64,000 nt of DNA from Winslowiella toletana. GTDB lineage: Bacteria > Pseudomonadota > Gammaproteobacteria > Enterobacterales > Enterobacteriaceae. Below, piece by piece: positions 1 through 64,000 of the stretch; within the stretch, counting starts at the first letter, position 1, and the number at the start of each line of letters is the position of its first letter. Under the pieces are notes generated by a model. It saw nothing but the letters and a program-made list of their open reading frames with translations. It searched no databases and was not told the origin of the DNA. The stretch is taken from contig NZ_JAGGMQ010000001.1 in assembly GCF_017875465.1 (NCBI RefSeq), positions 3,162,001-3,226,000 on the forward strand. Direction: 5' to 3'. The position numbers were made by a program, and so were the translations under genes.

Positions 1-38
1 CGGATTTTGCTGAGCTGCGGGCGTTTTTGCTGAAGTAG
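1..38 (+). CDS. thrC: threonine synthase, last 11 codons
   Basis: The frame starting at base 3 reads DFAELRAFLLK followed by TAG at 36-38. This resembles the C-terminal end of enterobacterial threonine synthase (E. coli ThrC ends with a DFAALRKL segment). Synteny agrees, because thrC lies just before yaaA and talB in E. coli. Only the tail is present, so no catalytic residue can be checked. The E. coli genes yaaX and yaaJ, which flank yaaA there, are absent here. Confidence 0.7.
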   Translation, partial: DFAELRAFLLK

Positions 39-53
39 GACCTTGTTGTGGGA

Positions 54-114
54 CGGGCGGCGAAAACGCCGCCCCTACACCAGATGAACGTAGGGGCGGC
101 GTTTTCGCCGCCCG
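54..114. repeat. GC-rich perfect inverted repeat, copy 1 of 4
   Basis: Two perfectly complementary 25-base arms (54-78 and 90-114) flank an 11-base loop (79-89, ACCAGATGAAC). Each arm is itself a near-palindrome, GGGCGGCG-AAAA-CGCCGCCC, with a CTAC/GTAG boundary on the loop side. The element lies between the convergent genes thrC and yaaA, where it could act as a two-way transcription stop or 3' stabiliser. A copy with the same layout is at 15373-15431, and single-arm relatives are at 21805-21824 and 63748-63767. Confidence 0.85.
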
Positions 115-130
115 CAAGCCGCAAAGGTAT

Positions 131-907
131 TTATTTCTGCTCGTGGCGTTTAAACACCAGTTCAAGCGCTGAACTGGCTTCACTGTCAAAAAAGTAACCT
201 TCAAGGTCGAACTTTTTCAGCTGCGCTGGTCTGCTCAGACGTTGCTGAATGATATAGCGGCTCATCAGCCCACGCGCTTTTTTGGCGTAAAAACTGATTA
301 CCTTAAATTTGCCGTTTTTCTCATCGAGAAACACCGGTTTAATGATCTGCCCGTTAAGTTTCTTCGGCTTCACCGCTTTAAAATACTCATCAGAAGCGAG
401 GTTAATCAGCACATCGTCGCCTTGCTCCGCCAGCGCATCATTCAGCGCTTCGGTCAGGGTATCGCCCCAGAAGGTATAGAGATCTTTCCCTGCCGGATTA
501 GCCAGCTTAATGCCCATCTCCAGACGATAGGCCTGCATTAAATCAAGCGGACGCAACAGGCCATACAGGCCGGAAAGCATCCGCAGATGCTGCTGGGCAA
601 AGTCGAAATCTTTGGCGCTAAAATCTTCCGCCTGCAAGCCGGTATAGACATCGCCTTTAAACGCCAGGATCGCCTGTCGTGCATTGTCGAGTGAGAAGGG
701 CGGCTGCCAGTCGTTAAAACGTTGGGCGTTAAGTTCCGCCAGCTTATCGCTGATATGCATCAGCGAACCAATCTGCGCCGGTGACAGATCGCGCGCCAAC
801 TCGATCAGCTGCTGCGATTTGTCGAGAAGTGCGGATTGGGTAAATTTTTGGGTCGCCAGCGGGCTGTCAAAATCCAGCGTTTTGGCCGGAGAGATTACCA
901 TCAACAT
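131..907 (-). CDS. yaaA: peroxide stress resistance protein YaaA (UPF0246)
   Basis: The 258-residue protein matches E. coli YaaA in length and along the whole chain (N-terminus [13 protein letters not shown]; internal [14 protein letters not shown] and [10 protein letters not shown] blocks). YaaA is a cytoplasmic DNA-binding protein that limits free iron and so protects from hydrogen peroxide. The ATG at 907-905 follows a GAGGAAC ribosome site. It is transcribed toward thrC and ends just before the palindromic repeat. E. coli yaaA is OxyR-controlled, but no OxyR site was identified here. Confidence 0.95.
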
Positions 908-1046
908 CGTTCTGTTCCTCAGCTGCCCCGCAGGGTTTTCTTCTGTTTATTCGTATGGTTAGTCCCGCATACTGTAGCAAAAAAGCCATCAGGTCAGGCA
1001 AATCATTACGATTCGCGCTGGCTATCGGTTTAGCGGCAACCTTACC

Positions 1047-1074
1047 TTGCGTGGTCAGTTGCGCGTGATATTAT
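1047..1074 (+). promoter_or_regulatory. candidate sigma70 promoter for talB
   Basis: TTGCGT (1047-1052) and TATTAT (1069-1074) are separated by 16 bases and lie about 50 bases before the talB start. The fit is good but unproven. No other signal was recognised in the 219-base yaaA-talB intergenic region. Confidence 0.4.
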
Positions 1075-1126
1075 CGACCACAGACTTTTTACCCCTCGAC
1101 AGTCTAACCTAATGAGAATGACAACT

Positions 1127-2080
1127 ATGACGGACAAACTTACTTCCTTACGTCAGCTGACTACTGTGGTTGCTGACACCGGCGATATCGCAGCGATGAA
1201 GCTGTATCAGCCGCAGGATGCCACCACCAACCCTTCTCTGATTCTGAACGCCGCGCAAATCCCTGAATACCGCAAACTGATCGATGAAGCGATCGCCTGG
1301 GCGCGCGATCAGAGCAGCGATAAAGCAGAACAGATTCAGTACACCTCCGATAAACTGGCGGTGAATATCGGTCTGGAAATCCTGAAGCTGATCCCCGGCC
1401 GTATCTCTACTGAAGTTGATGCTCGTCTCTCTTACGACACCGAAGCCAGCATCGCCAAGGCGCGTAGCCTGATCAAACTGTACAACGATGCAGGTATCAG
1501 CAACGACCGTATCCTGATCAAACTGGCTTCCACCTGGCAGGGTATCCGTGCCGCTGAGCAGCTGGAAAAAGAAGGCATCAACTGTAACCTGACCCTGCTG
1601 TTCTCCTTTGCGCAGGCACGTGCTTGTGCAGAAGCGGGCGCCTTCCTGATCTCTCCTTTTGTTGGCCGTATCCTTGACTGGTACAAAGCGAATACCGACA
1701 AAAAAGAGTACGCGCCGCACGAAGATCCAGGCGTGGTTTCAGTGGCTGAAATCTATCAGTACTACAAGCAGCACGGCTATGAAACCGTGGTGATGGGCGC
1801 AAGCTTCCGTAACGTTGGTGAGATTCTGGAACTGGCAGGCTGTGACCGTCTGACTATCTCCCCTGGCCTGCTGAAAGAGCTGGCGGAAAGCGAAGGCACC
1901 GTTGAGCGTAAACTGAGCTTTAAAGGCGAAGTGAAAGCGCGTCCGGCGAAAATGACCGAATCTGAGTTCCTGTGGCAGCACAACCAGGACCCAATGGCGG
2001 TCGCTAAACTGGCAGAAGGCATTCGTAACTTTGCCATCGACCAGGGCAAACTTGAGAAGATGATTGCCGATCTGCTGTAA
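1127..2080 (+). CDS. talB: transaldolase B
   Basis: The 317-residue cytoplasmic enzyme moves the dihydroxyacetone unit between sedoheptulose 7-phosphate and glyceraldehyde 3-phosphate in the non-oxidative pentose phosphate pathway. Length and sequence match E. coli TalB almost throughout. The Schiff-base lysine is K132 in the motif RILIKLAST, and the substrate loop near residue 35 (DATTNPS) is intact. ATG codons at 1112 and 1118 are in frame, but the conserved start [10 protein letters not shown] begins at 1127. The ribosome site is weak (TGAGA). The gene appears monocistronic, with a hairpin right after the stop. Confidence 0.96.
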
Positions 2081-2090
2081 TGGTTTTCAG

Positions 2091-2119
2091 GTGGCCGGCA
2101 AGCGGCCACTTTCTCTTTC
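2091..2119 (+). terminator. rho-independent terminator of talB
   Basis: A 7-bp stem GTGGCCG (2091-2097) / CGGCCAC (2103-2109) with a 5-base loop is followed by a pyrimidine-rich TTTCTCTTT run, 10 bases after the talB stop. Confidence 0.75.
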
Positions 2120-2205
2120 CCGCCCCGATGGTTTATTCTTGCTGACAACCCTTCTTCAAAAACCGCGCCGTTTCTGACTGGCCGCGACTACGCAGCGAAC
2201 TGACA

Positions 2206-2793
2206 ATGAATACACTACGCATAGGATTGATCTCGGTTTCCGACCGCGCCTCAAACGGCATTTATCAGGATCTGGGTTTGCCCGCGCTTGAGGCGTGGCT
2301 GGGACAGGCGATCACCACCCCTTTCGAACTGGAAAAACGTCTGGTGCCCGATGAGCAGCCGATGATTGAGCAGGCGATTTGTGAGCTGGTGGACGAGATG
2401 TTCTGCCATCTGGTGCTGACTACCGGCGGCACCGGTCCGGCGCGTCGCGATGTGACGCCAGACGCCACGCTGGCGGTGGCCGATCGCGAAATGCCTGGTT
2501 TTGGCGAGCAGATGCGGCAAATCAGCCTGAATTTTGTGCCGACCGCGATTCTCTCGCGCCAGGTCGGGGTGATCCGCAAACAGTCGCTGATTCTTAATCT
2601 GCCAGGCCAGCCGAAATCGATTAAAGAGACGCTGGAAGGGCTGAAAGATGAGCAGGGTAATACGCGTGTGCATGGCATCTTTGCCAGCGTTCCTTACTGC
2701 ATTCAGCTGCTGGAAGGCCCGTATGTGGAAACTGACGGGGCGGTAGTAGCAGCTTTTCGTCCTAAAAGCGCAAGACGTGACACAAACAACTGA
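2206..2793 (+). CDS. mog: molybdopterin adenylyltransferase
   Basis: The 195-residue cytoplasmic enzyme adenylates molybdopterin before molybdenum insertion, in molybdenum cofactor synthesis. It matches E. coli Mog from end to end, including the MoCF-family block TTGGTGPARRDVTPDAT and the LPGQPKSIKE segment. The ATG at 2206 begins the conserved MNTLRIGL. The ribosome site is poor (no clear GGAG before CTGACA). It stands alone downstream of the talB terminator, as in E. coli. No terminator was seen after it before the next gene. Confidence 0.96.
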   Translation: MNTLRIGLISVSDRASNGIYQDLGLPALEAWLGQAITTPFELEKRLVPDEQPMIEQAICELVDEMFCHLVLTTGGTGPARRDVTPDATLAVADREMPGFGEQMRQISLNFVPTAILSRQVGVIRKQSLILNLPGQPKSIKETLEGLKDEQGNTRVHGIFASVPYCIQLLEGPYVETDGAVVAAFRPKSARRDTNN

Positions 2794-2920
2794 AAAACGA
2801 ATTTTTCAGGCATAAGATCCAGCACGACTGGGTGTAGCGAGAAATTGACGGTATAGTCATCGCAGCTTTACAGCTACAGCTATACTTTTTTCTTCTGCCT
2901 CTGGAAATGCACGAAAAATT

Positions 2921-4225
2921 ATGGATCACGATATCGCACGCCGCTTAAACCGGCAGGATTACAAAACCCTCTCTCTGGCGGCACTGGGTGGTGCGCTGGA
3001 GTTCTACGACTTTATTATCTTCGTCTTTTTCGCGGCGGTGATTGGCGAACTGTTCTTCCCGCCGGATATTCCGGAATGGCTACGCCAGGTGCAGACCTTT
3101 GGTATCTTTGCCGCCGGTTATCTGGCGCGTCCGCTGGGCGGCATTATTATGGCGCACTTTGGCGATCGGGTCGGGCGCAAGAAGATGTTCAGCCTGAGTA
3201 TTCTGCTGATGGCGCTGCCGACGCTGGCGATGGGTCTGCTGCCCACTTACCAGAGCATCGGCATTGCCGCGCCATTGCTGTTACTGCTGATGCGCATGTT
3301 GCAGGGCGCAGCAATCGGCGGTGAAGTGCCGGGCGCCTGGGTATTTGTCGCCGAACATGTGCCGGAAAAACGCACTGGCATCGCCTGTGGCACGCTGACC
3401 GCCGGACTCACCTTTGGCATCCTGCTCGGATCGCTGGTCGCCACACTGATCAATACCACTATGACGCCACAGGCGATTGCCGCCACCGGCTGGCGTATTC
3501 CGTTCTTCCTTGGCGGTATTTTTGGTCTGCTGGCGATGTATCTGCGCCGCTGGTTACAGGAAACCCCGGTATTCCGTGAAATGCAGGCGCGTAAAGCGCT
3601 GTCTGAGGCGCTGCCGCTGAAAACCGTACTGGCGGAGCATAAGCGTGGGGTCGTGGTGTCGATGCTGCTGACCTGGCTGCTCTCGGCCTGCATTGTGGTG
3701 GTGATCCTGATGGCGCCAACCCTGATGCAAAAACAGCATGGCATTGCCGCCGCCACTGCGTTGCAGGCCAACAGCGTGGCGACCGTGATGCTGATGACAG
3801 GCTGCATTATCGCCGGTCTGCTGGTTGATCGCTTCGGCGCGGCGAAAGTCCTGACGGTCGGCAGCCTGCTGCTGGCGATCTGCAGCTGGGGGTTTTTCCA
3901 CAGCACCGCGGTGGCGCCGCAATATCTGTTCCTCGCCTACGCCATTGCCGGACTCAGCGTGGGGGTGGTCGGCGTGGTGCCGTTTGTGATGGTGCATGCC
4001 TTTCCGGCCGAAGTGCGTTTTACCGGTATCTCTTTTTCTTATAACGTCGCTTACGCCATTTTCGGTGGCCTGACGCCGATTTCCGTCACCCTGATGATGA
4101 AGTACACGCCAATGGCGCCCGCGTGGTATGTGGTGGCGCTGGCGCTGATGGGCTTGCTGCTGGGCGTGTGGCTGGCCGCAGAGCGTCGTCAGCAGGGGCT
4201 GATGCGTGAAGTCAGCGCCCGTTAA
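2921..4225 (+). CDS. MFS transporter, metabolite:H+ symporter (MHS) type
   Basis: The 434-residue protein has about twelve hydrophobic segments and the MFS loop motif GDRVGRKK after the second one. The N-terminus (LGGALEFYDFIIF, FFP, GIFAAGYLARPLGG) is typical of the MHS family, which contains ProP, ShiA and citrate/dicarboxylate carriers. The substrate cannot be deduced. It occupies the place held by yaaH/satP in E. coli, between mog and dnaK, and has its own strong terminator. Start: the ATG at 2921, giving MDHDIARRLNRQDYKTL. No catabolic partner adjoins it. Confidence 0.85.
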   Translation: MDHDIARRLNRQDYKTLSLAALGGALEFYDFIIFVFFAAVIGELFFPPDIPEWLRQVQTFGIFAAGYLARPLGGIIMAHFGDRVGRKKMFSLSILLMALPTLAMGLLPTYQSIGIAAPLLLLLMRMLQGAAIGGEVPGAWVFVAEHVPEKRTGIACGTLTAGLTFGILLGSLVATLINTTMTPQAIAATGWRIPFFLGGIFGLLAMYLRRWLQETPVFREMQARKALSEALPLKTVLAEHKRGVVVSMLLTWLLSACIVVVILMAPTLMQKQHGIAAATALQANSVATVMLMTGCIIAGLLVDRFGAAKVLTVGSLLLAICSWGFFHSTAVAPQYLFLAYAIAGLSVGVVGVVPFVMVHAFPAEVRFTGISFSYNVAYAIFGGLTPISVTLMMKYTPMAPAWYVVALALMGLLLGVWLAAERRQQGLMREVSAR

Positions 4226-4245
4226 TCTGACCTTGTGTTTACTGA

Positions 4246-4275
4246 CAGGCCCGCTGATGCGGGCCTGTTTTTTTT
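4246..4275 (+). terminator. rho-independent terminator after the MHS transporter gene
   Basis: A perfect 9-bp stem CAGGCCCGC (4246-4254) / GCGGGCCTG (4259-4267) with loop TGAT is followed by eight T (4268-4275). It isolates the transporter gene from dnaK. Confidence 0.93.
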
Positions 4276-4306
4276 CATCAAAATGAAAATTTTTTTAGTT
4301 TTAACC

Positions 4307-4334
4307 CTTGATGCTGTCAGAAGCGGCCCCACTT
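4307..4334 (+). promoter_or_regulatory. sigma32 heat-shock promoter of dnaK
   Basis: CTTGATG (4307-4313), a 13-base spacer and CCCCACTT (4327-4334) match the sigma32 consensus and the E. coli dnaK P1 promoter, including the CTTGATG box and 13-base spacing. The first dnaK codon is 131 bases downstream of the -10 box, leaving a long untranslated leader. Confidence 0.85.
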
Positions 4335-4465
4335 ACTTCTCATCCAATAGTTGTTGGACCGGAAAAAAAGCAGTTGTTGTTGGTTGAAATAACGCAATTC
4401 GCCCACATAACTGGTTCACAATCAGATTGATTACGAATTGACGAATTTAAGTAGGAGACGTTTAG

Positions 4466-6379
4466 ATGGGTAAGATTATTGGTATTGACCTGGGTACAAC
4501 CAACTCTTGTGTTGCGATTATGGATGGCGGCAAAGCTCGCGTGCTGGAAAATGCGGAAGGCGATCGCACCACTCCTTCAATCATTGCTTACACGCAGGAT
4601 GGTGAGATTCTGGTAGGTCAGCCTGCTAAACGTCAGGCTGTGACCAACCCGCAGAACACCCTGTTCGCGATTAAGCGCCTGATTGGCCGTCGCTTCCAGG
4701 ACGAAGAAGCACAGCGTGACCTGAAAATCATGCCTTACAAAATCATCGCAGCCGATAACGGCGATGCGTGGATTGACGTAAAAGGCCAGAAACTGGCGCC
4801 ACCGCAGATTTCTGCGGAAGTGCTGAAGAAAATGAAGAAAACGGCGGAAGATTATCTGGGCGAACCAGTAACTGAAGCGGTTATCACTGTACCAGCTTAC
4901 TTTAACGATGCTCAGCGTCAGGCAACGAAAGACGCCGGCCGTATCGCTGGTCTGGAAGTAAAACGTATCATTAACGAACCAACCGCCGCCGCACTGGCTT
5001 ACGGTCTGGATAAAGAAGTTGGCAACCGCACTATCGCGGTTTACGACCTCGGCGGTGGTACTTTCGATATCTCCATCATTGAAATCGATGATGCTGATGG
5101 CGAAAAAACCTTCGAAGTGCTGGCGACCAACGGTGATACTCACCTCGGTGGTGAAGACTTCGACAGCCGCATGATTAACTACCTGGTGGCTGAGTTTAAG
5201 AAAGATCAGGGCATCGATCTGCACAACGATCCACTGGCGATGCAGCGTCTGAAAGAAGCCGCAGAGAAAGCGAAAATTGAGCTCTCTTCTGCTCAGCAGA
5301 CCGACGTGAACCTGCCGTACATCACTGCTGATGCTACAGGTCCTAAACACCTGAACATCAAAGTGACTCGTGCGAAGCTGGAATCACTGGTTGAAGACCT
5401 GGTGGCACGCTCTATCGAACCACTGAAAGTGGCGTTGCAGGATGCGGGTCTGTCGGTTTCCGACATCAACGACGTGATCCTGGTCGGCGGTCAGACGCGT
5501 ATGCCAATGGTTCAGGCGAAAGTGGCTGAGTTCTTTGGTAAAGAGCCGCGTAAAGATGTGAACCCGGACGAAGCGGTAGCGGTAGGTGCTGCAGTACAGG
5601 GTGGTGTTCTGGCGGGCGACGTGAAAGACGTGCTGCTGCTGGACGTAACCCCGCTGTCACTGGGTATCGAAACCATGGGCGGCGTGATGACTGCGCTGAT
5701 CAACAAGAACACCACTATCCCGACGAAACACAGTCAGGTGTTCTCTACGGCGGAAGATAACCAGTCTGCGGTGACCATTCATGTGGTGCAGGGTGAGCGT
5801 AAACGTGCCGGTGATAACAAATCACTGGGTCAGTTTAACCTCGACGGCATCCAGGCTGCGCCGCGCGGTATGCCACAGATCGAAGTCACTTTCGACATCG
5901 ATGCCGATGGTATCCTGCATGTGTCAGCGAAGGACAAAAACAGCGGTCGTGAGCAGAAGATCACCATCAAGGCTTCTTCTGGTCTGAACGAAGAAGAGAT
6001 CGCGAAAATGGTGCGTGATGCTGAAGCTAACGCTGAAGCTGACCGTAAGTTCGAAGAGCTGGTGCAGGTACGTAACCAGGCCGATCATCTGTCGCACAGC
6101 ACGCGTAAGCAGCTGGACGAAGCGGGCGATAAACTGCCAGCAGACGACAAAGCGCCGATTGAAGCGGCTCTGGCTGAGCTGAACACTGCGCTGAAAGGCG
6201 AAGATAAAGCTGAGATCGAAGCCAAAATGCAGGCGCTGATGGAAGTTTCCAGCAAGCTGATGGAATTTGCTCAGCAGCAGCAGGCTGGCGCTGGCGCCGA
6301 TGCAGGCGACGCTTCTGCGAAGAAAGATGACGACGTTGTCGATGCTGAATTCGAAGAAGTAAAAGACGACAAAAAATAA
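4466..6379 (+). CDS. dnaK: Hsp70 chaperone DnaK
   Basis: The 637-residue cytoplasmic ATP-driven chaperone works with DnaJ and GrpE in folding, disaggregation and sigma32 turnover. The actin-like ATPase half shows [12 protein letters not shown] near the start, [15 protein letters not shown], and [12 protein letters not shown] near residue 195. The linker [13 protein letters not shown] leads into the substrate-binding half, and the chain ends in the acidic tail [13 protein letters not shown]. The ATG at 4466 follows TAGGAGACG. It is the first gene of a dnaKJ operon under the sigma32 promoter. Codon use looks highly biased, as expected for an abundant protein. Confidence 0.99.
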
Positions 6380-6393
6380 GCCCTGAACGGAAA

Positions 6394-6505
6394 GGGGGGC
6401 AGTGATGGCCCCCCTACGGAGTTTCAGGTACCCGGCGTAATATTCAACCATTACAACGGGTAAAGGTAACCAGCACGGGCGTAGGAGATCTCTCCACGCC
6501 CGTGC
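6394..6505 (+). other. two strong hairpins in the dnaK-dnaJ spacer
   Basis: The first hairpin pairs GGGGGGC (6394-6400) with GCCCCCC (6408-6414). The second pairs GCACGGGCGT (6473-6482) with ACGCCCGTGC (6496-6505), with an inner GGAG/CTCC extension. Neither is followed by a T run, so they look less like terminators than like RNA processing or stability elements that set the DnaK:DnaJ ratio. The second hairpin ends 28 bases before the dnaJ start. Confidence 0.7.
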
Positions 6506-6533
6506 ACGCATGTTAAGGGCAGGACAAATAACA

Positions 6534-7673
6534 ATGGCGAAAAGAGACTATTACGAGGTTTTAGGCGTTCCGAAATCTGCGGATGAGCGTGAAATCAAAA
6601 AGGCCTACAAACGCCTGGCAATGAAATTCCATCCTGACCGTAATCAGGAAAAGGATGCCGAAGGTAAATTTAAAGAAGTTAAGGAAGCCTACGAGATTCT
6701 GACCGATGCGCAGAAACGTGCGGCGTACGACCAGTACGGCCATGCAGCCTTTGAACAGGGCGGTATGGGCGGTGGTCATGGCGGCGGCGGTTTCGGCGGC
6801 GGCGGCGCTGACTTCAGTGATATCTTTGGCGACGTATTTGGCGATATCTTTGGTGGGGGACGCCGTCAGCGTGCCGCACGTGGCGCTGATTTACGCTACA
6901 ACATGGAACTCTCGCTGGAAGAAGCAGTGCGCGGCGTGACCAAAGAGATCCGTATTCCTACCCTGGAAGAGTGTGACGTTTGCCACGGCAGCGGTGCGAA
7001 ATCAGGGACGAAGCCGCAAACCTGTTCAACCTGTCATGGTGCTGGCCAGGTGCAGATGCGTCAGGGCTTCTTTACCGTGCAGCAGGCGTGTCCGACCTGT
7101 CACGGGCGTGGCTCGGTAATTAAAGATCCTTGTAACGCCTGCCATGGCCACGGCCGTGTCGAGAAGGCCAAAACGCTGTCGGTGAAAATCCCGGCGGGTG
7201 TTGATACCGGTGACCGTATTCGTCTGACCGGTGAAGGTGAAGCCGGTGAACACGGCGCGCCAGCAGGCGATCTCTACGTTCAGGTGCAGGTGAAGAAACA
7301 CCCAATTTTTGAACGTGAAGATAATAACCTGTACTGCGAAGTGCCGATCAATTTCGCCATGGCTGCACTGGGTGGCGAGATTGCAGTGCCGACCCTTGAT
7401 GGTCGCGTCAACCTGAAAGTACCGGCGGAAACGCAGACTGGTAAGCTGTTCCGCATGCGCGGTAAAGGTGTGAAATCCGTACGCGGCGGCGCTCAGGGCG
7501 ACCTGCTGTGCCGTGTTGTGGTGGAAACGCCGGTTAGCCTGAATGACAAGCAGAAGGCACTGTTGCGCGAGCTGGAAGAGAGCTTCGGCGGTCCATCCGG
7601 CGAGAAAAACAGCCCACGCTCCAAAAGCTTCTTTGACGGTGTAAAAAAGTTTTTTGACGATTTAACCCGTTAA
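6534..7673 (+). CDS. dnaJ: Hsp40 co-chaperone DnaJ
   Basis: The 379-residue protein stimulates DnaK ATP hydrolysis and delivers unfolded clients. Domains in order: J domain with the HPD motif (MKFHPDRNQ, about residues 30-38); Gly/Phe-rich linker (about 75-115); zinc-finger domain with four CxxCxGxG repeats ([32 protein letters not shown]); C-terminal client-binding domains. An in-frame ATG at 6510 exists, but the AGGA ribosome site lies between it and 6534. The conserved start [11 protein letters not shown] is therefore chosen. It is co-transcribed with dnaK and closed by a strong terminator. Confidence 0.98.
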
Positions 7674-7679
7674 TCTGCA

Positions 7680-7712
7680 TTGCTCCCTGCCTGCGGCAGG
7701 GAGCAATTTCTG
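7680..7712 (+). terminator. rho-independent terminator of dnaKJ
   Basis: A perfect 12-bp stem TTGCTCCCTGCC (7680-7691) / GGCAGGGAGCAA (7695-7706) with a 3-base loop is followed by TTTCTG, directly after the dnaJ stop. Confidence 0.9.
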
Positions 7713-7882
7713 TTAATTATCCCTCCCCTGGCTTCATGCCGCTGATTGCCGTTCATTCTGACTATTGCTGTTTTGTCAGCACATTGTCAGGAATTGCACT
7801 ATAAATGTTTCCTGTTGTTGCAATAGATTCCAGTTTGTTATCTGATGCCTGTGCAATTTTTCTAATGAATATAAGGACATTT

Positions 7883-8173
7883 ATGAAAAAGTTTCTGGCA
7901 ACTGCCGTATTTGCTCTGCTGTTAACCGGCTGTGCGCAGCAATCTTTCGTTTTGAAACAGAACCAGACTTCTGCACCGAAACAAGTTACTACTCATCATT
8001 TCTTTGTTTCTGGTATTGGCCAGAAAAAAACGCTGGATGCAGCCGCAATCTGTGGCGGCCAGGACAAAGTGGCGCGTGTAGAAACGCAGCAGACTTTTGT
8101 TAACGGCCTGCTGGGCGTGGTCACTTTCGGTATCTATACACCGCGTGAAGCTCGCGTGTATTGCTCACTGTAA
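7883..8173 (+). CDS. Bor/Iss-like outer-membrane lipoprotein
   Basis: The 96-residue protein has a lipoprotein signal peptide with lipobox LLTGC (C17 becomes the lipidated N-terminus). The body closely matches phage lambda Bor and Iss (THHFFVSGIGQKKTLDAA, CGG, TQQTFVNGLLG, TFGIYTP, ARVYC). Bor/Iss proteins are surface lipoproteins linked with serum survival in E. coli, and the role here is not known. The frame stays open to 7805, but the AAGGAC ribosome site and the signal peptide fix the start at 7883. No prophage genes adjoin it, so it is either an old phage remnant or a domesticated chromosomal gene. Confidence 0.93.
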   Translation: MKKFLATAVFALLLTGCAQQSFVLKQNQTSAPKQVTTHHFFVSGIGQKKTLDAAAICGGQDKVARVETQQTFVNGLLGVVTFGIYTPREARVYCSL

Positions 8174-8185
8174 GCGATCGCCAGA

Positions 8186-8208
8186 GGGAGCCGCTATCGG
8201 CGGCTCCC
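8186..8208. terminator. hairpin between convergent genes
   Basis: A 9-bp stem GGGAGCCGC (8186-8194) / GCGGCTCCC (8200-8208) with loop TATCG lies between the Bor-like gene and the convergent dehydratase-like gene. There is no T run on either side, so termination strength is uncertain. Confidence 0.5.
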
Positions 8209-8223
8209 GTTCACGTAGTCCGG

Positions 8224-9423
8224 TTACAATCCCGAACTTCTTACCACCACATCCGCTCGCGCACGCAGCGCATCGCTCAGTGCAGTACCCAGTCCTGGCC
8301 CCTGCGGTGGTGATAACCAGCCGTTCTCCAGCGTCGGCAGCGTGCTGACCAGATCGCCATAGAATCCTGCCAGATAAGCGCGCACCACCTCCTGGAAAAT
8401 CGCATTTGGCGATGATAAACCCAGATGCAATGACGCCATTAATACCACCGGACCGGTGCAGTCATGAGGCGCAATCGGCTTCTGATACGCTTCCGCCAGC
8501 GCAGCAATTTTTTTCGCTTCGGTGATCCCGCCGCACCATGACAGATCGAGCATCACATAATCGAGCGCATCAGCCGCCAGGTGATCGCGGAAATTACTGG
8601 TAGCCGCCAGCGTTTCACTGCCGCACACCGGTAATCCTGACAGCCGGCGATAATCCGCCAGCGCCTGCGGTGAATCCATTTTTATCGGATCCTCGGCCCA
8701 GAAAATATTCAGTTCGCGCAGCGGCTTAGCAATCGCCAGCGCACTGCTGGTATTCCATAACGAATGGAATTCGCACATCAGTTCAATGCGATCGCCCACT
8801 GCCCGGCGGATCTTTTCAAACGGCGCGATAGCTTTTTTAATATCGGCGCTGCTGATGTACTGGCCGCCGCTGGCGGCGGCAAAGCTGTCTGCCGGCCAGA
8901 TCTTCATCGCGCTAAATCCTTCCTCAATCAGGCTTTGCGCCAGTTCGTCCGGACATTCGAGGAAAGCCACCTGGTCGTCGTAACGTCCGCTCGGTTTGCT
9001 GTCACCTTGCGCTATCACCCGCCGCTGCTCGCCCTGACTGTTAAAACTGACGCCAGCGCAGGTGTTGTAAGCGCGCATGCGGTCATGGCATAGCCCGCCC
9101 AGCAGCTGATACAGCGGCTGGTTAAGCGATTTCCCCAACAGATCCCACAGCGCGATATCAATTGCGGATGCCGCGCGCGTTTCCACGCCCGAACCGTTAA
9201 AGCCCAGATAGCCGCGCAGCAGGGTGCGATTATGCCGCTCAATCTGTCCGGCCTCCTTGCCCAGCAGCAGGGGCGCCGAGACGGAGTGGATATAGGCTTC
9301 CACCGCTTCTGCGCCACGAAAGGTTTCGCCCAGACCGACCAGTCCCTCATCGGTATGGATCTCCACCCACAGCAGGTTCGCGAGGCTTTTAACCCGGGTG
9401 GTTTCAATACGGGTGATTTTCAT
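8224..9423 (-). CDS. enolase-superfamily (mandelate racemase/muconate lactonizing type) enzyme, probable acid-sugar dehydratase
   Basis: The 399-residue protein has the N-terminal capping fold and TIM barrel of the MR/MLE group. Visible metal ligands are E218 (CEFH), E244 (WAEDP) and E270 (GSET). Candidate catalytic residues are K174 (AMKIW) and the D293 / H320-D321 (PHD) pair. Family members abstract a proton alpha to a carboxylate, most often dehydrating an aldonic or aldaric acid. It is the last gene of a four-gene minus-strand operon with a hydroxyacid dehydrogenase, an ACS-type transporter and a LacI repressor. Its ATG overlaps the dehydrogenase stop (ATGA). The exact substrate is not readable from sequence, but the operon suggests an acid sugar. 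Confidence 0.85.
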   Translation of the reverse strand: MKITRIETTRVKSLANLLWVEIHTDEGLVGLGETFRGAEAVEAYIHSVSAPLLLGKEAGQIERHNRTLLRGYLGFNGSGVETRAASAIDIALWDLLGKSLNQPLYQLLGGLCHDRMRAYNTCAGVSFNSQGEQRRVIAQGDSKPSGRYDDQVAFLECPDELAQSLIEEGFSAMKIWPADSFAAASGGQYISSADIKKAIAPFEKIRRAVGDRIELMCEFHSLWNTSSALAIAKPLRELNIFWAEDPIKMDSPQALADYRRLSGLPVCGSETLAATSNFRDHLAADALDYVMLDLSWCGGITEAKKIAALAEAYQKPIAPHDCTGPVVLMASLHLGLSSPNAIFQEVVRAYLAGFYGDLVSTLPTLENGWLSPPQGPGLGTALSDALRARADVVVRSSGL

Positions 9424-10403
9424 TGCTGCGCCTTACCGTGGACAAGATTGTTAAACGGGCGATGCTGTTGCAGACGCTGGATATTATCGGCGATTAACGC
9501 ATAGCGGCGGGCAAACAGACCGGTGGTCCAGCCGGAGATGTGCGGTGTGCAGACCGCATTTGGCAGCTGTTCAAAACGGTAGTGCGCTGGCGCGACCTGG
9601 TCACTGCTGCCCGCCGGGTACTGATACCAGACGTCGAGAAAAGCGCGGGAGATTTTTTGCTGCTCCAGCGCTTCATACAGCGCCTGCTCATTGACCACGG
9701 CGGCGCGGGCAATATTAATCAGCACCGCATCAGCGCGCATCGCATCCAGTTGCGCGTGGCCAAAGGAGTCGCGCGTTTTATCATTGAGCGGGCAGGAGAG
9801 CACCACATAATCGGCGCGCGGCAGATGCTCCAGCAATGTATCCGGATGCCAGGCTTCATCCGCCGGACCCTCCACTTTGCCATCCTGCGCATGGCCGGAA
9901 ATGGCTATCACCCGTACGCCAAACGCCTGAGCGCGGCTGGCGATCGCCTGGCCAATGCGGCCAAAGCCGACAATCAGCAGCGTGCGGCCATAAAGTTCGC
10001 CGCGCGGCGTGCGTGACAGATAGGTTTCTGACCAGTGCTGACTGTCAAAGCTGGCGCGCAGCGTCACCAGCCGCACCTCATGCTGTAGCATCGCGGCAAG
10101 GGTATATTCCGCCATCGGGATTTCATGTTCATAGACATTACAGACGCTGCAATCGGCTGGCAGTGCGGCAAAGTCGATCCCGTCCAGCCCGGCGCCGGGA
10201 ACGTGCAGCAGACGGAACGCCGGAGGCGGGGTTTTACGCTGAAAACGCATCGCGACCAGCACATCCGCGCCGTCAATCTGGTCGTCCCATTGTGCAGACT
10301 CATGAGCTTCACGGGGGAGGGCAATAAACTCGGCGGGGAAATCGAGTGCCTGCGCAATCTCCTGCTGGTGAGTGGCCGCTTCGCCGATCATGACAATCTT
10401 CAT
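9420..10403 (-). CDS. D-isomer-specific 2-hydroxyacid dehydrogenase family protein
   Basis: The 327-residue protein has the NAD-binding motif GFGRIG (G146-G151) and family residues R233 (NIARAA) and H288 (TPHISG). The usual catalytic Glu lies in a DVFxxEP context. The matching stretch here is DVWYQYP (from D257), so that Glu seems replaced by Tyr, marking a divergent subfamily. The likely role is NAD(P)-linked oxidation or reduction of a hydroxy/keto acid in the same pathway as the downstream dehydratase-like enzyme. The start ATG at 10403 is 20 bases after the transporter stop, and its own stop overlaps the next start by 4 bases, which indicates translational coupling. Confidence 0.85.
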   Translation of the reverse strand: MKIVMIGEAATHQQEIAQALDFPAEFIALPREAHESAQWDDQIDGADVLVAMRFQRKTPPPAFRLLHVPGAGLDGIDFAALPADCSVCNVYEHEIPMAEYTLAAMLQHEVRLVTLRASFDSQHWSETYLSRTPRGELYGRTLLIVGFGRIGQAIASRAQAFGVRVIAISGHAQDGKVEGPADEAWHPDTLLEHLPRADYVVLSCPLNDKTRDSFGHAQLDAMRADAVLINIARAAVVNEQALYEALEQQKISRAFLDVWYQYPAGSSDQVAPAHYRFEQLPNAVCTPHISGWTTGLFARRYALIADNIQRLQQHRPFNNLVHGKAQQ

Positions 10404-10423
10404 GGTGATTTCCTTGTAAATAA

Positions 10424-11827
10424 TTAATGAACAATCAGTGATTTTTTCAGTTCAAGGCGCTTAATTGGCCCGACCACCAGCAGATAACAGACAATCGCCC
10501 CCAGCGCATTGGCCGCCACAAAGGAGAGGGCGATAGAGAAGTTGCCCGCTTCGTTCACCAGGTAGCCGATAATAATGGGGGTGGTGATACCGGCGATATT
10601 ACCAATGCCGTTAAACAGCGAACCGGCGAGGCCACTGGCCTGCTTTGGCACCACATCTGACATCACGCCCCAGCCCTGGGCGCCAAAACCTTTGCCAAAG
10701 AAGGCCATCGCCATAATCGCCACGATCAGCCATTCGGTATCGAGGTAGTTACAGATAATCATGGTGGTAGAGAGCAGCATGCCAAATACGATTGGAATCT
10801 TGCGCGCCCAGGTAATTGAGACACCGTTTTTAATCAGGCGATCAGACACCACGCCGCCCAGCACGCCGCCGATAAAGCCGCAGATCGCCGGGATCACCGC
10901 GATAAAGCCGGTTTTCAGGATCGACATGCCGCGATCCTGCACCAGATAGATCGGGAACCAGGTCAGAAAGAAGTAGGTCAGGGTGGTTACGCAGTACTGG
11001 CCGATCAGAATCCCCAGCATCATTCGGCTGGAAAGAATTTCACGCACGCAGGGCCAGGTGGCGACCGTTGGTTTTGCCGGTTGTCCTTGCTGGTGCCTGC
11101 TGTCCATATCCACCAGCGCACCGCCCGCGGTGATGTAATCCAGCTCGCTTTGGTTAATCCGCGGATGCTCTTTCGGCATAAACATCACCCGCAGCCAGAT
11201 CAGCGTCAGCAGCATGCCGAGGGTGCCCATCATCAGATAGACATACTGCCAGCCAAAGCGCTGGGTGACCCAACCCATCACCGGCGCAAACACCACGGTG
11301 GCAAAGTAGGAGGCTGAGGTAAACAGTGCTGAGGTGGTGCCGCGTTCCGAGGCCGGGAACCAGGTGGCGACAATCCGGCTATTGCCGGGGAAGGCCGGGG
11401 CTTCCGCCAGACCAATCAGAATGCGCAGCACAAACAGCGCGGTAATGCCGATTACCGCTGGCAGGCCAGCGACAAATCCCATACTGAAGGTCAGAATCGA
11501 CCAGAGGAAAATACTGATGGCGTATACCCGGCGTGAGCCGTAGCGATCCAGCAGGCGGCCGCCAGGGATCTGAGCAATCACATAGGTCCACGCAAAGGCG
11601 GAAAACATATAGCCCAGGGTGACGGAAGAGAGACCAAAGCTGGATTTAATGGCGGTACCAGTAATCGACAGGGTCGCCCGGTCGGCATAGTTCATCGCGG
11701 TCATAAAAAACAGCATCACCATAATGCCATAACGTACGCGGGTGGCTTTTAACGCTGTCGCCGTAGTGGAAATGGTTGCGCTACCATTTTTATATGTAGT
11801 TTCATGGGGTGAGGTATTTTGTGACAT
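10424..11827 (-). CDS. MFS transporter, ACS family (GarP/GudP-like acid-sugar permease)
   Basis: The 467-residue protein has about twelve membrane segments and close similarity to E. coli GarP/GudP (MNYADRATLSI, IPGGRLLDRYGSRRVY, FFLTWFPIYLVQ, FFGKGFGAQGW, VVGPIKRLEL). These carry galactarate, glucarate or related acid sugars with protons. The first 30 residues are Ser/Thr-rich and extended compared with GarP. One of two palindromic operators lies inside codons 14-19 and the other 55 bases upstream of the start. It is the second gene of the repressor-transporter-dehydrogenase-dehydratase operon. Confidence 0.9.
   Translation of the reverse strand: MSQNTSPHETTYKNGSATISTTATALKATRVRYGIMVMLFFMTAMNYADRATLSITGTAIKSSFGLSSVTLGYMFSAFAWTYVIAQIPGGRLLDRYGSRRVYAISIFLWSILTFSMGFVAGLPAVIGITALFVLRILIGLAEAPAFPGNSRIVATWFPASERGTTSALFTSASYFATVVFAPVMGWVTQRFGWQYVYLMMGTLGMLLTLIWLRVMFMPKEHPRINQSELDYITAGGALVDMDSRHQQGQPAKPTVATWPCVREILSSRMMLGILIGQYCVTTLTYFFLTWFPIYLVQDRGMSILKTGFIAVIPAICGFIGGVLGGVVSDRLIKNGVSITWARKIPIVFGMLLSTTMIICNYLDTEWLIVAIMAMAFFGKGFGAQGWGVMSDVVPKQASGLAGSLFNGIGNIAGITTPIIIGYLVNEAGNFSIALSFVAANALGAIVCYLLVVGPIKRLELKKSLIVH
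11772..11787. promoter_or_regulatory. candidate LacI-family operator inside the transporter gene
   Basis: ATGGTTGCGCTACCAT differs at one base from the perfect 16-bp palindrome at 11883-11898. The two centres are 111 bp apart, suggesting DNA looping by a dimer-of-dimers repressor. Confidence 0.65.
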
Positions 11828-11882
11828 GATTTATTCCAGTATTTCATTGATAGTAATGATTTAATATCAAATCAGCCCGTAT

Positions 11883-11898
11883 ATGGTTGCGCAACCAT
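11883..11898. promoter_or_regulatory. candidate LacI-family operator upstream of the transporter gene
   Basis: ATGGTTGCGCAACCAT is a perfect 16-bp palindrome with the central CG step typical of LacI/GalR-family sites. It sits in the 160-base gap between the repressor gene and the transporter it probably controls. Confidence 0.75.
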
Positions 11899-11987
11899 TA
11901 GAGCTGAATACTGAGCAGTGACTGACTGCCTTGCAAGCATCAGCAGTGAAAAATGGGAGCCAGGCGACAAATATTGTTGCTTGTTAA

Positions 11988-13007
11988 TCAACCGTTAAAG
12001 GTGCTGTCGCGATCGATAATCGTGAAGCCAATATCGCGATAAATCGCCGCCGCATCATCGCCTTTCAGCCGATCAAGCAGGGCGCTGGCGGCCAGCTGGC
12101 CGATCTTTTTGCCATCGATTTTGACCGTCGAAAGCGGGGGGAAGGTATGGGCGGCAAAATTCATATCACCAAAGCCAAATACTGCAATCTCCTGCGGCAC
12201 TTTAATGCCGCGGCTGGCGGCTTCGGTTAGTACGCCATGGGCAATGGTATCGGAAGTGCAGACCACCATCAGCGGACGCGGCGTACTGGTCAGCAGCGCG
12301 CTCAGGCCTTCACGCCCTTGTTGCAGCGTTGGCAGGCCGGAGAAGTAGTGCTGCTGCACATCGTGAATGCCATTGGCATTCAGCGTATGGATAAAGGATT
12401 TGGCGCGCAGCGAACCACGCGGATCGTCCACCGACAGCAAGGCAAAATGGCGGTAATTTTTCGCCAGCAGATGCAGTGCGATGGCCCGCCCGGTGTCTTC
12501 ATGGGAAAAGCCAATCAGCATATCGATCGGATCCGGCGAAATATCCCAGGTCTCAACCACCGGCACCCGGGTGGCGCGCAGCCGCTTACGGCTGTCTTCG
12601 GTGTGCAGGGTGCCGGTAAGGATAATGCCATCAGGACGGCGGCTGAGGATCACTTCCAGCAGCTCCTGCTCATGCTGTGCCTGATAGCCCGAGGTTCCCA
12701 GCAGTACCTGGTAATCGGCAGCCGCCAGTTTTTCAGCAATCGCCTGGAAGGTATCGGAAAAAATCGGATTGGTGAGCATTGGCACAATCACCGCCACCAG
12801 ACGACTGCGATTAGAGGCCAGCGCACCGGCGATCTGATTGCGTACAAAACCGGTTTCCTCAATCACCCGCCGCACTTTTTCCAGCGTCGCGGGTTTTACC
12901 TGCGCCGGCTGATTAAGCACGCGTGAGACGGTAATCGGCGCAACCCCCGCCAGTCTGGCGACGTCAGCTATGGTCATGCCTGATTGCGAGCTGTGTTTCA
13001 TTGCCAT
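11988..13007 (-). CDS. LacI-family transcriptional repressor (GntR/IdnR-like)
   Basis: The 339-residue protein has an N-terminal LacI helix-turn-helix (TIADVARLAGVAPITVSRVL, residues about 12-31) with the hinge helix (QIAGALASNRS), and a periplasmic-binding-type effector domain. Its closest recognisable relatives are the gluconate/idonate repressors of the GntR type, which fits an acid-sugar inducer. It lies directly upstream of, and in the same direction as, the transporter-dehydrogenase-dehydratase genes. Its likely targets are the two palindromes at 11772 and 11883. Start: ATG 13007 or ATG 13001 (MKHSS); neither has a strong ribosome site. Confidence 0.9.
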   Translation of the reverse strand: MAMKHSSQSGMTIADVARLAGVAPITVSRVLNQPAQVKPATLEKVRRVIEETGFVRNQIAGALASNRSRLVAVIVPMLTNPIFSDTFQAIAEKLAAADYQVLLGTSGYQAQHEQELLEVILSRRPDGIILTGTLHTEDSRKRLRATRVPVVETWDISPDPIDMLIGFSHEDTGRAIALHLLAKNYRHFALLSVDDPRGSLRAKSFIHTLNANGIHDVQQHYFSGLPTLQQGREGLSALLTSTPRPLMVVCTSDTIAHGVLTEAASRGIKVPQEIAVFGFGDMNFAAHTFPPLSTVKIDGKKIGQLAASALLDRLKGDDAAAIYRDIGFTIIDRDSTFNG

Positions 13008-13209
13008 TAACGGGTCACCACAGGAGAACGAAGAGGCATTCTATAGTTAATGTTTTTGACCAGCAACCGAGCGACAGCGTTTTGCGCCTGGCGTTATGTT
13101 TCGGTAATTTCGAGCATTAAGCCATAAATAAACTGTTATTTTCGAGTCTTTAAACGGCGTATGCTGGTTAACAGATACTGAAACATGTAACACACAGGAA
13201 TTAAATAAT

Positions 13210-14370
13210 ATGCTCTTTCACATCAGGCGTTTGCTAAACAATGAGGCCACCAGCGGGGTGGTACTGATTCTGGCCGCCGCGCTGGCGATGATTCTGGCGA
13301 ATAATACTGCGACTCAACAAGGCTATCTGGCGCTGCTGGCGACGCCGGTTGAATTCCGCTTTGGCGCACTGGATGTCAGCAAAAATCTGCTGCTGTGGAT
13401 CAATGATGCGCTGATGGCGCTGTTCTTCCTGATGATTGGTCTGGAAGTGAAGCGCGAGCTGATGGTGGGGGCATTAGCCAGCCGCGATCGGGCGATATTC
13501 CCGCTGATTGCCGCCCTTGGCGGCATGGTGGCGCCGGGACTGCTGTTCCTCGCGTTTAACGGTGGTGATGAGGTGACGCGCAGCGGCTGGGCGATCCCGA
13601 CCGCTACCGATATCGCTTTTGCGTTAGGTATTCTGGCGTTACTGGGAAGCCGGGTGCCACCGGCGCTAAAAATTTTCCTGATGGCGCTGGCGATTATCGA
13701 CGATCTCGGTGCGATTATTATTATTGCGCTGTTCTACACCAGCGAGTTGTCGATGGTGGCGCTCGGCGTCGCCGCTGCGGCGATTGCGTTGCTGGCGCTG
13801 CTGAATATGGCTAATGTGCGCAGCACCTCGCTCTATCTGCTGATAGGGATAGTGTTGTGGGTGGCGGTATTAAAATCTGGCGTGCATGCCACCCTCGCCG
13901 GGGTGATTGTCGGTTTCTTTATTCCACTGGCGAAGAAAGAGGGGCATTCACCTGCGGAGGAGCTGGAGCACGGGCTGCATCCGTGGGTCAGCTGGCTGAT
14001 TCTGCCGCTGTTTGCTTTCGCTAATGCCGGTGTGGTGCTGGACGGCATTTCCGCTGGCGATATGTTCTCGCTGCTGCCACTGGGGATTATGGTTGGTTTA
14101 CTGATTGGCAAACCGCTGGGGATTACCCTGTTTTGCTGGCTGGCGGTTAAATCTGGTCTGGCGAAACTGCCGCAGGGCACCAGTATGTCAAATATTGTCG
14201 CCGTCGGCGTACTGTGCGGAATCGGATTTACCATGTCGATCTTTATTGCCACGCTGGCCTATGGCGATATCGACCCGGCCCTGATTACACTTGCCAAGCT
14301 GGGCATTCTGATTGGCTCCATCGCTTCGGCTGTGGTGGGCTACCTGCTGCTGCGCGTTAAACTAAAATAA
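13210..14370 (+). CDS. nhaA: Na+/H+ antiporter NhaA
   Basis: The 386-residue inner-membrane protein matches E. coli NhaA through nearly all segments. It expels Na+ or Li+ against two protons. The ion-binding aspartates D164-D165 (AIIDDLGA) and D134 ([10 protein letters not shown]) are present, as are the [13 protein letters not shown] and [19 protein letters not shown] blocks. The ATG at 13210 follows CAGGAATTAAATA. It is followed by nhaR in the same direction, with only a weak hairpin (AAACCTG/CAGGTTT, 14376-14395) between them, so read-through is likely. E. coli nhaA is activated by NhaR and Na+. Confidence 0.97.
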
Positions 14371-14463
14371 ACGTCAAACCTGTTCCGGCAGGTTTGTCGC
14401 GTTTTTTGCGCCCGCTTATCGGTTAAGCTGGCGCTATATTGCGGCTGACACAGGAGCGCATCG

Positions 14464-15360
14464 GTGCGTATGTCTCATATTAATTACAACCACCTCTACT
14501 ACTTCTGGCAGGTGTGCAAAGAAGGATCGATTGTGGGTGCTGCCGAAGCCCTGTTTTTGACGCCGCAAACCATTACCGGACAAATAAAAGCACTGGAAGA
14601 TCGTTTGCAGGGCAAGTTGTTTAAGCGTCAGGGGCGTGGTGTGGTGCCTTCGGAGCTGGGACAGCTGGTGTTTCGTTATGCCGATCGCATGTTTACCCTG
14701 AGTCAGGAGATGCTGGATATCGTCAACTACCGCAAGGAGTCGAACCTGTTGTTTGATGTCGGTGTGGCGGATGCGTTATCGAAGCGGCTGGTGAGCCAGG
14801 TACTGGAAACCGCGGTGCGGGATGATGAAAAAATTCATCTGCGCTGTTATGAGTCGACCCATGAAATGCTGCTGGAGCAGTTGAGTCAGCATAAGCTGGA
14901 TATGATCCTCTCAGATTGTCCGATCGATTCCACGCAGCAGGAAGGGCTGTTCTCGGTCAAACTTGGCGAGTGTGGCATCAGTTTCTGGTGTACGCGCCCG
15001 CTTCCTGACAAAAGCTTTCCCGCCTGCCTTGAGCAGCGACGTTTGCTGATCCCCGGACGGCGTTCGATGCTTGGTCGCAGGTTGCTGAACTGGTTTCATT
15101 CACAGGGGCTGCAGGTGGAGATTCTTGGTGAATTTGATGATGCCGCGTTAATGAAGGCGTTTGGCGCCTCGAACAATGCGATTTTTGTCGCGCCGTCGCT
15201 GTATGGGCAGGATATCTATAGTGATGATGAGATCGTTGAGATTGGTCGTATTGATAATGTTACTGAAGAGTATCACGTGATTTTTGCTGAGCGCATGATC
15301 CAGCACCCGGCGGTGCAGCGCATCTGCAACAAAGATTTTACCGCGTTGTTTCCCGCCTGA
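14464..15360 (+). CDS. nhaR: LysR-family Na+-responsive activator NhaR
   Basis: The 298-residue protein is closely similar to E. coli NhaR ([39 protein letters not shown] as the winged helix-turn-helix, [14 protein letters not shown]). It activates nhaA in response to sodium. The start is taken as GTG 14464, because AGGAG (14452-14456) is 7 bases before it. The ATG at 14470 would be 13 bases away. The gene ends just before a GC-rich palindromic repeat and converges with rpsT. Confidence 0.96.
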
Positions 15361-15372
15361 AATTATCAACAG

Positions 15373-15431
15373 GGGCGGCGAAAACGCCGCCCCTACGAAG
15401 ATCTGATGTAGGGGCGGCGTTTTCGCCGCCC
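15373..15431. repeat. GC-rich inverted repeat, copy 2 of 4
   Basis: Complementary 24-base arms (15373-15396 and 15408-15431) flank an 11-base loop (GAAGATCTGAT). Arms and loop length match the element at 54-114. The loop of this copy, read on the other strand, shares 7 of 11 bases with the first loop. It lies between the convergent nhaR and rpsT genes, just outside the rpsT terminator. Confidence 0.85.
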
Positions 15432-15452
15432 GTAGTGGGTAAAAAAAAGCAT

Positions 15453-15477
15453 AAAAAAACCGGCGCAGGCGCCGGTT
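15453..15477 (-). terminator. rho-independent terminator of rpsT
   Basis: On the minus strand, AACCGGCG-CCTG-CGCCGGTT is followed by a run of T (complement of the A run 15453-15459). It lies 28 bases past the rpsT stop. Confidence 0.93.
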
Positions 15478-15504
15478 CTTTCAAAGCCGATTAACAAATT
15501 AGCA

Positions 15505-15768
15505 TTAAGCCAGTTTGTTGATCTGTGCAGTCAGGTTTGACTTATGACGTGCAGCTTTGTTCTTGTGGATCAGGCCTTTACTAGCCTGACGGTCCACAAT
15601 TGGTTGCATTTCGTTAAATGCTTTCAGAGCAACTTCTTTATCGCCAGCAGCGATGGCCGCGTATACTTTCTTAATGAAAGTACGCATCATTGAGCGGTTG
15701 CTTGCGTTATGCTTACGACGCTTCTCAGATGTTACGGCGCGTTTCTTAGCTGATTTGATATTAGCCAA
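15505..15768 (-). CDS. rpsT: 30S ribosomal protein S20
   Basis: The 87-residue basic protein is the same length as E. coli S20 and very similar ([18 protein letters not shown] at the start). It binds 16S rRNA early in 30S assembly. Translation begins at TTG (15768-15766) after GGGAGTTGGACC, the same unusual UUG start used by E. coli rpsT, where weak initiation takes part in autogenous control. The promoter is at 15817-15845 and the terminator at 15453-15477. Confidence 0.98.
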
Positions 15769-15816
15769 GGTCCAACTCCCAAATATATTCTATTGAGGAC
15801 AATTCAAAGGCCGTGG

Positions 15817-15845
15817 AATATGCCTTTTCAGCCTTCGTTTGTCAA
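15817..15845 (-). promoter_or_regulatory. rpsT P2 sigma70 promoter
   Basis: On the minus strand, consensus TTGACA (15845-15840), a 17-base spacer and CATATT (15822-15817) precede a leader that closely resembles the E. coli rpsT P2 region (GGCCTTTGAATTGTCC, then GGGAGTTGGACC-TTG). A weaker upstream P1 with TAGAAT near 15912-15920 is possible. The rest of the 319-base rpsT-ribF gap holds only the ribF promoter. Confidence 0.85.
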
Positions 15846-16029
15846 TGGATTTGTGCAAATAAGCGCCGTTTAAAATGACGACACTTGATTACGTTGTGAT
15901 GGCGCAGGATTCTACCAGCATCGTGGGGATGAATACAGTCTTTCCCAATAAAATTGTCTGATATCTGACTCACTGGCCGCCATCTTACTGAAATTGCCCC
16001 CAGAATGCCGTAAAGGGATCAATCGCGGG

Positions 16030-16058
16030 TTAACCTTAACCGCTGTACAAGGTATAAT
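16030..16058 (+). promoter_or_regulatory. candidate promoter of the ribF-ileS-lspA-fkpB-ispH operon
   Basis: TTAACC (16030-16035), a 17-base spacer and a perfect TATAAT (16053-16058) lie 29 bases before the ribF start. Confidence 0.65.
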
Positions 16059-16087
16059 CCGCCGATTTCCACAAATTTGAGCCAGCC

Positions 16088-17026
16088 ATGAAGTTTATCC
16101 GCGGCATACATAATCTCAGAGAGCAGCATCGCGGCTGCGTGCTGACCATAGGTAACTTTGACGGCGTGCATCGCGGTCATCAGTCTCTGCTGGCGCGTCT
16201 GTGCACAGAAGGGCGTAAACGTGGCTTACCGGTCATGGTGATGCTGTTTGAGCCGCAGCCACTGGAGCTTTTTGCCGCCGACAAGGCGCCAGCGCGTCTG
16301 ACGCGTTTGCGTGAAAAAGTGCGTTATCTGGCCGAAGCGGGTGTCGATGCGGTGCTTTGCGTGCGCTTTGACCGCCGTTTCGCTGCACAGACTGCGCAAA
16401 GCTTTGTTGCCGATCTGCTGGTAAACAAGCTCGGCGTGCAGCTGCTGGCGGTAGGCGATGATTTCCGTTTTGGCGCTGGTCGCCAGGGGGATTTCCTGTT
16501 ATTACAGAAAGCGGGCGTCGAATATGGCTTTGATGTCATCAGCACCCAGACATTCTGCGATGACGGTAAGCGTATTAGCAGCACCGCGGTGCGTCAGGCG
16601 CTGGCGGAGGATAATCTGGCGCTGGCGCAGTCGCTTTTGGGGCATCCCTTCAGTATTTCTGGCCGGGTGGTGCATGGCGATGCGCTGGGACGCACCATCG
16701 GTTTTCCGACGGCGAATATTCCGCTACGGCGTTCAGTTTCGCCGGTTAAAGGGGTGTATGCCGTTGAAGTTTATGGCCTTGCTGAGCAGCCGTTGCCCGG
16801 CGTGGCCAATATAGGTACCCGCCCGACCGTTGCCGGGTTACGTCAGCAGTTAGAAGTTCATCTGCTGGACGTTGCAATGAACCTGTACGGACGCCATATC
16901 GATGTGGTGCTCTGTCAAAAAATTCGCAGCGAGCAGCGATTCGCATCGCTTGACGCGCTAAAAGAGCAAATTGCTAAAGATGTGGTGACTGCCCGAAACT
17001 TTTTTGGGCTACCAACACCGGTTTAA
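16088..17026 (+). CDS. ribF: bifunctional riboflavin kinase/FAD synthetase
   Basis: The 312-residue cytoplasmic enzyme phosphorylates riboflavin to FMN and adenylates FMN to FAD. The N-terminal nucleotidyltransferase domain shows TIGNFDGVHRGHQ (residues about 21-33) and RISSTAVRQAL. The C-terminal flavokinase domain shows GRTIGFPTANI. Length equals that of E. coli RibF (313). The ATG at 16088 has only a weak upstream GAGCC. First gene of an operon with ileS 36 bases downstream, as in E. coli. Confidence 0.97.
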   Translation: MKFIRGIHNLREQHRGCVLTIGNFDGVHRGHQSLLARLCTEGRKRGLPVMVMLFEPQPLELFAADKAPARLTRLREKVRYLAEAGVDAVLCVRFDRRFAAQTAQSFVADLLVNKLGVQLLAVGDDFRFGAGRQGDFLLLQKAGVEYGFDVISTQTFCDDGKRISSTAVRQALAEDNLALAQSLLGHPFSISGRVVHGDALGRTIGFPTANIPLRRSVSPVKGVYAVEVYGLAEQPLPGVANIGTRPTVAGLRQQLEVHLLDVAMNLYGRHIDVVLCQKIRSEQRFASLDALKEQIAKDVVTARNFFGLPTPV

Positions 17027-17062
17027 GAACCGACGAAACCGACATACGGAACCGAGAATCTG

Positions 17063-19879
17063 ATGAGTGACTATAAATCTACCCTGAATTTGCCGGAAAC
17101 GGGGTTCCCGATGCGTGGCGATCTGGCCAAACGCGAACCGGGAATGCTGCAACGTTGGTATGCTGACAATCTGTACGGCATCATCCGCGAAGCCAAAAAA
17201 GGGAAAAAAACCTTTATTCTGCACGATGGCCCTCCTTACGCGAACGGCAGTATTCATATTGGTCACTCAGTTAACAAGATTCTGAAAGACATTATTGTGA
17301 AGTCCAAAGGCATGGCTGGCTATGATTCGCCGTATGTGCCGGGCTGGGACTGTCACGGTTTGCCAATCGAACATAAAGTTGAGCAGATGATCGGTAAGCC
17401 GGGCGAGAAAGTGAGCGCGGCTGAGTTCCGTGCTGCCTGCCGCAAATATGCCGCTGAGCAGGTTGAAGGTCAGAAAGCTGACTTTATCCGTCTTGGCGTA
17501 CTCGGTGACTGGGACCGTCCTTATCTGACGATGAACTTCCAGACCGAAGCCAATATCATCCGTGCGCTGGGTAAAATCATCGGCAATGGCCACCTGCATA
17601 AAGGCGCCAAGCCGGTGCACTGGTGTCTGGACTGCCGTTCCGCGCTGGCGGAAGCGGAAGTGGAGTATATCGATAAAACCTCCCCTTCGATTGACGTGAT
17701 GTTTAATGCGGTGGATAGCGCTGCGGTGAGCGCCAGATTTGGCGCCGCCAGCGTTAATGGCCCGGTTGCGCTGGTGATCTGGACCACCACCCCGTGGACC
17801 ATGCCAGCTAACCGCGCGATCTCACTGCATCCGGAATTTGAATACCAGCTGGTGCAGATTGATGGTAAGGCGCTGATCCTCGCCAAAGATCTGGTTGAGA
17901 GTGTCATGAAACGCGCTGGCGTCAGCGAGTGGACGGTGCTGGGCAGCACTACCGGCGCTGAGCTGGAACTGATGCGTTTCCAGCATCCCTTCCTTGGCTT
18001 TGATGTGCCAGTGGTACTCGGCGAGCATGTTACCCTGGACGCCGGTACCGGTGCGGTGCATACCGCCCCTGGTCACGGCCCGGATGACTATGTTATCGGG
18101 CAGAAATATGGTCTGGAAACCGCTAACCCGGTCGGTCCGGACGGCACCTATATCACCGGTACTTATCCAACGCTGGATGGCGTGCAGGTATTTAAAGCCA
18201 ACGATATGATTGTTGAGCTGCTACGTGAGCATGGCGCGCTGCTGCATGTGGAGAAAATGTTCCACAGCTATCCGCACTGCTGGCGCCACAAAACGCCGAT
18301 CATCTTCCGTGCTACGCCACAGTGGTTTATCAGCATGGATCAGAAAGGCCTGCGCGCGCAGTCGCTGAAAGAGATCAAAGGCGTGCAGTGGATCCCGGAC
18401 TGGGGCCAGGCGCGTATCGAATCAATGGTCGCCAACCGTCCTGACTGGTGTATCTCGCGTCAGCGTACCTGGGGCGTGCCGATGGCGCTGTTCGTCCATA
18501 AAGAGACCGAGCAGCTGCATCCGCGCTCCCTTGAGCTGATGGAAGCGGTGGCTAAACGGGTCGAAGTGGATGGCATTCAGGCGTGGTGGGATCTGGACAG
18601 CAAAGATCTGCTGGGCGATGACGCTAATGACTATGTAAAAGTGCCTGATACGCTGGATGTGTGGTTTGACTCCGGCTCTACCCATTCGTCTGTTGTCGAT
18701 GTGCGCCCTGAGTTTGGCGGCCATAGCGCGGATATGTATCTGGAAGGTTCGGATCAGCATCGTGGCTGGTTTATGTCTTCACTGATGATTTCTACCGCGA
18801 TGAAAGGCAAAGCGCCTTATCGTCAGGTACTGACCCACGGCTTCACCGTCGATGGTCAGGGCCGTAAAATGTCAAAATCTATCGGTAACACCGTCAGCCC
18901 GCAGGATGTGATGAATAAGCTGGGTGGCGATATTCTGCGTCTGTGGGTGGCATCAACCGATTACACCGGCGAAATGGCGGTATCGGACGAAATTCTGAAA
19001 CGTTCTGCCGACTCTTATCGTCGTATCCGTAATACCGCGCGTTTCCTGCTGGCCAATCTGAATGGCTTCAATCCGGAAACCGATATGGTGAAAGCGGAAG
19101 AGATGGTGTTGCTGGACCGCTGGGCGGTAGGTCGCGCTAAAGCCGCACAGGAAGATATCATTGCTTCTTACGCCAGCTATGATTTCCATGAAGTGGTGCA
19201 ACGCCTGATGCAGTTCTGTTCGGTTGAGATGGGCTCCTTCTATCTGGATATCATCAAAGACCGTCAGTACACCGCAAAAGCCGATGGCCTGGCGCGTCGT
19301 AGCTGTCAGACCGCACTTTGGTATATCGCTGAAGCGCTGGTGCGCTGGATGGCGCCGATCATGTCGTTTACCGCGGATGAGATCTGGGCTTACCTGCCAG
19401 GCAAACGTGCGCAGTATGTGTTTACTGAAGAGTGGTTCGACGGCCTGTTTGGCGTGGCGGATAATGAGCCGATGAATGACGCTTTCTGGAGCGATCTGTT
19501 GCAGGTTCGTGGTGAAGTTAACCGTGTGATTGAGCAGGCGCGTGCGGATAAGCGTATCGGTGGATCGCTGGAAGCGACGGTTACGCTGTATGCCGACGCG
19601 GAGCTGGCGCAGAAACTGACCAGTCTCGGTGACGAGTTGCGCTTTGTCCTGCTGACGTCCGGTGCGCTGGTGGCGGATTACAGCCTGGCCACTGCTGAAG
19701 CTCAGCAGAGTGAAGCAGTAAAAGGTCTGAAAATTGCGCTGCACAAAGCAGAAGGCGAGAAATGTCCACGCTGCTGGCATTACACTACTGACGTCGGTCA
19801 GAATCCGGAGCACGCAGAAGTTTGCGGTCGCTGTGTCACTAACGTCGCCGGAAACGGCGAACAGCGTAAGTTTGCCTGA
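17063..19879 (+). CDS. ileS: isoleucine-tRNA ligase
   Basis: The 938-residue class I synthetase has the ATP-site HIGH motif at 65-68 (GSIHIGH) and KMSKS at 602-606. The connective peptide 1 editing domain lies between them ([30 protein letters not shown]). The C-terminal zinc site is formed by C901, C904, C921 and C924 (CPRCW and CGRC). Length and motif positions agree with E. coli IleS. The stop codon overlaps the lspA start by one base (TGATG), so the two are translationally coupled. Confidence 0.99.
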
Positions 19880-20385
19880 TGCGTAAGCCACTTTTATCGA
19901 CCGGATTGCGCTGGCTGTGGCTGGTGCTGGTAGTGATCGTTATCGACTTCGGTAGCAAGCAATGGATTATGGATAATCTGATGCTGCACCAGTCGATGCC
20001 GATTATGCCGTACTTTAACTTCTTCTATGCCCACAACTACGGCGCGGCATTCAGTTTCCTCGCTGATAAAGGTGGCTGGCAACGCTGGTTCTTCGCCGGT
20101 ATTGCGGTGGCGATAGTGGTGGCGCTGCTGGTGATGATGTATCGCACATCCGCCAGCCAGAAGCTTAATAATATTGCTTACGCGCTGATTATTGGCGGCG
20201 CGTTGGGCAACCTGTTTGATCGTTCGTATCACGGCTTTGTGGTCGATTTTATCGACTTCTATGTTGGCGACTGGCATTTTGCCACCTTCAATATTGCCGA
20301 CTGCGGCATCTGTATTGGCGCAGCGCTGATCGTTCTGGAGGGATTTTTGACCCCTTCGGGAAAGCAGGCTAAACAGAAAGGGTAA
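19879..20385 (+). CDS. lspA: lipoprotein signal peptidase (signal peptidase II)
   Basis: The 168-residue inner-membrane aspartyl protease has four membrane segments and removes signal peptides from prolipoproteins after lipidation. The catalytic aspartates are D114 (GNLFDR) and D141 (FNIADCGI), at the same positions as in E. coli. Its start overlaps the ileS stop, and it is followed after 3 bases by fkpB. Clients in this window include the Bor-like lipoprotein and the secretin-like lipoprotein of the secretion operon. Confidence 0.97.
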
Positions 20386-20388
20386 GGC

Positions 20389-20859
20389 ATGACTGATTCT
20401 GTACAGCGCGATAGCGCGGTGCTGGTGCATTTCACGTTGAAGCTGGAAGATGGCTCAACGGCGGAGTCGACGCGTGCCAATGGTAAACCGGCGCTGTTCC
20501 GTCTTGGCGACGGCAGTTTGTCGGCAGGACTGGAGGAGGCGTTGCTGGGGCTGAAGGCTGGCGCTAAGCATAACTTCAGCCTGCCGCCGGAGTCTGCGTT
20601 TGGTGCGGCCAGCCCGGATATGATTCAGTATTTCTCGCGCCGTGACTTTGCGCAGGCGGGGGAGCCGGAGCCTGGTGCTATTATGCTGTTTACCGGCATG
20701 GGTGGCAGCGAAATGCCGGGGGTGATCCGTGAGGTTTCCGGTGATTCGATCACCGTTGACTTTAATCATCCTCTGGCCGGACGCACCATTCAGTTTGATA
20801 TCGAAGTGCTGGAGATCGATCCGGTACTGGAGGGGAACCATGCAAATCCTGTTGGCTAA
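20389..20859 (+). CDS. fkpB: FKBP-type peptidyl-prolyl isomerase FkpB (SlpA)
   Basis: The 156-residue SlyD-like protein has an FKBP half ([37 protein letters not shown]) interrupted by an insert-in-flap chaperone domain, and ends [21 protein letters not shown]. It catalyses prolyl isomerisation and may hold folding intermediates. It is a few residues longer than E. coli FkpB. The last 20 bases overlap the ispH reading frame. Confidence 0.95.
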
Positions 20860-21793
20860 CCCGCGTGGTTTTTGTGCGGGTGTGGATCGGGCTATCAGCA
20901 TCGTCGAGCGCGCGCTGGAGATGTATGGCGCGCCAATCTATGTACGCCATGAAGTGGTGCATAACCGCTATGTGGTCAATAGCCTGCGCGAGCGCGGGGC
21001 GATCTTTATTGAAGAGATCACCGAAGTGCCGGATGGTTCGATCCTGATTTTCTCGGCGCATGGCGTGTCTCAGGCGGTACGTGCTGAAGCGCGCGCGCGC
21101 GATTTGACCATGCTGTTTGATGCCACCTGCCCGCTGGTGACCAAAGTGCATATGGAAGTGGCGCGCGCCAGTCGTAAAGGCACTGAGGCGATTCTGATTG
21201 GCCACGCCGGTCACCCGGAAGTGGAAGGCACCATGGGCCAGTACAGCAACCCTGCTGGCGGCATGTATCTGGTCGAGTCGCCGTCTGATGTCGATAAATT
21301 GCAGGTGAAGGATGAACAGAACCTGTGCTTTATGACGCAGACCACATTATCGGTGGATGATACTTCGGATGTGATTGATGCGCTGCGTCAGCGCTTCCCG
21401 AAAATCGTCGGGCCGCGCAAAGATGATATCTGTTATGCCACAACCAACCGACAGGAAGCGGTGCGCAGCCTGGCGCAGGATGCTGATGTGGTGCTGGTGG
21501 TTGGCTCGAAAAACTCTTCCAACTCTAATCGTCTGGCCGAGCTGGCGCAGCGTGCCGGTAAACTGGCGCGGCTGATCGACTCTGCGGATGATATTAAGGA
21601 AGAGTGGATCAAAGGCGTCAGTTGTGTGGGCGTGACCGCCGGTGCTTCCGCGCCGGATATTCTGGTGCAGGAAGTGATCAGCCGCCTGCGTCAGTTTGGC
21701 GGTGAAGTCGCCATCGAGCTGATTGGCCGCGAAGAGAATATTGTCTTTGAAGTGCCGAAAGAACTGCGCGTTGATATCAAGCAGGTCGATTAA
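20840..21793 (+). CDS. ispH: 4-hydroxy-3-methylbut-2-enyl diphosphate reductase
   Basis: The 317-residue iron-sulfur enzyme catalyses the last step of the MEP isoprenoid pathway, giving IPP and DMAPP. The three cluster cysteines are C12 (GFCAGV), C97 (DATCPLV) and C198 (DDICYATTN). The last two are one position later than in E. coli because of one extra residue before C97 (LTMLFDATC). The frame is open back to 20729, but GGAGGGGAACC directly before ATG 20840 and the conserved [14 protein letters not shown] fix the start. It overlaps fkpB by 20 bases and is the last gene of the operon. Confidence 0.97.
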
Positions 21794-21804
21794 CCGATTT
21801 ACAT

Positions 21805-21824
21805 GGGCGGCGTTCTCGTCGCCC
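21805..21824. repeat. GC-rich palindrome, single-arm copy 3 of 4
   Basis: GGGCGGCG (21805-21812), TTCT and CGTCGCCC (21817-21824) form one diverged arm of the element seen in full at 54-114 and 15373-15431. It lies 11 bases after the ispH stop and may serve as its terminator hairpin. Confidence 0.65.
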
Positions 21825-21870
21825 GTGCTTATGATTCCCCCCGAACATTCCCTTCCCGCGATTTGTTTTA

Positions 21871-21899
21871 CTGATAATCCCTGCCCGCTGGCGTAAAAT
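21871..21899 (+). promoter_or_regulatory. candidate dapB promoter
   Basis: CTGATA (21871-21876), a 17-base spacer and TAAAAT (21894-21899) lie 91 bases before the dapB start. Confidence 0.45.
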
Positions 21900-21915
21900 T
21901 CTAATTATGTAATGA

Positions 21916-22812
<897 letters not shown>

Positions 22813-22865
22813 AGTGTTGCGACCATCGTGATGTGGTTATTTCAATCATAAGGTTATGATTGGTA

Positions 22866-22891
22866 GGGTAATAATTTTATTGCCCTTTTTT
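22866..22891 (+). terminator. rho-independent terminator of dapB
   Basis: An AT-rich stem GGGTAATA / TATTGCCC (one G-U pair) is followed by TTTTTT. A second inverted repeat, CAATCAT (22843-22849) / ATGATTG (22856-22862), lies just upstream. The rest of the 468-base dapB-carA gap is the carAB control region. Confidence 0.75.
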
Positions 22892-22984
22892 ATTTGTTAA
22901 AAACAGATGGTTTTTATTGTTTTTCATATTAACTGGTTGAAATAGTCATTTTTATACCTTCGCTGAGTGGCAAAAAACGTATTT

Positions 22985-23000
22985 TTGACCATTTGGTCTG
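22985..23000. promoter_or_regulatory. RutR-type operator upstream of carA
   Basis: TTGACCATTTGGTCTG fits the RutR palindrome TTGACCA-NN-TGGTCAA except for its last two bases. E. coli carAB carries a RutR site in the equivalent upstream position, through which uracil/thymine availability modulates pyrimidine synthesis. No rutR gene is in the window. Confidence 0.7.
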
Positions 23001-23142
23001 GTTTTTCGTACTCACTGAACCTTTTTTTATTTCATTTCACCAGGCAACCGGTTTTATCAGCCGGATATCACTTGTTTTCAGCATGAATCTTCCGAGTTTC
23101 CTTCCAGTTGGCTAAAAAAGTATGAAAAACTCACTCTCAGGG

Positions 23143-23171
23143 TAGACAATGGGCAGGGCGATCATTAGAAT
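23143..23171 (+). promoter_or_regulatory. carAB upstream promoter P1
   Basis: TAGACA (23143-23148), a 17-base spacer and TAGAAT (23166-23171) form a near-consensus sigma70 promoter, 110 bases before the carA start. E. coli carAB has a pyrimidine/purine-regulated P1 in this arrangement. Confidence 0.75.
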
Positions 23172-23231
23172 GCGCGCAATTTGCCGAAAATCGACATCTC
23201 AGGCGGTTTTTGCATTGATTCATGGCCGTAT

Positions 23232-23270
23232 TATGAATTAATATGCAGATATTGTGACTGTTTATTCCCT
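23232..23270. promoter_or_regulatory. pair of ARG boxes (ArgR sites) over carAB P2
   Basis: Two 18-bp boxes (23232-23249, TATGAATTAATATGCAGA; 23253-23270, TGTGACTGTTTATTCCCT) are separated by exactly 3 bp, the spacing required by the ArgR hexamer. They sit just before the carA ribosome site, where the arginine-repressed P2 lies in E. coli. Confidence 0.85.
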
Positions 23271-23280
23271 GGAGGACGTT

Positions 23281-24423
23281 TTGATTAAGTCAGCGCTATT
23301 GGTTCTGGAAGACGGAACCCAATTCCACGGTCGGGCCATTGGGGCAGAAGGATCGGCAGTGGGTGAAGTTGTTTTCAACACTTCAATGACCGGTTATCAA
23401 GAAATCCTCACAGATCCTTCCTATTCCCGCCAGATCGTCACTCTTACTTATCCCCATATCGGCAATGTCGGCACCAATGCTGCTGACGAAGAATCCTCCC
23501 AGGTACATGCGCAAGGCCTCGTTATTCGTGACCTGCCGCTGATCGCCAGCAACTTCCGTAATGAAGAAGGGCTGTCTGCGTACCTGAAGCGTCATAATAT
23601 TGTCGCGATTGCTGATATCGATACCCGTAAGCTGACCCGTTTGCTGCGTGAGAAAGGCGCCCAGAACGGCTGCATCATTGCTGGTGACGCGCCGGATGCC
23701 GGACTGGCGCTGCAAAAAGCGCAAGCCTTCCCTGGTCTTAAAGGCATGGACCTGGCGAAAGAAGTGACCACGCAGGAGTCTTACAGCTGGCTGCAAGGCA
23801 GCTGGACGCTGGAAGAGGGCCTGCCAGCGCAGCGCAGTGACCTGCCATTCCACGTCGTGGCGTACGATTATGGCGCGAAACGCAATATCCTGCGTATGCT
23901 GGTGGATCGCGGCTGCCGCCTGACGGTTGTTCCGGCGCAGACCTCTGCGGATGAAGTGCTGAAACTCAATCCGGACGGTATCTTCCTGTCAAACGGCCCG
24001 GGCGACCCGGAGCCATGTGACTACGCTATCAGCGCCATCAAGTCATTCCTCGAAACCGATATCCCGGTATTTGGCATCTGTCTGGGCCACCAGCTGCTGG
24101 CGCTGGCCAGCGGCGCGAAGACGGTGAAAATGAAACTGGGTCACCACGGCGGTAACCATCCGGTGAAAGACCTGGATAACGACCGCGTGATGATCACCGC
24201 TCAGAACCACGGTTTTGCGGTTGATGAGAGCAATATGCCGGCTAACCTGCGTGTGACGCATAAATCGCTGTTTGACCATACGGTGCAGGGGATTCACCGC
24301 ACCGATAAAGCAGCGTTCAGCTTCCAGGGACACCCTGAAGCCAGCCCGGGGCCAGCCGATGCGGCGCCGCTGTTCGATCACTTTATCGAACTGATCGAAG
24401 CTTACCGTTCAACCGCGAAATAA
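23281..24423 (+). CDS. carA: carbamoyl-phosphate synthase small (glutaminase) subunit
   Basis: The 380-residue class I amidotransferase subunit releases ammonia from glutamine and passes it through a tunnel to CarB. The nucleophile is C267 in GICLGHQLL, and the C-terminal His/Glu pair lies in QGHPEAS. Translation starts at TTG 23281 ([14 protein letters not shown]), as in E. coli, after GGAGG. An in-frame GTG at 23254 lies inside an ARG box and would be operator sequence, so it is rejected. Its product feeds both arginine and pyrimidine synthesis, which explains the ArgR and RutR sites upstream. Confidence 0.98.
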
Positions 24424-24437
24424 TCAGGAGCGACAAA

Positions 24438-27400
24438 ATGCCAAAACGTACCGACATAAAAAGTATCCTGATTCTTGGCGCTGGCCCGATCGTTATCGGC
24501 CAGGCTTGTGAATTCGACTACTCTGGCGCGCAAGCCTGTAAAGCGCTGCGTGAAGAGGGTTACCGCGTAATCCTGGTGAACTCCAACCCGGCGACGATTA
24601 TGACCGACCCGGAAATGGCCGATGCCACTTATATCGAGCCGATTCACTGGGAAGTGGTGCGCAAAATCATTGAAAAAGAGCGCCCGGATGCGGTGCTGCC
24701 GACCATGGGTGGCCAGACTGCGCTGAACTGTGCGCTGGAACTGGAGCGCAAAGGTGTACTGGCCGAATTTGGCGTCACCATGATTGGCGCGACTGCCGAT
24801 GCGATTGATAAAGCGGAAGATCGTCAGCGCTTTGATAAAGCGATGAAAAGAATTGGTCTGGATACTGCGCGTTCCGGCATCGCCCACACCATGGAAGAAG
24901 CGCTGGCGGTTTCTGAAGAGCTGGGTTTCCCGTGCATTATCCGTCCCTCTTTCACCATGGGCGGCACCGGTGGCGGTATCGCTTATAACCGTGAAGAGTT
25001 CGAAGAGATCTGTGAGCGTGGCCTCGACCTGTCACCGACCAGTGAGCTGCTGATTGATGAGTCGCTGATTGGCTGGAAAGAGTATGAGATGGAAGTGGTT
25101 CGCGATAAGAACGACAACTGCATTATTGTCTGTTCTATCGAAAACTTTGACGCCATGGGCATCCATACCGGTGACTCGATCACCGTCGCGCCGGCGCAGA
25201 CGCTGACCGATAAAGAGTATCAAATCATGCGTAATGCCTCGATGGCGGTACTGCGTGAGATTGGCGTCGAAACCGGTGGCTCTAACGTGCAGTTCTCGAT
25301 CAATCCGCAGAATGGTCGCATGATCATTATCGAGATGAACCCGCGCGTTTCCCGCTCTTCAGCGCTGGCATCGAAAGCGACCGGCTTCCCGATTGCGAAA
25401 GTGGCCGCCAAGCTGGCGGTTGGTTTCACGCTGGACGAACTGATGAACGATATCACCGGTGGCCGTACCCCGGCGTCGTTTGAACCGTCCATCGACTATG
25501 TCGTGACCAAAATTCCTCGCTTTAACTTCGAGAAGTTTGCCGGCGCCAATGACCGGCTGACGACGCAGATGAAATCTGTCGGTGAAGTGATGGCGATTGG
25601 CCGCACCTTCCAGGAATCAGTGCAGAAAGCGCTGCGCGGTCTGGAAGTGGGCGCTAACGGTTTTGACCCAAAAGTGAGTCTGGATGATCCGGAAGCGCTG
25701 ACCCGCATTCGCCGTGAGCTGAAAGATGCTGGTTGCGACCGTATCTGGTATGTGGCTGACGCTTTCCGCGCGGGTATGTCGGTCGATGGCGTGTTTAACC
25801 TGACCAATATCGACCGCTGGTTCCTGGTGCAAATCGAAGAGCTGGTGCGTCTGGAAGAGCAGGTGGCGCAGGAAGGCATCAATGGCCTGACTTACGAAGT
25901 GCTGCGTAATCTGAAGCGTAAAGGCTTCGCCGATGCACGTCTGTCGGATCTGGCGGGCGTTGCGGAATCCGAAGTGCGTAAGCTGCGTGAACAGCTAAAC
26001 CTGCATCCGGTCTATAAGCGCGTTGATACCTGTGCGGCGGAGTTCGCCACCGATACCGCTTATATGTACTCAACTTATGAAGAAGAGTGCGAATCCAATC
26101 CAAACAGCGGCCGTGAAAAAATCATGGTGCTGGGCGGCGGTCCAAACCGTATCGGCCAGGGGATCGAATTCGATTACTGCTGTGTGCATGCCTCGCTGGC
26201 GCTGCGTGAAGATGGTTACGAGACCATTATGGTTAACTGTAACCCGGAAACTGTCTCCACCGACTATGACACCTCAGACCGCCTCTACTTTGAGCCGGTA
26301 ACCCTTGAAGATGTGCTGGAAATTGTGCGCATCGAAAAACCAAAAGGGGTTATCGTGCAGTACGGTGGCCAGACGCCACTGAAACTGGCGCGTGCGCTGG
26401 AAGCCGCCGGTGTGCCGGTTATCGGCACCAGCCCGGATGCGATTGACCGTGCTGAAGACCGTGAGCGTTTCCAGCAGGCAGTGGATCGTCTCGGCCTGAA
26501 GCAGCCCGCCAACGCCACGGTTACCGCACTGGAGCAGGCAGTTGATAAAGCGACGCTGATTGGCTATCCGTTGGTGGTGCGTCCGTCTTATGTGCTCGGT
26601 GGGCGTGCGATGGAAATCGTTTACGACGAAATCGACCTGAAGCGTTACTTCCAGACTGCGGTATCGGTTTCCAACGATGCGCCAGTGCTGCTGGATCGCT
26701 TCCTCGATGATGCAGTAGAAGTGGACGTTGACGCTATTTGCGACGGTGAGCGCGTGCTGATCGGCGGCATTATGGAGCATATCGAGCAGGCTGGCGTGCA
26801 CTCCGGTGACTCGGCATGTTCACTGCCAGCGTACACCCTGAGCGTTGAAATTCAGAATGTGATGCGCCAGCAGGTTGAGAAACTGGCGTTTGAGTTGTGC
26901 GTTCGTGGTCTGATGAACGTACAGTTCGCGGTAAAAGACAACGAAGTCTACCTGATTGAAGTTAACCCGCGCGCCGCCCGTACTGTGCCTTTCGTCTCGA
27001 AAGCGACCGGTGTGCCGCTGGCGAAAGTCGCCGCCCGCGTGATGGCGGGTAAATCACTGGCGGAGCAGGGTGTAACGGAAGAGGTGATTCCGCCTTACTA
27101 CTCAGTGAAAGAAGTGGTGCTGCCGTTTAACAAGTTCCAGGGCGTTGACCCGATTCTTGGTCCGGAAATGCGCTCCACTGGTGAAGTGATGGGTGTGGGT
27201 CGTACCTTTGCGGAAGCTTTCGCTAAAGCAATGCTGGGTGCGCAGTCCAATATGAAGAAATCAGGCCGTGCGCTGCTGTCGGTGCGTGAAGGCGATAAGA
27301 AACGTATTGTTGACCTCGCCGCGAAGCTGCAGAAATTTGGTTTCGAGCTGGATGCGACCCACGGTACGGCGGTGATCCTTGGTGAAGCCGGTATCAACCC

Positions 27401-27671
27401 ACGTCTGGTCAACAAGGTGCATGAAGGTCGTCCACATATTCAGGACCGTCTGAAAAATGGTGAGTACGCCTATATCGTGAACACCACCGCCGGACGTCAG
27501 GCGATTGAAGACTCGAAGCTGATTCGCCGTAGCGCACTGCAGTATAAAGTGCACTATGACACCACGCTGAACGGCGGCTTTGCCACCGCGATGTCGCTGA
27601 ATGCGGACCCGACGGAGAAAGTGACCTCCGTGCAGGAGATGCATGCGCAAATTAAGGCCCATCAGGGCTGA
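24438..27671 (+). CDS. carB: carbamoyl-phosphate synthase large subunit
   Basis: The 1077-residue subunit makes carbamoyl phosphate from bicarbonate, ammonia and two ATP. It has two homologous ATP-grasp halves ([18 protein letters not shown] near the start, [19 protein letters not shown] near residue 560), an oligomerisation region between them, and a C-terminal allosteric domain (about 935-1077) that binds UMP, IMP and ornithine in E. coli. The ATG at 24438 follows CAGGAGCGACAAA, 14 bases after carA. A strong terminator closes the operon. Confidence 0.99.
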
Positions 27672-27696
27672 TAGCAGAAAAACGCTTCGGCATGAT

Positions 27697-27728
27697 AAAA
27701 CGGCTCCCGGATGGGAGCCGTTTTTTTT
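27697..27728 (+). terminator. rho-independent terminator of carAB
   Basis: A stem AACGGCTCCC (27699-27708) / GGGAGCCGTT (27713-27722) with loop GGAT is flanked by an A run upstream and eight T at 27721-27728. Confidence 0.93.
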
Positions 27729-28024
27729 ATGGCAGAAAAACGGATTTCGGTGCAGGAAAGTATAGGTAAATTAAGGATAAACTTTACCCAGCATAACAAA
27801 AATCTGTTCTGCTCTTACCGGGCGTCAGGTTAAAATATAACCCGATGGCGCTTTACAACGCCGAACGAGGATTTATGGCATAAACCGACAGGGATGGCTA
27901 AACGATGGATGCACGCAGAGCCGTCGTTGGGTTGCGACCTGGACCTGATATGACATGGACTGATGGATTTAGTCACGTCAGGACAGTATATCTGGCCTCA
28001 CGGGGCGGCAATGGAGGAGTGGGT
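27729..28024. other. noncoding stretch between carAB and the coiled-coil gene
   Basis: No gene or clear promoter was identified here. The reading frame of the next gene stays open back to an ATG at 27905 but has no ribosome site or protein-like composition before 28025. A two-codon ORF (ATGGCATAA at 27875) with an upstream GAGGA was noted without assigning a role. Confidence 0.4.
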
Positions 28025-28330
28025 ATGGAAACAAGAGTGGCGAAGCTGGAAACCAATGTCGGGCATATAAAAAACGCGATAACCGATATCAGACATGATC
28101 TCCGCGAATTTAAAGATGAAATGCGGGAATTCAAAAAGGATGTTCATGCCGAGTTCAAGGATATTCGTGCCGAGTTCAAGGATATTTATGTCGAGTTTAA
28201 GGATATTCATGTCGAGTTTAAGGAAGTCAGAAAGGAAGCCCGCGCCGACTTTCGTCTGTTGTTTGGCGCTATCATCTCGGTTGCGTTGGGGATGGCAGGC
28301 TTAATGGCGAAAGGTTTTCAATGGCTGTAA
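28025..28330 (+). CDS. small coiled-coil protein with C-terminal membrane anchor
   Basis: The 101-residue protein starts METRVAKLETNVGHIKNAI, continues as an uninterrupted heptad coiled coil (about residues 5-75), and ends in one hydrophobic segment (LLFGAIISVALGMAGLMA, about 78-95) followed by KGFQWL. The middle consists of near-identical heptads EFKDIRA, EFKDIYV, EFKDIHV, EFKEVRK. The layout resembles XhlA-like or DUF1640-like small membrane coiled coils, whose functions are mostly unknown. The start is set by the strong GGAGGAG (28013-28019) before ATG 28025. It is probably monocistronic. No enzyme function is suggested. Confidence 0.75.
   Translation: METRVAKLETNVGHIKNAITDIRHDLREFKDEMREFKKDVHAEFKDIRAEFKDIYVEFKDIHVEFKEVRKEARADFRLLFGAIISVALGMAGLMAKGFQWL
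28151..28234 (+). repeat. 21-bp tandem repeat, four units
   Basis: Units begin at 28151, 28172, 28193 and 28214, each starting GAGTTYAAGGA. The first three share most of their 21 bases, and the fourth diverges after GAGTTTAAGGA. Each unit encodes one heptad of the coiled coil, so copy-number change would keep the frame and alter rod length by whole heptads. Confidence 0.9.
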
Positions 28331-28379
28331 TGTGGCCAGACGCCTGATTTTGCCCCTTCCCTGAAAGGGGCGTCAGTGA

Positions 28380-28994
28380 TCAGGAGAGCGCTACCTTGAT
28401 CCCCAGTCCAATCAAAATTCCGCCCAGCAGTTTATCGATCATCTTCTGCGCTTTTGCCAGGCCGCGACGAACCGGCGCGCTCTGAATCAGAAACACCAGC
28501 ATCGGCCACCAGATTACTGACAGGCCGAGAATAATACCCGCATACCATAACTTCTCGCCAAAGCCGGAGTTGATGCTCAGCACCTGAGTAAACACCGAAA
28601 GGAAGAACAGTGTGGCTTTCGGATTTAACAGGTTACACAGATAGCCCTGCAAAAATGCCTTTTTCAGTGATGTCCCGGCGCGCTGAACATTATCGAGATC
28701 CATCTTACTGTTACCGCGCGCCAGCAGAGCCTGTACGCCGACATAGATCAGATAAGCGGCGCCGGCATATTTCAGCAACATAAACAGCCATGGCGTGGTG
28801 GTGATCAGCACCGCCAGACCGGCAACGCAGTAGGTCATATGGGTCGCCACGCCGCAAATTACGCCGAGCGAGGTAACCAGAGCAGTGCCGCGCGCATAAC
28901 GCGCCGCATTTTTTATAATCAGGAAAAAATCGGGCCCGGGAGAGAGCATGCCCAGAGTTGCAATCGCCGCAACAAACAAGCTGGTTTCTAACAT
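28380..28994 (-). CDS. LysE/RhtB-family amino-acid exporter
   Basis: The 204-residue inner-membrane protein has about six hydrophobic segments and the family N-terminal signature GMLSPGPDFFLIIKNAARYAR, plus GYLCNLLNPKATLFFLSVF in the middle. LysE/RhtB proteins export amino acids such as threonine, homoserine, leucine or lysine. The exact substrate is not evident. The frame extends to a TTG at 29048, but ATG 28994 (MLETSLFVAA) is the normal family start. The ribosome site is weak. It is transcribed away from folA. Confidence 0.85.
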   Translation of the reverse strand: MLETSLFVAAIATLGMLSPGPDFFLIIKNAARYARGTALVTSLGVICGVATHMTYCVAGLAVLITTTPWLFMLLKYAGAAYLIYVGVQALLARGNSKMDLDNVQRAGTSLKKAFLQGYLCNLLNPKATLFFLSVFTQVLSINSGFGEKLWYAGIILGLSVIWWPMLVFLIQSAPVRRGLAKAQKMIDKLLGGILIGLGIKVALS

Positions 28995-29137
28995 GGTGGT
29001 ATTCTGAGTTAAAAATGGAAAGGGTAAGTTTAACACGGCTGGGTGCAAAAGATGTTACAGCAATCTCTTCAAGGGTGACCGGGAACGCAACCGCTAAAAT
29101 CCTTTACAACCTTTACGCAAATCCCCGCATCTCGCTA

Positions 29138-29166
29138 TCGACGAAAGTTTCGCCTTTACGTATGAT
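29138..29166 (+). promoter_or_regulatory. candidate folA promoter
   Basis: TCGACG (29138-29143), a 17-base spacer and TATGAT (29161-29166) lie 31 bases before the folA start. Confidence 0.55.
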
Positions 29167-29197
29167 GGCGCCAATTTAACCCCCTGTTGAGTTTCAT

Positions 29198-29680
29198 ATG
29201 AAGATTAGTCTTATCGCGGCGCTGGCTGCCGATCGCGTTATTGGTATGGAAAACGCGATGCCGTGGAATTTACCCGCGGATCTCGCCTGGTTCAAACGTA
29301 TTACCCTGAACAAACCGGTGATGATGGGTCGTCTGACCTGGGAATCCATTGGTCGTCCGCTGCCGAATCGCCTGAATATTGTGATCAGCAGCAAGCCCGG
29401 CAACGCGGAAAACGTGACCTGGGTGACCTCGATTGAGGAAGCGATCAACGCCGCTGGTGATGCGGAAGAGATTATGGTGATTGGCGGTGGCCGTATCTAT
29501 GAGCAGATGCTTGGCCGTGCTGACCGTCTGTATCTGACCCATATTGACGCTGAAGTAGAAGGTGATACGCACTTCCCGGACTACGAACCGGATGAGTGGG
29601 AATCCACCTTTAGTGAATTCCACGACGCGGATGAGAACAACTCACACAGTTTCTGTTTCGAAATCCTCGAACGCCGCTAG
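29198..29680 (+). CDS. folA: dihydrofolate reductase
   Basis: The 160-residue cytoplasmic enzyme reduces dihydrofolate to tetrahydrofolate with NADPH and is the target of trimethoprim. The active-site acid is D28 ([10 protein letters not shown]). The NADPH-binding MVIGGG segment and the C-terminal FCFEILERR are present. It is highly similar to E. coli FolA, with one extra N-terminal residue. In E. coli folA is followed closely by apaH, whereas here about 26 kb of accessory genes separate them. Confidence 0.98.
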
Positions 29681-29700
29681 TTGTTGCATCACAACTCAGT

Positions 29701-29727
29701 ACCGGCGCGGTTTATTGCCGCGCCGGT
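29701..29727. terminator. strong hairpin between convergent folA and nanT
   Basis: A perfect 10-bp stem ACCGGCGCGG (29701-29710) / CCGCGCCGGT (29718-29727) with loop TTTATTG lies 20 bases after folA. There is no T run on either strand. It marks the backbone/accessory junction. Confidence 0.6.
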
Positions 29728-29732
29728 AAGGG

Positions 29733-31232
29733 TTATTTACTGCTGACTTCCGCCGCGATGGCACATGACTTTCCTTTCGCGCCACTTAATGGCGTGCCAT
29801 CGATAGCATCCACCATTCTTAATGCTTGCGGACGCAGCCAGCGCTGCATACGTGATGGCATATCCAGCCCAATCAGTATCACCACCACCAGGGTTAAGCT
29901 GAATGATAATGACGCCAGCGCGTTGCCAAGACTCATATGCTGGGCAATTGACGCGCCAAGAATCGGCGCCAGCGCGCCACCCAGCGCGCCGACATTATAG
30001 GTAAACCCAAGACCGGCTGCACGCTGGTCGGTATCGAAGTAACCGCCCAGCAGTTTGGGTAACAGCCCGGCAATCCCCTGTCCCAGCATCTGCTGCAGAA
30101 ACAGCACTGCGCCCAGCAGCATAATATTACTGCTGCCGATGGCGAACAGCGGCACAATCAGAAACTGCGAAATCAGCAGGCTGATGGCATAGGCTTTTCG
30201 CGTGCCGAGCCAGTCACCAAGAAAACCGCCAACACAGCAGCCGGTGGCGGCACCAAAACCGCTGAAGAACAGCACATTGGCCACGGTCTGCGGTGAATAA
30301 GCGAGATCGACCTTCAGATAAGTTGGCAGCAGCGACTGAATGGGCCATGAATAGAGAAAGGCAAACAGCACGATGACCATCAGGGTCACGCCGGTAGGCC
30401 AGCGATCGCCGCTGGTTTGCACCATAAACCAGATAAAGGTCACGGCGCACAGCAGGCCCAGCAGCACCAGCGGCGCCACGCTAAGCTGACCAGAGAAGCA
30501 GAGATACAGCGCCGCTGCCGCCAGTACGGTTAACACCATATTCAACAGCCGGTGTTTGCCGCGATAGAGAATATCGATCATGGTATGCGGCTTTTCTGCC
30601 TGTGCTCCGGCTTTATCGCCATGAGCACGCTCCCAGTCTTCCGCTTCCGGCAGGTTTTTGCGCAGCCATAAAGCAAACAGAATCGGCAGCAGGCCAATAT
30701 AGAACAGCATACGCCAGCCGAAGACTGGCACGATATGGCTGTAAGCCTGTGCCGCGATCACTGCGCCAATCGAAAATCCTGATATCAAAAAGCCACTGGC
30801 CTTATTACGCATTTTTTGCGGCCAGCTCTCCATCACATAGGTCGAACTGGCGCCGTATTCACCCGCCATACCAATACCGATTAACAGTCGGGCGAGGAAC
30901 AGCGTGGTATAACCGGGCGCCAGTCCGCAGGCCAGAGTACCGACAGAAAACAGTACAATACTGGCGATCATCGCCAGCTTGCGGCCGTAGCGATCGCCCA
31001 TTGCGCCGAGCATTAAGCCACCGAACCAGCGTGAGATAAATGCCGCGGAGATCAGACTGGCGGCCTGGATCAGGCTGAGGTTAAACTCCTGCCTGATGTC
31101 GGTCAGAACCAGGGTAATCAGCACAAAATCGAAGCCATCCAGTGCATAACCGATCCATGCAGCGAGAAAAGCTTTCCATTGTTTGCCACTGAGTTGTTTA
31201 TACCAGCGGACAGAGGATGGAGCAGTATTCAT
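29733..31232 (-). CDS. nanT: sialic acid transporter NanT (MFS)
   Basis: The 499-residue inner-membrane proton symporter takes up N-acetylneuraminate. It is strongly similar to E. coli NanT along its whole length ([70 protein letters not shown]). It contains the extra central hydrophobic region that gives NanT about fourteen segments. ATG 31232 follows GGAGATCCTCCACC. It belongs to a minus-strand group with the RpiR-type regulator and nanK. Two GGAGT palindromes lie in the 209-base region upstream. Confidence 0.95.
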
Positions 31233-31281
31233 GGTGGAGGATCTCCGTTATGTAGCTAAACCCCAAAATTAAATATAAAAG

Positions 31282-31294
31282 GGAGTAAAACTCC
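31282..31294. promoter_or_regulatory. candidate nan operator 1 (before nanT)
   Basis: GGAGT-AAA-ACTCC is a perfect interrupted palindrome 50 bases upstream of nanT. A further GGAG half-site follows within 10 bases. The same motif recurs at 31426, 33365 and 33404. Confidence 0.65.
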
Positions 31295-31425
31295 AAAACG
31301 GAGTGTATAAGAAGCGGATGGTTTTACAACCACGATTAGCCATAAGTGTGAATGGCTTCAATAAAACGGCGCGGGCAGAAAAAAATTAAAATTTCATCTT
31401 ATTGAAAGATAATACTATTTTCTAT

Positions 31426-31438
31426 GGAGTTTCGCTCC
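31426..31438. promoter_or_regulatory. candidate nan operator 2 (between regulator and nanT)
   Basis: GGAGT-TTC-GCTCC lies inside a longer palindrome TATGGAG-TTTCG-CTCCATA (31423-31441), immediately after the regulator stop. Its centre is 144 bp from operator 1. Confidence 0.6.
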
Positions 31439-31441
31439 ATA

Positions 31442-32323
31442 CTAAATTGATCTTTGACTGACGGCCTGAGCGGTTTTGTCTTTAGTCAGCTGCGCCGCTT
31501 GCGGGTCGGCTTTGACCAGCAGGGCATAAATCAGATCCAGCACCAGCAGTTGGGCGATTTTAGTGCCGATGGAATCACCCTGTAACCGCCCCTGCCGATT
31601 ACCATTAATCAGTACATAATCGGCGTCGAGGGTAACCGGCGATCCGAGATTATGAGTCAGCGCCACCACCACCGCCCCGGCTTCTTTCGCCAGCTTCAGC
31701 GCTTTTACCGTCTCTTCCGAAGTACCGGAATGACTGATGCCAAAGGCCACATCGCCCGGCTGCATTAGCGACGCCTGCATATACATAAAGTGGTTGCTGG
31801 TCGCGGCATCAACGCGCATGCCGATGCGCATCAGCTTGGCTTTGGCGTCTTCCGCGGTAATACCGGAGGAGCCAACGCCAAACAGGCAGATGCGGTCCGC
31901 TTGTTGTAAACGGGTGACCACCTCAGCAATGGTTTTTGCCGAGATCAGGTTAAGGGTTTCCGACATCACATTGTTGATCGACGTTTGCAGCTTGGCGCCA
32001 ATCAGCAGCACATCGTCGCTCTCCTGCACGTCGGCATCCAGCAGGCCATCTTCGTTTTTCTCACGTGTGGCCACTTCAATCGCCAGATCGATCTTAAAGT
32101 CCTGAAACCCTTTATAACCAAGGGTACGGCAGAAGCGGATAATCGTCGCTTCACCGGTGCTGGTCTGGGCTGAGAATTCCGCGATAGAAAATTGCGTGAC
32201 GCTGGCCGGGTTTGCCAGCGTGTAGGCTGCAATACGCTGTGCGGAACGCGTCAGACTATTTTGTAGCGCTCCTAAGCCGTCAAGAATTTTGCCAGGCTTC
32301 CAGCGGGGGACAAGTGCAGTCAC
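31442..32323 (-). CDS. RpiR/MurR-family regulator, probable sialic acid repressor
   Basis: The 293-residue protein has an N-terminal RpiR helix-turn-helix (about 15-90, with TSTGEATIIRFCRTLGYKGF) and a C-terminal SIS sugar-isomerase-like domain (about 135-265, GVGSSGITAEDAKAKLMRIG, SHSGTSEETVKALKLAKEAG) that binds a phosphosugar. Its place between nanK and nanT suggests control of nan genes by an N-acetylmannosamine-type phosphosugar, as for the RpiR-type NanR of vibrios. E. coli NanR belongs to the unrelated GntR (FadR) family. The start is GTG 32323 after TGAGGTAATGCC. Likely targets are the GGAGT palindromes in this cluster. Confidence 0.85.
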   Translation of the reverse strand: MTALVPRWKPGKILDGLGALQNSLTRSAQRIAAYTLANPASVTQFSIAEFSAQTSTGEATIIRFCRTLGYKGFQDFKIDLAIEVATREKNEDGLLDADVQESDDVLLIGAKLQTSINNVMSETLNLISAKTIAEVVTRLQQADRICLFGVGSSGITAEDAKAKLMRIGMRVDAATSNHFMYMQASLMQPGDVAFGISHSGTSEETVKALKLAKEAGAVVVALTHNLGSPVTLDADYVLINGNRQGRLQGDSIGTKIAQLLVLDLIYALLVKADPQAAQLTKDKTAQAVSQRSI

Positions 32324-32418
32324 GGCATTACCTCATTGATCACGAAATCAGTACGGCGTGCATGATCGCACAGTTATTCTGCAGGGTGAAGGATAATGAC
32401 CGCCGGATGGGGGGGCGA

Positions 32419-33297
32419 TTAACAAAACCCCTGCGCGGCCCACAAGGCGGCGCCGAGCAGTCCGCTATCCTGGCGATGGAAAGCGGGCTGCAGCGGCGTA
32501 CGGCAGATGGCCGGCAAATGTTGCTGCGCCGCACTGACCCGCGCCAGATAACCGGGCGCCAGACCGACGCTGCCGCCAATCACCACCCGCTGAATATCCA
32601 GCGCCATGGTGATATCGGCGATCAGCCGGGCAATGGCGCTGGCCGAGCGGTCAATGATTGCGCTGGCGGGCTGATGCTGCGCGCTGGCCTGCGCGAAAAC
32701 CTCGGCAGTGGTAAGCGGCTCTGGCCACTGGCAGGTTGCCGCAGCAATGGCGGTGCCGGAAGCGATGCTCTCAACACAGCCATAGCGTCCGCAGCCGCAG
32801 AGTGGTCCCTGTAAATCCGCCAGGATATGGCCGATATGGCCGCTCAGGCCGTTATTGCCGGTCTGTAGCGTGCGGTTGAGAATAATACCGCCGCCGACGC
32901 CGGTAGATACGGTGATAAACAGCATATTATCCACATCGCTGGTTGGCAGCGCCTGATATTCCGCCCAGGCCGCGGCCTGGGCATCATTCAGCAGGGTGTA
33001 AGGCAGTTTGCTGACCTGCTCAATGGTGGTGGCCAGTGGAAAATTGGCAATTCCCCCAAGGTTAGCCGGATTTAACGCGACCAGCTTGCCCTGACGGATA
33101 ATGCCGGTTGAAGCCACTGCAATCGACGTCGCCCCGGACTGCCAGTCGCGCAGCAGCTGTTGTAAGCTGCGGGCGAACGCCGCCGCGCCGCTCCGGGGGG
33201 TGATAATCTGCTGGCGATCGCTCAGCTGCCCATTTTTATCAACCAGCGCCGACGCAATTTTGCTGCCGCCAATATCCACAGCCAGACATTTTCCCAT
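32419..33297 (-). CDS. nanK: N-acetylmannosamine kinase (ROK family)
   Basis: The 292-residue kinase phosphorylates ManNAc to ManNAc-6-phosphate in sialic acid breakdown. The ATP loop is [10 protein letters not shown]. The catalytic Asp is D105 (LLNDAQAAA). The ROK zinc site H157, C167, C169, C174 ([13 protein letters not shown]) is complete. Length and features match E. coli NanK. It is divergent from nanE across a 148-base control region carrying two or three GGAGT motifs. Confidence 0.95.
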
Positions 33298-33364
33298 GGT
33301 TGCTGCCTTATCGATGAAGCCATTCAGTGGCAGAAAAGATAAACTCCATTTAAAGTAATTAAAA

Positions 33365-33377
33365 GGAGTTTTGCTTC
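33365..33377. promoter_or_regulatory. candidate nan operator 3 (nanK-nanE divergent region)
   Basis: GGAGT-TTT-GCTTC is an imperfect copy of the palindrome at 31282. An ACTCCAT half-site lies 20 bases upstream. Confidence 0.55.
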
Positions 33378-33403
33378 ATTGGGCTGGACGTCTGTTGTTT
33401 TGT

Positions 33404-33416
33404 GGAGTAAAACTTC
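33404..33416. promoter_or_regulatory. candidate nan operator 4 (before nanE)
   Basis: GGAGT-AAA-ACTTC differs from operator 1 at a single base. It lies 39 bp from operator 3 (centre to centre) and 30 bases before the nanE start. A partial copy, GGAGT-TAA-AGCC, overlaps the nanE ribosome site at 33434. Confidence 0.6.
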
Positions 33417-33445
33417 AATTAATATTTTGTTATGGAGTTAAAGCC

Positions 33446-34123
33446 ATGTCGTCTGTTGCCTCGCTGAAAAAACGCTTTCACCACGGCTTAATTGTCTCCT
33501 GCCAGCCGGTAGCGGGTAGTCCGATGGATAACCCGCAGCTGGTGGCGGCGATGGCCGCTGCGGCAGTGCAGGGGGGCGCCGTCGCCTTGCGCATTGAGGG
33601 TATCGACAATCTGCGCGCGGTGCGTCAGGTCACCGATGTGCCAGTTATCGGAATTATTAAACGCGACCTGCCGGATACCCCGATTCGCATTACACCCTGG
33701 CTGAGCGATATCGATCAGCTAAGCGCGGCGGGGGCCGATATTATTGCTTTTGATGCCACCTGGCGTGCGCGCCCGTGCAGCGTAAAGGCACTGTATCAGC
33801 GTGTGCGTGACAATCAGCGTCTGACAATGGCGGATTGCGCCACCTTTGATGAGGGGATCGCCGCGCAGCAGATGGGCATTGATTTTATTGGCACCACGCT
33901 TTCCGGTTATACCGGCGGTGAGATACCCGCCTTGCCCGATATTGCGCTGGTCAGCGATCTTGCGCAGGCCGGTGCTTGTGTGATTGCCGAAGGGCGCTAT
34001 AACGCGCCGGATCTGGCCGCGGCTGCCATCAGCGCCGGTGCGCTGGCGGTCACCGTTGGTTCAGCCATCACCCGAATTGAACATATTTGCGGCTGGTTTA
34101 CCGCCGCCATCCAGCAGGCCTGA
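33446..34123 (+). CDS. nanE: N-acetylmannosamine-6-phosphate 2-epimerase
   Basis: The 225-residue TIM-barrel enzyme converts ManNAc-6-phosphate to GlcNAc-6-phosphate. Family blocks are visible: [67 protein letters not shown] and VIAEGRYN. The frame is open to 33371, but ATG 33446 after TATGGAGTTAAAGCC gives the family start. nanA follows 25 bases downstream. The two form a plus-strand operon divergent from nanK. Confidence 0.96.
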
Positions 34124-34148
34124 GTGGCCTGAGTGAAGAGGAGAAACC

Positions 34149-35039
34149 ATGAGTAAGTTAACCGGCTTGATTGCTGCCCCCCATACCCCTTTCGACGAGC
34201 AGGGTGCGGTAAATTATCCTGCTATCGATAAGATTGCCGCCCATCTGATTGATGACGGCATCAAAGGCGTTTATGTCCTGGGCACGACCGGCGAAGGTTT
34301 GCACTGTTCAGTCAGTGAGCGTAAGCAGATTGCCCGGCGATGGGTCGATGCTGCAGGCGGCGAACTGGCTATCACGCTGCACACCGGTGCGCTCAGTGTG
34401 GCCGATGCGGTTGAGTTGTCACAGCATGCCGAGACCCTCGACATTTTCGCCACGTCGGCGATTGGTCCCTGCTTTTTTAAACCCGGCAGCGTTGCCGATT
34501 TAGTGGCTTATTGTCAGGCGATTGCCGCTGCGGCGCCGTCAAAAGGCTTTTATTATTACCATTCCGGCATGTCCGGGCTGAACCTCGATATGGAGCAGTT
34601 TTTATTACAGGCAGAGTCCGCCATTCCAAACCTGAGCGGCATTAAATTTAACAGCCCGGATCTGTATGAGTATCAGCGCTGCCTGCGCGTCAGCGGTGGC
34701 AAATTTGATATTCCGTTTGGTGTTGACGAGCATCTGCCGGGTGGACTGGCGGTCGGCGCCATCGGTGCAGTGGGCAGTACCTATAACTATGCCGCACCGC
34801 TGTTCCAGAGCATTATCAGCGACTTTAACGCGGGCCGTCATGCTGCGGTGATTGCGCAGATGGACCGGGTGGTGGCGCTGATTCGGGTGCTGGTCGAATT
34901 TGGTGGTGTGGCGGCAGGTAAAGCGGCGATGCAACTGCATGGTATTAATGCTGGCAACCCACGCTTGCCGCTGCGCGCGCTAACCTCTGAGCAGAAGCAG
35001 ACAGTGACGCGGCGCATGGCTGAAGCGTTAGGTCGATGA
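34149..35039 (+). CDS. nanA: N-acetylneuraminate lyase
   Basis: The 296-residue aldolase splits N-acetylneuraminate into ManNAc and pyruvate. The DHDPS-type motif GTTGEG (45-50) binds the pyruvate carboxylate. Y137 (FYYYH) and the Schiff-base lysine K166 (GIKFNSPDLY) form the active site. Length and sequence agree with E. coli NanA. The ATG follows GAAGAGGAGAAACC. With NanT, NanK and NanE this completes uptake and breakdown to GlcNAc-6-phosphate. nagA/nagB are not in this window. Confidence 0.96.
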   Translation: MSKLTGLIAAPHTPFDEQGAVNYPAIDKIAAHLIDDGIKGVYVLGTTGEGLHCSVSERKQIARRWVDAAGGELAITLHTGALSVADAVELSQHAETLDIFATSAIGPCFFKPGSVADLVAYCQAIAAAAPSKGFYYYHSGMSGLNLDMEQFLLQAESAIPNLSGIKFNSPDLYEYQRCLRVSGGKFDIPFGVDEHLPGGLAVGAIGAVGSTYNYAAPLFQSIISDFNAGRHAAVIAQMDRVVALIRVLVEFGGVAAGKAAMQLHGINAGNPRLPLRALTSEQKQTVTRRMAEALGR

Positions 35040-35048
35040 TACGTTAGT

Positions 35049-35084
35049 AAAGGCGAGCCTGCCGGTAGCAAACGGCTCGCCTTT
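35049..35084 (+). terminator. terminator of nanEA
   Basis: A perfect 11-bp stem AAAGGCGAGCC (35049-35059) / GGCTCGCCTTT (35074-35084) with a 14-base loop, 10 bases after nanA. The T run is short. Confidence 0.65.
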
Positions 35085-35270
35085 GCGACGGCGAAAAACA
35101 TTGTGGCGCAAGCTCCACAATACTGAAGCTCCGCCTCCCTCCTGTTATCCAGCCATTCAATATCACTCCTTTATATTCAGTCAGCTGGATAGAGAGGCAG
35201 AGATCACTCTTTCGTAATCTATAATGATCAAAGCTAAGGCATTTGCTGGGAAGCATGGAGTCGCCTTGCT

Positions 35271-36527
35271 ATGAAAACCAGAATGATACTGATTGGCTGG
35301 CTGGCGTTTGTCTGCTGCGATTTCGCATTAGCGATGCTGAGCCTGCAGGTCCGGGATGTCTGGAGCTTATCGTCGTTAGTCTGGTTCCCGGCCGGACTGC
35401 TGCTGGGGGTAGTTTGCGCGCTGCCGGTGCGCTACTGGCTGGCGTGGCTGCTGAGTGCTGCGTTAATGCATCTGGTCGCCAGTCAGCTGTATGGCCGTCC
35501 GGTCAACGTCTCCTTAATCTTCTGTGGTTTCGATGTATTGTTGCTGATGGTGACGGCGCTGATCTGGCAATTCTATTATGGCGCTATGTATCGTCCCAGT
35601 CGCCCGCGCGACATTCTTGCCCTGGCGCTGTTGTGTGGCATCAGCGGCGTTGCCGAACGACTGATCACCACCTGGGCGCTGTTTCTGCTGGATTATCCAA
35701 TCGATCAGTCACTTTCACTGCTGTCTATGGGCGGCTATGTGCTGAGTTATCTGCCGTTAACCTTTTTTGTGCTGTGGCTGGTGACTATCGGCAGTGAACC
35801 GCAGGGGGATATCTGGCTATGGCTGCTGGCTTTCGGCATGTTGCTGGCGCAGCTGATGCTGTTTTTCGCTCCGGTCAGCAGCAGCGAGGAGCTGCGCTGG
35901 CAGGATCTGGCGCTGATGTTTTCGTTTGCATTGCCGCTACTGCTGGCGATGCGTGGCGATCTGCTGCTGCTCAGTATTTTCCTTTCCCTTAGCGTGGTCA
36001 GCGTGGTGGGGGCGACTCTGTTTGGTCAGGGACCCTTTTATCATCCGCAGCGCAATGTGCAACAGGATGTACTGCTGGCGACCTGGTACTGCGCCGCCTT
36101 TAGTCTGCCAGCGCTGCTGTGCGCCAGCTGGATTAGCCAGCGCTATGCGCAGCTGGCCCGTCACCAGTGGCGCGAACAGTTAATGGATACGGTATTGCAG
36201 CAGGGGTGGTTCCACCGTTTTCAGCTCAACAGTGCGGGCGCCATCAGCTGGCGTTATCAGAGCCGCTGGCAGGATACCAGCCATGCGCCAGCTTACTGGT
36301 CGCAATTTATCGCCTGGCTGCATCCGGAAGATCGACAGGCAGTTGAGCAGCTAAAGGCCTCTGCGCCGCAGATCCCGCAAGTGCTGGCGGTACGGCTGGC
36401 TGATGTCAGTGGCCAGTTTCACCGCACGACTATGGCGCTGATTGCCTGTCGCAAGGGAAATCAATTGTGGTTTGAAGGGGTGCTGTTTCCTGACGCGCAG
36501 ACAGCGTCCGTGCGGAGGCCGTCATGA
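35271..36527 (+). CDS. MASE1-like integral membrane sensor without kinase domain
   Basis: The 418-residue protein has about eight hydrophobic segments in residues 1-290, with MASE1-like features (WFPAGLLLGVVCALPVRYW near the start). It ends in a soluble region of about 120 residues (WFHRFQLNSAGAISWRYQS, FIAWLHPEDRQAVEQL) that looks like a PAS-type fold. No kinase, cyclase or phosphodiesterase domain follows. Its stop overlaps the response-regulator start by 4 bases (ATGA), so sensor, regulator and hybrid kinase form one operon. It may pass a membrane signal to the kinase, but this is inference. ATG 35271 was chosen with GGAG about 11 bases upstream. Confidence 0.7.
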   Translation: MKTRMILIGWLAFVCCDFALAMLSLQVRDVWSLSSLVWFPAGLLLGVVCALPVRYWLAWLLSAALMHLVASQLYGRPVNVSLIFCGFDVLLLMVTALIWQFYYGAMYRPSRPRDILALALLCGISGVAERLITTWALFLLDYPIDQSLSLLSMGGYVLSYLPLTFFVLWLVTIGSEPQGDIWLWLLAFGMLLAQLMLFFAPVSSSEELRWQDLALMFSFALPLLLAMRGDLLLLSIFLSLSVVSVVGATLFGQGPFYHPQRNVQQDVLLATWYCAAFSLPALLCASWISQRYAQLARHQWREQLMDTVLQQGWFHRFQLNSAGAISWRYQSRWQDTSHAPAYWSQFIAWLHPEDRQAVEQLKASAPQIPQVLAVRLADVSGQFHRTTMALIACRKGNQLWFEGVLFPDAQTASVRRPS

Positions 36528-37150
36528 GTATTCGCGTAATTGTTGCCGACGACCATCCGGTGTTTTTGCTGGGTTTACGCGGTGTATTAGCCTCGTTGCC
36601 AGAGGATTACCAAATCGTCGCCGAAGCACATGATGTCAGTGCCCTGTTTGCGCAGCTGGCGCTGCATCCGGTGGAAATGCTGATTACCGATCTTAATATG
36701 CCGGGCGACCAGCAGGTTGATGGGGTGCGAATGATTGGCCGGGTGCGCCAGCTCTATCCCAATCTGACTATCGTGGTGATTACCATGCTGAGTGACCCGC
36801 GCATCCTTGAGCTGCTGACTCGCTATCGGGTAAAGGCCGTTCTGAATAAAAGCAGTCTGTCGCAGGAACTGGCTGATGGTCTGCGCAGCCAGCAACCGGA
36901 AGACCAGCCGTGGCTGAGCGATGTGTTCCGCAGCGATCCGTTGCAGCAGATTGAAAAGGCGCTAAGCGCAAAAGAGCTGGAGGTTTTGCGGCTGATTGGT
37001 CAGGGGTTAAGTGTTAACGATATCGCCGCGCGCCTGTACCGTACCAAGCAGACCATCAGCGCGCAAAAGCTGAGCGCAATGAGAAAGCTGGGGCTGGAAA
37101 ATGATGCCGCGCTCTGGCGCTATCTTAATCAGACTGGACTGGGGCAGTAG
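36524..37150 (+). CDS. RcsB/EvgA-like response regulator (LuxR/NarL type)
   Basis: The 208-residue protein has a receiver domain with acidic pocket D9-D10 (IVADDHP), phosphoacceptor D56 (LITDLNMPG) and an intact switch lysine (AVLNKSS). The C-terminal GerE helix-turn-helix (about 142-200) reads SAKELEVLRLIGQGLSVNDI followed by a recognition helix similar to that of RcsB (TISAQKLSAMRKLGLENDAA). The PGDQQVDG insert after the phosphoacceptor also recalls RcsB. It lies between the membrane sensor (4-base overlap) and the hybrid kinase (2-base gap), which is almost certainly its phosphodonor. Confidence 0.9.
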   Translation: MSIRVIVADDHPVFLLGLRGVLASLPEDYQIVAEAHDVSALFAQLALHPVEMLITDLNMPGDQQVDGVRMIGRVRQLYPNLTIVVITMLSDPRILELLTRYRVKAVLNKSSLSQELADGLRSQQPEDQPWLSDVFRSDPLQQIEKALSAKELEVLRLIGQGLSVNDIAARLYRTKQTISAQKLSAMRKLGLENDAALWRYLNQTGLGQ

Positions 37151-37152
37151 CC

Positions 37153-40100
37153 ATGTTGCGCCCGCACTGGTGGTGGTTATGGCTGATTTTTCCGCCATGG
37201 GCGCTGGCGCTGGCGGCGGAACCTGCTGCTGAGCAGGTGGAGGGGCGGCGTGTGGAGATCTGGTCGAATATGACCAGTGAAGCAATGACCCCCGCCGCCA
37301 GCCATGGTCGGGTGCTGCCTCACTATCCGGTGCTGAAAGTGGGACTGTTTTGCTGTTCTGCGGCGCCGCTGCAAACGCTGCGCTGGGACGGCAAGCTGGA
37401 GGGTTTATATCCGGATTATCTGCGCCTGCTGTCGGTGGTGCTGAAGCGTCCGGTGGAAGCCCGGCTGTATAACAGCTGGCCGCAGGCGTATCAGGCGTTG
37501 CAGCGTGGCGATATCCAGTTGCTGGCTCAGTCCGATTTTGCCGTCGCAGATGCGAACAACAATCGCACCGATCCGATTCTGGTCCAGCCGCTGATGCTGA
37601 TGGTGCGCAAAAGTAATCAGAATACGCCACTTGCTGAGCTGCATATTGTAACTGCACCGGATATTAATCCGGCGCTGCTTGCACATCTGCGCAGCCGCTA
37701 TCCGCAGCTTACCGTCGCCAGCAGCCAGCAACAGGGGGTACAGGCGGTCGTCAGCCATCAGGCCGATGCCTGGCTGGATGGTCAAAGTCAGATCGCCTGG
37801 TATAGCGCGCTGCGACCCCAGTCCGGGCTGGTTTACCGCCGTGATGCGCAGCTGGAAGAGTTATTGTACGGCTTTGTCGGACGTCAGGGGGATGGGGTGG
37901 TAGAAGCGGTTGATGCCATTCTGACCGGCATTCCGCACGCCCTTAAAAATGAGATTTACCAGCGCTGGATATCGGGCCTGGCGCAGGGCTATCACAGCAA
38001 TGGCCCGCCATTCAGCCAGCAGGAGATTGACTGGATTAAGCAGCATCCGGTGATCAATGTGGCGGTGGATATTGATACTCCACCATATTCGTTTGTTAAT
38101 AAAAACGATGAGATCACCGGGCTGGATATCGATATTTTGCAACTGCTGGCGGAAAAGAGCGGGCTGAATTTCAATTTTATTCCGGCCTCTGGTCCGCCAG
38201 AGGTGGAAAAAGTGTTGCGCGCGGAGAAGGCGCAGATGACGCCGTCGCTGATGGACTCGCAGGCGCGACGCGGCTGGCTGACGTTTAGCGATCCCTGGGG
38301 GACGATAGAGTGGGTGATGATCACTCGCAACGAACACAGTGCGCCTTTTACGTTGCAGCAGTTAAACCATAAACGGGTGGCGATCCAGCGTGGTCATGCG
38401 TTGCTGTCAGCGATGCAGTTCTATCCACAGATGTCGATCGTCGAAGCAGCGACAGTGCCAGAGGCGGTCGATATGATGCTGGCGGGCGCGGTCGATGCAA
38501 CGTTTGCCAGTCTCGGCAGCGCCAACTATTTGCAATCCAGCCGCTATGGCAACCGTATTATTGTGCAGACACTGGATAATACGTTGCAGCCGGAGCGATT
38601 CGCGGTGCTGCCCGCTTACCCACAGTTAACCAGCATTCTGAATAAAGGCATTGCCAGCCTGTCGCCGAATGAACTGCGCGCGCTTAAGATCCACTGGTTT
38701 TCCGTCGCCAATCTCGCCTCTTACAACAGTCAGTTGCCGCCCTGGGTGATGCTATGGGGCGTGGCGCTGCTGGTGATTGCTTTAAGCTCGATATTCTGGG
38801 GCAGTTATCTGGCGCGCCAGATCGGCAGACGTAAAAAAGCGGAGTACCGCTTGCAGGAACTGCTGGCCTACTGGGAAATCCTGTTTAATAACGTACCGAC
38901 GCCAATGTTTGTCTGTGCTGCCGATATGATCGTCACCGCCGCTAACCAGCATTTCTGCCAGGCGACGGGGCTGCGTGGTCAGGAGGTGCTCGGACGCGAT
39001 CTCTTAACCCTGCATTTTCTTACGGCGGCCGATAAGCAGGAGGTGCGCGGGATTTTTCTGCGCTGTCTGTCTGGGGATCCGGCGCATTTCTCCGATCGTA
39101 TCCTGCATTTGCAGGGTAAGGAGCGGGAAGGGTATTTATGGTTTGAGGGCTACCATAATCCTGCTGGCGTGATGCTGGGCGTGATTGGCGGCTGGTTTGA
39201 TGTGACGGAGCGTAAATCACTGGCGCGCGAGCTGCTGCTGGCGCGTGATAAGGCTGAGCTGGCCAGCCAGGAAAAATCGGCATTTCTGGCGCGCATGAGC
39301 CATGAAATTCGCACCCCGCTGCATGCCATTATCGGCATTCTGGAACTGGCGGTAAAACAGCGGCCGGAGCAGGAGAACCCGCTGCGCATTGCCTGGCAGG
39401 CCGCTGACTCGCTGCAGGGCATTATTGGCGATGTACTGGATTTTTCTAAAATCGAAGCGGGCAGCATTGATATCAGGTTACAACCGACGCGTCTGGAAAC
39501 TTTGCTGGAGAGCTGTGCCGCCACTTTTCGCTTGCGTGCTGAAGAGAAAGGGCTGGCGTTACAGGCCCTGCTGCGACTTCCCGCAGCAACTGCGCACTGG
39601 CTGGATGGCGCACGCCTGACCCAGGTGGTGAATAATCTGCTACTGAACGCGATTAAATTTACTGAAAAGGGCGAGATTCAGCTGCGCGCCAGCGCCCGCT
39701 ATCTGCACAATGAGGATCGTGATGAGGTCACTATTGAGGTGGAAGACAGCGGTTGCGGTATTCCCGCAGAGATGTATCAGGCGGTTTTGCAACCCTGGGT
39801 ACGGGCCGAAAGCGCCGATGCAGTGCCCGGTAGCGGTCTGGGGTTACCGATCTCCGCCCGGCTGATTAACCTGATGGGCGGCACGCTGACGCTTGGCGCC
39901 AGTGATTCCGGCGGCGTCAGAGTGAATATTTTGTTGTCATTGCAACGCGCCGAACCGGATCTGCTGGCCAATCCTGCGCTGCCGGACAGCGGGCTGCGGG
40001 CAGAGAGTGAGTCGCTGAATATTCTGGTGGTGGATGATTTGCCGGTGAATTTACATGTTCTGGCGCTGCAATTTGCTTCGTCCGGCCATTATGTCGAGCT

Positions 40101-40746
40101 GGTGGGCAGCGGAGCGGAAGCACTTCAGGAGGTTGCACAGCACTACTATGATGTGGTGCTGACCGACTGTCAGATGCAGGGGATGGATGGTTATACCCTG
40201 ACGCGTCACTTACGTGAATATCAGCAGCGGCATCAGCTGCCGCCGCAGCTGATCGTTGGCTGCACCGCCAATGCGTTTGCCAGCGAACGTGAGCGTTGTC
40301 TGGCGGCGGGGATGGATGATGTGCTGATTAAGCCCCTGACGCAACAGGCGCTGCTTGATGGTATTGCGCAAGCCTGGGAGCAGGTTAATCAGCGGGTCGC
40401 CGCCATTGAAGATGAACCGCTACGGGCGCTGGCGCAGGGCGATGCGCAGCAGGAACGCCAGCTGCTCACGGCGCTGAGGCAAGGGCTGCAACAGGATATG
40501 GCGGCGATCCGCCAGCTGCACGACGGTGGCAATATCGCGCAAATTACCCAGCATGCGCACCGGATGCAGGCGTCATTTGCCCTGCTTGACGACTATCCCG
40601 GGATGCGGGTGTGCTTGCGGATTGAGAAAAGTGGACGGGTTGATCGTCAGACGCTGGATACTTTACTGGAACGGGCGGAAAGAGTGCTGGCTAAGCTGGC
40701 GCAACGGCTGTCGTCACAAAAAAGCCCGCCTGAAGGCGGGCTGTGA
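37153..40746 (+). CDS. EvgS/BvgS-like hybrid sensor kinase
   Basis: The 1197-residue protein has a signal peptide (1-21) and two periplasmic solute-binding (SBP_bac_3) domains (about 60-280 and 298-518). A membrane segment (531-552) is followed by a PAS domain (about 575-685) and HisKA with H717 (MSHEIRTPLH). Next come HATPase (N box NNLLLNAIKFTE, G boxes DSGCGIP and GSGLGLP), a receiver with D1005 (LTDCQMQGMDG) and K1060, and an Hpt-like tail. The Hpt histidine is H1136, but its context HRMQASFALL departs from the usual H-R-x-K-G-A. The double Venus-flytrap layout is that of EvgS/BvgS. Given the neighbouring chitin genes, a sugar or oligosaccharide ligand is plausible but unproven. The last codons form the terminator of the opposite gene. 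Confidence 0.93.
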   Translation: MLRPHWWWLWLIFPPWALALAAEPAAEQVEGRRVEIWSNMTSEAMTPAASHGRVLPHYPVLKVGLFCCSAAPLQTLRWDGKLEGLYPDYLRLLSVVLKRPVEARLYNSWPQAYQALQRGDIQLLAQSDFAVADANNNRTDPILVQPLMLMVRKSNQNTPLAELHIVTAPDINPALLAHLRSRYPQLTVASSQQQGVQAVVSHQADAWLDGQSQIAWYSALRPQSGLVYRRDAQLEELLYGFVGRQGDGVVEAVDAILTGIPHALKNEIYQRWISGLAQGYHSNGPPFSQQEIDWIKQHPVINVAVDIDTPPYSFVNKNDEITGLDIDILQLLAEKSGLNFNFIPASGPPEVEKVLRAEKAQMTPSLMDSQARRGWLTFSDPWGTIEWVMITRNEHSAPFTLQQLNHKRVAIQRGHALLSAMQFYPQMSIVEAATVPEAVDMMLAGAVDATFASLGSANYLQSSRYGNRIIVQTLDNTLQPERFAVLPAYPQLTSILNKGIASLSPNELRALKIHWFSVANLASYNSQLPPWVMLWGVALLVIALSSIFWGSYLARQIGRRKKAEYRLQELLAYWEILFNNVPTPMFVCAADMIVTAANQHFCQATGLRGQEVLGRDLLTLHFLTAADKQEVRGIFLRCLSGDPAHFSDRILHLQGKEREGYLWFEGYHNPAGVMLGVIGGWFDVTERKSLARELLLARDKAELASQEKSAFLARMSHEIRTPLHAIIGILELAVKQRPEQENPLRIAWQAADSLQGIIGDVLDFSKIEAGSIDIRLQPTRLETLLESCAATFRLRAEEKGLALQALLRLPAATAHWLDGARLTQVVNNLLLNAIKFTEKGEIQLRASARYLHNEDRDEVTIEVEDSGCGIPAEMYQAVLQPWVRAESADAVPGSGLGLPISARLINLMGGTLTLGASDSGGVRVNILLSLQRAEPDLLANPALPDSGLRAESESLNILVVDDLPVNLHVLALQFASSGHYVELVGSGAEALQEVAQHYYDVVLTDCQMQGMDGYTLTRHLREYQQRHQLPPQLIVGCTANAFASERERCLAAGMDDVLIKPLTQQALLDGIAQAWEQVNQRVAAIEDEPLRALAQGDAQQERQLLTALRQGLQQDMAAIRQLHDGGNIAQITQHAHRMQASFALLDDYPGMRVCLRIEKSGRVDRQTLDTLLERAERVLAKLAQRLSSQKSPPEGGL
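40718..40741 (-). terminator. terminator of the LPMO gene, embedded in the 3' coding end of the hybrid kinase gene
   Basis: On the minus strand, GCCCGCC-TTCA-GGCGGGC (40741-40724) is followed by TTTTTT (complement of 40718-40723). On the plus strand the same bases encode the final residues of the kinase (KSPPEGGL). Confidence 0.88.
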
Positions 40747-40768
40747 AAGCTAAGTTATTATTATGCGG

Positions 40769-42259
40769 TTACTTAGCGCCTTTACACATCGCGTGCATAC
40801 GGCTGTCGCCGACTTTACGCCACACGCCCCAGTCGCCGTCTGCGCCTGGCTGGTTATCCTGCGTCCACCAGCCGTTCATCCATTCGGCGCCGTTATAAGT
40901 CACTTTATTACATGGCATGGCATAGGTTTTACTCTTATCCCATGAGCCGCCAGGCTGTTCAGTCACCTCTTTCTTCGCGTTCAGCACCAGCGTGGTTTCA
41001 CCGCTGTTATTCTGCGGATCGGTGGCTTTCAGCTGCACAACCACATCGAAATCCTCAGTTGCCGCAGCTTTCAGGCGCACACGGGTAGCGATGCCACGGT
41101 CACTTTCCAGCTCGACCTTGTCGGCGTTACGGCTGACGGACCACTCGAAGTCCAGCTGCTGCACCGGGGTGCCATCCGGGTCCTGTGACTGATCCGCACT
41201 CAGGCTGACCCAGTCATCATGAGTGATAGTGGTAGTGGAAGGGGTGATCACCGCCAGCGGCGGCGTGCCGGTTTCCGGTAATTCAGCCTGTTTAATATCA
41301 ATGGTGTAGTTGTAGTTCTTGCTCTTATCGATCGCATACACATGGTAGTTATTTCTCACCGCAGTGATTTTGACCTGACCGTTTTCCAGCGTATCGCCAA
41401 TTTTCACCGGCATATTTTGCTGGTTAACTTTACGTGCGAGGTCATATAACCAGTTGGCCGCTGAGCCCCATTGATCCTCGGCGATCTCATGGGTGAAGTC
41501 GCCAGCCGAATCGCCATTGCTGAACAGACGGAAGGTGACTTTATCACCCGCTTTCAGATTCTGCTGCGCCTGGACACCGTTGCCAATCACGCTCCAGCCC
41601 TGTTCAGGATTTTCGCTGCCCTGAATATCGACATCACTACAGGAGACAAAGTTTTCACTGGTGCCATGTGAGCGCGCAACCGGCCACATCGAGACAATGG
41701 TGTGCTTGCCGCTGGTTCCCTGCGGTAATTTAACCATTTCACGCCACTGCACGAATTCACCATTACCTGGCTGCGCGACATCAGGGAAGTGGGCAATCTC
41801 GACCAGATCGCTCCATTTAATCGCCTGCATATTATCCGCTTCGTTTTTGGTGATATAGTAACGAATATGGTCGGTACTATGGTGGCGCGTGAAATAGTAA
41901 ATAATCGGGATTTCACCGTTTTCATTTGGCGTTATCGCCTTGCGCGCCCAGTAGTTAGCTGGCAGATCCAGTTTGGTATTCGCGGCATTGGCGCTACAGA
42001 TACGGCCATCTGGTAAAGAGCGGGTATAATCCTGGTAATCGCTGGCATTCACATAGACATTCTGCTGCGGAGTGGTAATGGCACTCTCCTGATTATTCTC
42101 TCTTAGCGCATCACATCCCTGAGAATTATCGGTTTTACACAAAAATCCACGCGCAGGCGGATCCATTAAATAACCATGGGCAGAGGCAATCTGTACATGG
42201 GCGGCACTGCCTGCCAGGGCCATAAGTACAAGTAGTGTCTTTTTCTTAAAAGAACGCAT
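40769..42259 (-). CDS. GbpA-like AA10 lytic polysaccharide monooxygenase, multidomain
   Basis: The 496-residue exported protein has a signal peptide ending QIASA, so the mature chain begins with H28 (HGYLMDPPARG), the copper-binding first half of the histidine brace. The second His is probably H127 (TRHHSTDHIRYYIT). Domains: AA10 (28 to about 208), GbpA domain-2-like (about 210-325, GWSVIGNGV, NLKAGDKVTFRLF), PKD/Ig-like (about 333-430), and C-terminal CBM5/12 chitin-binding domain (about 440-496, NGAEWMNGWWTQ). AA10 enzymes cut crystalline chitin oxidatively. The related Vibrio GbpA leaves the cell by type II secretion. That agrees with the secretion operon at 44103-53235. Divergent from the small His-rich peptide gene. 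Confidence 0.93.
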   Translation of the reverse strand: MRSFKKKTLLVLMALAGSAAHVQIASAHGYLMDPPARGFLCKTDNSQGCDALRENNQESAITTPQQNVYVNASDYQDYTRSLPDGRICSANAANTKLDLPANYWARKAITPNENGEIPIIYYFTRHHSTDHIRYYITKNEADNMQAIKWSDLVEIAHFPDVAQPGNGEFVQWREMVKLPQGTSGKHTIVSMWPVARSHGTSENFVSCSDVDIQGSENPEQGWSVIGNGVQAQQNLKAGDKVTFRLFSNGDSAGDFTHEIAEDQWGSAANWLYDLARKVNQQNMPVKIGDTLENGQVKITAVRNNYHVYAIDKSKNYNYTIDIKQAELPETGTPPLAVITPSTTTITHDDWVSLSADQSQDPDGTPVQQLDFEWSVSRNADKVELESDRGIATRVRLKAAATEDFDVVVQLKATDPQNNSGETTLVLNAKKEVTEQPGGSWDKSKTYAMPCNKVTYNGAEWMNGWWTQDNQPGADGDWGVWRKVGDSRMHAMCKGAK

Positions 42260-42601
42260 AATTTTTCCAGTTACTTTGATATATCATATAAAGTTAAAGT
42301 GTTTATCGGCGCGAGCGGGCGCTGAAATAACAACGCATCTATCGCGAGATCAGTAAAATCCAGCTGCAGGGATTTTGTTTCGCGAAGTGGGGAATATCAT
42401 AATTTCTGTGCAATCTATTAGAATCGGAAAATTCTTGTCACCGCTAAGAGCGCTCTTTTATCGGTTTATTATTGTCGGGTTTTATCTGTCTGGCTAATTA
42501 CTGTTCTTAATCAGCAGCAGAATTGTCCGCTGTTAAATGGCGTTCTGTTATACGATTATTTATCACGTGATGTTTAATCAGTTATTTACAGGAAGCAGAT
42601 A
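42260..42601. promoter_or_regulatory. divergent control region between the LPMO and His-rich peptide genes
   Basis: The 342-base AT-rich gap holds two dyads: AAAATCC (42355-42361) / GGATTTT (42370-42376), and the 10-bp palindrome ATCACGTGAT (42562-42571). A weak promoter candidate for the peptide gene is TTGTCC (42523-42528), a 17-base spacer and TGTTAT (42546-42551). No known regulator site was recognised. Confidence 0.4.
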
Positions 42602-42823
42602 ATGAAGCGTAAATTTATTTTATTATTACTGGTATCAATGGTTTCTTCTGTGTCATTTGCCCATGAAGGGCATGACGATATTGAAACCAGCGAAGTACAT
42701 GAAGCCCATACGACAAACGGAGAGCAGCAGGAAAATAACGCTGATGACTCCGCTCAGCAAGATACGGTGCATAATTGTAGCGGCGACGAGTCTGCTGATG
42801 CGTCGCGGGAGCAGCGTGACTAA
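42602..42823 (+). CDS. small exported His-rich acidic peptide
   Basis: The 73-residue product has a classic signal peptide (MKRKFILLLLVSMVSSVSFA). Predicted cleavage after A20 leaves a 53-residue chain beginning HEGHDD. The mature part has histidines at 21, 24, 33, 36 and 57, many Asp/Glu/Gln/Asn, one Cys (C59) and no hydrophobic core, so it is probably unstructured and metal-binding. ATG 42602 follows ACAGGAAGCAGATA, a good ribosome site. No family was recognised. It is divergent from an LPMO gene whose product also starts with a copper-binding His. A role in copper delivery is a speculation worth testing. Confidence 0.65.
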   Translation: MKRKFILLLLVSMVSSVSFAHEGHDDIETSEVHEAHTTNGEQQENNADDSAQQDTVHNCSGDESADASREQRD

Positions 42824-42846
42824 TTGCCGTTGGGCTGACGGGTTAA

Positions 42847-42879
42847 GATAACCAGCTGACTGTCAATCAGCTGGTTATC
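42847..42879. terminator. bidirectional hairpin between convergent genes
   Basis: A perfect 13-bp stem GATAACCAGCTGA (42847-42859) / TCAGCTGGTTATC (42867-42879) with loop CTGTCAA lies between the peptide gene and the convergent pseudo-receiver regulator. There is no long T run. Confidence 0.65.
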
Positions 42880-42911
42880 GCCGTTTGCGGCATGCTGTGC
42901 ATGGCGGATCA

Positions 42912-43601
42912 TCACAGTTTAATATCAAACAGACCGGAGCGGCTCAGCAGGAAGTAGAGCTGACAGTCACTCTCCACCGCCAGTTTATCCATAGCCCGCA
43001 GTTTGTGGGCGCTAACTGTCTTGATGCTCAGATTCAGGCGGCTGGCGATTTTGGTTAAACTCAATCCCTGGCATAACAGACGCAGTACCTCCGACTCTTT
43101 AGGTGAGATCTCGTTAGTATTATTATTGGCGTTAAGCAGAGTGCGCATTAAGTCATTCTCCACATAAACCTCATTGTTCAGTACGCTGCTCATCACGCGC
43201 TCCAGCGTTTTTTCACAAATATCCATGCTGATATAACCGGAAATGCCGGAACCGAGCATCATACGCACCAGACTGGCATGGCGGTGCGGCGACATCACCA
43301 CAATTTTGATATGCGGGTATTTGTTACGCAACCACTTCACCAGGTTATAACCATCCATCGAAGCCAGCGGGCTGCTTTTACGCTCATCAGTATTGAGCGT
43401 ATATCCCAGTAACAGCAGATCGATATGATTGCTGTTTAAGGTGCTTACCAGCTCGGCTGGAGTGGAAACATCATTAATAATCGAATAGCTGGCATTGTCA
43501 TCACTGACGGAAAGTTTTTTTCCGGTCATATTTTTAATCAACGATTTAATGCCGCAGCGAATCAGTTTGTGTTCATGAGCAATAGCAATATTGATGGTCA
43601 T
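42912..43601 (-). CDS. orphan RcsB-like regulator with degenerate receiver
   Basis: The 229-residue protein ends in an intact LuxR/GerE helix-turn-helix (ISPKESEVLRLLCQGLSLTK, then KTVSAHKLRAMDKLAVESD). Its N-terminal receiver has lost the phosphorylation site: the acidic pair is HE (IAHEHKL), the phosphoacceptor position reads LLLLGYTLN with G66 for Asp, and the switch Lys region reads GYISMDICE. It should therefore act without phosphorylation, perhaps through dimerisation or a ligand. The ATG follows AGGACAG. No kinase gene adjoins it. It is divergent from a LysR-type DNA-binding fragment. Composition is AT-rich compared with the surroundings, suggesting separate acquisition. Confidence 0.85.
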   Translation of the reverse strand: MTINIAIAHEHKLIRCGIKSLIKNMTGKKLSVSDDNASYSIINDVSTPAELVSTLNSNHIDLLLLGYTLNTDERKSSPLASMDGYNLVKWLRNKYPHIKIVVMSPHRHASLVRMMLGSGISGYISMDICEKTLERVMSSVLNNEVYVENDLMRTLLNANNNTNEISPKESEVLRLLCQGLSLTKIASRLNLSIKTVSAHKLRAMDKLAVESDCQLYFLLSRSGLFDIKL

Positions 43602-43833
43602 AGCGTTCTGTCCTGATAAATTTGGATGGCTGGAAAGTGCGAAGATAATAACCAGGGATCTGATACGCCAGCGAGAAGATTCTTGCTGATTAAGAAAAAC
43701 TCATTTTATGAAAAAATTGTTATCGACGGACGGGCGATTTTCTGACTAGTCAGATTTAACTGTGGCGGGTTTTACAGTTAAGATTTATCTCGTGGGTTAA
43801 CGATATTTTACCAAAACTTTTTCGGGGACGAAG

Positions 43834-44091
43834 ATGAGAGCGGGATTTAAAAAAATTAATGCTTTTCTTACCGTTGTCGATACCGGCAGTTTTGAAGAAG
43901 CGGCGCGACAACTTTATATTACACCATCCGCAGTATCATTGCGTCTGAGTTCGCTGGAAGATGAAATGGGCGAAAAACTGGTGGTGCGCCGTCGGCCCTG
44001 TATTCCAACCGCCAAAGGCAAAATATTCTATCAACATGCCCTGGAGCTGCGGAATGTGAAAACGCAGTTAGAGCGCGCGTTTGCCCAATAA
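43834..44091 (+). CDS. LysR-type DNA-binding domain protein (stand-alone or truncated)
   Basis: The 85-residue product corresponds to the N-terminal winged helix-turn-helix and the start of the linker helix of a LysR regulator (INAFLTVVDTGSFEEAARQL, TPSAVSLRLSSLEDEMGEKL). It stops with TAA at 44089-44091, and no effector-binding domain follows in any frame, because the secretion operon begins at once on the other strand. It is either a remnant or a deliberately short regulator. The intact start region (TCGGGGACGAAG-ATG, with GGGGA) supports expression. Possible targets are the divergent pseudo-receiver gene and the secretion genes. Confidence 0.7.
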   Translation: MRAGFKKINAFLTVVDTGSFEEAARQLYITPSAVSLRLSSLEDEMGEKLVVRRRPCIPTAKGKIFYQHALELRNVKTQLERAFAQ

Positions 44092-44102
44092 TTTACCCGC
44101 GA

Positions 44103-44597
44103 TTACCGGGTGCAACGCTCCGGCAACGGCGCGGCTGGATCTTCTTCCACTTTAAACTGCCATTCGGCGTAGCTGGCCGCCTGTTTAAAATGGATATAGG
44201 GTTCACTGAACCCCTGCTGTTTAAGTGGTCTGCCGCTGCCCTGGCTGTAAACGCCGATCCAGCGCTGCTTTTCATCATAGATCATCCCCCATTCACGCTT
44301 TTGGCTAAATGGATCGATATAGATCTGGCGCAGCAGGTGCTGCGCCCGGTTGCCGCGCGTATCGCTGATCAACTGATGGAAAGCGGTCGGATAGCATTTA
44401 TTACCCGCCGGGTTTTCGCGGTACAGACGGATTGCCTGACGAATCTGATCGCCAGCGAACAGCAGCTGCTCTTCGCGATCCTGCCGCCACTGCGTCTGAC
44501 GGTGGTCATAACTACGCAGCAGCAGCAGCGACAGCATGCTAAGCCACGCCAGCAACAGCAGATAGCTGAAGCCCGCCTGGCGATTACCAGTCGGCAT
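44103..44597 (-). CDS. minor pseudopilin-like protein lacking Glu5 (last gene of the secretion operon)
   Basis: The 164-residue protein (from ATG 44597, MPTGNRQAG) has a prepilin-type leader ending in Gly and the hydrophobic helix FSYLLLLAWLSMLSLLLL. Position 5 of the mature chain is Leu instead of the conserved Glu. Absence of Glu5 is characteristic of GspK-type tip pseudopilins. The body (YIDPFSQKREWGMIYDEKQR) resembles the two preceding pseudopilins. An alternative start at 44609 adds four residues. It overlaps the preceding gene by 14 bases. Confidence 0.7.
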   Translation of the reverse strand: MPTGNRQAGFSYLLLLAWLSMLSLLLLRSYDHRQTQWRQDREEQLLFAGDQIRQAIRLYRENPAGNKCYPTAFHQLISDTRGNRAQHLLRQIYIDPFSQKREWGMIYDEKQRWIGVYSQGSGRPLKQQGFSEPYIHFKQAASYAEWQFKVEEDPAAPLPERCTR

Positions 44598-44952
44598 AGG
44601 GCACTCCATCCAGCGATTTCTGCTGCGAGCCACTGAAAATATCAATAATCTGCCCGTGTTCGTCCTGGCGGCTGACCCAGCTATGGTGCTGATCCGTCAG
44701 CGGATCGAGCGGCAGCTGGCGCAGATAGCCTTTTTCCACCAGCTCCTGCAACCGCGTTGGCCCCTGAATATGGTCGTGGCGATAGTGATCGAGCGAAACC
44801 CGTAGCGTATTCAGATTGTGTTTCAGCACCACCTCTTTGGCACGCTCGGTTTGCTGGAAATAGCGCGGCGCCACCAGGGTTACCAGCGTGGCAATAATCG
44901 CCATCACCACCAGCAGTTCAATCAGGGTAAAGCCTTTTTCACCATTGCGCAT
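44584..44952 (-). CDS. GspG-like pseudopilin B
   Basis: The 122-residue protein has the prepilin motif KG|FTLIELLVV with Glu5 intact, a hydrophobic N-terminal helix and a globular part ending LDGVPYADW. It should be cleaved by the peptidase encoded at 53487. The frame is open far upstream, but ATG 44952 gives a normal six-residue leader. It overlaps its neighbours by 14 bases on both sides. The C-terminal motif (IIDIFSGS...LDGVPYADW) is shared with the pseudopilin upstream, so the two arose by duplication. Confidence 0.85.
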   Translation of the reverse strand: MRNGEKGFTLIELLVVMAIIATLVTLVAPRYFQQTERAKEVVLKHNLNTLRVSLDHYRHDHIQGPTRLQELVEKGYLRQLPLDPLTDQHHSWVSRQDEHGQIIDIFSGSQQKSLDGVPYADW

Positions 44953-45418
44953 AAGGCACCCCGTTGAGTCCGCGGGCTTCGCTATATGAAGCGACATCAT
45001 AGATATCTCCCCGGCGGGTAAAATTACCCGGTTCGCTGTTACTGCTGCGCAAGCGCCAGCTCTCATGGTCAGCTTTACCGGCGCAATCACACATCGGATC
45101 GCGCGGAATTCGCCGCAGAAAGTAGATTTTGCGCTGATTAGGCGAGGTTTTATCCACCACCCCTTCGCTAAGCGCCTGTAGCGTTGGCGGATAGCCGGAT
45201 TCATCGCTGCGTTTCTCAATCAGCCCTTGCTGACTGGCGCGATGATAGCTATCCAGCGCCTGGCGGATCTGACGCAGCGCCTGTTGCAGCTGTTCCTCTT
45301 TATGGCGCTGAGCCTGTTTCTCAATTAGCGGCAGCGAGGCTGCCGCCAGTGAAGCCAGCAGACTGAGCGTCACCATCATTTCAACCAGGGTAAAACCCTG
45401 TTGCCGTCGCTGACTCAT
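44939..45418 (-). CDS. GspG-like pseudopilin A
   Basis: The 159-residue protein has the prepilin motif QG|FTLVEMMVT (cleavage after G8, Glu at mature position 5), a membrane helix and a globular domain. The C-terminal stretch is IYDVASYSEARGLNGVPYAQ. Two cysteines (CDC) sit in the loop after RIPRDPM. Its ATG overlaps the secretin stop by 4 bases. It is a fibre subunit candidate, distinct from the canonical GspG encoded first in the operon. Confidence 0.85.
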   Translation of the reverse strand: MSQRRQQGFTLVEMMVTLSLLASLAAASLPLIEKQAQRHKEEQLQQALRQIRQALDSYHRASQQGLIEKRSDESGYPPTLQALSEGVVDKTSPNQRKIYFLRRIPRDPMCDCAGKADHESWRLRSSNSEPGNFTRRGDIYDVASYSEARGLNGVPYAQW

Positions 45419-47304
45419 GGCGCGCTTCTTGCTGCGCTGTCATGGGCCGGGTTGGGTGGCGGCAGTTCGCCGCGCTGATCCGGGAAGTGCGCCGGTGGTG
45501 CCAGCGGTGGCGCGACAGATGCTTCTCTGCCTACCTGGATACGACCCGCTGCGCGCAAACGCATATCCTGATCGCCTGGCAGATCTTCAGTCCCTACGGC
45601 GATCGCATTGATATGGGATCCCGGCAGATCGATGCTGCGGGCAATACGCGGCGTGATCAGCAGCACCACTTCGGTGCGCTTCTTCTCTTTATCCGAGGTT
45701 CTGAACAGCGACCCGATCAATGGCACATCGCTGAGTCCGGGCACGCCACTTTTCTCATCTTTCTGGTTCATGCTGATCAATCCAGCCAGCATCTGGGTTT
45801 CGCCATCGAGGCTGCTGAGAATGGTTTTCGCCATCCGGTTGTTGGTGCTGTAGTATTTCAGGCCATCCTTACTCTCCTGCGCCAGGCCCAGGCTGCTGAG
45901 GCTGAACTCAACATCCATACTGATCTCGCCGTCGAGACTGATCTCTGGCGTCACCTGCAGCTTCAGGCCAACGTCCTGGTACTCCACTTTCTGGTTGGTT
46001 ACGCCATCATTAGTGGTATTGGTTAATACCGGCAGTTTCTCGCCAATTTCGATCAACGCCTGCTTACTGTTTTTCACATGAATACGTGGATTGGCCAGCA
46101 CTCTGGCATTGCTGCGGATCTTACTGATATCGAGTTTAAGTCCGCGATTGCTGCCAAGATTGATAAACATATTGTCGCGACCAAAACCGTTCAGCGGAAT
46201 ATTGCTGGATCCATCGGCGCCGCCATTAAAGCCAATACCGATCTCACCCGGATAACGAATACCCAGTTTGGTGGCGTCACTGCTGCTGATCTCCAGCACT
46301 TCGACTTCCAGCGTGACCTCCGCTTCCGGACGATCCAGCGTCATCAGCAGGCGTTCGATCATCTCGATACTTTCACGTGGACTGCGTACCGTCAGTGAGT
46401 TAGTCCGTTCATCGACATGAATATCTTTAATCTTCATCAGGTTGCGCAGCGCCACGTTGACATCCTTCGCTTTGGCGTAGCCGAGGAAAAAGGTTTTCAC
46501 CATAATGTCACGATAGATTTTCTCTTTGTTCTGGCTGGCCGGATAGATCAGCAAGGTATTGCCATTCAGCACCTTTTTCCGCAGCTGATTGGAGATCAAC
46601 AGCAAATTGATCGCGTCTTCCGCCGTGGTTTTATTGGCAATAATGCTGGTGGTGATATTGCGTGACACATCGTTATCAAAGATAAAGTTCACTCCGGTGA
46701 TCTTCGAAATGGTGTTGAAGATCTCCATCAGATTATGCGAGCGAAAATTGAGTGATACCGGCTTCTGCAGTTCAGCGCTCATCCGCTGCGACGGCTGCGT
46801 GCTGGACGACAACTGGCGCAGCAGATGATCGCGCAGCGCGGTGGCCTGCGGCCAGCCCGGCTCCTCTTCCAGCACTTTCTGGATTTTTTCCAGCGCCGCT
46901 TGCGGGTTGTTTGCCGCCAGTTTGCTGGCCTGCTGATACATCATATCCAGCGAACGCCAGGCATTGATGCGGCGCAGTCCTTGCTGCGCACGCATATTGC
47001 CGGGCTGATACTGCAATGCGGTACGCCACAGGCGTGCCGCGTCCTGATGGTTATTCTGCGCAACGGCGCGATCCGCTTGTTTCAGATACAGATCGACCAG
47101 CTGATTACTCTCCAGCTGTTCGCGGCTTTTCAGCGTCAAATCCTCAGGATTGACCAGACGCTGTTGTCTCAGCTTATCCAGCGAATGGATAAGCTGCTGT
47201 TGTTGATCTTGCGGCAGTTGGTCAGAGGTATGTGACTGCTGGTTAGCACAGCCTGCCAGCAGCAGCACGGTGATTAATACAGACAGCTTTTTTTTCGTAA
47301 ACAT
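45415..47304 (-). CDS. gspD: secretin (GspD/PilQ/MshL-like) lipoprotein
   Basis: The 629-residue protein from ATG 47304 has a lipoprotein signal (LLLAGC, C19), so it should be lipidated and reach the outer membrane without a separate pilotin. A TPR-like helical region (about 70-165) is followed by secretin N domains (about 180-330) and the C-terminal secretin barrel, whose signature includes VPGLSDVPLIGSLFRTSDKE and VVLLITPRI. The tail is Pro/Ala-rich. Secretin lipoproteins with TPR-like N-termini are more typical of Msh/Tad-like systems than of Gsp. A TTG six bases upstream is a less likely start. Confidence 0.9.
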   Translation of the reverse strand: MFTKKKLSVLITVLLLAGCANQQSHTSDQLPQDQQQQLIHSLDKLRQQRLVNPEDLTLKSREQLESNQLVDLYLKQADRAVAQNNHQDAARLWRTALQYQPGNMRAQQGLRRINAWRSLDMMYQQASKLAANNPQAALEKIQKVLEEEPGWPQATALRDHLLRQLSSSTQPSQRMSAELQKPVSLNFRSHNLMEIFNTISKITGVNFIFDNDVSRNITTSIIANKTTAEDAINLLLISNQLRKKVLNGNTLLIYPASQNKEKIYRDIMVKTFFLGYAKAKDVNVALRNLMKIKDIHVDERTNSLTVRSPRESIEMIERLLMTLDRPEAEVTLEVEVLEISSSDATKLGIRYPGEIGIGFNGGADGSSNIPLNGFGRDNMFINLGSNRGLKLDISKIRSNARVLANPRIHVKNSKQALIEIGEKLPVLTNTTNDGVTNQKVEYQDVGLKLQVTPEISLDGEISMDVEFSLSSLGLAQESKDGLKYYSTNNRMAKTILSSLDGETQMLAGLISMNQKDEKSGVPGLSDVPLIGSLFRTSDKEKKRTEVVLLITPRIARSIDLPGSHINAIAVGTEDLPGDQDMRLRAAGRIQVGREASVAPPLAPPAHFPDQRGELPPPNPAHDSAARSAP

Positions 47305-47315
47305 AGTCAATATCG

Positions 47316-47843
47316 TTAGAATTTAGGTTTTGATTGCATATCGTCCAGCGGTAAGCGCCGGTCGGTTTCAAGCGGCAGCCAGCGGAAAACCAGATAGTCA
47401 GGTTCGATCGCTGTTAACTGCCAGTTCTCATTTAATTTTTCGCCACGGCGAATGCTGTCGGCGATCCTGCACTGATTACAGACGATCCAGCTTTGCTTAC
47501 CGTCGCTTAGCACCAGATAGCGCTGGTTATGGCTCCACCAGGCGCCGACCAGCTTGAATGGCAGGCTGGGGGCGCTGGGGGGCGCTGCCGGTTTGGGCGG
47601 CGGCGGTGGCGGCGCGGGTTTCGCTTTCGGTCCCTGAAACGGGAACAGATTGCTGTCGTGATCGTCAGGCGCGCGGGTCGCCGTGGTACGGCTACTGTCG
47701 GGCGGTCCGGCAGCCAGCGGGCTGGCCTGTGGCAGTAACGCCTGCTGCTGCGTGGGCGCATCATCAGGCTCACTGACCAGACTCCACAGCACCAGCGCAG
47801 CGGTTATGCCGATCGCAATCTGCAAGTAACGCGGCAGTTTCAT
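47316..47843 (-). CDS. GspC/PilP-like periplasmic connector
   Basis: The 175-residue protein has a short cytoplasmic tip, one membrane segment (about 7-22), a Pro/Ala-rich linker (about 72-93, with runs of Pro) and a C-terminal globular region (FKLVGAWWSHNQRYLVLSDG, IVCNQCRI). It probably contacts the secretin, as the homology region of GspC or PilP does. No PDZ domain follows. It overlaps the previous gene by 4 bases and sits directly before the secretin gene. The assignment rests on architecture and position, not on strong sequence similarity. Confidence 0.65.
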   Translation of the reverse strand: MKLPRYLQIAIGITAALVLWSLVSEPDDAPTQQQALLPQASPLAAGPPDSSRTTATRAPDDHDSNLFPFQGPKAKPAPPPPPPKPAAPPSAPSLPFKLVGAWWSHNQRYLVLSDGKQSWIVCNQCRIADSIRRGEKLNENWQLTAIEPDYLVFRWLPLETDRRLPLDDMQSKPKF

Positions 47844-48394
47844 TGGCTCTCTCCTGCCAGCGTGACGCGCAGCGACATGGTTAGCTGGGTGGTGGCGGGT
47901 GATGTACGCGCCATGCCTAACGACTCAAATTGCAACGGCAGGCTGGCCGCCATCTCGCGCAATGCGCTTTGCAAATTCATATATTCACCCACCAGCGGAA
48001 TATCGAGCACCAGTTGATCGCGCTGGCCATCGCTGCTGTCTGCCTGCAGCTGGTAACGGCTTTCGTTAACCTGCAAACCATGCTTTTGCAGGATGGCGAA
48101 CAGCGCCTTCACCTGTTCATATTCCGTGACGCTTAGTGCGCTCCCGGCTGCGCTCTGTTCCGGCGCGCTAATCGGCAGCGGCGCCGCCAGCTGCTGCTGG
48201 ATCTCCTGCTGACGCAGGGTATCGGCGATCAACGCCGGGCGCAGCTGAGCACATAAGTAAAACAACAGCACCAGCCACAGCGCGGCAATCAGCAGTGGCA
48301 GCGGGCCAAGCAGTTCATAGCACTGGCTGGCATACCAGCGCAGACGGGGTTGCCACTCATTTAACGAGGGCAGGATGCCTGAGTTAAGGCGCAT
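47840..48394 (-). CDS. PilO/GspM-like inner-membrane assembly protein
   Basis: The 184-residue protein has one membrane segment (about 31-50), a short coiled-coil-like part and a periplasmic alpha/beta region (YEQVKALFAILQKHGLQVNE, LVLDIPLVGEYMNLQSALRE, LTMSLRVTLAG). This layout matches PilO or GspM. It overlaps the PilN-position gene by 11 bases. With its neighbours it would form the inner-membrane platform linking ATPase and secretin. Sequence similarity is too low for a firm name. Confidence 0.65.
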   Translation of the reverse strand: MRLNSGILPSLNEWQPRLRWYASQCYELLGPLPLLIAALWLVLLFYLCAQLRPALIADTLRQQEIQQQLAAPLPISAPEQSAAGSALSVTEYEQVKALFAILQKHGLQVNESRYQLQADSSDGQRDQLVLDIPLVGEYMNLQSALREMAASLPLQFESLGMARTSPATTQLTMSLRVTLAGESQ

Positions 48395-48878
48395 CGGTGT
48401 ACTCCAGATTTAACGTGGCGCGAATCTTCCATGGTCCGGGCATACTGTTTTCCGTTTGATGGCTTTCCAGACTTACCCGGGCTGGCAGCCGTTGTAAGCG
48501 TGAGACAAAGTCCAGCAGCGCATCCAGTGAGTGACTGAGCACCTCAACGCGGATCCGTTGCTCACGCACATCTTTCTGCAGCGACAGCAGGGCAATATCG
48601 TCGTGCAGGGCCAGCGCGATCAGCGCCAGTCCGTTCAGCTGCGTTGACTCCTGCTGTGGCGGCGCTTTATCGAAGGCGCGCTGTCTGGCGCTAATCGCTT
48701 CCGCCGCCTGACGGTGAGCCTGTAGCAGTTGCATCTCCTGAATCACTGCCTGCGTCAGCTGTTGTTGCTGCTGCCGGGTGATAGCGATCGCCAGCAGCGT
48801 CGGCGCAATCAGTACCACCAGCAGGACGAGACTGATCGGCAGCCGCCAGCGCGCGATAAATTGATGACGATTTATCAT
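48384..48878 (-). CDS. PilN/GspL-C-like inner-membrane assembly protein
   Basis: The 164-residue protein has a basic N-terminus, one membrane segment (about 14-34), a Gln-rich coiled coil (about 35-75) and a ferredoxin-like periplasmic part (QLNGLALIALALHDDIALLS, VEVLSHSLDALLDFVSRLQR). This is the PilN type, equivalent to the periplasmic half of GspL. It lies between the PilM-position and PilO-like genes, as in type IV pilus operons. Confidence 0.65.
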   Translation of the reverse strand: MINRHQFIARWRLPISLVLLVVLIAPTLLAIAITRQQQQQLTQAVIQEMQLLQAHRQAAEAISARQRAFDKAPPQQESTQLNGLALIALALHDDIALLSLQKDVREQRIRVEVLSHSLDALLDFVSRLQRLPARVSLESHQTENSMPGPWKIRATLNLEYTDAP

Positions 48879-48880
48879 GG

Positions 48881-49567
48881 CTATACATCTCCCTGCCTGC
48901 GCAGACCCGATGTGCTGTTCAGCACAAAGCGCGGCAGCGTTGGCAGACCGGCGAGGCGGTTAGCGGTATCCAGCTGTTGTCTTAATTCGTTGTGCGGCAG
49001 ATGCAGGCTAAACACGCTGTGCCACTGTTGCTGAAAGCGGCAGGCGAAACTGCTTTGCTGCGGGCCGATGCAGGCGAACAGCGCGTTGTCTGGCAACTGG
49101 CGGCCAAAATCGCTCAGCATATTGCTGAATGGCGTGCGGCAGCCGCGCAGCCGCAGACGCTGATCCTTTGCCACTTGCTGCAGTTCACTCAGCAGCGCCT
49201 GCGGCAGCAGGGCGGCAAAGGCATTCTCGCCATAGCCGCTGTGCAAAAAGCTCACGGCCATCGGCTGCTGCTCATCCTGCTGCTGTGCCAGCAACAGCGC
49301 GGCATACTGACGCAGTTCCGCCGGTCGCATAATGCCATTGCTCCACGGCACCAGCAGGTAGCTGAGGTGGGGGGCGTCGACGACAAACTCCAGCGTGTCG
49401 CGCCAGCGCGGCGCGGCCGGCAGACTGGCGAATAACTGCGCCAGCTGATCGGCCAGCGGCTGCTGCGGCTGCCAGCGGCACTGGTATTGCAGCCGGTTAT
49501 TGAGCCACAGTTGCAGATGCTGCTGTTGCAGGCGGCAACACCAGCGTTTAATGGAGGGAAATAACAC
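48881..49567 (-). CDS. PilM/GspL-N-position protein, unrecognised sequence
   Basis: The 228-residue protein has no membrane segment or signal peptide, so it is probably cytoplasmic. It is Gln/Leu-rich, and the ATPase motifs of the actin-like PilM fold are not obvious. It overlaps the GspE gene by 20 bases and precedes the PilN-like gene, the position of PilM, MshI or the cytoplasmic half of GspL, which bind the secretion ATPase. The start is GTG 49567. The function is inferred from position only. Confidence 0.55.
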   Translation of the reverse strand: MLFPSIKRWCCRLQQQHLQLWLNNRLQYQCRWQPQQPLADQLAQLFASLPAAPRWRDTLEFVVDAPHLSYLLVPWSNGIMRPAELRQYAALLLAQQQDEQQPMAVSFLHSGYGENAFAALLPQALLSELQQVAKDQRLRLRGCRTPFSNMLSDFGRQLPDNALFACIGPQQSSFACRFQQQWHSVFSLHLPHNELRQQLDTANRLAGLPTLPRFVLNSTSGLRRQGDV

Positions 49568-51179
49568 GTTTCACCTCCTGCAGGCTGGTCAGCCCTTTGC
49601 TGGCTGCGTTAATAGCGATCTGCTGCAATGGCATAAAGCCTTCCGCCAGTGCGACTTCACGTAGCTGGCGCAGCGGTGCGCGCGCCAGCAGCGCCTCTTT
49701 CATCGCATCGCTGAAATGCAGTACTTCCGCCAGCGCCAGCCGTCCGTGATAACCGCTGTTCCGGCAATGATCACAGCCCGCCCCCCGGCTCCAGCTGGTT
49801 TCGCTAAGCTGGAGGCGATCAAGCTGCCAGTCGGCAATCTCTTCCGCTGTCGGCTGAGAAGCCTGCTGACACTGCGGGCAGATCTGACGCACCAGGCGCT
49901 GGGCGACGACGCCGTTTAGCGCGGTGATCAGACTGGCTGGCTCGACCTGCATATAGAGAAAACGCTCCAGCACGCTGAATACACTGTTGGCGTGCACCGA
50001 CGAGAGCACGACGTGGCCGGTCAGCGCCGCCTGCACCGCAATCCCGGCGGTCTCACCGTCACGAATTTCCCCCACCAGAATAATATCGGGGTCGTGACGC
50101 AGGATGGCGCGCAGGCCGCGGGCAAAGCTCAATCCTTTCTTATCGTTGACCGGAATTTGCAATACCCCCTCCAGCTGATACTCCACCGGATCTTCAATGG
50201 TGATGATCTTGCTTTCACCACTGTTCAGCTCGCTGAGCGCCGAATAGAGGGTGGTGGATTTACCGCTGCCGGTGGGCCCGGTTACCAGCACCATGCCGTG
50301 TGGGATCTGCGTCAGCTTGCGTATCGCCTGTAACGTCGGCAGATCAAAGCCGAGCGTTTCCAGCCGCAGTTTTTTATCATGGGATTTATCCAGCACGCGC
50401 ATCACCGCATCCTCACCGTGGATGCTGGGCATAATCGAGACGCGGAAATCGACATCGCGCTGCTGAATATGCGCCTTAAAACGACCATCCTGTGGCACGC
50501 GGCGCTCAGAGATATCCATGCAGCCAAGCACCTTCAGACGCGAAATAATCTGCTCGGCATTCTGCCAGCCGTTGCAGCGCGTAATGTTATGCAGCACGCC
50601 ATCAATGCGGTATTTCACCACCAGGCCATCAGGCACGCTCTCCAGATGAATATCGCTGGCGCGGCTTTGCAGGGCGTCGTACAGCGTGGAGTCGACCAGT
50701 CTGATCACCGAGCTCTGCTCCTGATCGATGGTGACCAGTGAGATCTCCAGCGTTGTCTCTTCACCCTGACTGGCGAAATCCTGATGATCGATCTGCTCCA
50801 TAGTGCGCTGCTGACGCGACAGATTATCCAGCTGTTCATTGACCCAGCCTGGACGACAAAGCGCCAGACGCTGAGCATGGCGCTGTGCCCACTGGCGTAG
50901 CGACAGGCTAAAGGGATCCGCCAGCAGCAGCCACGCTTTGCCATCCAGCTGGATCGGTAACAGACGACGCGCCAGCGCCTGCGGCAGGCTGATGCGGCTG
51001 AAGTCCAGTTCCGCCGCCGTAAGCTGTTGTTCCTGCAGCGGCCAGAGACCCAGCTCTGCCGCCAGCGGCTCCAGCTGCTGCGGCTGTCCGGCCAGCAGTT
51101 GCTCCAGCCAGTCGGCACGCTGTTCCTCTGCGAGATTCAGCCATGCAGAGTCTGGCATTTCGTGATGATCATGGGTCAT
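49548..51179 (-). CDS. gspE: secretion/pilus assembly ATPase GspE
   Basis: The 543-residue cytoplasmic hexameric ATPase has N-terminal MshE/GspE N domains (to about 150) and a RecA-like core. Visible motifs are Walker A GPTGSGKST (301-309), Asp box IITIEDPVEYQLEGV, Walker B DIILVGEIRD and His box LSSVHAN. The zinc tetracysteine site is C434, C437, C469, C472 (CPQC, CDHC). The presence of the tetracysteine loop and the one-base overlap with the gspF stop (TGATG) agree with a type II/type IVa assembly motor. Confidence 0.95.
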   Translation of the reverse strand: MTHDHHEMPDSAWLNLAEEQRADWLEQLLAGQPQQLEPLAAELGLWPLQEQQLTAAELDFSRISLPQALARRLLPIQLDGKAWLLLADPFSLSLRQWAQRHAQRLALCRPGWVNEQLDNLSRQQRTMEQIDHQDFASQGEETTLEISLVTIDQEQSSVIRLVDSTLYDALQSRASDIHLESVPDGLVVKYRIDGVLHNITRCNGWQNAEQIISRLKVLGCMDISERRVPQDGRFKAHIQQRDVDFRVSIMPSIHGEDAVMRVLDKSHDKKLRLETLGFDLPTLQAIRKLTQIPHGMVLVTGPTGSGKSTTLYSALSELNSGESKIITIEDPVEYQLEGVLQIPVNDKKGLSFARGLRAILRHDPDIILVGEIRDGETAGIAVQAALTGHVVLSSVHANSVFSVLERFLYMQVEPASLITALNGVVAQRLVRQICPQCQQASQPTAEEIADWQLDRLQLSETSWSRGAGCDHCRNSGYHGRLALAEVLHFSDAMKEALLARAPLRQLREVALAEGFMPLQQIAINAASKGLTSLQEVKRVISLH

Positions 51180-52348
51180 CAGGCTAATCCTCCCGCCATT
51201 TCAAAAATGGGCATATAAAGCAGAAACACCACCAGGCCAACCAGGCCACCGACCACCAGCATCAGCAGCGGTTCAAACACTTTGCTAAAGGTCTCGATAG
51301 CGCGTTCCAGGCTCTCGTCATAAAAAGCGGCGATGCGCTCGCACATTGCAGGCAGCTCGCCTCCGCGTTCGCCAACCACCAGCAGGCGGCTGGCGACCGG
51401 AGTGGTCAGTCCTTGCGCGCTCAGGCAGTGTGATAGCGCTTTACCCGTCTGCACCTCCGTCAGAATCTGGCGCAGCCGCGGCTGATAAGTGGCCGGTAGC
51501 AGGCCGCCGGTCAGCTGAAGCGCGTCGACGGCGGCCATGCCTCCCTGTAACAGCAGGCCGAGAGTGCGATAGAAGCGCACCAGAATCGTCAGCCGGTACT
51601 GTTGCCTGAGCTGCGGAATGCACAGCAGCTGTCTGAAACCCGCCTGGCGCAACGCTTTATTGCGTAGTGCGGCAACGATCAGGGCGACAGCGCCTGCAGT
51701 CAGCAGCAGCAGCAGCGGGCCATAGCTGTCGGTCAGCCCACCCCACCAGACAATAAAGTGCGCGCTGGCATTCAGGTTTTGCATGCCGTTAAACACCACC
51801 GCAAAACGCGGAATAATAAATCCCAGCAGAAAGAACAGAATCAGGCAGCCGACGCCGATCACCACGCTGGGGTAGAGCAGGGTGCTGCGAATGCGTTTGC
51901 GCAGGGTTTCCATGCGTTTTTCGTAATGCAGGAAACGTCCCAGCGCCACCGGCAGCTGACCAGTCTGTTCCGAAGAGGCCACGGTGCTGACCAGCAGCGG
52001 CGGAAACAGCGCGGGTTGGGTGGCGAGCGCCTGCGACAACTGCTGTCCACGATAGAGTTCGCGCAGAATGTCACCCAGTACCCGGCGCTGTTGTGGTTCA
52101 TTGCAGCTCTCATTCAGTGCTTCGATGGCTTCAACAATGACCAGGCCGGCCTCCAGCAGCGCGATCAGCTCCTGAATAAACAGCGTCAGGGGAAATGGCC
52201 GTGCGCGCCGTGCGCTGGTTTTGGCCTTTACCTCTAATACCAGCGCATCGCTGGCGACTTGCGCTTTCGCCTGCTCGACGCTGCTGGCATAAACCTGCTG
52301 CACGCTGCGGACACCGTTGCGCAATAACGTTATCTGATAATTTTTCAT
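51179..52348 (-). CDS. gspF: inner-membrane platform protein GspF
   Basis: The 389-residue protein has two T2SSF cytoplasmic domains (about 55-175 and 255-375) and three membrane helices (about 160-185, 210-230, 360-382). Family blocks include FIQELIALLEAGLVIVEAIE, LVSTVASSEQTGQLPVALGR and VGERGGELPAMCERIAAFYD. It anchors the GspE ATPase at the membrane and is coupled to gspE. Length is close to that of typical GspF (about 400). Confidence 0.95.
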   Translation of the reverse strand: MKNYQITLLRNGVRSVQQVYASSVEQAKAQVASDALVLEVKAKTSARRARPFPLTLFIQELIALLEAGLVIVEAIEALNESCNEPQQRRVLGDILRELYRGQQLSQALATQPALFPPLLVSTVASSEQTGQLPVALGRFLHYEKRMETLRKRIRSTLLYPSVVIGVGCLILFFLLGFIIPRFAVVFNGMQNLNASAHFIVWWGGLTDSYGPLLLLLTAGAVALIVAALRNKALRQAGFRQLLCIPQLRQQYRLTILVRFYRTLGLLLQGGMAAVDALQLTGGLLPATYQPRLRQILTEVQTGKALSHCLSAQGLTTPVASRLLVVGERGGELPAMCERIAAFYDESLERAIETFSKVFEPLLMLVVGGLVGLVVFLLYMPIFEMAGGLA

Positions 52349-52354
52349 GGCTTT

Positions 52355-52810
52355 TTATTGCTCAGCAGTGCGGCTCTCTTTTTTCAGCCGCGCATAGTGG
52401 GGATGTACGCGCTGGATATAACGCTGACGTAAATGCCCCCGATCCGACCCGTTACCGGCGTTATAAGCCCCGACCGCCTCCCAGCTATAGCCATAGCGGC
52501 GCATAAAGCCTGCCAGCACCCAGGCGCCGGTCATCACGCTGAGGCACGGGTCGTCGAGCAGTGCGCTTTCAGAGATCTGAAAGTTGCGCAGTAGCGGCAG
52601 ATGGCGGCTGTTAATTTGCATCAGGCCAATGTCGTAACTGCCGTCACGGTTCTGATTACGCGCTGAGCTTTGCAGGTTGGACTCCACGATGGCGATGGCA
52701 TGCAGCAACTCCGGTTCAATGCCATAGCGCTGGCCAGCCTCTTGCCAGCAGGTCGCTTGTGCCGGTAGCTGCATAGCCCACAGCGACAGAAAACAGAGAA
52801 ATACACGCAC
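52355..52810 (-). CDS. lytic transglycosylase-like protein (IagB/SLT family) in the secretion operon
   Basis: The 151-residue exported protein has a signal peptide (1-19) and an SLT lysozyme-like domain. The catalytic Glu is E43 in AIVESNLQ, followed by DIGLMQINSRH and AVGAYNAGNG. Such enzymes nick peptidoglycan so that large envelope machines can pass. They are common in type III and type IV secretion and in some pilus clusters, but are not part of the canonical Gsp set. It starts at GTG 52810, two bases after the gspG stop. Confidence 0.9.
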   Translation of the reverse strand: MRVFLCFLSLWAMQLPAQATCWQEAGQRYGIEPELLHAIAIVESNLQSSARNQNRDGSYDIGLMQINSRHLPLLRNFQISESALLDDPCLSVMTGAWVLAGFMRRYGYSWEAVGAYNAGNGSDRGHLRQRYIQRVHPHYARLKKESRTAEQ

Positions 52811-52812
52811 GA

Positions 52813-53235
52813 TCAGAATCCGTAGCTCACCGCCTGGTCGCCATTACCGGCCGCCAGCAGCTCAACTTCATACACCACATTTTTTTTACGCGTCGGGTTA
52901 TGCCACTGGAACGGGTTGCCCCAGGGATCGGCAGGCACTTCTTTACTCAGATACGGACCTCGCCAGTTTTTGACGCCATTCGGACGTTCATGCAGCGCTT
53001 TCAGCCCCTGTGCTTCGCTGGGGTAGTGGCCAACATCAAGACGATACTGACCCAGCGCCTCAGACAGGATTTTCATCTGACTGATCGCGGTTTTTTCTTT
53101 CGCCTGATCCACCTGAGAAAACAGGCGTGGACCGACAAAACCAGCCAGCAGCGCAATAATCATTAATACCACCAGCAGTTCGAGCAGCGTAAAGCCCTGC
53201 TGATGACGGTTACGAGGTAATAAGGTTTTTTTCAT
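52813..53235 (-). CDS. gspG: major pseudopilin GspG
   Basis: The 140-residue protein has a 14-residue basic leader and the prepilin site QQG|FTLLELLVVLMI (Glu5 = E19). The globular domain is typical of GspG (LSEALGQYRLDVGHYPSEAQ, LKALHERP, WRGPYL, DPWGNPFQW). It forms the shaft of the endopilus after processing. It is the first gene of the minus-strand operon running to 44103. ATG 53235 follows GTGAGAACATC. The 251-base divergent region up to the peptidase gene is AT-rich, and no operator was recognised in it. Confidence 0.95.
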   Translation of the reverse strand: MKKTLLPRNRHQQGFTLLELLVVLMIIALLAGFVGPRLFSQVDQAKEKTAISQMKILSEALGQYRLDVGHYPSEAQGLKALHERPNGVKNWRGPYLSKEVPADPWGNPFQWHNPTRKKNVVYEVELLAAGNGDQAVSYGF

Positions 53236-53486
53236 GATGTTCTCACGTTTATTTCACAATATTGGTTTAACAACTGATGTAAATATTCTTAAATAACCCC
53301 TGCGCAATAAACAGGCTATTGCTCTATGGTTAATTAAGAATTAATGCCGGATGATTGAGAGTTTTCTTTATTTAGCCGGTGGGGGGATTTATCGCTATAT
53401 GGCGGGTTACTATGCGATGCGCAATATCTGATAACAGTAATGTTTTTACTGATAATGTCCTGAACAAAGATTAAATGAGAGTGTAA

Positions 53487-54236
53487 ATGGAAATGGTATG
53501 GGCTGCATTAGCTGGTGCAGTCATCGGCAGTTTTCTCAATGTGGTGATTTATCGCCTGCCGCTGATGATGGCGGGTGAAACATGTAGGTTAAGTTTTCCC
53601 GCCTCACACTGCCCTTGCTGTGGCTCGCCGGTGCGCTGGCGCCACAATCTGCCGCTGCTTGGCTGGTTGCTGTTGCGGGGGCATTGTGCCGATTGTCATC
53701 AACCAATTAGCTGGCGCTACCCGCTGGTGGAAGGGGGGACGGCACTGTTATTTATGCTGGTGGCCTTTCGTTATGGACTGACCTGGCAAAGTGGATTTAT
53801 TCTCAGCGTGATTTGTCTGCTGATCGCACTGGCGGTTATTGACTGGCGCACCATGCTGCTACCGGATCGCCTGGTATTGCCGTTGTGGGTGCTGGGAGTG
53901 GCGGCGACGCTGCTGGAGATTAATGCGGTCAGCTGGCGCGATGCGTTAATCGCCTCGGCCATCGGTTTTGCCCTGCCGTGGCTACTGGATCGTCTGCATT
54001 ATCTGCTGCGTGGCGGCGCCGGGATGGGGATGGGCGATATGAAGCTGTTTGCCGCACTGGGCGCCTGCTTTGGCGTGGAAACCCTGTGCCATATTATGCT
54101 GTTTGCGCCTCTGCTGGCGTTGTTAAGCGCGGTGCTGCTACGGGTAAAAAAGGGCGAGGCTTTTCCTTTTGGTCCTTATCCGGCAGTAGTAGCGATATTT
54201 TTTCTGATATTTGATCCTCGTTATTATCATTTTTAA
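53487..54236 (+). CDS. gspO: prepilin peptidase / N-methyltransferase (GspO/PilD)
   Basis: The 249-residue inner-membrane aspartyl protease cleaves prepilin leaders and methylates the new N-terminus. The zinc-binding cysteines C42, C45, C67 and C70 (CPCC, CADC) form the N-terminal domain. Catalytic aspartates are D119 (VIDWRT) and D184 (GMGDMKLFA), with the FGPYPA motif near the C-terminus. It is divergent from the gspG operon, whose four pseudopilins are its expected substrates. Confidence 0.95.
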   Translation: MEMVWAALAGAVIGSFLNVVIYRLPLMMAGETCRLSFPASHCPCCGSPVRWRHNLPLLGWLLLRGHCADCHQPISWRYPLVEGGTALLFMLVAFRYGLTWQSGFILSVICLLIALAVIDWRTMLLPDRLVLPLWVLGVAATLLEINAVSWRDALIASAIGFALPWLLDRLHYLLRGGAGMGMGDMKLFAALGACFGVETLCHIMLFAPLLALLSAVLLRVKKGEAFPFGPYPAVVAIFFLIFDPRYYHF

Positions 54237-54338
54237 ATTCTCCCGGGAATATTCTTGCCCTTCGCGGGAAGCTGCCGCTGGTTTTTAACAGGTAAAGAAA
54301 ATACTTTTCTGCGGATAATTATTGATTGTTAATGCGAA

Positions 54339-55976
54339 ATGTTACCTGTGAAAAAGAAATCTGGATTAAATATGATAACGGCATCACTGTTGCTGGCTGG
54401 AATAGTCAGCAGTGCGATAGCGAGTGCTGCTACATTTTATGCTGCGGATAGCTTTCCGGATATCAGTGATAAAAAAATTATGGTGGGTTTCTGGCATAAC
54501 TGGGCGAGCCAGTCCGATGGTTTTCAGCAGGGGAGTGCCGCCAATATAGATCTGACGGAGATCCCTGCAGAATATAACGTTATTACCGTGGCCTTTATGA
54601 CCGGCAACGGCATTCCGACTTTCCAGCCTTATAATATGAGCGATGCAGAGTTTCGCCACAAGGTCGCGATCCTTAACAGCGAAGATCGCCCGGTACTGAT
54701 TTCGCTGGGTGGCACCGGGGTGCATATTGAGCTGGCGCCGGGAGAGGCGCAAAAATTTGTCGATGAAATTATTCGTCTGGTTGAGCTGCACGGTTTTGAC
54801 GGCCTGGATATCAGTCTGCCGGGCAGTGCGCTTGCCGCCGGCGCCAATCAGACTGAAATTCCCGCCGCACTGAAACGAGTTAAAGCGCAATACCCCAAAT
54901 TTATAATCAGTATGTCGCCTGAGTTCCCTGACCTGCGGCAGAAGGGGGGCGCCTGGAAAAAACTGATCGAAAATCTTGAGGGCTATTATGACTTTATCTC
55001 TCCACAATATTACAACCAGAATGACGATGGCGTAGAGGGTGAAAATGGCTGGTATGCGCAAAATGATGACAGCAAAAAAGCGCAATTTTTATATACCCTG
55101 AGCGACTCGCTGGTGCATGGCACGCGCGGCTATATCCCTGTTCCGGCGGATAAACTGGTTATCGGCCTGCCCAGCAACGAAGATGCCGCCGCCAACGGTT
55201 ATGCTAAAAATGAAGCTGATGTGCGTAACGCCTGGGAACGTCTGGCGGCCCAGGGGACGCCAGTCAGGGGACTAATGACCTGGTCGGTTAACTGGGATGC
55301 CGGGCATAACCGCAACGGTAATGCTTATGGCAACGCGTTTGTTGAGCGTTTTGGTCAGTTAATTAATGAAGATCTGACGGCCGCTCCGGACCATGACGCA
55401 CCCAGCCAGCCAGGTAAGCCCGATCTCACTCTGGCAGAGGGGCTGGTTGTTCTGGCATGGCAACCTGCCAGCGATAATATCGGCGTATCGCACTACAATA
55501 TCTGGCGTAACGGCGTTGAAATAGCTCAGTCGCTGTTGCCGGAGTGGCGTGACACGGAGGTCAGCGCAGGCAACAGCTATGAGTATCAGATTGTTGCGGT
55601 GGATAAGGCGCAGAATCTCTCTGTGGCCGGGGAGTCCTCTTCCATCACTGTGGAGGATGAAGCGCCGCCAGAAGATAATGAGAAGCCTTCCCCTCCGGTA
55701 GCGCTGGCAGTTACTGAGGTCGGTCAGGATCGCCTGACGCTTAGCTGGCATGCCGCCATGGACAATCTGGTCGTCAAACACTACCGCGTCTATCGCAATG
55801 GGGAGTTTATCAGTGAAGCGCTGGAGACCCGCTTTATCGATAGCGGGCTGACGGCAGGAAACACCTACGAATACCAGGTGGCGGCAGTGGATACTGCAGA
55901 TAGCTCTTCGGATAAGAGTCAGCCGCTGATAGTGAAAACCGGTAATGCAGCTATGCCGGCAGCAGAATATCCGTAG
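54339..55976 (+). CDS. GH18 chitinase-fold protein with two FN3 domains and a disrupted catalytic motif
   Basis: The 545-residue exported protein has a signal peptide (to about residue 31), a GH18 barrel (about 46-345) and two fibronectin III domains (about 355-440 and 450-535). Barrel features fit chitinases: MVGFWHNW, ISLGG, FISPQYYNQ and MTWSVNWD. The catalytic DxxDxDxE motif reads D154-G-L-D157-I-S159-L-P161, so both the last Asp and the proton-donor Glu are missing. It may be a chitin-binding lectin or decoy instead of a hydrolase. The start is ATG 54339 or GTG 54351 (MKKKSGLNM); neither has a good ribosome site. It is a likely cargo of the adjacent secretion system. Confidence 0.88.
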   Translation: MLPVKKKSGLNMITASLLLAGIVSSAIASAATFYAADSFPDISDKKIMVGFWHNWASQSDGFQQGSAANIDLTEIPAEYNVITVAFMTGNGIPTFQPYNMSDAEFRHKVAILNSEDRPVLISLGGTGVHIELAPGEAQKFVDEIIRLVELHGFDGLDISLPGSALAAGANQTEIPAALKRVKAQYPKFIISMSPEFPDLRQKGGAWKKLIENLEGYYDFISPQYYNQNDDGVEGENGWYAQNDDSKKAQFLYTLSDSLVHGTRGYIPVPADKLVIGLPSNEDAAANGYAKNEADVRNAWERLAAQGTPVRGLMTWSVNWDAGHNRNGNAYGNAFVERFGQLINEDLTAAPDHDAPSQPGKPDLTLAEGLVVLAWQPASDNIGVSHYNIWRNGVEIAQSLLPEWRDTEVSAGNSYEYQIVAVDKAQNLSVAGESSSITVEDEAPPEDNEKPSPPVALAVTEVGQDRLTLSWHAAMDNLVVKHYRVYRNGEFISEALETRFIDSGLTAGNTYEYQVAAVDTADSSSDKSQPLIVKTGNAAMPAAEYP

Positions 55977-56006
55977 TAAATCCAGTCAGGATGACCGCTA
56001 CGGTTG

Positions 56007-56837
56007 TCAGCCTTCGTTGGCGCGTACGCGGTTGGAGGGCTGAACAAACAGCGCGCGATCTTCCCAGCGCAGCAGCGTCAGGGTGCCGCCCCAGCAGCAG
56101 CCGGTATCCAGTCCAATAATCCCTTCCGGCGTACCGCGTCCTTCCAGTGAGGCCCAGTGGCCAAACACAATGGTGTAGTCACGGGCGACAGGACCAGGAA
56201 TGGCGAACCAGGGTTTAAGCGGCGGCGGCGCAGATTCCGGTGACTCTTTGGCAATCATATCCAGCTGGCCGTTAGGAAAGCAGAAGCGCATACGCGTCAG
56301 CGCATTGGTGCTGAAACGCAGGCGGGACAGCCCGCTCAGTTCCGGCGTCCAGTTATTCGGCATATCGCCATACATCGCATTAAGAAATAGCGGATAGCTG
56401 TCGCTGGACAGCACCGCTTCGACTTCGCGCGCACACATTTTCGCCGTGGCGATATCCCATTGCGGCGTGATGCCGGCGTGCGCCATCACCAGCTTCTTCT
56501 CTTCGTCGACCTGCAGCAGTGGCTGACGGCGCAACCAGTTAATCAGCTCGTCGGCATCGGGAGCCGTCAGCAGCGGCGTAATGCGATCTTTGGGTTTATT
56601 GCGGCTGATACCGGCGTAAACCGCCAGCAAATGCAGATCGTGATTACCCAGCACCAGACGCACGCAGTCGCCCAGTGAACGCACAAAACGCAGCACCTCG
56701 AGCGAACCGGGACCACGCGCCACCAGGTCGCCGGTTAACCACAGGGTATCTTTCTCTGGATCAAAGGCGACCTGCGCCAGCAACGATTGCAACTCATCAT
56801 AGCAACCGTGAATGTCGCCAATAAGGTATGTACTCAT
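56007..56837 (-). CDS. apaH: diadenosine tetraphosphatase (symmetrical)
   Basis: The 276-residue metallophosphatase splits Ap4A into two ADP and removes NpnN caps from RNA in E. coli. Motifs of the calcineurin-like fold are present: DIHGCYDEL (near 8), [10 protein letters not shown] and LGNHDLHLL. Last gene of the lptD-surA-pdxA-rsmA-apaG-apaH operon on the minus strand, 12 bases after apaG. It converges with the GH18-like gene. No clear terminator was seen in the 30-base gap. Confidence 0.97.
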
Positions 56838-56849
56838 TAAGTTTTTTTC

Positions 56850-57227
56850 TTAGTGAATATGGGTCGGGATGGCAAGGCGAAACACCGGAATATCAACATT
56901 AAAGGTTTCCCCTTGTTGATCAACCATCACATAGTGGCCTTGCATAGTGCCCATCGGCGTTTCGAGGATCGCGCCACTGGTATACTGGAATTCATTGCCA
57001 GGCTCGATCAGCGGTTGTTCACCAACCACTCCTTCGCCCTGAACTTCTGTTTCCCGACCGTTACCGTTAGTAATCAACCAGTAACGGCCAAGAAGCTGCA
57101 CAGGATTGCGCCCCAGATTGCGAATGGTAATGGTATAGGCAAAAACATAGCGATCGTCATGAGGTGCGGATTGCGACTCAATATAGACACTCTGCACCTG
57201 TACACATACTCGGGGCGAATCAATCAT
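56850..57227 (-). CDS. apaG: Co2+/Mg2+ efflux-associated protein ApaG
   Basis: The 125-residue protein has a fibronectin-III-like ApaG/DUF525 fold. It matches E. coli ApaG in length and in the [20 protein letters not shown] and [12 protein letters not shown] blocks. The molecular role is unclear; mutants in related bacteria are cobalt-sensitive. It lies 4 bases after the rsmA stop. Confidence 0.96.
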
Positions 57228-57231
57228 GCGT

Positions 57232-58053
57232 TTAGCTCTCCTGCGACTCAGGATGCGCAGTTAGCCAGTTAGCTAACTGGCAATATTGTGCGACAGAGAT
57301 GTTTTCTGCGCGCAGCGTATTGTCGATGCCCAGCTCGGCCAGCGTCTCCAGCGAGAAAATATGTCCCAGGCTGTTACGCAGCGTCTTTCTGCGCTTGCCA
57401 AAGGCTTCGGTAGTGATGCGGCTCAGCGTGCGAATCTCATCCACCGGGTTCTGCATCTTAGCATGCGGCACCAGACGCACCACGGCGGAATCCACTTTAG
57501 GCGCAGGCGTAAAGGACTCTGGCGGCACTTCCAGCACCGGAATGATATTGCAGTAATACTGCGCCATCACGCTCAGGCGACCATAGGCTTTACTGCCCGG
57601 GCCAGCCACCAGACGGTTAACCACCTCTTTCTGCAACATAAAGTGCATATCTTTGATGGCACTAGTATAGCTGAAAAGGTGGAACATCAGTGGCGTTGAA
57701 ATATTGTACGGCAGATTGCCAAACACGCGCAGCGACTGGCCTTTTTGCTCAGCCAGTTCGGCAAAGTTAAAGGTCATCGCGTCCTGCTGAAAAATGGTCA
57801 GCTTCGGGCCGAGGAACGGATGCGTTTGCAAACGTGCCGCCAGATCGCGGTCAAGCTCAATGACGGTCAGGGCATCGAGGCGCTCGCCTACTGGTTCGGT
57901 CAGGGCGCCAAGGCCGGGACCGATCTCCACCAGCGCCTCGCCGGGCTGAGGGTGGATGGCGGAAACAATGCTTTCGATGATGTACTGGTCGTTGAGGAAG
58001 TTCTGTCCAAAACGTTTGCGGGCAAAATGGCCCTGGTGGACGCGATTATTCAT
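57232..58053 (-). CDS. rsmA: 16S rRNA dimethyladenosine transferase (KsgA)
   Basis: The 273-residue enzyme dimethylates A1518 and A1519 of 16S rRNA and checks late 30S assembly. The SAM-binding motif [12 protein letters not shown] (near 44-55) and the target-adenine motif NLPYNIS are intact. ATG 58053 overlaps the pdxA end by 8 bases, as in the conserved pdxA-ksgA arrangement of E. coli. Confidence 0.98.
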
Positions 58054-59044
58054 TACTGCTCTTGATCATGGTAATGGCGAGATTAAGCGCCGTGATAAAG
58101 CTGCCCGTATCAGCTGTTCCCAGGCCCGCCAGTTCAAGCGCGGTGCCGTGGTCAACAGACGTACGGATAAATGGCAGGCCGAGGGTGATATTCACCGCGC
58201 GACCAAATCCCTGATATTTTAGCACCGGAAGCCCCTGATCGTGATACATCGCCAGCACCGCATCGGCATGTTGCAGATATTTGGGCTGGAACAAGGTATC
58301 GGCCGGCAACGGGCCGGTCAGCTGGATCCCCTGCAGGCGCAGCTCGTTCAGGGCCGGGATAATGGTATCAATTTCTTCACGGCCCATATGGCCGCTTTCG
58401 CCCGCATGCGGATTAAGGCCGCAGACGAAGATATGGGGGGTGGTAAGGCCAAACTTAGTTTGCAGGTCGCGATGCAGAATAGTAATCACTTCATGCAGAC
58501 TGTCACGGGTAATAGCGTCCGCGACATCTTTTAACGGCAGGTGAGTGGTGGCCAGCGCCACGCGCAGCTCTTCCGTCGCCAGCATCATCACTACACGATC
58601 GCATGCGGCGCGTTCGGCAAAAAATTCGGTGTGACCGGTAAACGGGATACCCGCATCGTTGATCACCCCTTTATGCACCGGACCGGTAATCAGCGCGGCA
58701 AATTCGCCGTTCAGACAACCGTCACAGGCGCGCGCCAGGGTTTCCAGCACGTAAGCACCGTTAGCGACGCAAAGCTCGCCGGCAGTCACTGGCTGCGCCG
58801 TTGCGATCTCCAGCAGCGTCAGGCTACCCGCCTGCTGCGGCTGAGCGGCAACGCCAGGTTGATAGTCGCGCAGAGTAAGCGGCAGACCGAGTTTCGCCGC
58901 GCGCTGGCGCAGTAATTCTGCTGAGGCGCATACCACCAGTTCAACTGGCCAGTCTCGCTGCGCCAGCTGAATGCAAAGATCGGGACCAATCCCGGCGGGT
59001 TCGCCGGGAGTGATCACTACACGCTGATTACTTAGCATTGCCAT
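58046..59044 (-). CDS. pdxA: 4-hydroxythreonine-4-phosphate dehydrogenase
   Basis: The 332-residue NAD enzyme acts in pyridoxal 5'-phosphate synthesis. Metal and substrate motifs [38 protein letters not shown] and [12 protein letters not shown] are intact. The start is ATG 59044 or, with a better placed GGATG, ATG 59038 ([18 protein letters not shown]). Either overlaps the end of surA. Confidence 0.97.
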
Positions 59045-60323
59045 CCAGAATTTTCACATAAGCACTGGCGCGTTGTTCCTGCATCCAGGTTTGTGCTTCT
59101 TCAGCAAATTTACGATTAAACAGCAGGCGATAAGCACGCTCTTTCTGCGCCGCATCGGTTTTATCAACCTGGCGGGTATCCAGCAGCTGAATCAGGTGCC
59201 AGCCGAAAGAGGAGTGAACCGGCTCACTGACCTGGCCTTTATTCAGTTTCAGCAATGCATCACGGAATGCCGGATCAAACACTTCAGCTGAAGTCCAGCC
59301 CAGGTCGCCGCCCTGATTGGCCGAACCCGGATCGTCCGAAAGCTGTTTCGCTGCGGTGGCAAAATCAGTTTTGCCGCTCTTAATATCGGCAGCAACCTGT
59401 TCCAGCTTCGCGCGTGCCTGCGCATCGGTCAGAATCGGTGACGGTTTCAGCAGAATATGACGCGAATGCACTTCGGTGACCGAAATATTCTGCGACTCGC
59501 CGCGCAGATCGTTCACTTTCAGGATATGGAAGCCGACGCCGGAACGGATTGGACCAACAATATCGCCTTTCTTCGCCGTGCTCAGCGCCTGCGAGAACAG
59601 GGTTGGCAGCTCTTCAATTTTACCCCAACCCATATTGCCGCCTTTCAGCGCCTGAGAGTCAGCAGAGTAAGTGACCGCCAGTTTACCGAAGTCAGCGCCG
59701 CCTTTAATCTCACCTACCAGCTGTTTCGCCAGGTTTTCCTGCTCATCAACCTGTTGCTGCGTCGGGTTTTCCGGCAGCGGCAGCAGGATATGGCTGAGAT
59801 TCAGTTCAGTGCCGCGATTGTTCTGGGCGCCAACCTGCGCGGCCAGCGTATCCACTTCCTGCGGCAGGATGGTGACACGACGACGCACTTCGTTATTACG
59901 CACTTCAGCAATCTGCATCTCTTTACGGATCTGCTCACGGTAGGTGCTGTAATTGACACCGTCATAGGCCAGACGGCTGCGCATCTGATCCATCGATATC
60001 TTATTCTGCGCCGCAATATTGGCAATCGCCTGATCAAGTTGCTGATCGGTGACCTGCACGCCCATCTGTTTGCCCATCTGCAGCAGGATATTATCCATAA
60101 TCAGACGTTCAACAATCTGATGACGCAGGGTGCGATCGTCAGGCAGCTGCTGTCCGGCCTGCTGCGCCTGTGCTTTCACCGACTGCATCATGCCATCAAC
60201 ATCACTCTCTAATACCACACCGTTGTTTACGACGGCGGCAACTTTATCAACCACTTGTGGTGCTGCAAACGCGGTATTGGCTGCCAGGGCCACACCAAGA
60301 ATCAGCGTTCTCCAGTTCTTCAT
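59028..60323 (-). CDS. surA: periplasmic chaperone/PPIase SurA
   Basis: The 431-residue protein carries a signal peptide (cut before APQVVDK at about residue 21), an N-terminal chaperone domain, two parvulin domains (about 175-275 and 285-385, with SHILLPLP and SRHILLKPS) and a C-terminal helix. It escorts outer-membrane proteins, including LptD encoded just upstream, to the BAM complex. It lies 54 bases after lptD in the same operon. Confidence 0.98.
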
Positions 60324-60377
60324 ACTTTTTCCATTCTTCTTTCCGCACTGCGGGTTTGCATGCCAAACATTACAACA

Positions 60378-62720
60378 TCAGAAAGCGCGCTGGTAAGGCA
60401 GAATACCCTGACGCAGCATTTGACCGGTTCCTAAGCCGTAGTTAGAGCTCAGGCCACGCAGTTCAATGTTGAACGAGATTTGGTTGTCATATTTACTGCT
60501 TTCGTTTTCCCAACCGTTGATTTTGCGCTCGTAACCCAGGCGAATGGCATAACAGCATGAGCTGTATTGCAGGCCAACCAGCTGATCGGCAGGCTGTTTT
60601 GATTTGGTGTCGTAGTAATACGCACCCACCACCGACCAGGCATCAGCAATCGGCCAGCTTGCCGTCATCCCAACCTGAGAAATGCCATCTTTATAGATCT
60701 CGTTGGTAGAAATATCACGCTGCAGCGCAGACGCCACATACTCCGGGCTGCTGTAGCGATAGTTAAGCTGGACCATACGGTCAGCGTCACGACGATACTC
60801 CAGCACCGCATTCCCCTGCGAAATGTTATCCAGTCGCGTATCGTACTGAATACCACCGCGCGTGCTCCAGCGATCGCTAATTTTCCAGTATGAATCACCG
60901 GCCCACACCAGGCTGCCAGTGTCATCTTCATCGCTCGTCGTTTCCAGTCCGGTGCGAGAAGGGGTAAACGAGTAGATTTGACCCACAGAAACGTTAAAAC
61001 GTTCAACCAGATCGGTATCATAAATTCGCGAAGTGACGCCGGTGGTCATCTGGTTGGCGGATGCGATGCGATCCAGACCGCTATAGGTGCGATCGCGGAA
61101 CAGTCCGGTGTAGTCAGATTGCAGCAGCGTTGAGTCATAGGCGTTGATATGGCTCTGGTCGCGATACGGGATATACAGATACTGCGTACGCGGTTCCAGC
61201 GTCTGGGTATAACCTTCCGCCCAGTTCATATCGCGTTCAAACACCATTTTGCCATCAACTTTGAATTGTGGCATTACGCGGTTGACCGACTCTTTCAGCT
61301 GGTTGGTTTTATCGGTATCGACGCTGGTATTGTAATACTCCACATCACTCTGCTGATAGTGGGTCGCCAGCAGCTTCGCTTCGGTATTCAGACTGCCCCA
61401 GCCATTGGCCAGCGGCAGATTAATCGTCGGTTCAATGTGCAGGCGCGTCGCTTCAGGATAGCGCGAATCGACGTTGGTAAACTTCACCGCCTGACCATAC
61501 ACGTGGGTATCAAACGGCCCCACATCGTTCTGATAGTAGTTAAGATCCAGCTGCGGCTGCGCACGATAGACATTACGCACCGAGAACACCTGGAAATCTT
61601 TACTCGACAGGGTGGCGTTCCAGTTGCTCTCCGCATAGCCGACGCTGAATTTCTGCGTCAGATAGCCATCCGTCGACGAGTAGTACGGCGAATCCAGATC
61701 GTTAAAATAGTAATTGTCGCTGACTTTTGAGTAGTCAACATTGAAGCGCCAGTTCTGATCGTAGACGCCAGCATGGCGCCAGTAGAAGAACCAGCGATTC
61801 GAATCTTTCTCTTCCGGATGATCTTTATTGAACTGATCGTCCGATTGCAGATAGTCGAACTCCACCAGGCCAGCGCCTGCCGTGGTCAGATAGCGGAACT
61901 CATTCTGATACTGGATGCCGCGCTTGCTCATATAGTGCGGCGTCAGGGTGGCATCAAAGTTCGGCGCAATATTCCAGTAATACGGCAGAATAAATTCAAA
62001 GCCGTTGTTACTGCCATATTTGGCATTGGGGATCAGGAAACCAGAACGACGGCGATCGCCGATCGGCAATTGCATATACGGGCTGTAAAACACCGGCACC
62101 GCACCAATTTTAAAGCGCGCATTCCAGATCTCCGCCACCTCTTCCTGGCGATCCTGAATCACTTCAGAACCGACCACGCTCCAGCTGTTATCGCCAGGCA
62201 GACAGGAAGTAAAGGTGCCGTTTTCCAGAATGGTATAACGATTTTCACCGCGCAGTTTCATCTGATCGGCGACACCACGCCCCTGGCGGCCGACCATCTG
62301 ATAGTCACCGTTCCAGACGTTGGTGTCTTTGGTATTCAGATTCGACCAGGCTTTCGGACCTTTCAGGATGACCTGATTGTCGTCATAGTGCACATTACCC
62401 AGCGCATCAACCGTACGGGTAGGTACAGTTTGACCAGGCAAGGTTTTCTGATGAAGCTGTACTTCATCAGATTGCAGGCGGCTGTTACCCTGCTGCACAT
62501 CGACATTGCCGGTGAACACCGCATCGTCGGGATAGTTGCCTTTCGCGTTATCAGCGTTAATCGTTACCGGCAGTTGATTGGTTTGTCCCTGCACCAGAGG
62601 TCGATTATAACTCGGCACGCCAAGCATGCACTGCGACATCAAATCGTCGGCAAGCACATGCTGACTGTAAAGTGCTGAACCAATCAGAGTGGCCAGCAAA
62701 GTAGGAATATGTTTTTTCAT
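60378..62720 (-). CDS. lptD: LPS-assembly outer-membrane protein LptD
   Basis: The 780-residue protein has a signal peptide ([19 protein letters not shown]), an N-terminal OstA jellyroll domain (about 55-200) and a large C-terminal beta-barrel. With LptE it inserts lipopolysaccharide into the outer leaflet. The disulfide cysteines are present: SQCMLG near the mature N-terminus, TSCLPG, and the pair SSCCYA near the C-terminus. The frame runs up to 62756, but ATG 62720 starts the normal signal peptide. In E. coli it is under sigma E, but no convincing sigma E box was found here. Confidence 0.97.
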
Positions 62721-62904
62721 ACGCGGTATCGAGAATTCCGTGATAACTGGCATCATGCCGACAAACGGTCAGAGACTAACTTACTCAACTGCGTTGCGCT
62801 AGTCTTAATCCTGCTCGTTTACCCGCGTTGCCGTTAGGCTCTGAGTTAAATGACAGGTATGATAATGCAATTTTTGGCCTTCAGCATGGCGAATTGAGGA
62901 GTAT

Positions 62905-63732
62905 ATGCGCTATTGGGGAAAAGTACTTGGCCTTGTGCTGGGTTTGTTGTCTGGAGCAGGCTTCTGGGGCCTGGCGATTGGCCTGATTATTGGTCATATG
63001 GTTGATAAGGTTCGCGGCGCGCAAGGGCGGGGCTATTTCGCTAATCAGCAAACGCGGCAGACGCTGTTTTTTCGCACCACTTTTCAGGTGATGGGGCATT
63101 TAACCAAATCGAAAGGGCGCGTAACCAATGCTGATATTCAGATGGCGTCGCTGCTGATGGAGCGGATGCAGCTGCATGGTGTGGCGCGTACCGCGGCGCA
63201 GCAGGCGTTTCGTGAAGGTAAGCAGGGTGAATATCCGTTGCGAAGCAAGCTGCGTGAATTGCGTAGCGCCTGTTTCGGCCGTTTTGATCTGATTCGGATG
63301 TTTCTGGAAATTCAGATTCAGGCGGCGTTTGCCGATGGTTCACTGCATCCCAATGAGCGTCAGGTGTTGTATGTGATTGCTGAAGAGCTGGGTATTTCCC
63401 GCAGCCAGTTCGATCAGTTCTTACGTATGATGCAGAGCGGCCAGCAGTTTGGCGGCGGCGGCCAGTCGTGGAACGGCTCTTCTTCGCAAGGTGGTTTCCA
63501 GCAGGCGCCACGTGGGCCGACGCTGGAAGATGCCTGTAGCGTACTCGGCGTGAAAAGCAGCGACGATGCGGTCACCATTAAGCGCGCCTATCGCAAGCTG
63601 ATGAGTGAGCACCATCCTGATAAGCTGGTGGCGAAAGGTTTGCCGCCGGAAATGATGGAGATGGCGAAGCAAAAAGCGCAGGAAATTCAGTCGGCGTACG
63701 ATTTGATTAAGCGCGAAAAGAATTTTAAATAG
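62905..63732 (+). CDS. djlA: membrane-anchored J-domain co-chaperone DjlA
   Basis: The 275-residue protein has an N-terminal membrane segment (about 7-30, Gly-rich [19 protein letters not shown]), a central TerB-like helical domain (about 55-180), a Gly/Ser/Gln-rich linker and a C-terminal J domain with HPD (SEHHPDKLV). In E. coli it works with DnaK and influences Rcs signalling and capsule synthesis. It is divergent from lptD, with GAGGAG 3 bases before the ATG. A palindromic element follows its stop. Confidence 0.97.
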
Positions 63733-63747
63733 CCGTGAAGTGAAAAA

Positions 63748-63767
63748 GGGCGGCGAGAACGCCGCCC
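63748..63767. repeat. GC-rich palindrome, single-arm copy 4 of 4
   Basis: GGGCGGCG (63748-63755), AGAA and CGCCGCCC (63760-63767) form one arm of the element found doubled at 54-114 and 15373-15431. It lies between the convergent djlA and rluA genes. Confidence 0.75.
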
Positions 63768-63776
63768 ACAGCAAAA

Positions 63777-64000
63777 TTAAAAATCCGCCGGCTGACGAAA
63801 AGTCATCGGCGTTTTATATTGCGGGTGGGTAATGGTCAGTATCTCCGCATGCAGCTGTAATCTTGGCGCCATGACTCTGGCTTCATCATGAGCATAAAAG
63901 CGGTCGCCCAGGATTGGATGGCCCAGCGCCAGCATATGGACGCGTAACTGATGAGAACGCCCGGTAATCGGCTTTAAGCGGACGCGCGCGCTGTTATCGG
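63777..64000 (-). CDS. rluA: 23S/tRNA pseudouridine synthase RluA, C-terminal part
   Basis: The window edge cuts the gene; the last 73 or so codons are present. The minus-strand frame reads [20 protein letters not shown], then PILGDRFYA and [10 protein letters not shown], and ends RQPADF-TAA (stop at 63777-63779). This matches the end of E. coli RluA, which modifies U746 of 23S rRNA and U32 of some tRNAs. The position next to djlA is conserved. Confidence 0.95.

Follow-up and report, generated by a model that had tools for sequence, protein, structure and literature searches.

An unorthodox type II-like secretion gene cluster of Winslowiella toletana, probably dedicated to the export of chitin-active proteins

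Gene clusters described as unorthodox type II secretion systems (T2SSs) have been recorded in genome papers dating from 2010-2016 or earlier. In Cupriavidus metallidurans CH34, the CHR2 replicon carries a smaller gsp cluster, Rmet_4704-4713, comprising gspD, gspEFG, two extra gspG genes and four genes for hypothetical proteins (PMC2864759). For Ralstonia solanacearum, a pair of unorthodox T2SSs comprising seven core genes is reported; in one of them, gspE and gspD are separated by four genes for hypothetical proteins, and rhsB adjoins one set (PMC5080846, PMC6428702). One R. solanacearum paper describes a correlation between the loss of one set together with rhsB and a host-range trait. In the available text of these three papers, and in the open-licence PMC literature as far as it could be accessed, neither a function nor a cargo is given for the Cupriavidus and Ralstonia sets. 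Canonical T2SSs are described, in the accessible parts of the literature, as exporting chitinases or chitin-binding proteins (Yersinia Yts1, B. rhizoxinica and the Txc system of P. aeruginosa PA7).

In this study, we analysed a stretch of 64,000 nucleotides of Winslowiella toletana (genome label G000:C1:3162001-3226000), hereafter the window. The host is a plant-associated bacterium. We found that twelve tightly packed genes on the minus strand, running from 53235 to 44103, form one transcription unit in the order G, lytic transglycosylase, F, E, M, N, O, P, secretin, psp1, psp2 and psp3. All frames are open, none of the twelve genes has an internal stop, and the spacing between adjoining genes ranges from -20 to +6 bases, computed with 44955 as the first base of psp2, whose likely ATG is at 44952. 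The original prediction counted eleven genes; its order and packing stand, and the number is corrected to twelve. It also gave the operon its own peptidase, an LPMO on one side and a GH18-fold protein on the other, all of which were recovered. The gene for a prepilin peptidase of family A24 (53487..54236, plus strand; PF06750 and PF01478 above their cut-offs) lies divergently across 251 bases. It is followed by the gene for a GH18 protein of the ChiC1 type (54339..55976, plus strand), a candidate cargo that carries an FnIII domain and has lost the catalytic motif (DISLP). On the opposite side lies a second candidate cargo, a GbpA-like AA10 LPMO (40769..42259, minus strand) with a CBM5/12-like tail scoring 19.3 bits, below the cut-off of 26.2. 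Between the LPMO gene and the operon we found genes for an RcsB-like response regulator (42912..43601, minus strand), a possible regulator of the system, and for an 85-residue LysR-type protein comprising only the HTH (43834..44091, plus strand). Next to the LPMO gene lies that of a sensor kinase of SBP-PAS-HK-REC architecture (37153..40746, plus strand; Hpt below cut-off), which we take to resemble EvgS/BvgS.

It is probable that this locus encodes a complete type II-like secreton of an unorthodox clade, dedicated to the export of chitin-active proteins that we infer to be its cargo. The basis of this reading is gene content, conservation, the fold of M and, weakly, that of P, the clade, and the association with chitin genes. 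By profile TIGR01710 (134 bits against a cut-off of 88.85), the gspG product (52813..53235) is a major pseudopilin of the canonical T2SS type. The following genes code for a small lytic transglycosylase (52355..52810; SLT, IagB-like; PF01464, 1e-25), which scores 167.5 bits with the IagB model, below the cut-off of 208, for a gspF-like inner-membrane platform protein (51179..52348; PF00482 above cut-off) and for a gspE-like assembly ATPase (49548..51179; PF00437, 1e-122, and its place in the tree). The secretin (45415..47310; PF00263, 4e-41) bears a lipobox-like motif (LAGC) and an N-terminal TPR-like stretch, on which TPR models stay below their cut-offs. In the window, the Pfam cut-offs of the T2SSE, T2SSF and Secretin families are passed, and the NCBIfam equivalogs fall below theirs (475.2 against 630.25 bits for GspE, 227.6 against 424 for GspF and 193.8 against 351.35 for GspD). 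The original claim that this set is unlike the textbook repertoires of Gsp, Msh and pilus genes is supported.

The product of M (48881..49567) is an actin-like protein without a Pfam match. Its fold is common to PilM and GspL, and M is likely the counterpart of PilM or of the cytoplasmic domain of GspL. N (48384..48878) is likely the C-terminal part of GspL or a PilN counterpart, as judged by a profile comparison in which it matches GspL residues 247-362 (probability 91, E-value 1.2e-6); its match to TIGR01709 is weak. M and N are separate genes, so that GspL is not single-chain here, and together they resemble a GspL divided over two genes. O (47840..48394) may be a GspM of subtype b or a PilO-type protein, a thinly supported assignment with 22.5 bits for PF10741 (T2SSM_b), narrowly above the cut-off of 21.7, and nothing above probability 10 in the profile comparison (HofO 10, GspM 3). 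P (47316..47843) comprises a helix and an HR-like domain without PDZ; its fold points weakly to a GspC/PilP-type protein, and in the profile comparison its match to HofP (probability 74) beats that to GspC. A search for PDB sequence matches gave none for psp3 or M and one weak match for P. The original prediction that GspC, GspL and GspM are lacking has to be qualified in this sense: likely counterparts exist in split or shortened form (M plus N, P and, thinly, O), and it is right that a canonical single-chain GspL and a PDZ domain are absent. Because O is thinly supported and the P profile is HofP-like, our confidence in the secreton is slightly lowered.

Profile searches of the operon revealed no clear orthologue of GspH, GspI or GspJ, as had been predicted, nor of GspK. 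Their places are taken by two GspG-like pseudopilins and one pseudopilin without Glu5, and the system bears on whether such a set can replace GspH/I/J/K. Both psp1 (44939..45418) and psp2 (44584..44952) have Glu5 and GspG as best profile match (probability 99), and score below cut-off with the NCBIfam models for Gsp proteins. The candidate tip, psp3 (44103..44597), has no Pfam or NCBIfam match and weak profile matches (probabilities of 68 for GspH, 60 for GspG, 54 for GspJ and 37 for GspK). Its cleavage region reads G|FSYLL, and Glu5 is absent in 26 of 26 loci.

The same components might instead belong to a pilus machine, that is, a surface filament binding chitin or serving DNA uptake, with the enzymes co-regulated and exported otherwise. 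We consider this unlikely. In Vibrio, type IV pili have a known link with chitin; here, M and N are encoded apart like PilM and PilN, the HofP-like profile of P points the same way, and two related clusters lie by chaperone-usher genes (L014, read by eye) and by curli genes (L048). However, the shaft is GspG by profile, no PilT-type retraction ATPase is found among the twelve genes of the operon, and in a tree with few references the ATPase groups neither with HofB/PilB nor with MshE. Moreover, G000 retains a separate hofB/hofC/ppdD-like set. The ATPase family was examined for this genome alone; its other long member is HofB-like, and PF00437 proteins with frames of 343 and 408 residues occur elsewhere in the genome. 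We favour the secreton because of the GspG shaft, the lack of a separate retraction ATPase, and a twelve-gene order that is kept in eleven clusters of the window's family.

The phylogenies of the ATPase and the secretin are in agreement with each other. In the ATPase tree (38 rows), 26 rows of the window's kind lie on one side of a branch with 100/100 support, and the window's family (11 rows) is grouped with 100/99 support. The corresponding values for the secretin, from a tree of 34 rows, are 97/99 and 100/100. The relatives are clusters from Beta- and Gammaproteobacteria with comparable gene content, and the references for T2SS, MSHA and pilus fall elsewhere in trees that are midpoint-rooted, with long reference branches and a small reference set (five T2SS, four pilus, two unplaced and one MSHA for the ATPase, and fewer for the secretin). 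Joint inheritance of ATPase and secretin is well supported. Since each clusters with the same relatives, the system looks like an old machine passed on whole, with no recent patchwork. The term hybrid, as the original prediction had it, does not hold in the sense of a mixture, and a recent hybrid is disfavoured by both trees.

The window's gene order is kept in 10 other clusters of the family (L009-L014, L047 and L065-L067), which gives 11 clusters in 10 genomes, two of them in G032. A peptidase gene lies within 17 kb of every cluster (11/11): beside G in the window, L009, L010, L011 and L013, past psp3 in L014 and L047, and 15-16 kb off in L012 and L065-L067. The RcsB-like regulator is present in L009-L012 and absent from L013 and L014, and the 85-residue LysR-type protein is also found at L009, L010, L011 and L013.

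A GH18 or LPMO gene lies within 20 kb of 10 of these 11 clusters, the exception being L013 (G032:C7). In the 10 cluster-bearing genomes, to which the count was confined (G641 and G764 were left out), 14 of 27 GH18 genes (expected 0.30), 9 of 25 LPMO genes (expected 0.29) and 11 of 28 A24 peptidase genes (expected 0.32) fall within 20 kb of a cluster; within 10 kb, the counts are 10/27, 4/25 and 7/28, respectively. The 20-kb counts give binomial figures of 2.7e-17 (GH18) and 8.1e-10 (LPMO), which overstate independence because the genomes are related and were chosen as cluster carriers. No LPMO is found near the cluster in G121 and G116, and no GH18 near that of G719, in which an LPMO and a subtilase-like protein sit between psp3 and the peptidase. 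The nearby GH18s fall into three sets: a ChiC1 type (the window, L009, L010, L011, L088 and L089; 44-79% identical to the window's protein), a ChiA type (L010 and L011) and a third set grouped on motif alone (L065-L067 and L086). The LPMO of the window shares only about 24% identity with the LPMOs at L047 and L088. With LPMOs and GH18s of several types nearby, the link between cluster and chitin genes seems to have outlived changes of cargo. Chitin-active proteins are our preferred cargo because their genes lie near the clusters far above expectation and in varied types, and because the sole GH18 gene of G000 and of G129 adjoins the cluster. The fact that canonical T2SSs export such proteins makes chitin-directed export plausible. 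This was the original prediction, and it is still the preferred interpretation, with added support from the surroundings of the clusters in other genera.

A T2SSK match above cut-off is found in 6 of the 10 genomes (G100, G032, G719, G796, G790 and G807). A canonical T2SS is therefore likely present in these six, and could export the same proteins. No GspK above cut-off was found in G000, G129, G121 and G116; for this reason the cluster may be the only T2SS of these four genomes. The cargo question is thus easy to test, with a system that may be the sole T2SS in four genomes and a single adjoining GH18 in two. Of note, G000 has a sub-cut-off GspK match near a queC-like gene (read by eye), which we take to be a ComEA-like protein. 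It also has a lone gspO-like peptidase near bfr-, tuf- and fusA-like genes (by eye), at a site corresponding to the one occupied by the gsp operon in E. coli.

It is also conceivable, and in our view quite improbable, that the secreton has another main cargo and that the chitin genes share its island since the lineage lives on chitin. L013 has no chitin genes nearby, genes for large Ig-like proteins (by eye) and for two proteins that match no Pfam family adjoin the Enterobacter clusters as well, and the Burkholderiales relatives have RHS, FG-GAP or filamentous-haemagglutinin genes as neighbours. Against this stand the only GH18 genes of G000 and G129, both adjoining the cluster, and the persistence of the chitin association across changed cargo types.

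In the chitin-export reading, the LPMO and GH18 preproteins, and elsewhere a subtilase with a similar tail, would enter the periplasm by means of their signal peptides (read by eye). The local peptidase would mature the pseudopilins, and the system's own transglycosylase would open the cell wall. By way of F and the M/N/O platform, E would assemble GspG into a short pseudopilus, with psp1, psp2 and psp3 as its cap and psp3 as the tip. This pseudopilus would drive the cargo through a self-piloting lipo-secretin, linked by P to the inner membrane. The neighbouring sensor kinase and RcsB-like regulator may control the system.

The scan of genome contigs for relatives found Winslowiella arboricola alone (L001; secretin 95% identical to that of the window). 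Compared with this species, and with gene overlaps unmasked and no significance test applied, dN/dS ranges from 0.01 to 0.28 in 19 of 19 genes (12 of the operon and 7 neighbours). Together with the gene order retained across the family, these ratios show that the operon is no chance arrangement. That the system is decaying or silent is very improbable: the window GH18 lacks catalytic residues and occurrence within the genus is patchy (5 of 37 genomes), but the twelve genes are free of internal stops, and dN/dS is 0.07-0.28 for them and 0.21 for the GH18 gene. The patchiness was measured by matches to the psp3 profile, G000 included. Such matches occur in at least 5 of 394 genomes of the order and at least 6 of 299 of the phylum (G000 included in both), lower bounds given that 12 or 9 candidates were scored per genome, and in 4 of 61 genomes in the genus of G719. 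A search with M alone matched 2 of 99 and 5 of 60 genomes (G000 in both). No M match was found in PLSDB, in which 25 records carry secretin relatives less than 60% identical at E 1e-30, and among 5,426 E. coli genomes no site covers 80% of the E gene.

More distant clusters (L026-L031, L048-L049, L062-L064 and L082-L085) vary in content. L048-L049 keep the window's order, but no G or F is found near; F and E are placed behind psp3 in L062 and L084; three genes separate E from D in L085; and no G is seen in L083. Matches to the M, N, O and P profiles are missing in some of these loci. L026 has a second ATPase behind psp3 (270.8 bits for GspE against 84.7 for PilT), and L064 also has a transglycosylase gene, placed before G. 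RHS proteins lie beside 4 of 6 annotated Burkholderiales loci (L062, L064, L083 and L085), with none within the examined stretches of L082 and L084, and an RHS match occurs in L031. G641 and G764 have clusters of the same order adjoining curli genes. Since distant relatives adjoin RHS or FG-GAP genes, chitin is not built into the machine, and the differing neighbours suggest a machine that swaps cargo between lineages. On these grounds, we tentatively raise the possibility that these clusters form a monophyletic class of type IV filament machine in its own right, distinct from both the canonical T2SS and the pilus; the trees behind this idea have few references, several long branches and a midpoint root. 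The hallmarks of the class would be a psp3 lacking Glu5, a GspL split over two genes and a secretin with a lipobox, and it might act as a modular secreton with lineage-specific local cargo. That cargo might comprise LPMOs and GH18 proteins for the family of the window, RHS or FG-GAP giants in Burkholderiales and perhaps curli elsewhere.

As regards the known systems, the window has the Cupriavidus-type order of G, F, E, four small genes, D and three pseudopilins, with the transglycosylase gene inserted between G and F. L063, a cluster of the same make-up on the CHR2 replicon of C. metallidurans CH34, is presumably Rmet_4704-4713 (the record is without gene tags). It lies inside the window clade in both trees and its secretin is 34% identical to that of the window over 78%; unlike the window, it gives no match to the transglycosylase, M, N, O or peptidase profiles. 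The Ralstonia systems, compared by published description, are alike in core genes and hypotheticals, whereas the transglycosylase gene separating G from F, the peptidase gene in the vicinity and the chitin genes are features of the window. Canonical T2SSs (E. coli gsp, Yersinia Yts1 and Txc) share with the window the GspG shaft, E, F, the secretin and an HR-type protein. They differ in that the window has an apparently split GspL, P without PDZ and no clear GspH/I/J/K, and E. coli gsp, the one of the three represented in the trees, falls outside the window clade. The MSHA pilus has a PilM/N/O/P-like set. The Aeromonas locus L075, which by gene order we take to be an MSHA pilus, lies outside the window clade in both trees, each time as a single row on a very long branch. 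Yersinia Yts2 was rejected as a match, being described in the text available as near the common T2SS model. So was Txc, for which GspL and GspF are annotated in the accessible description of PSPA7_1407-1417 and which we took as canonical; by analogy, it is a functional parallel only. Altogether, this kind of gene set is already in print for Cupriavidus and, by description, Ralstonia; the W. toletana genome adds named candidate cargo and, if export of chitin cargo is true, would provide the first function for the unorthodox T2SS clade.

The sole GH18 gene in each of the two sister genomes, that of the window (54339-55976) and that of W. arboricola (locus L009), lacks the DxDxE motif. The motif has been lost in two different ways, reading DISLP in the window versus DIHLA in W. 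arboricola, yet the dN/dS of this gene between the two genomes is 0.21. The protein is thus likely a chitin-binding pseudo-enzyme. Beside the clusters of two further loci we found ChiA-type GH18 genes (L010:13813-15771 and L011:15239-17197), both with NIDWQ at the site of the expected catalytic Glu.

As for candidate regulators, the window codes for an 85-aa protein (43834-44091) that consists of a LysR-type DNA-binding domain without an effector domain. This protein is also present in L009, L010, L011, and L013, and its dN/dS between the window and W. arboricola is 0.010. In three loci (L013, L014, and L089), the gene for a Trans_reg_C-domain regulator is accompanied by a small partner gene; by eye, the pair looks ToxR/ToxS-like.

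One distant relative carries a second GspE/PilB-like ATPase gene immediately after psp3, the last pseudopilin gene (L026:6789-8231). At L073, a solitary gspO-like peptidase gene (8732-9547) lies in the vicinity of genes resembling bfr, tuf, and fusA, which gives the impression that the canonical gsp operon has disappeared from that place.

The neighbours of other clusters are varied. Curli genes adjoin the cluster in L048, where CsgG, CsgE, and curlin repeats were confirmed, and in L049, where they were identified by eye; neither G nor F was found near the cluster in these two loci. RHS genes adjoin Beta- and Gammaproteobacterial clusters of the unorthodox T2SS clade (L062, L064, L083, L085, and L031). 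Beside Enterobacter clusters, very large proteins resembling Ig repeats by eye are encoded (L065:65-2596, L066:5-3526, and L089:12727-18999).

Finally, cytochrome b561 genes occur in three islands with an LPMO gene (L086:15210-15716, L088:7375-7899, and L089:4825-5370); none was found in the 64-kb window. This cytochrome may supply the LPMO with electrons. A review of Yts1 also describes a cytochrome b gene adjoining yts1, the canonical Yersinia T2SS linked to chitin-binding cargo.
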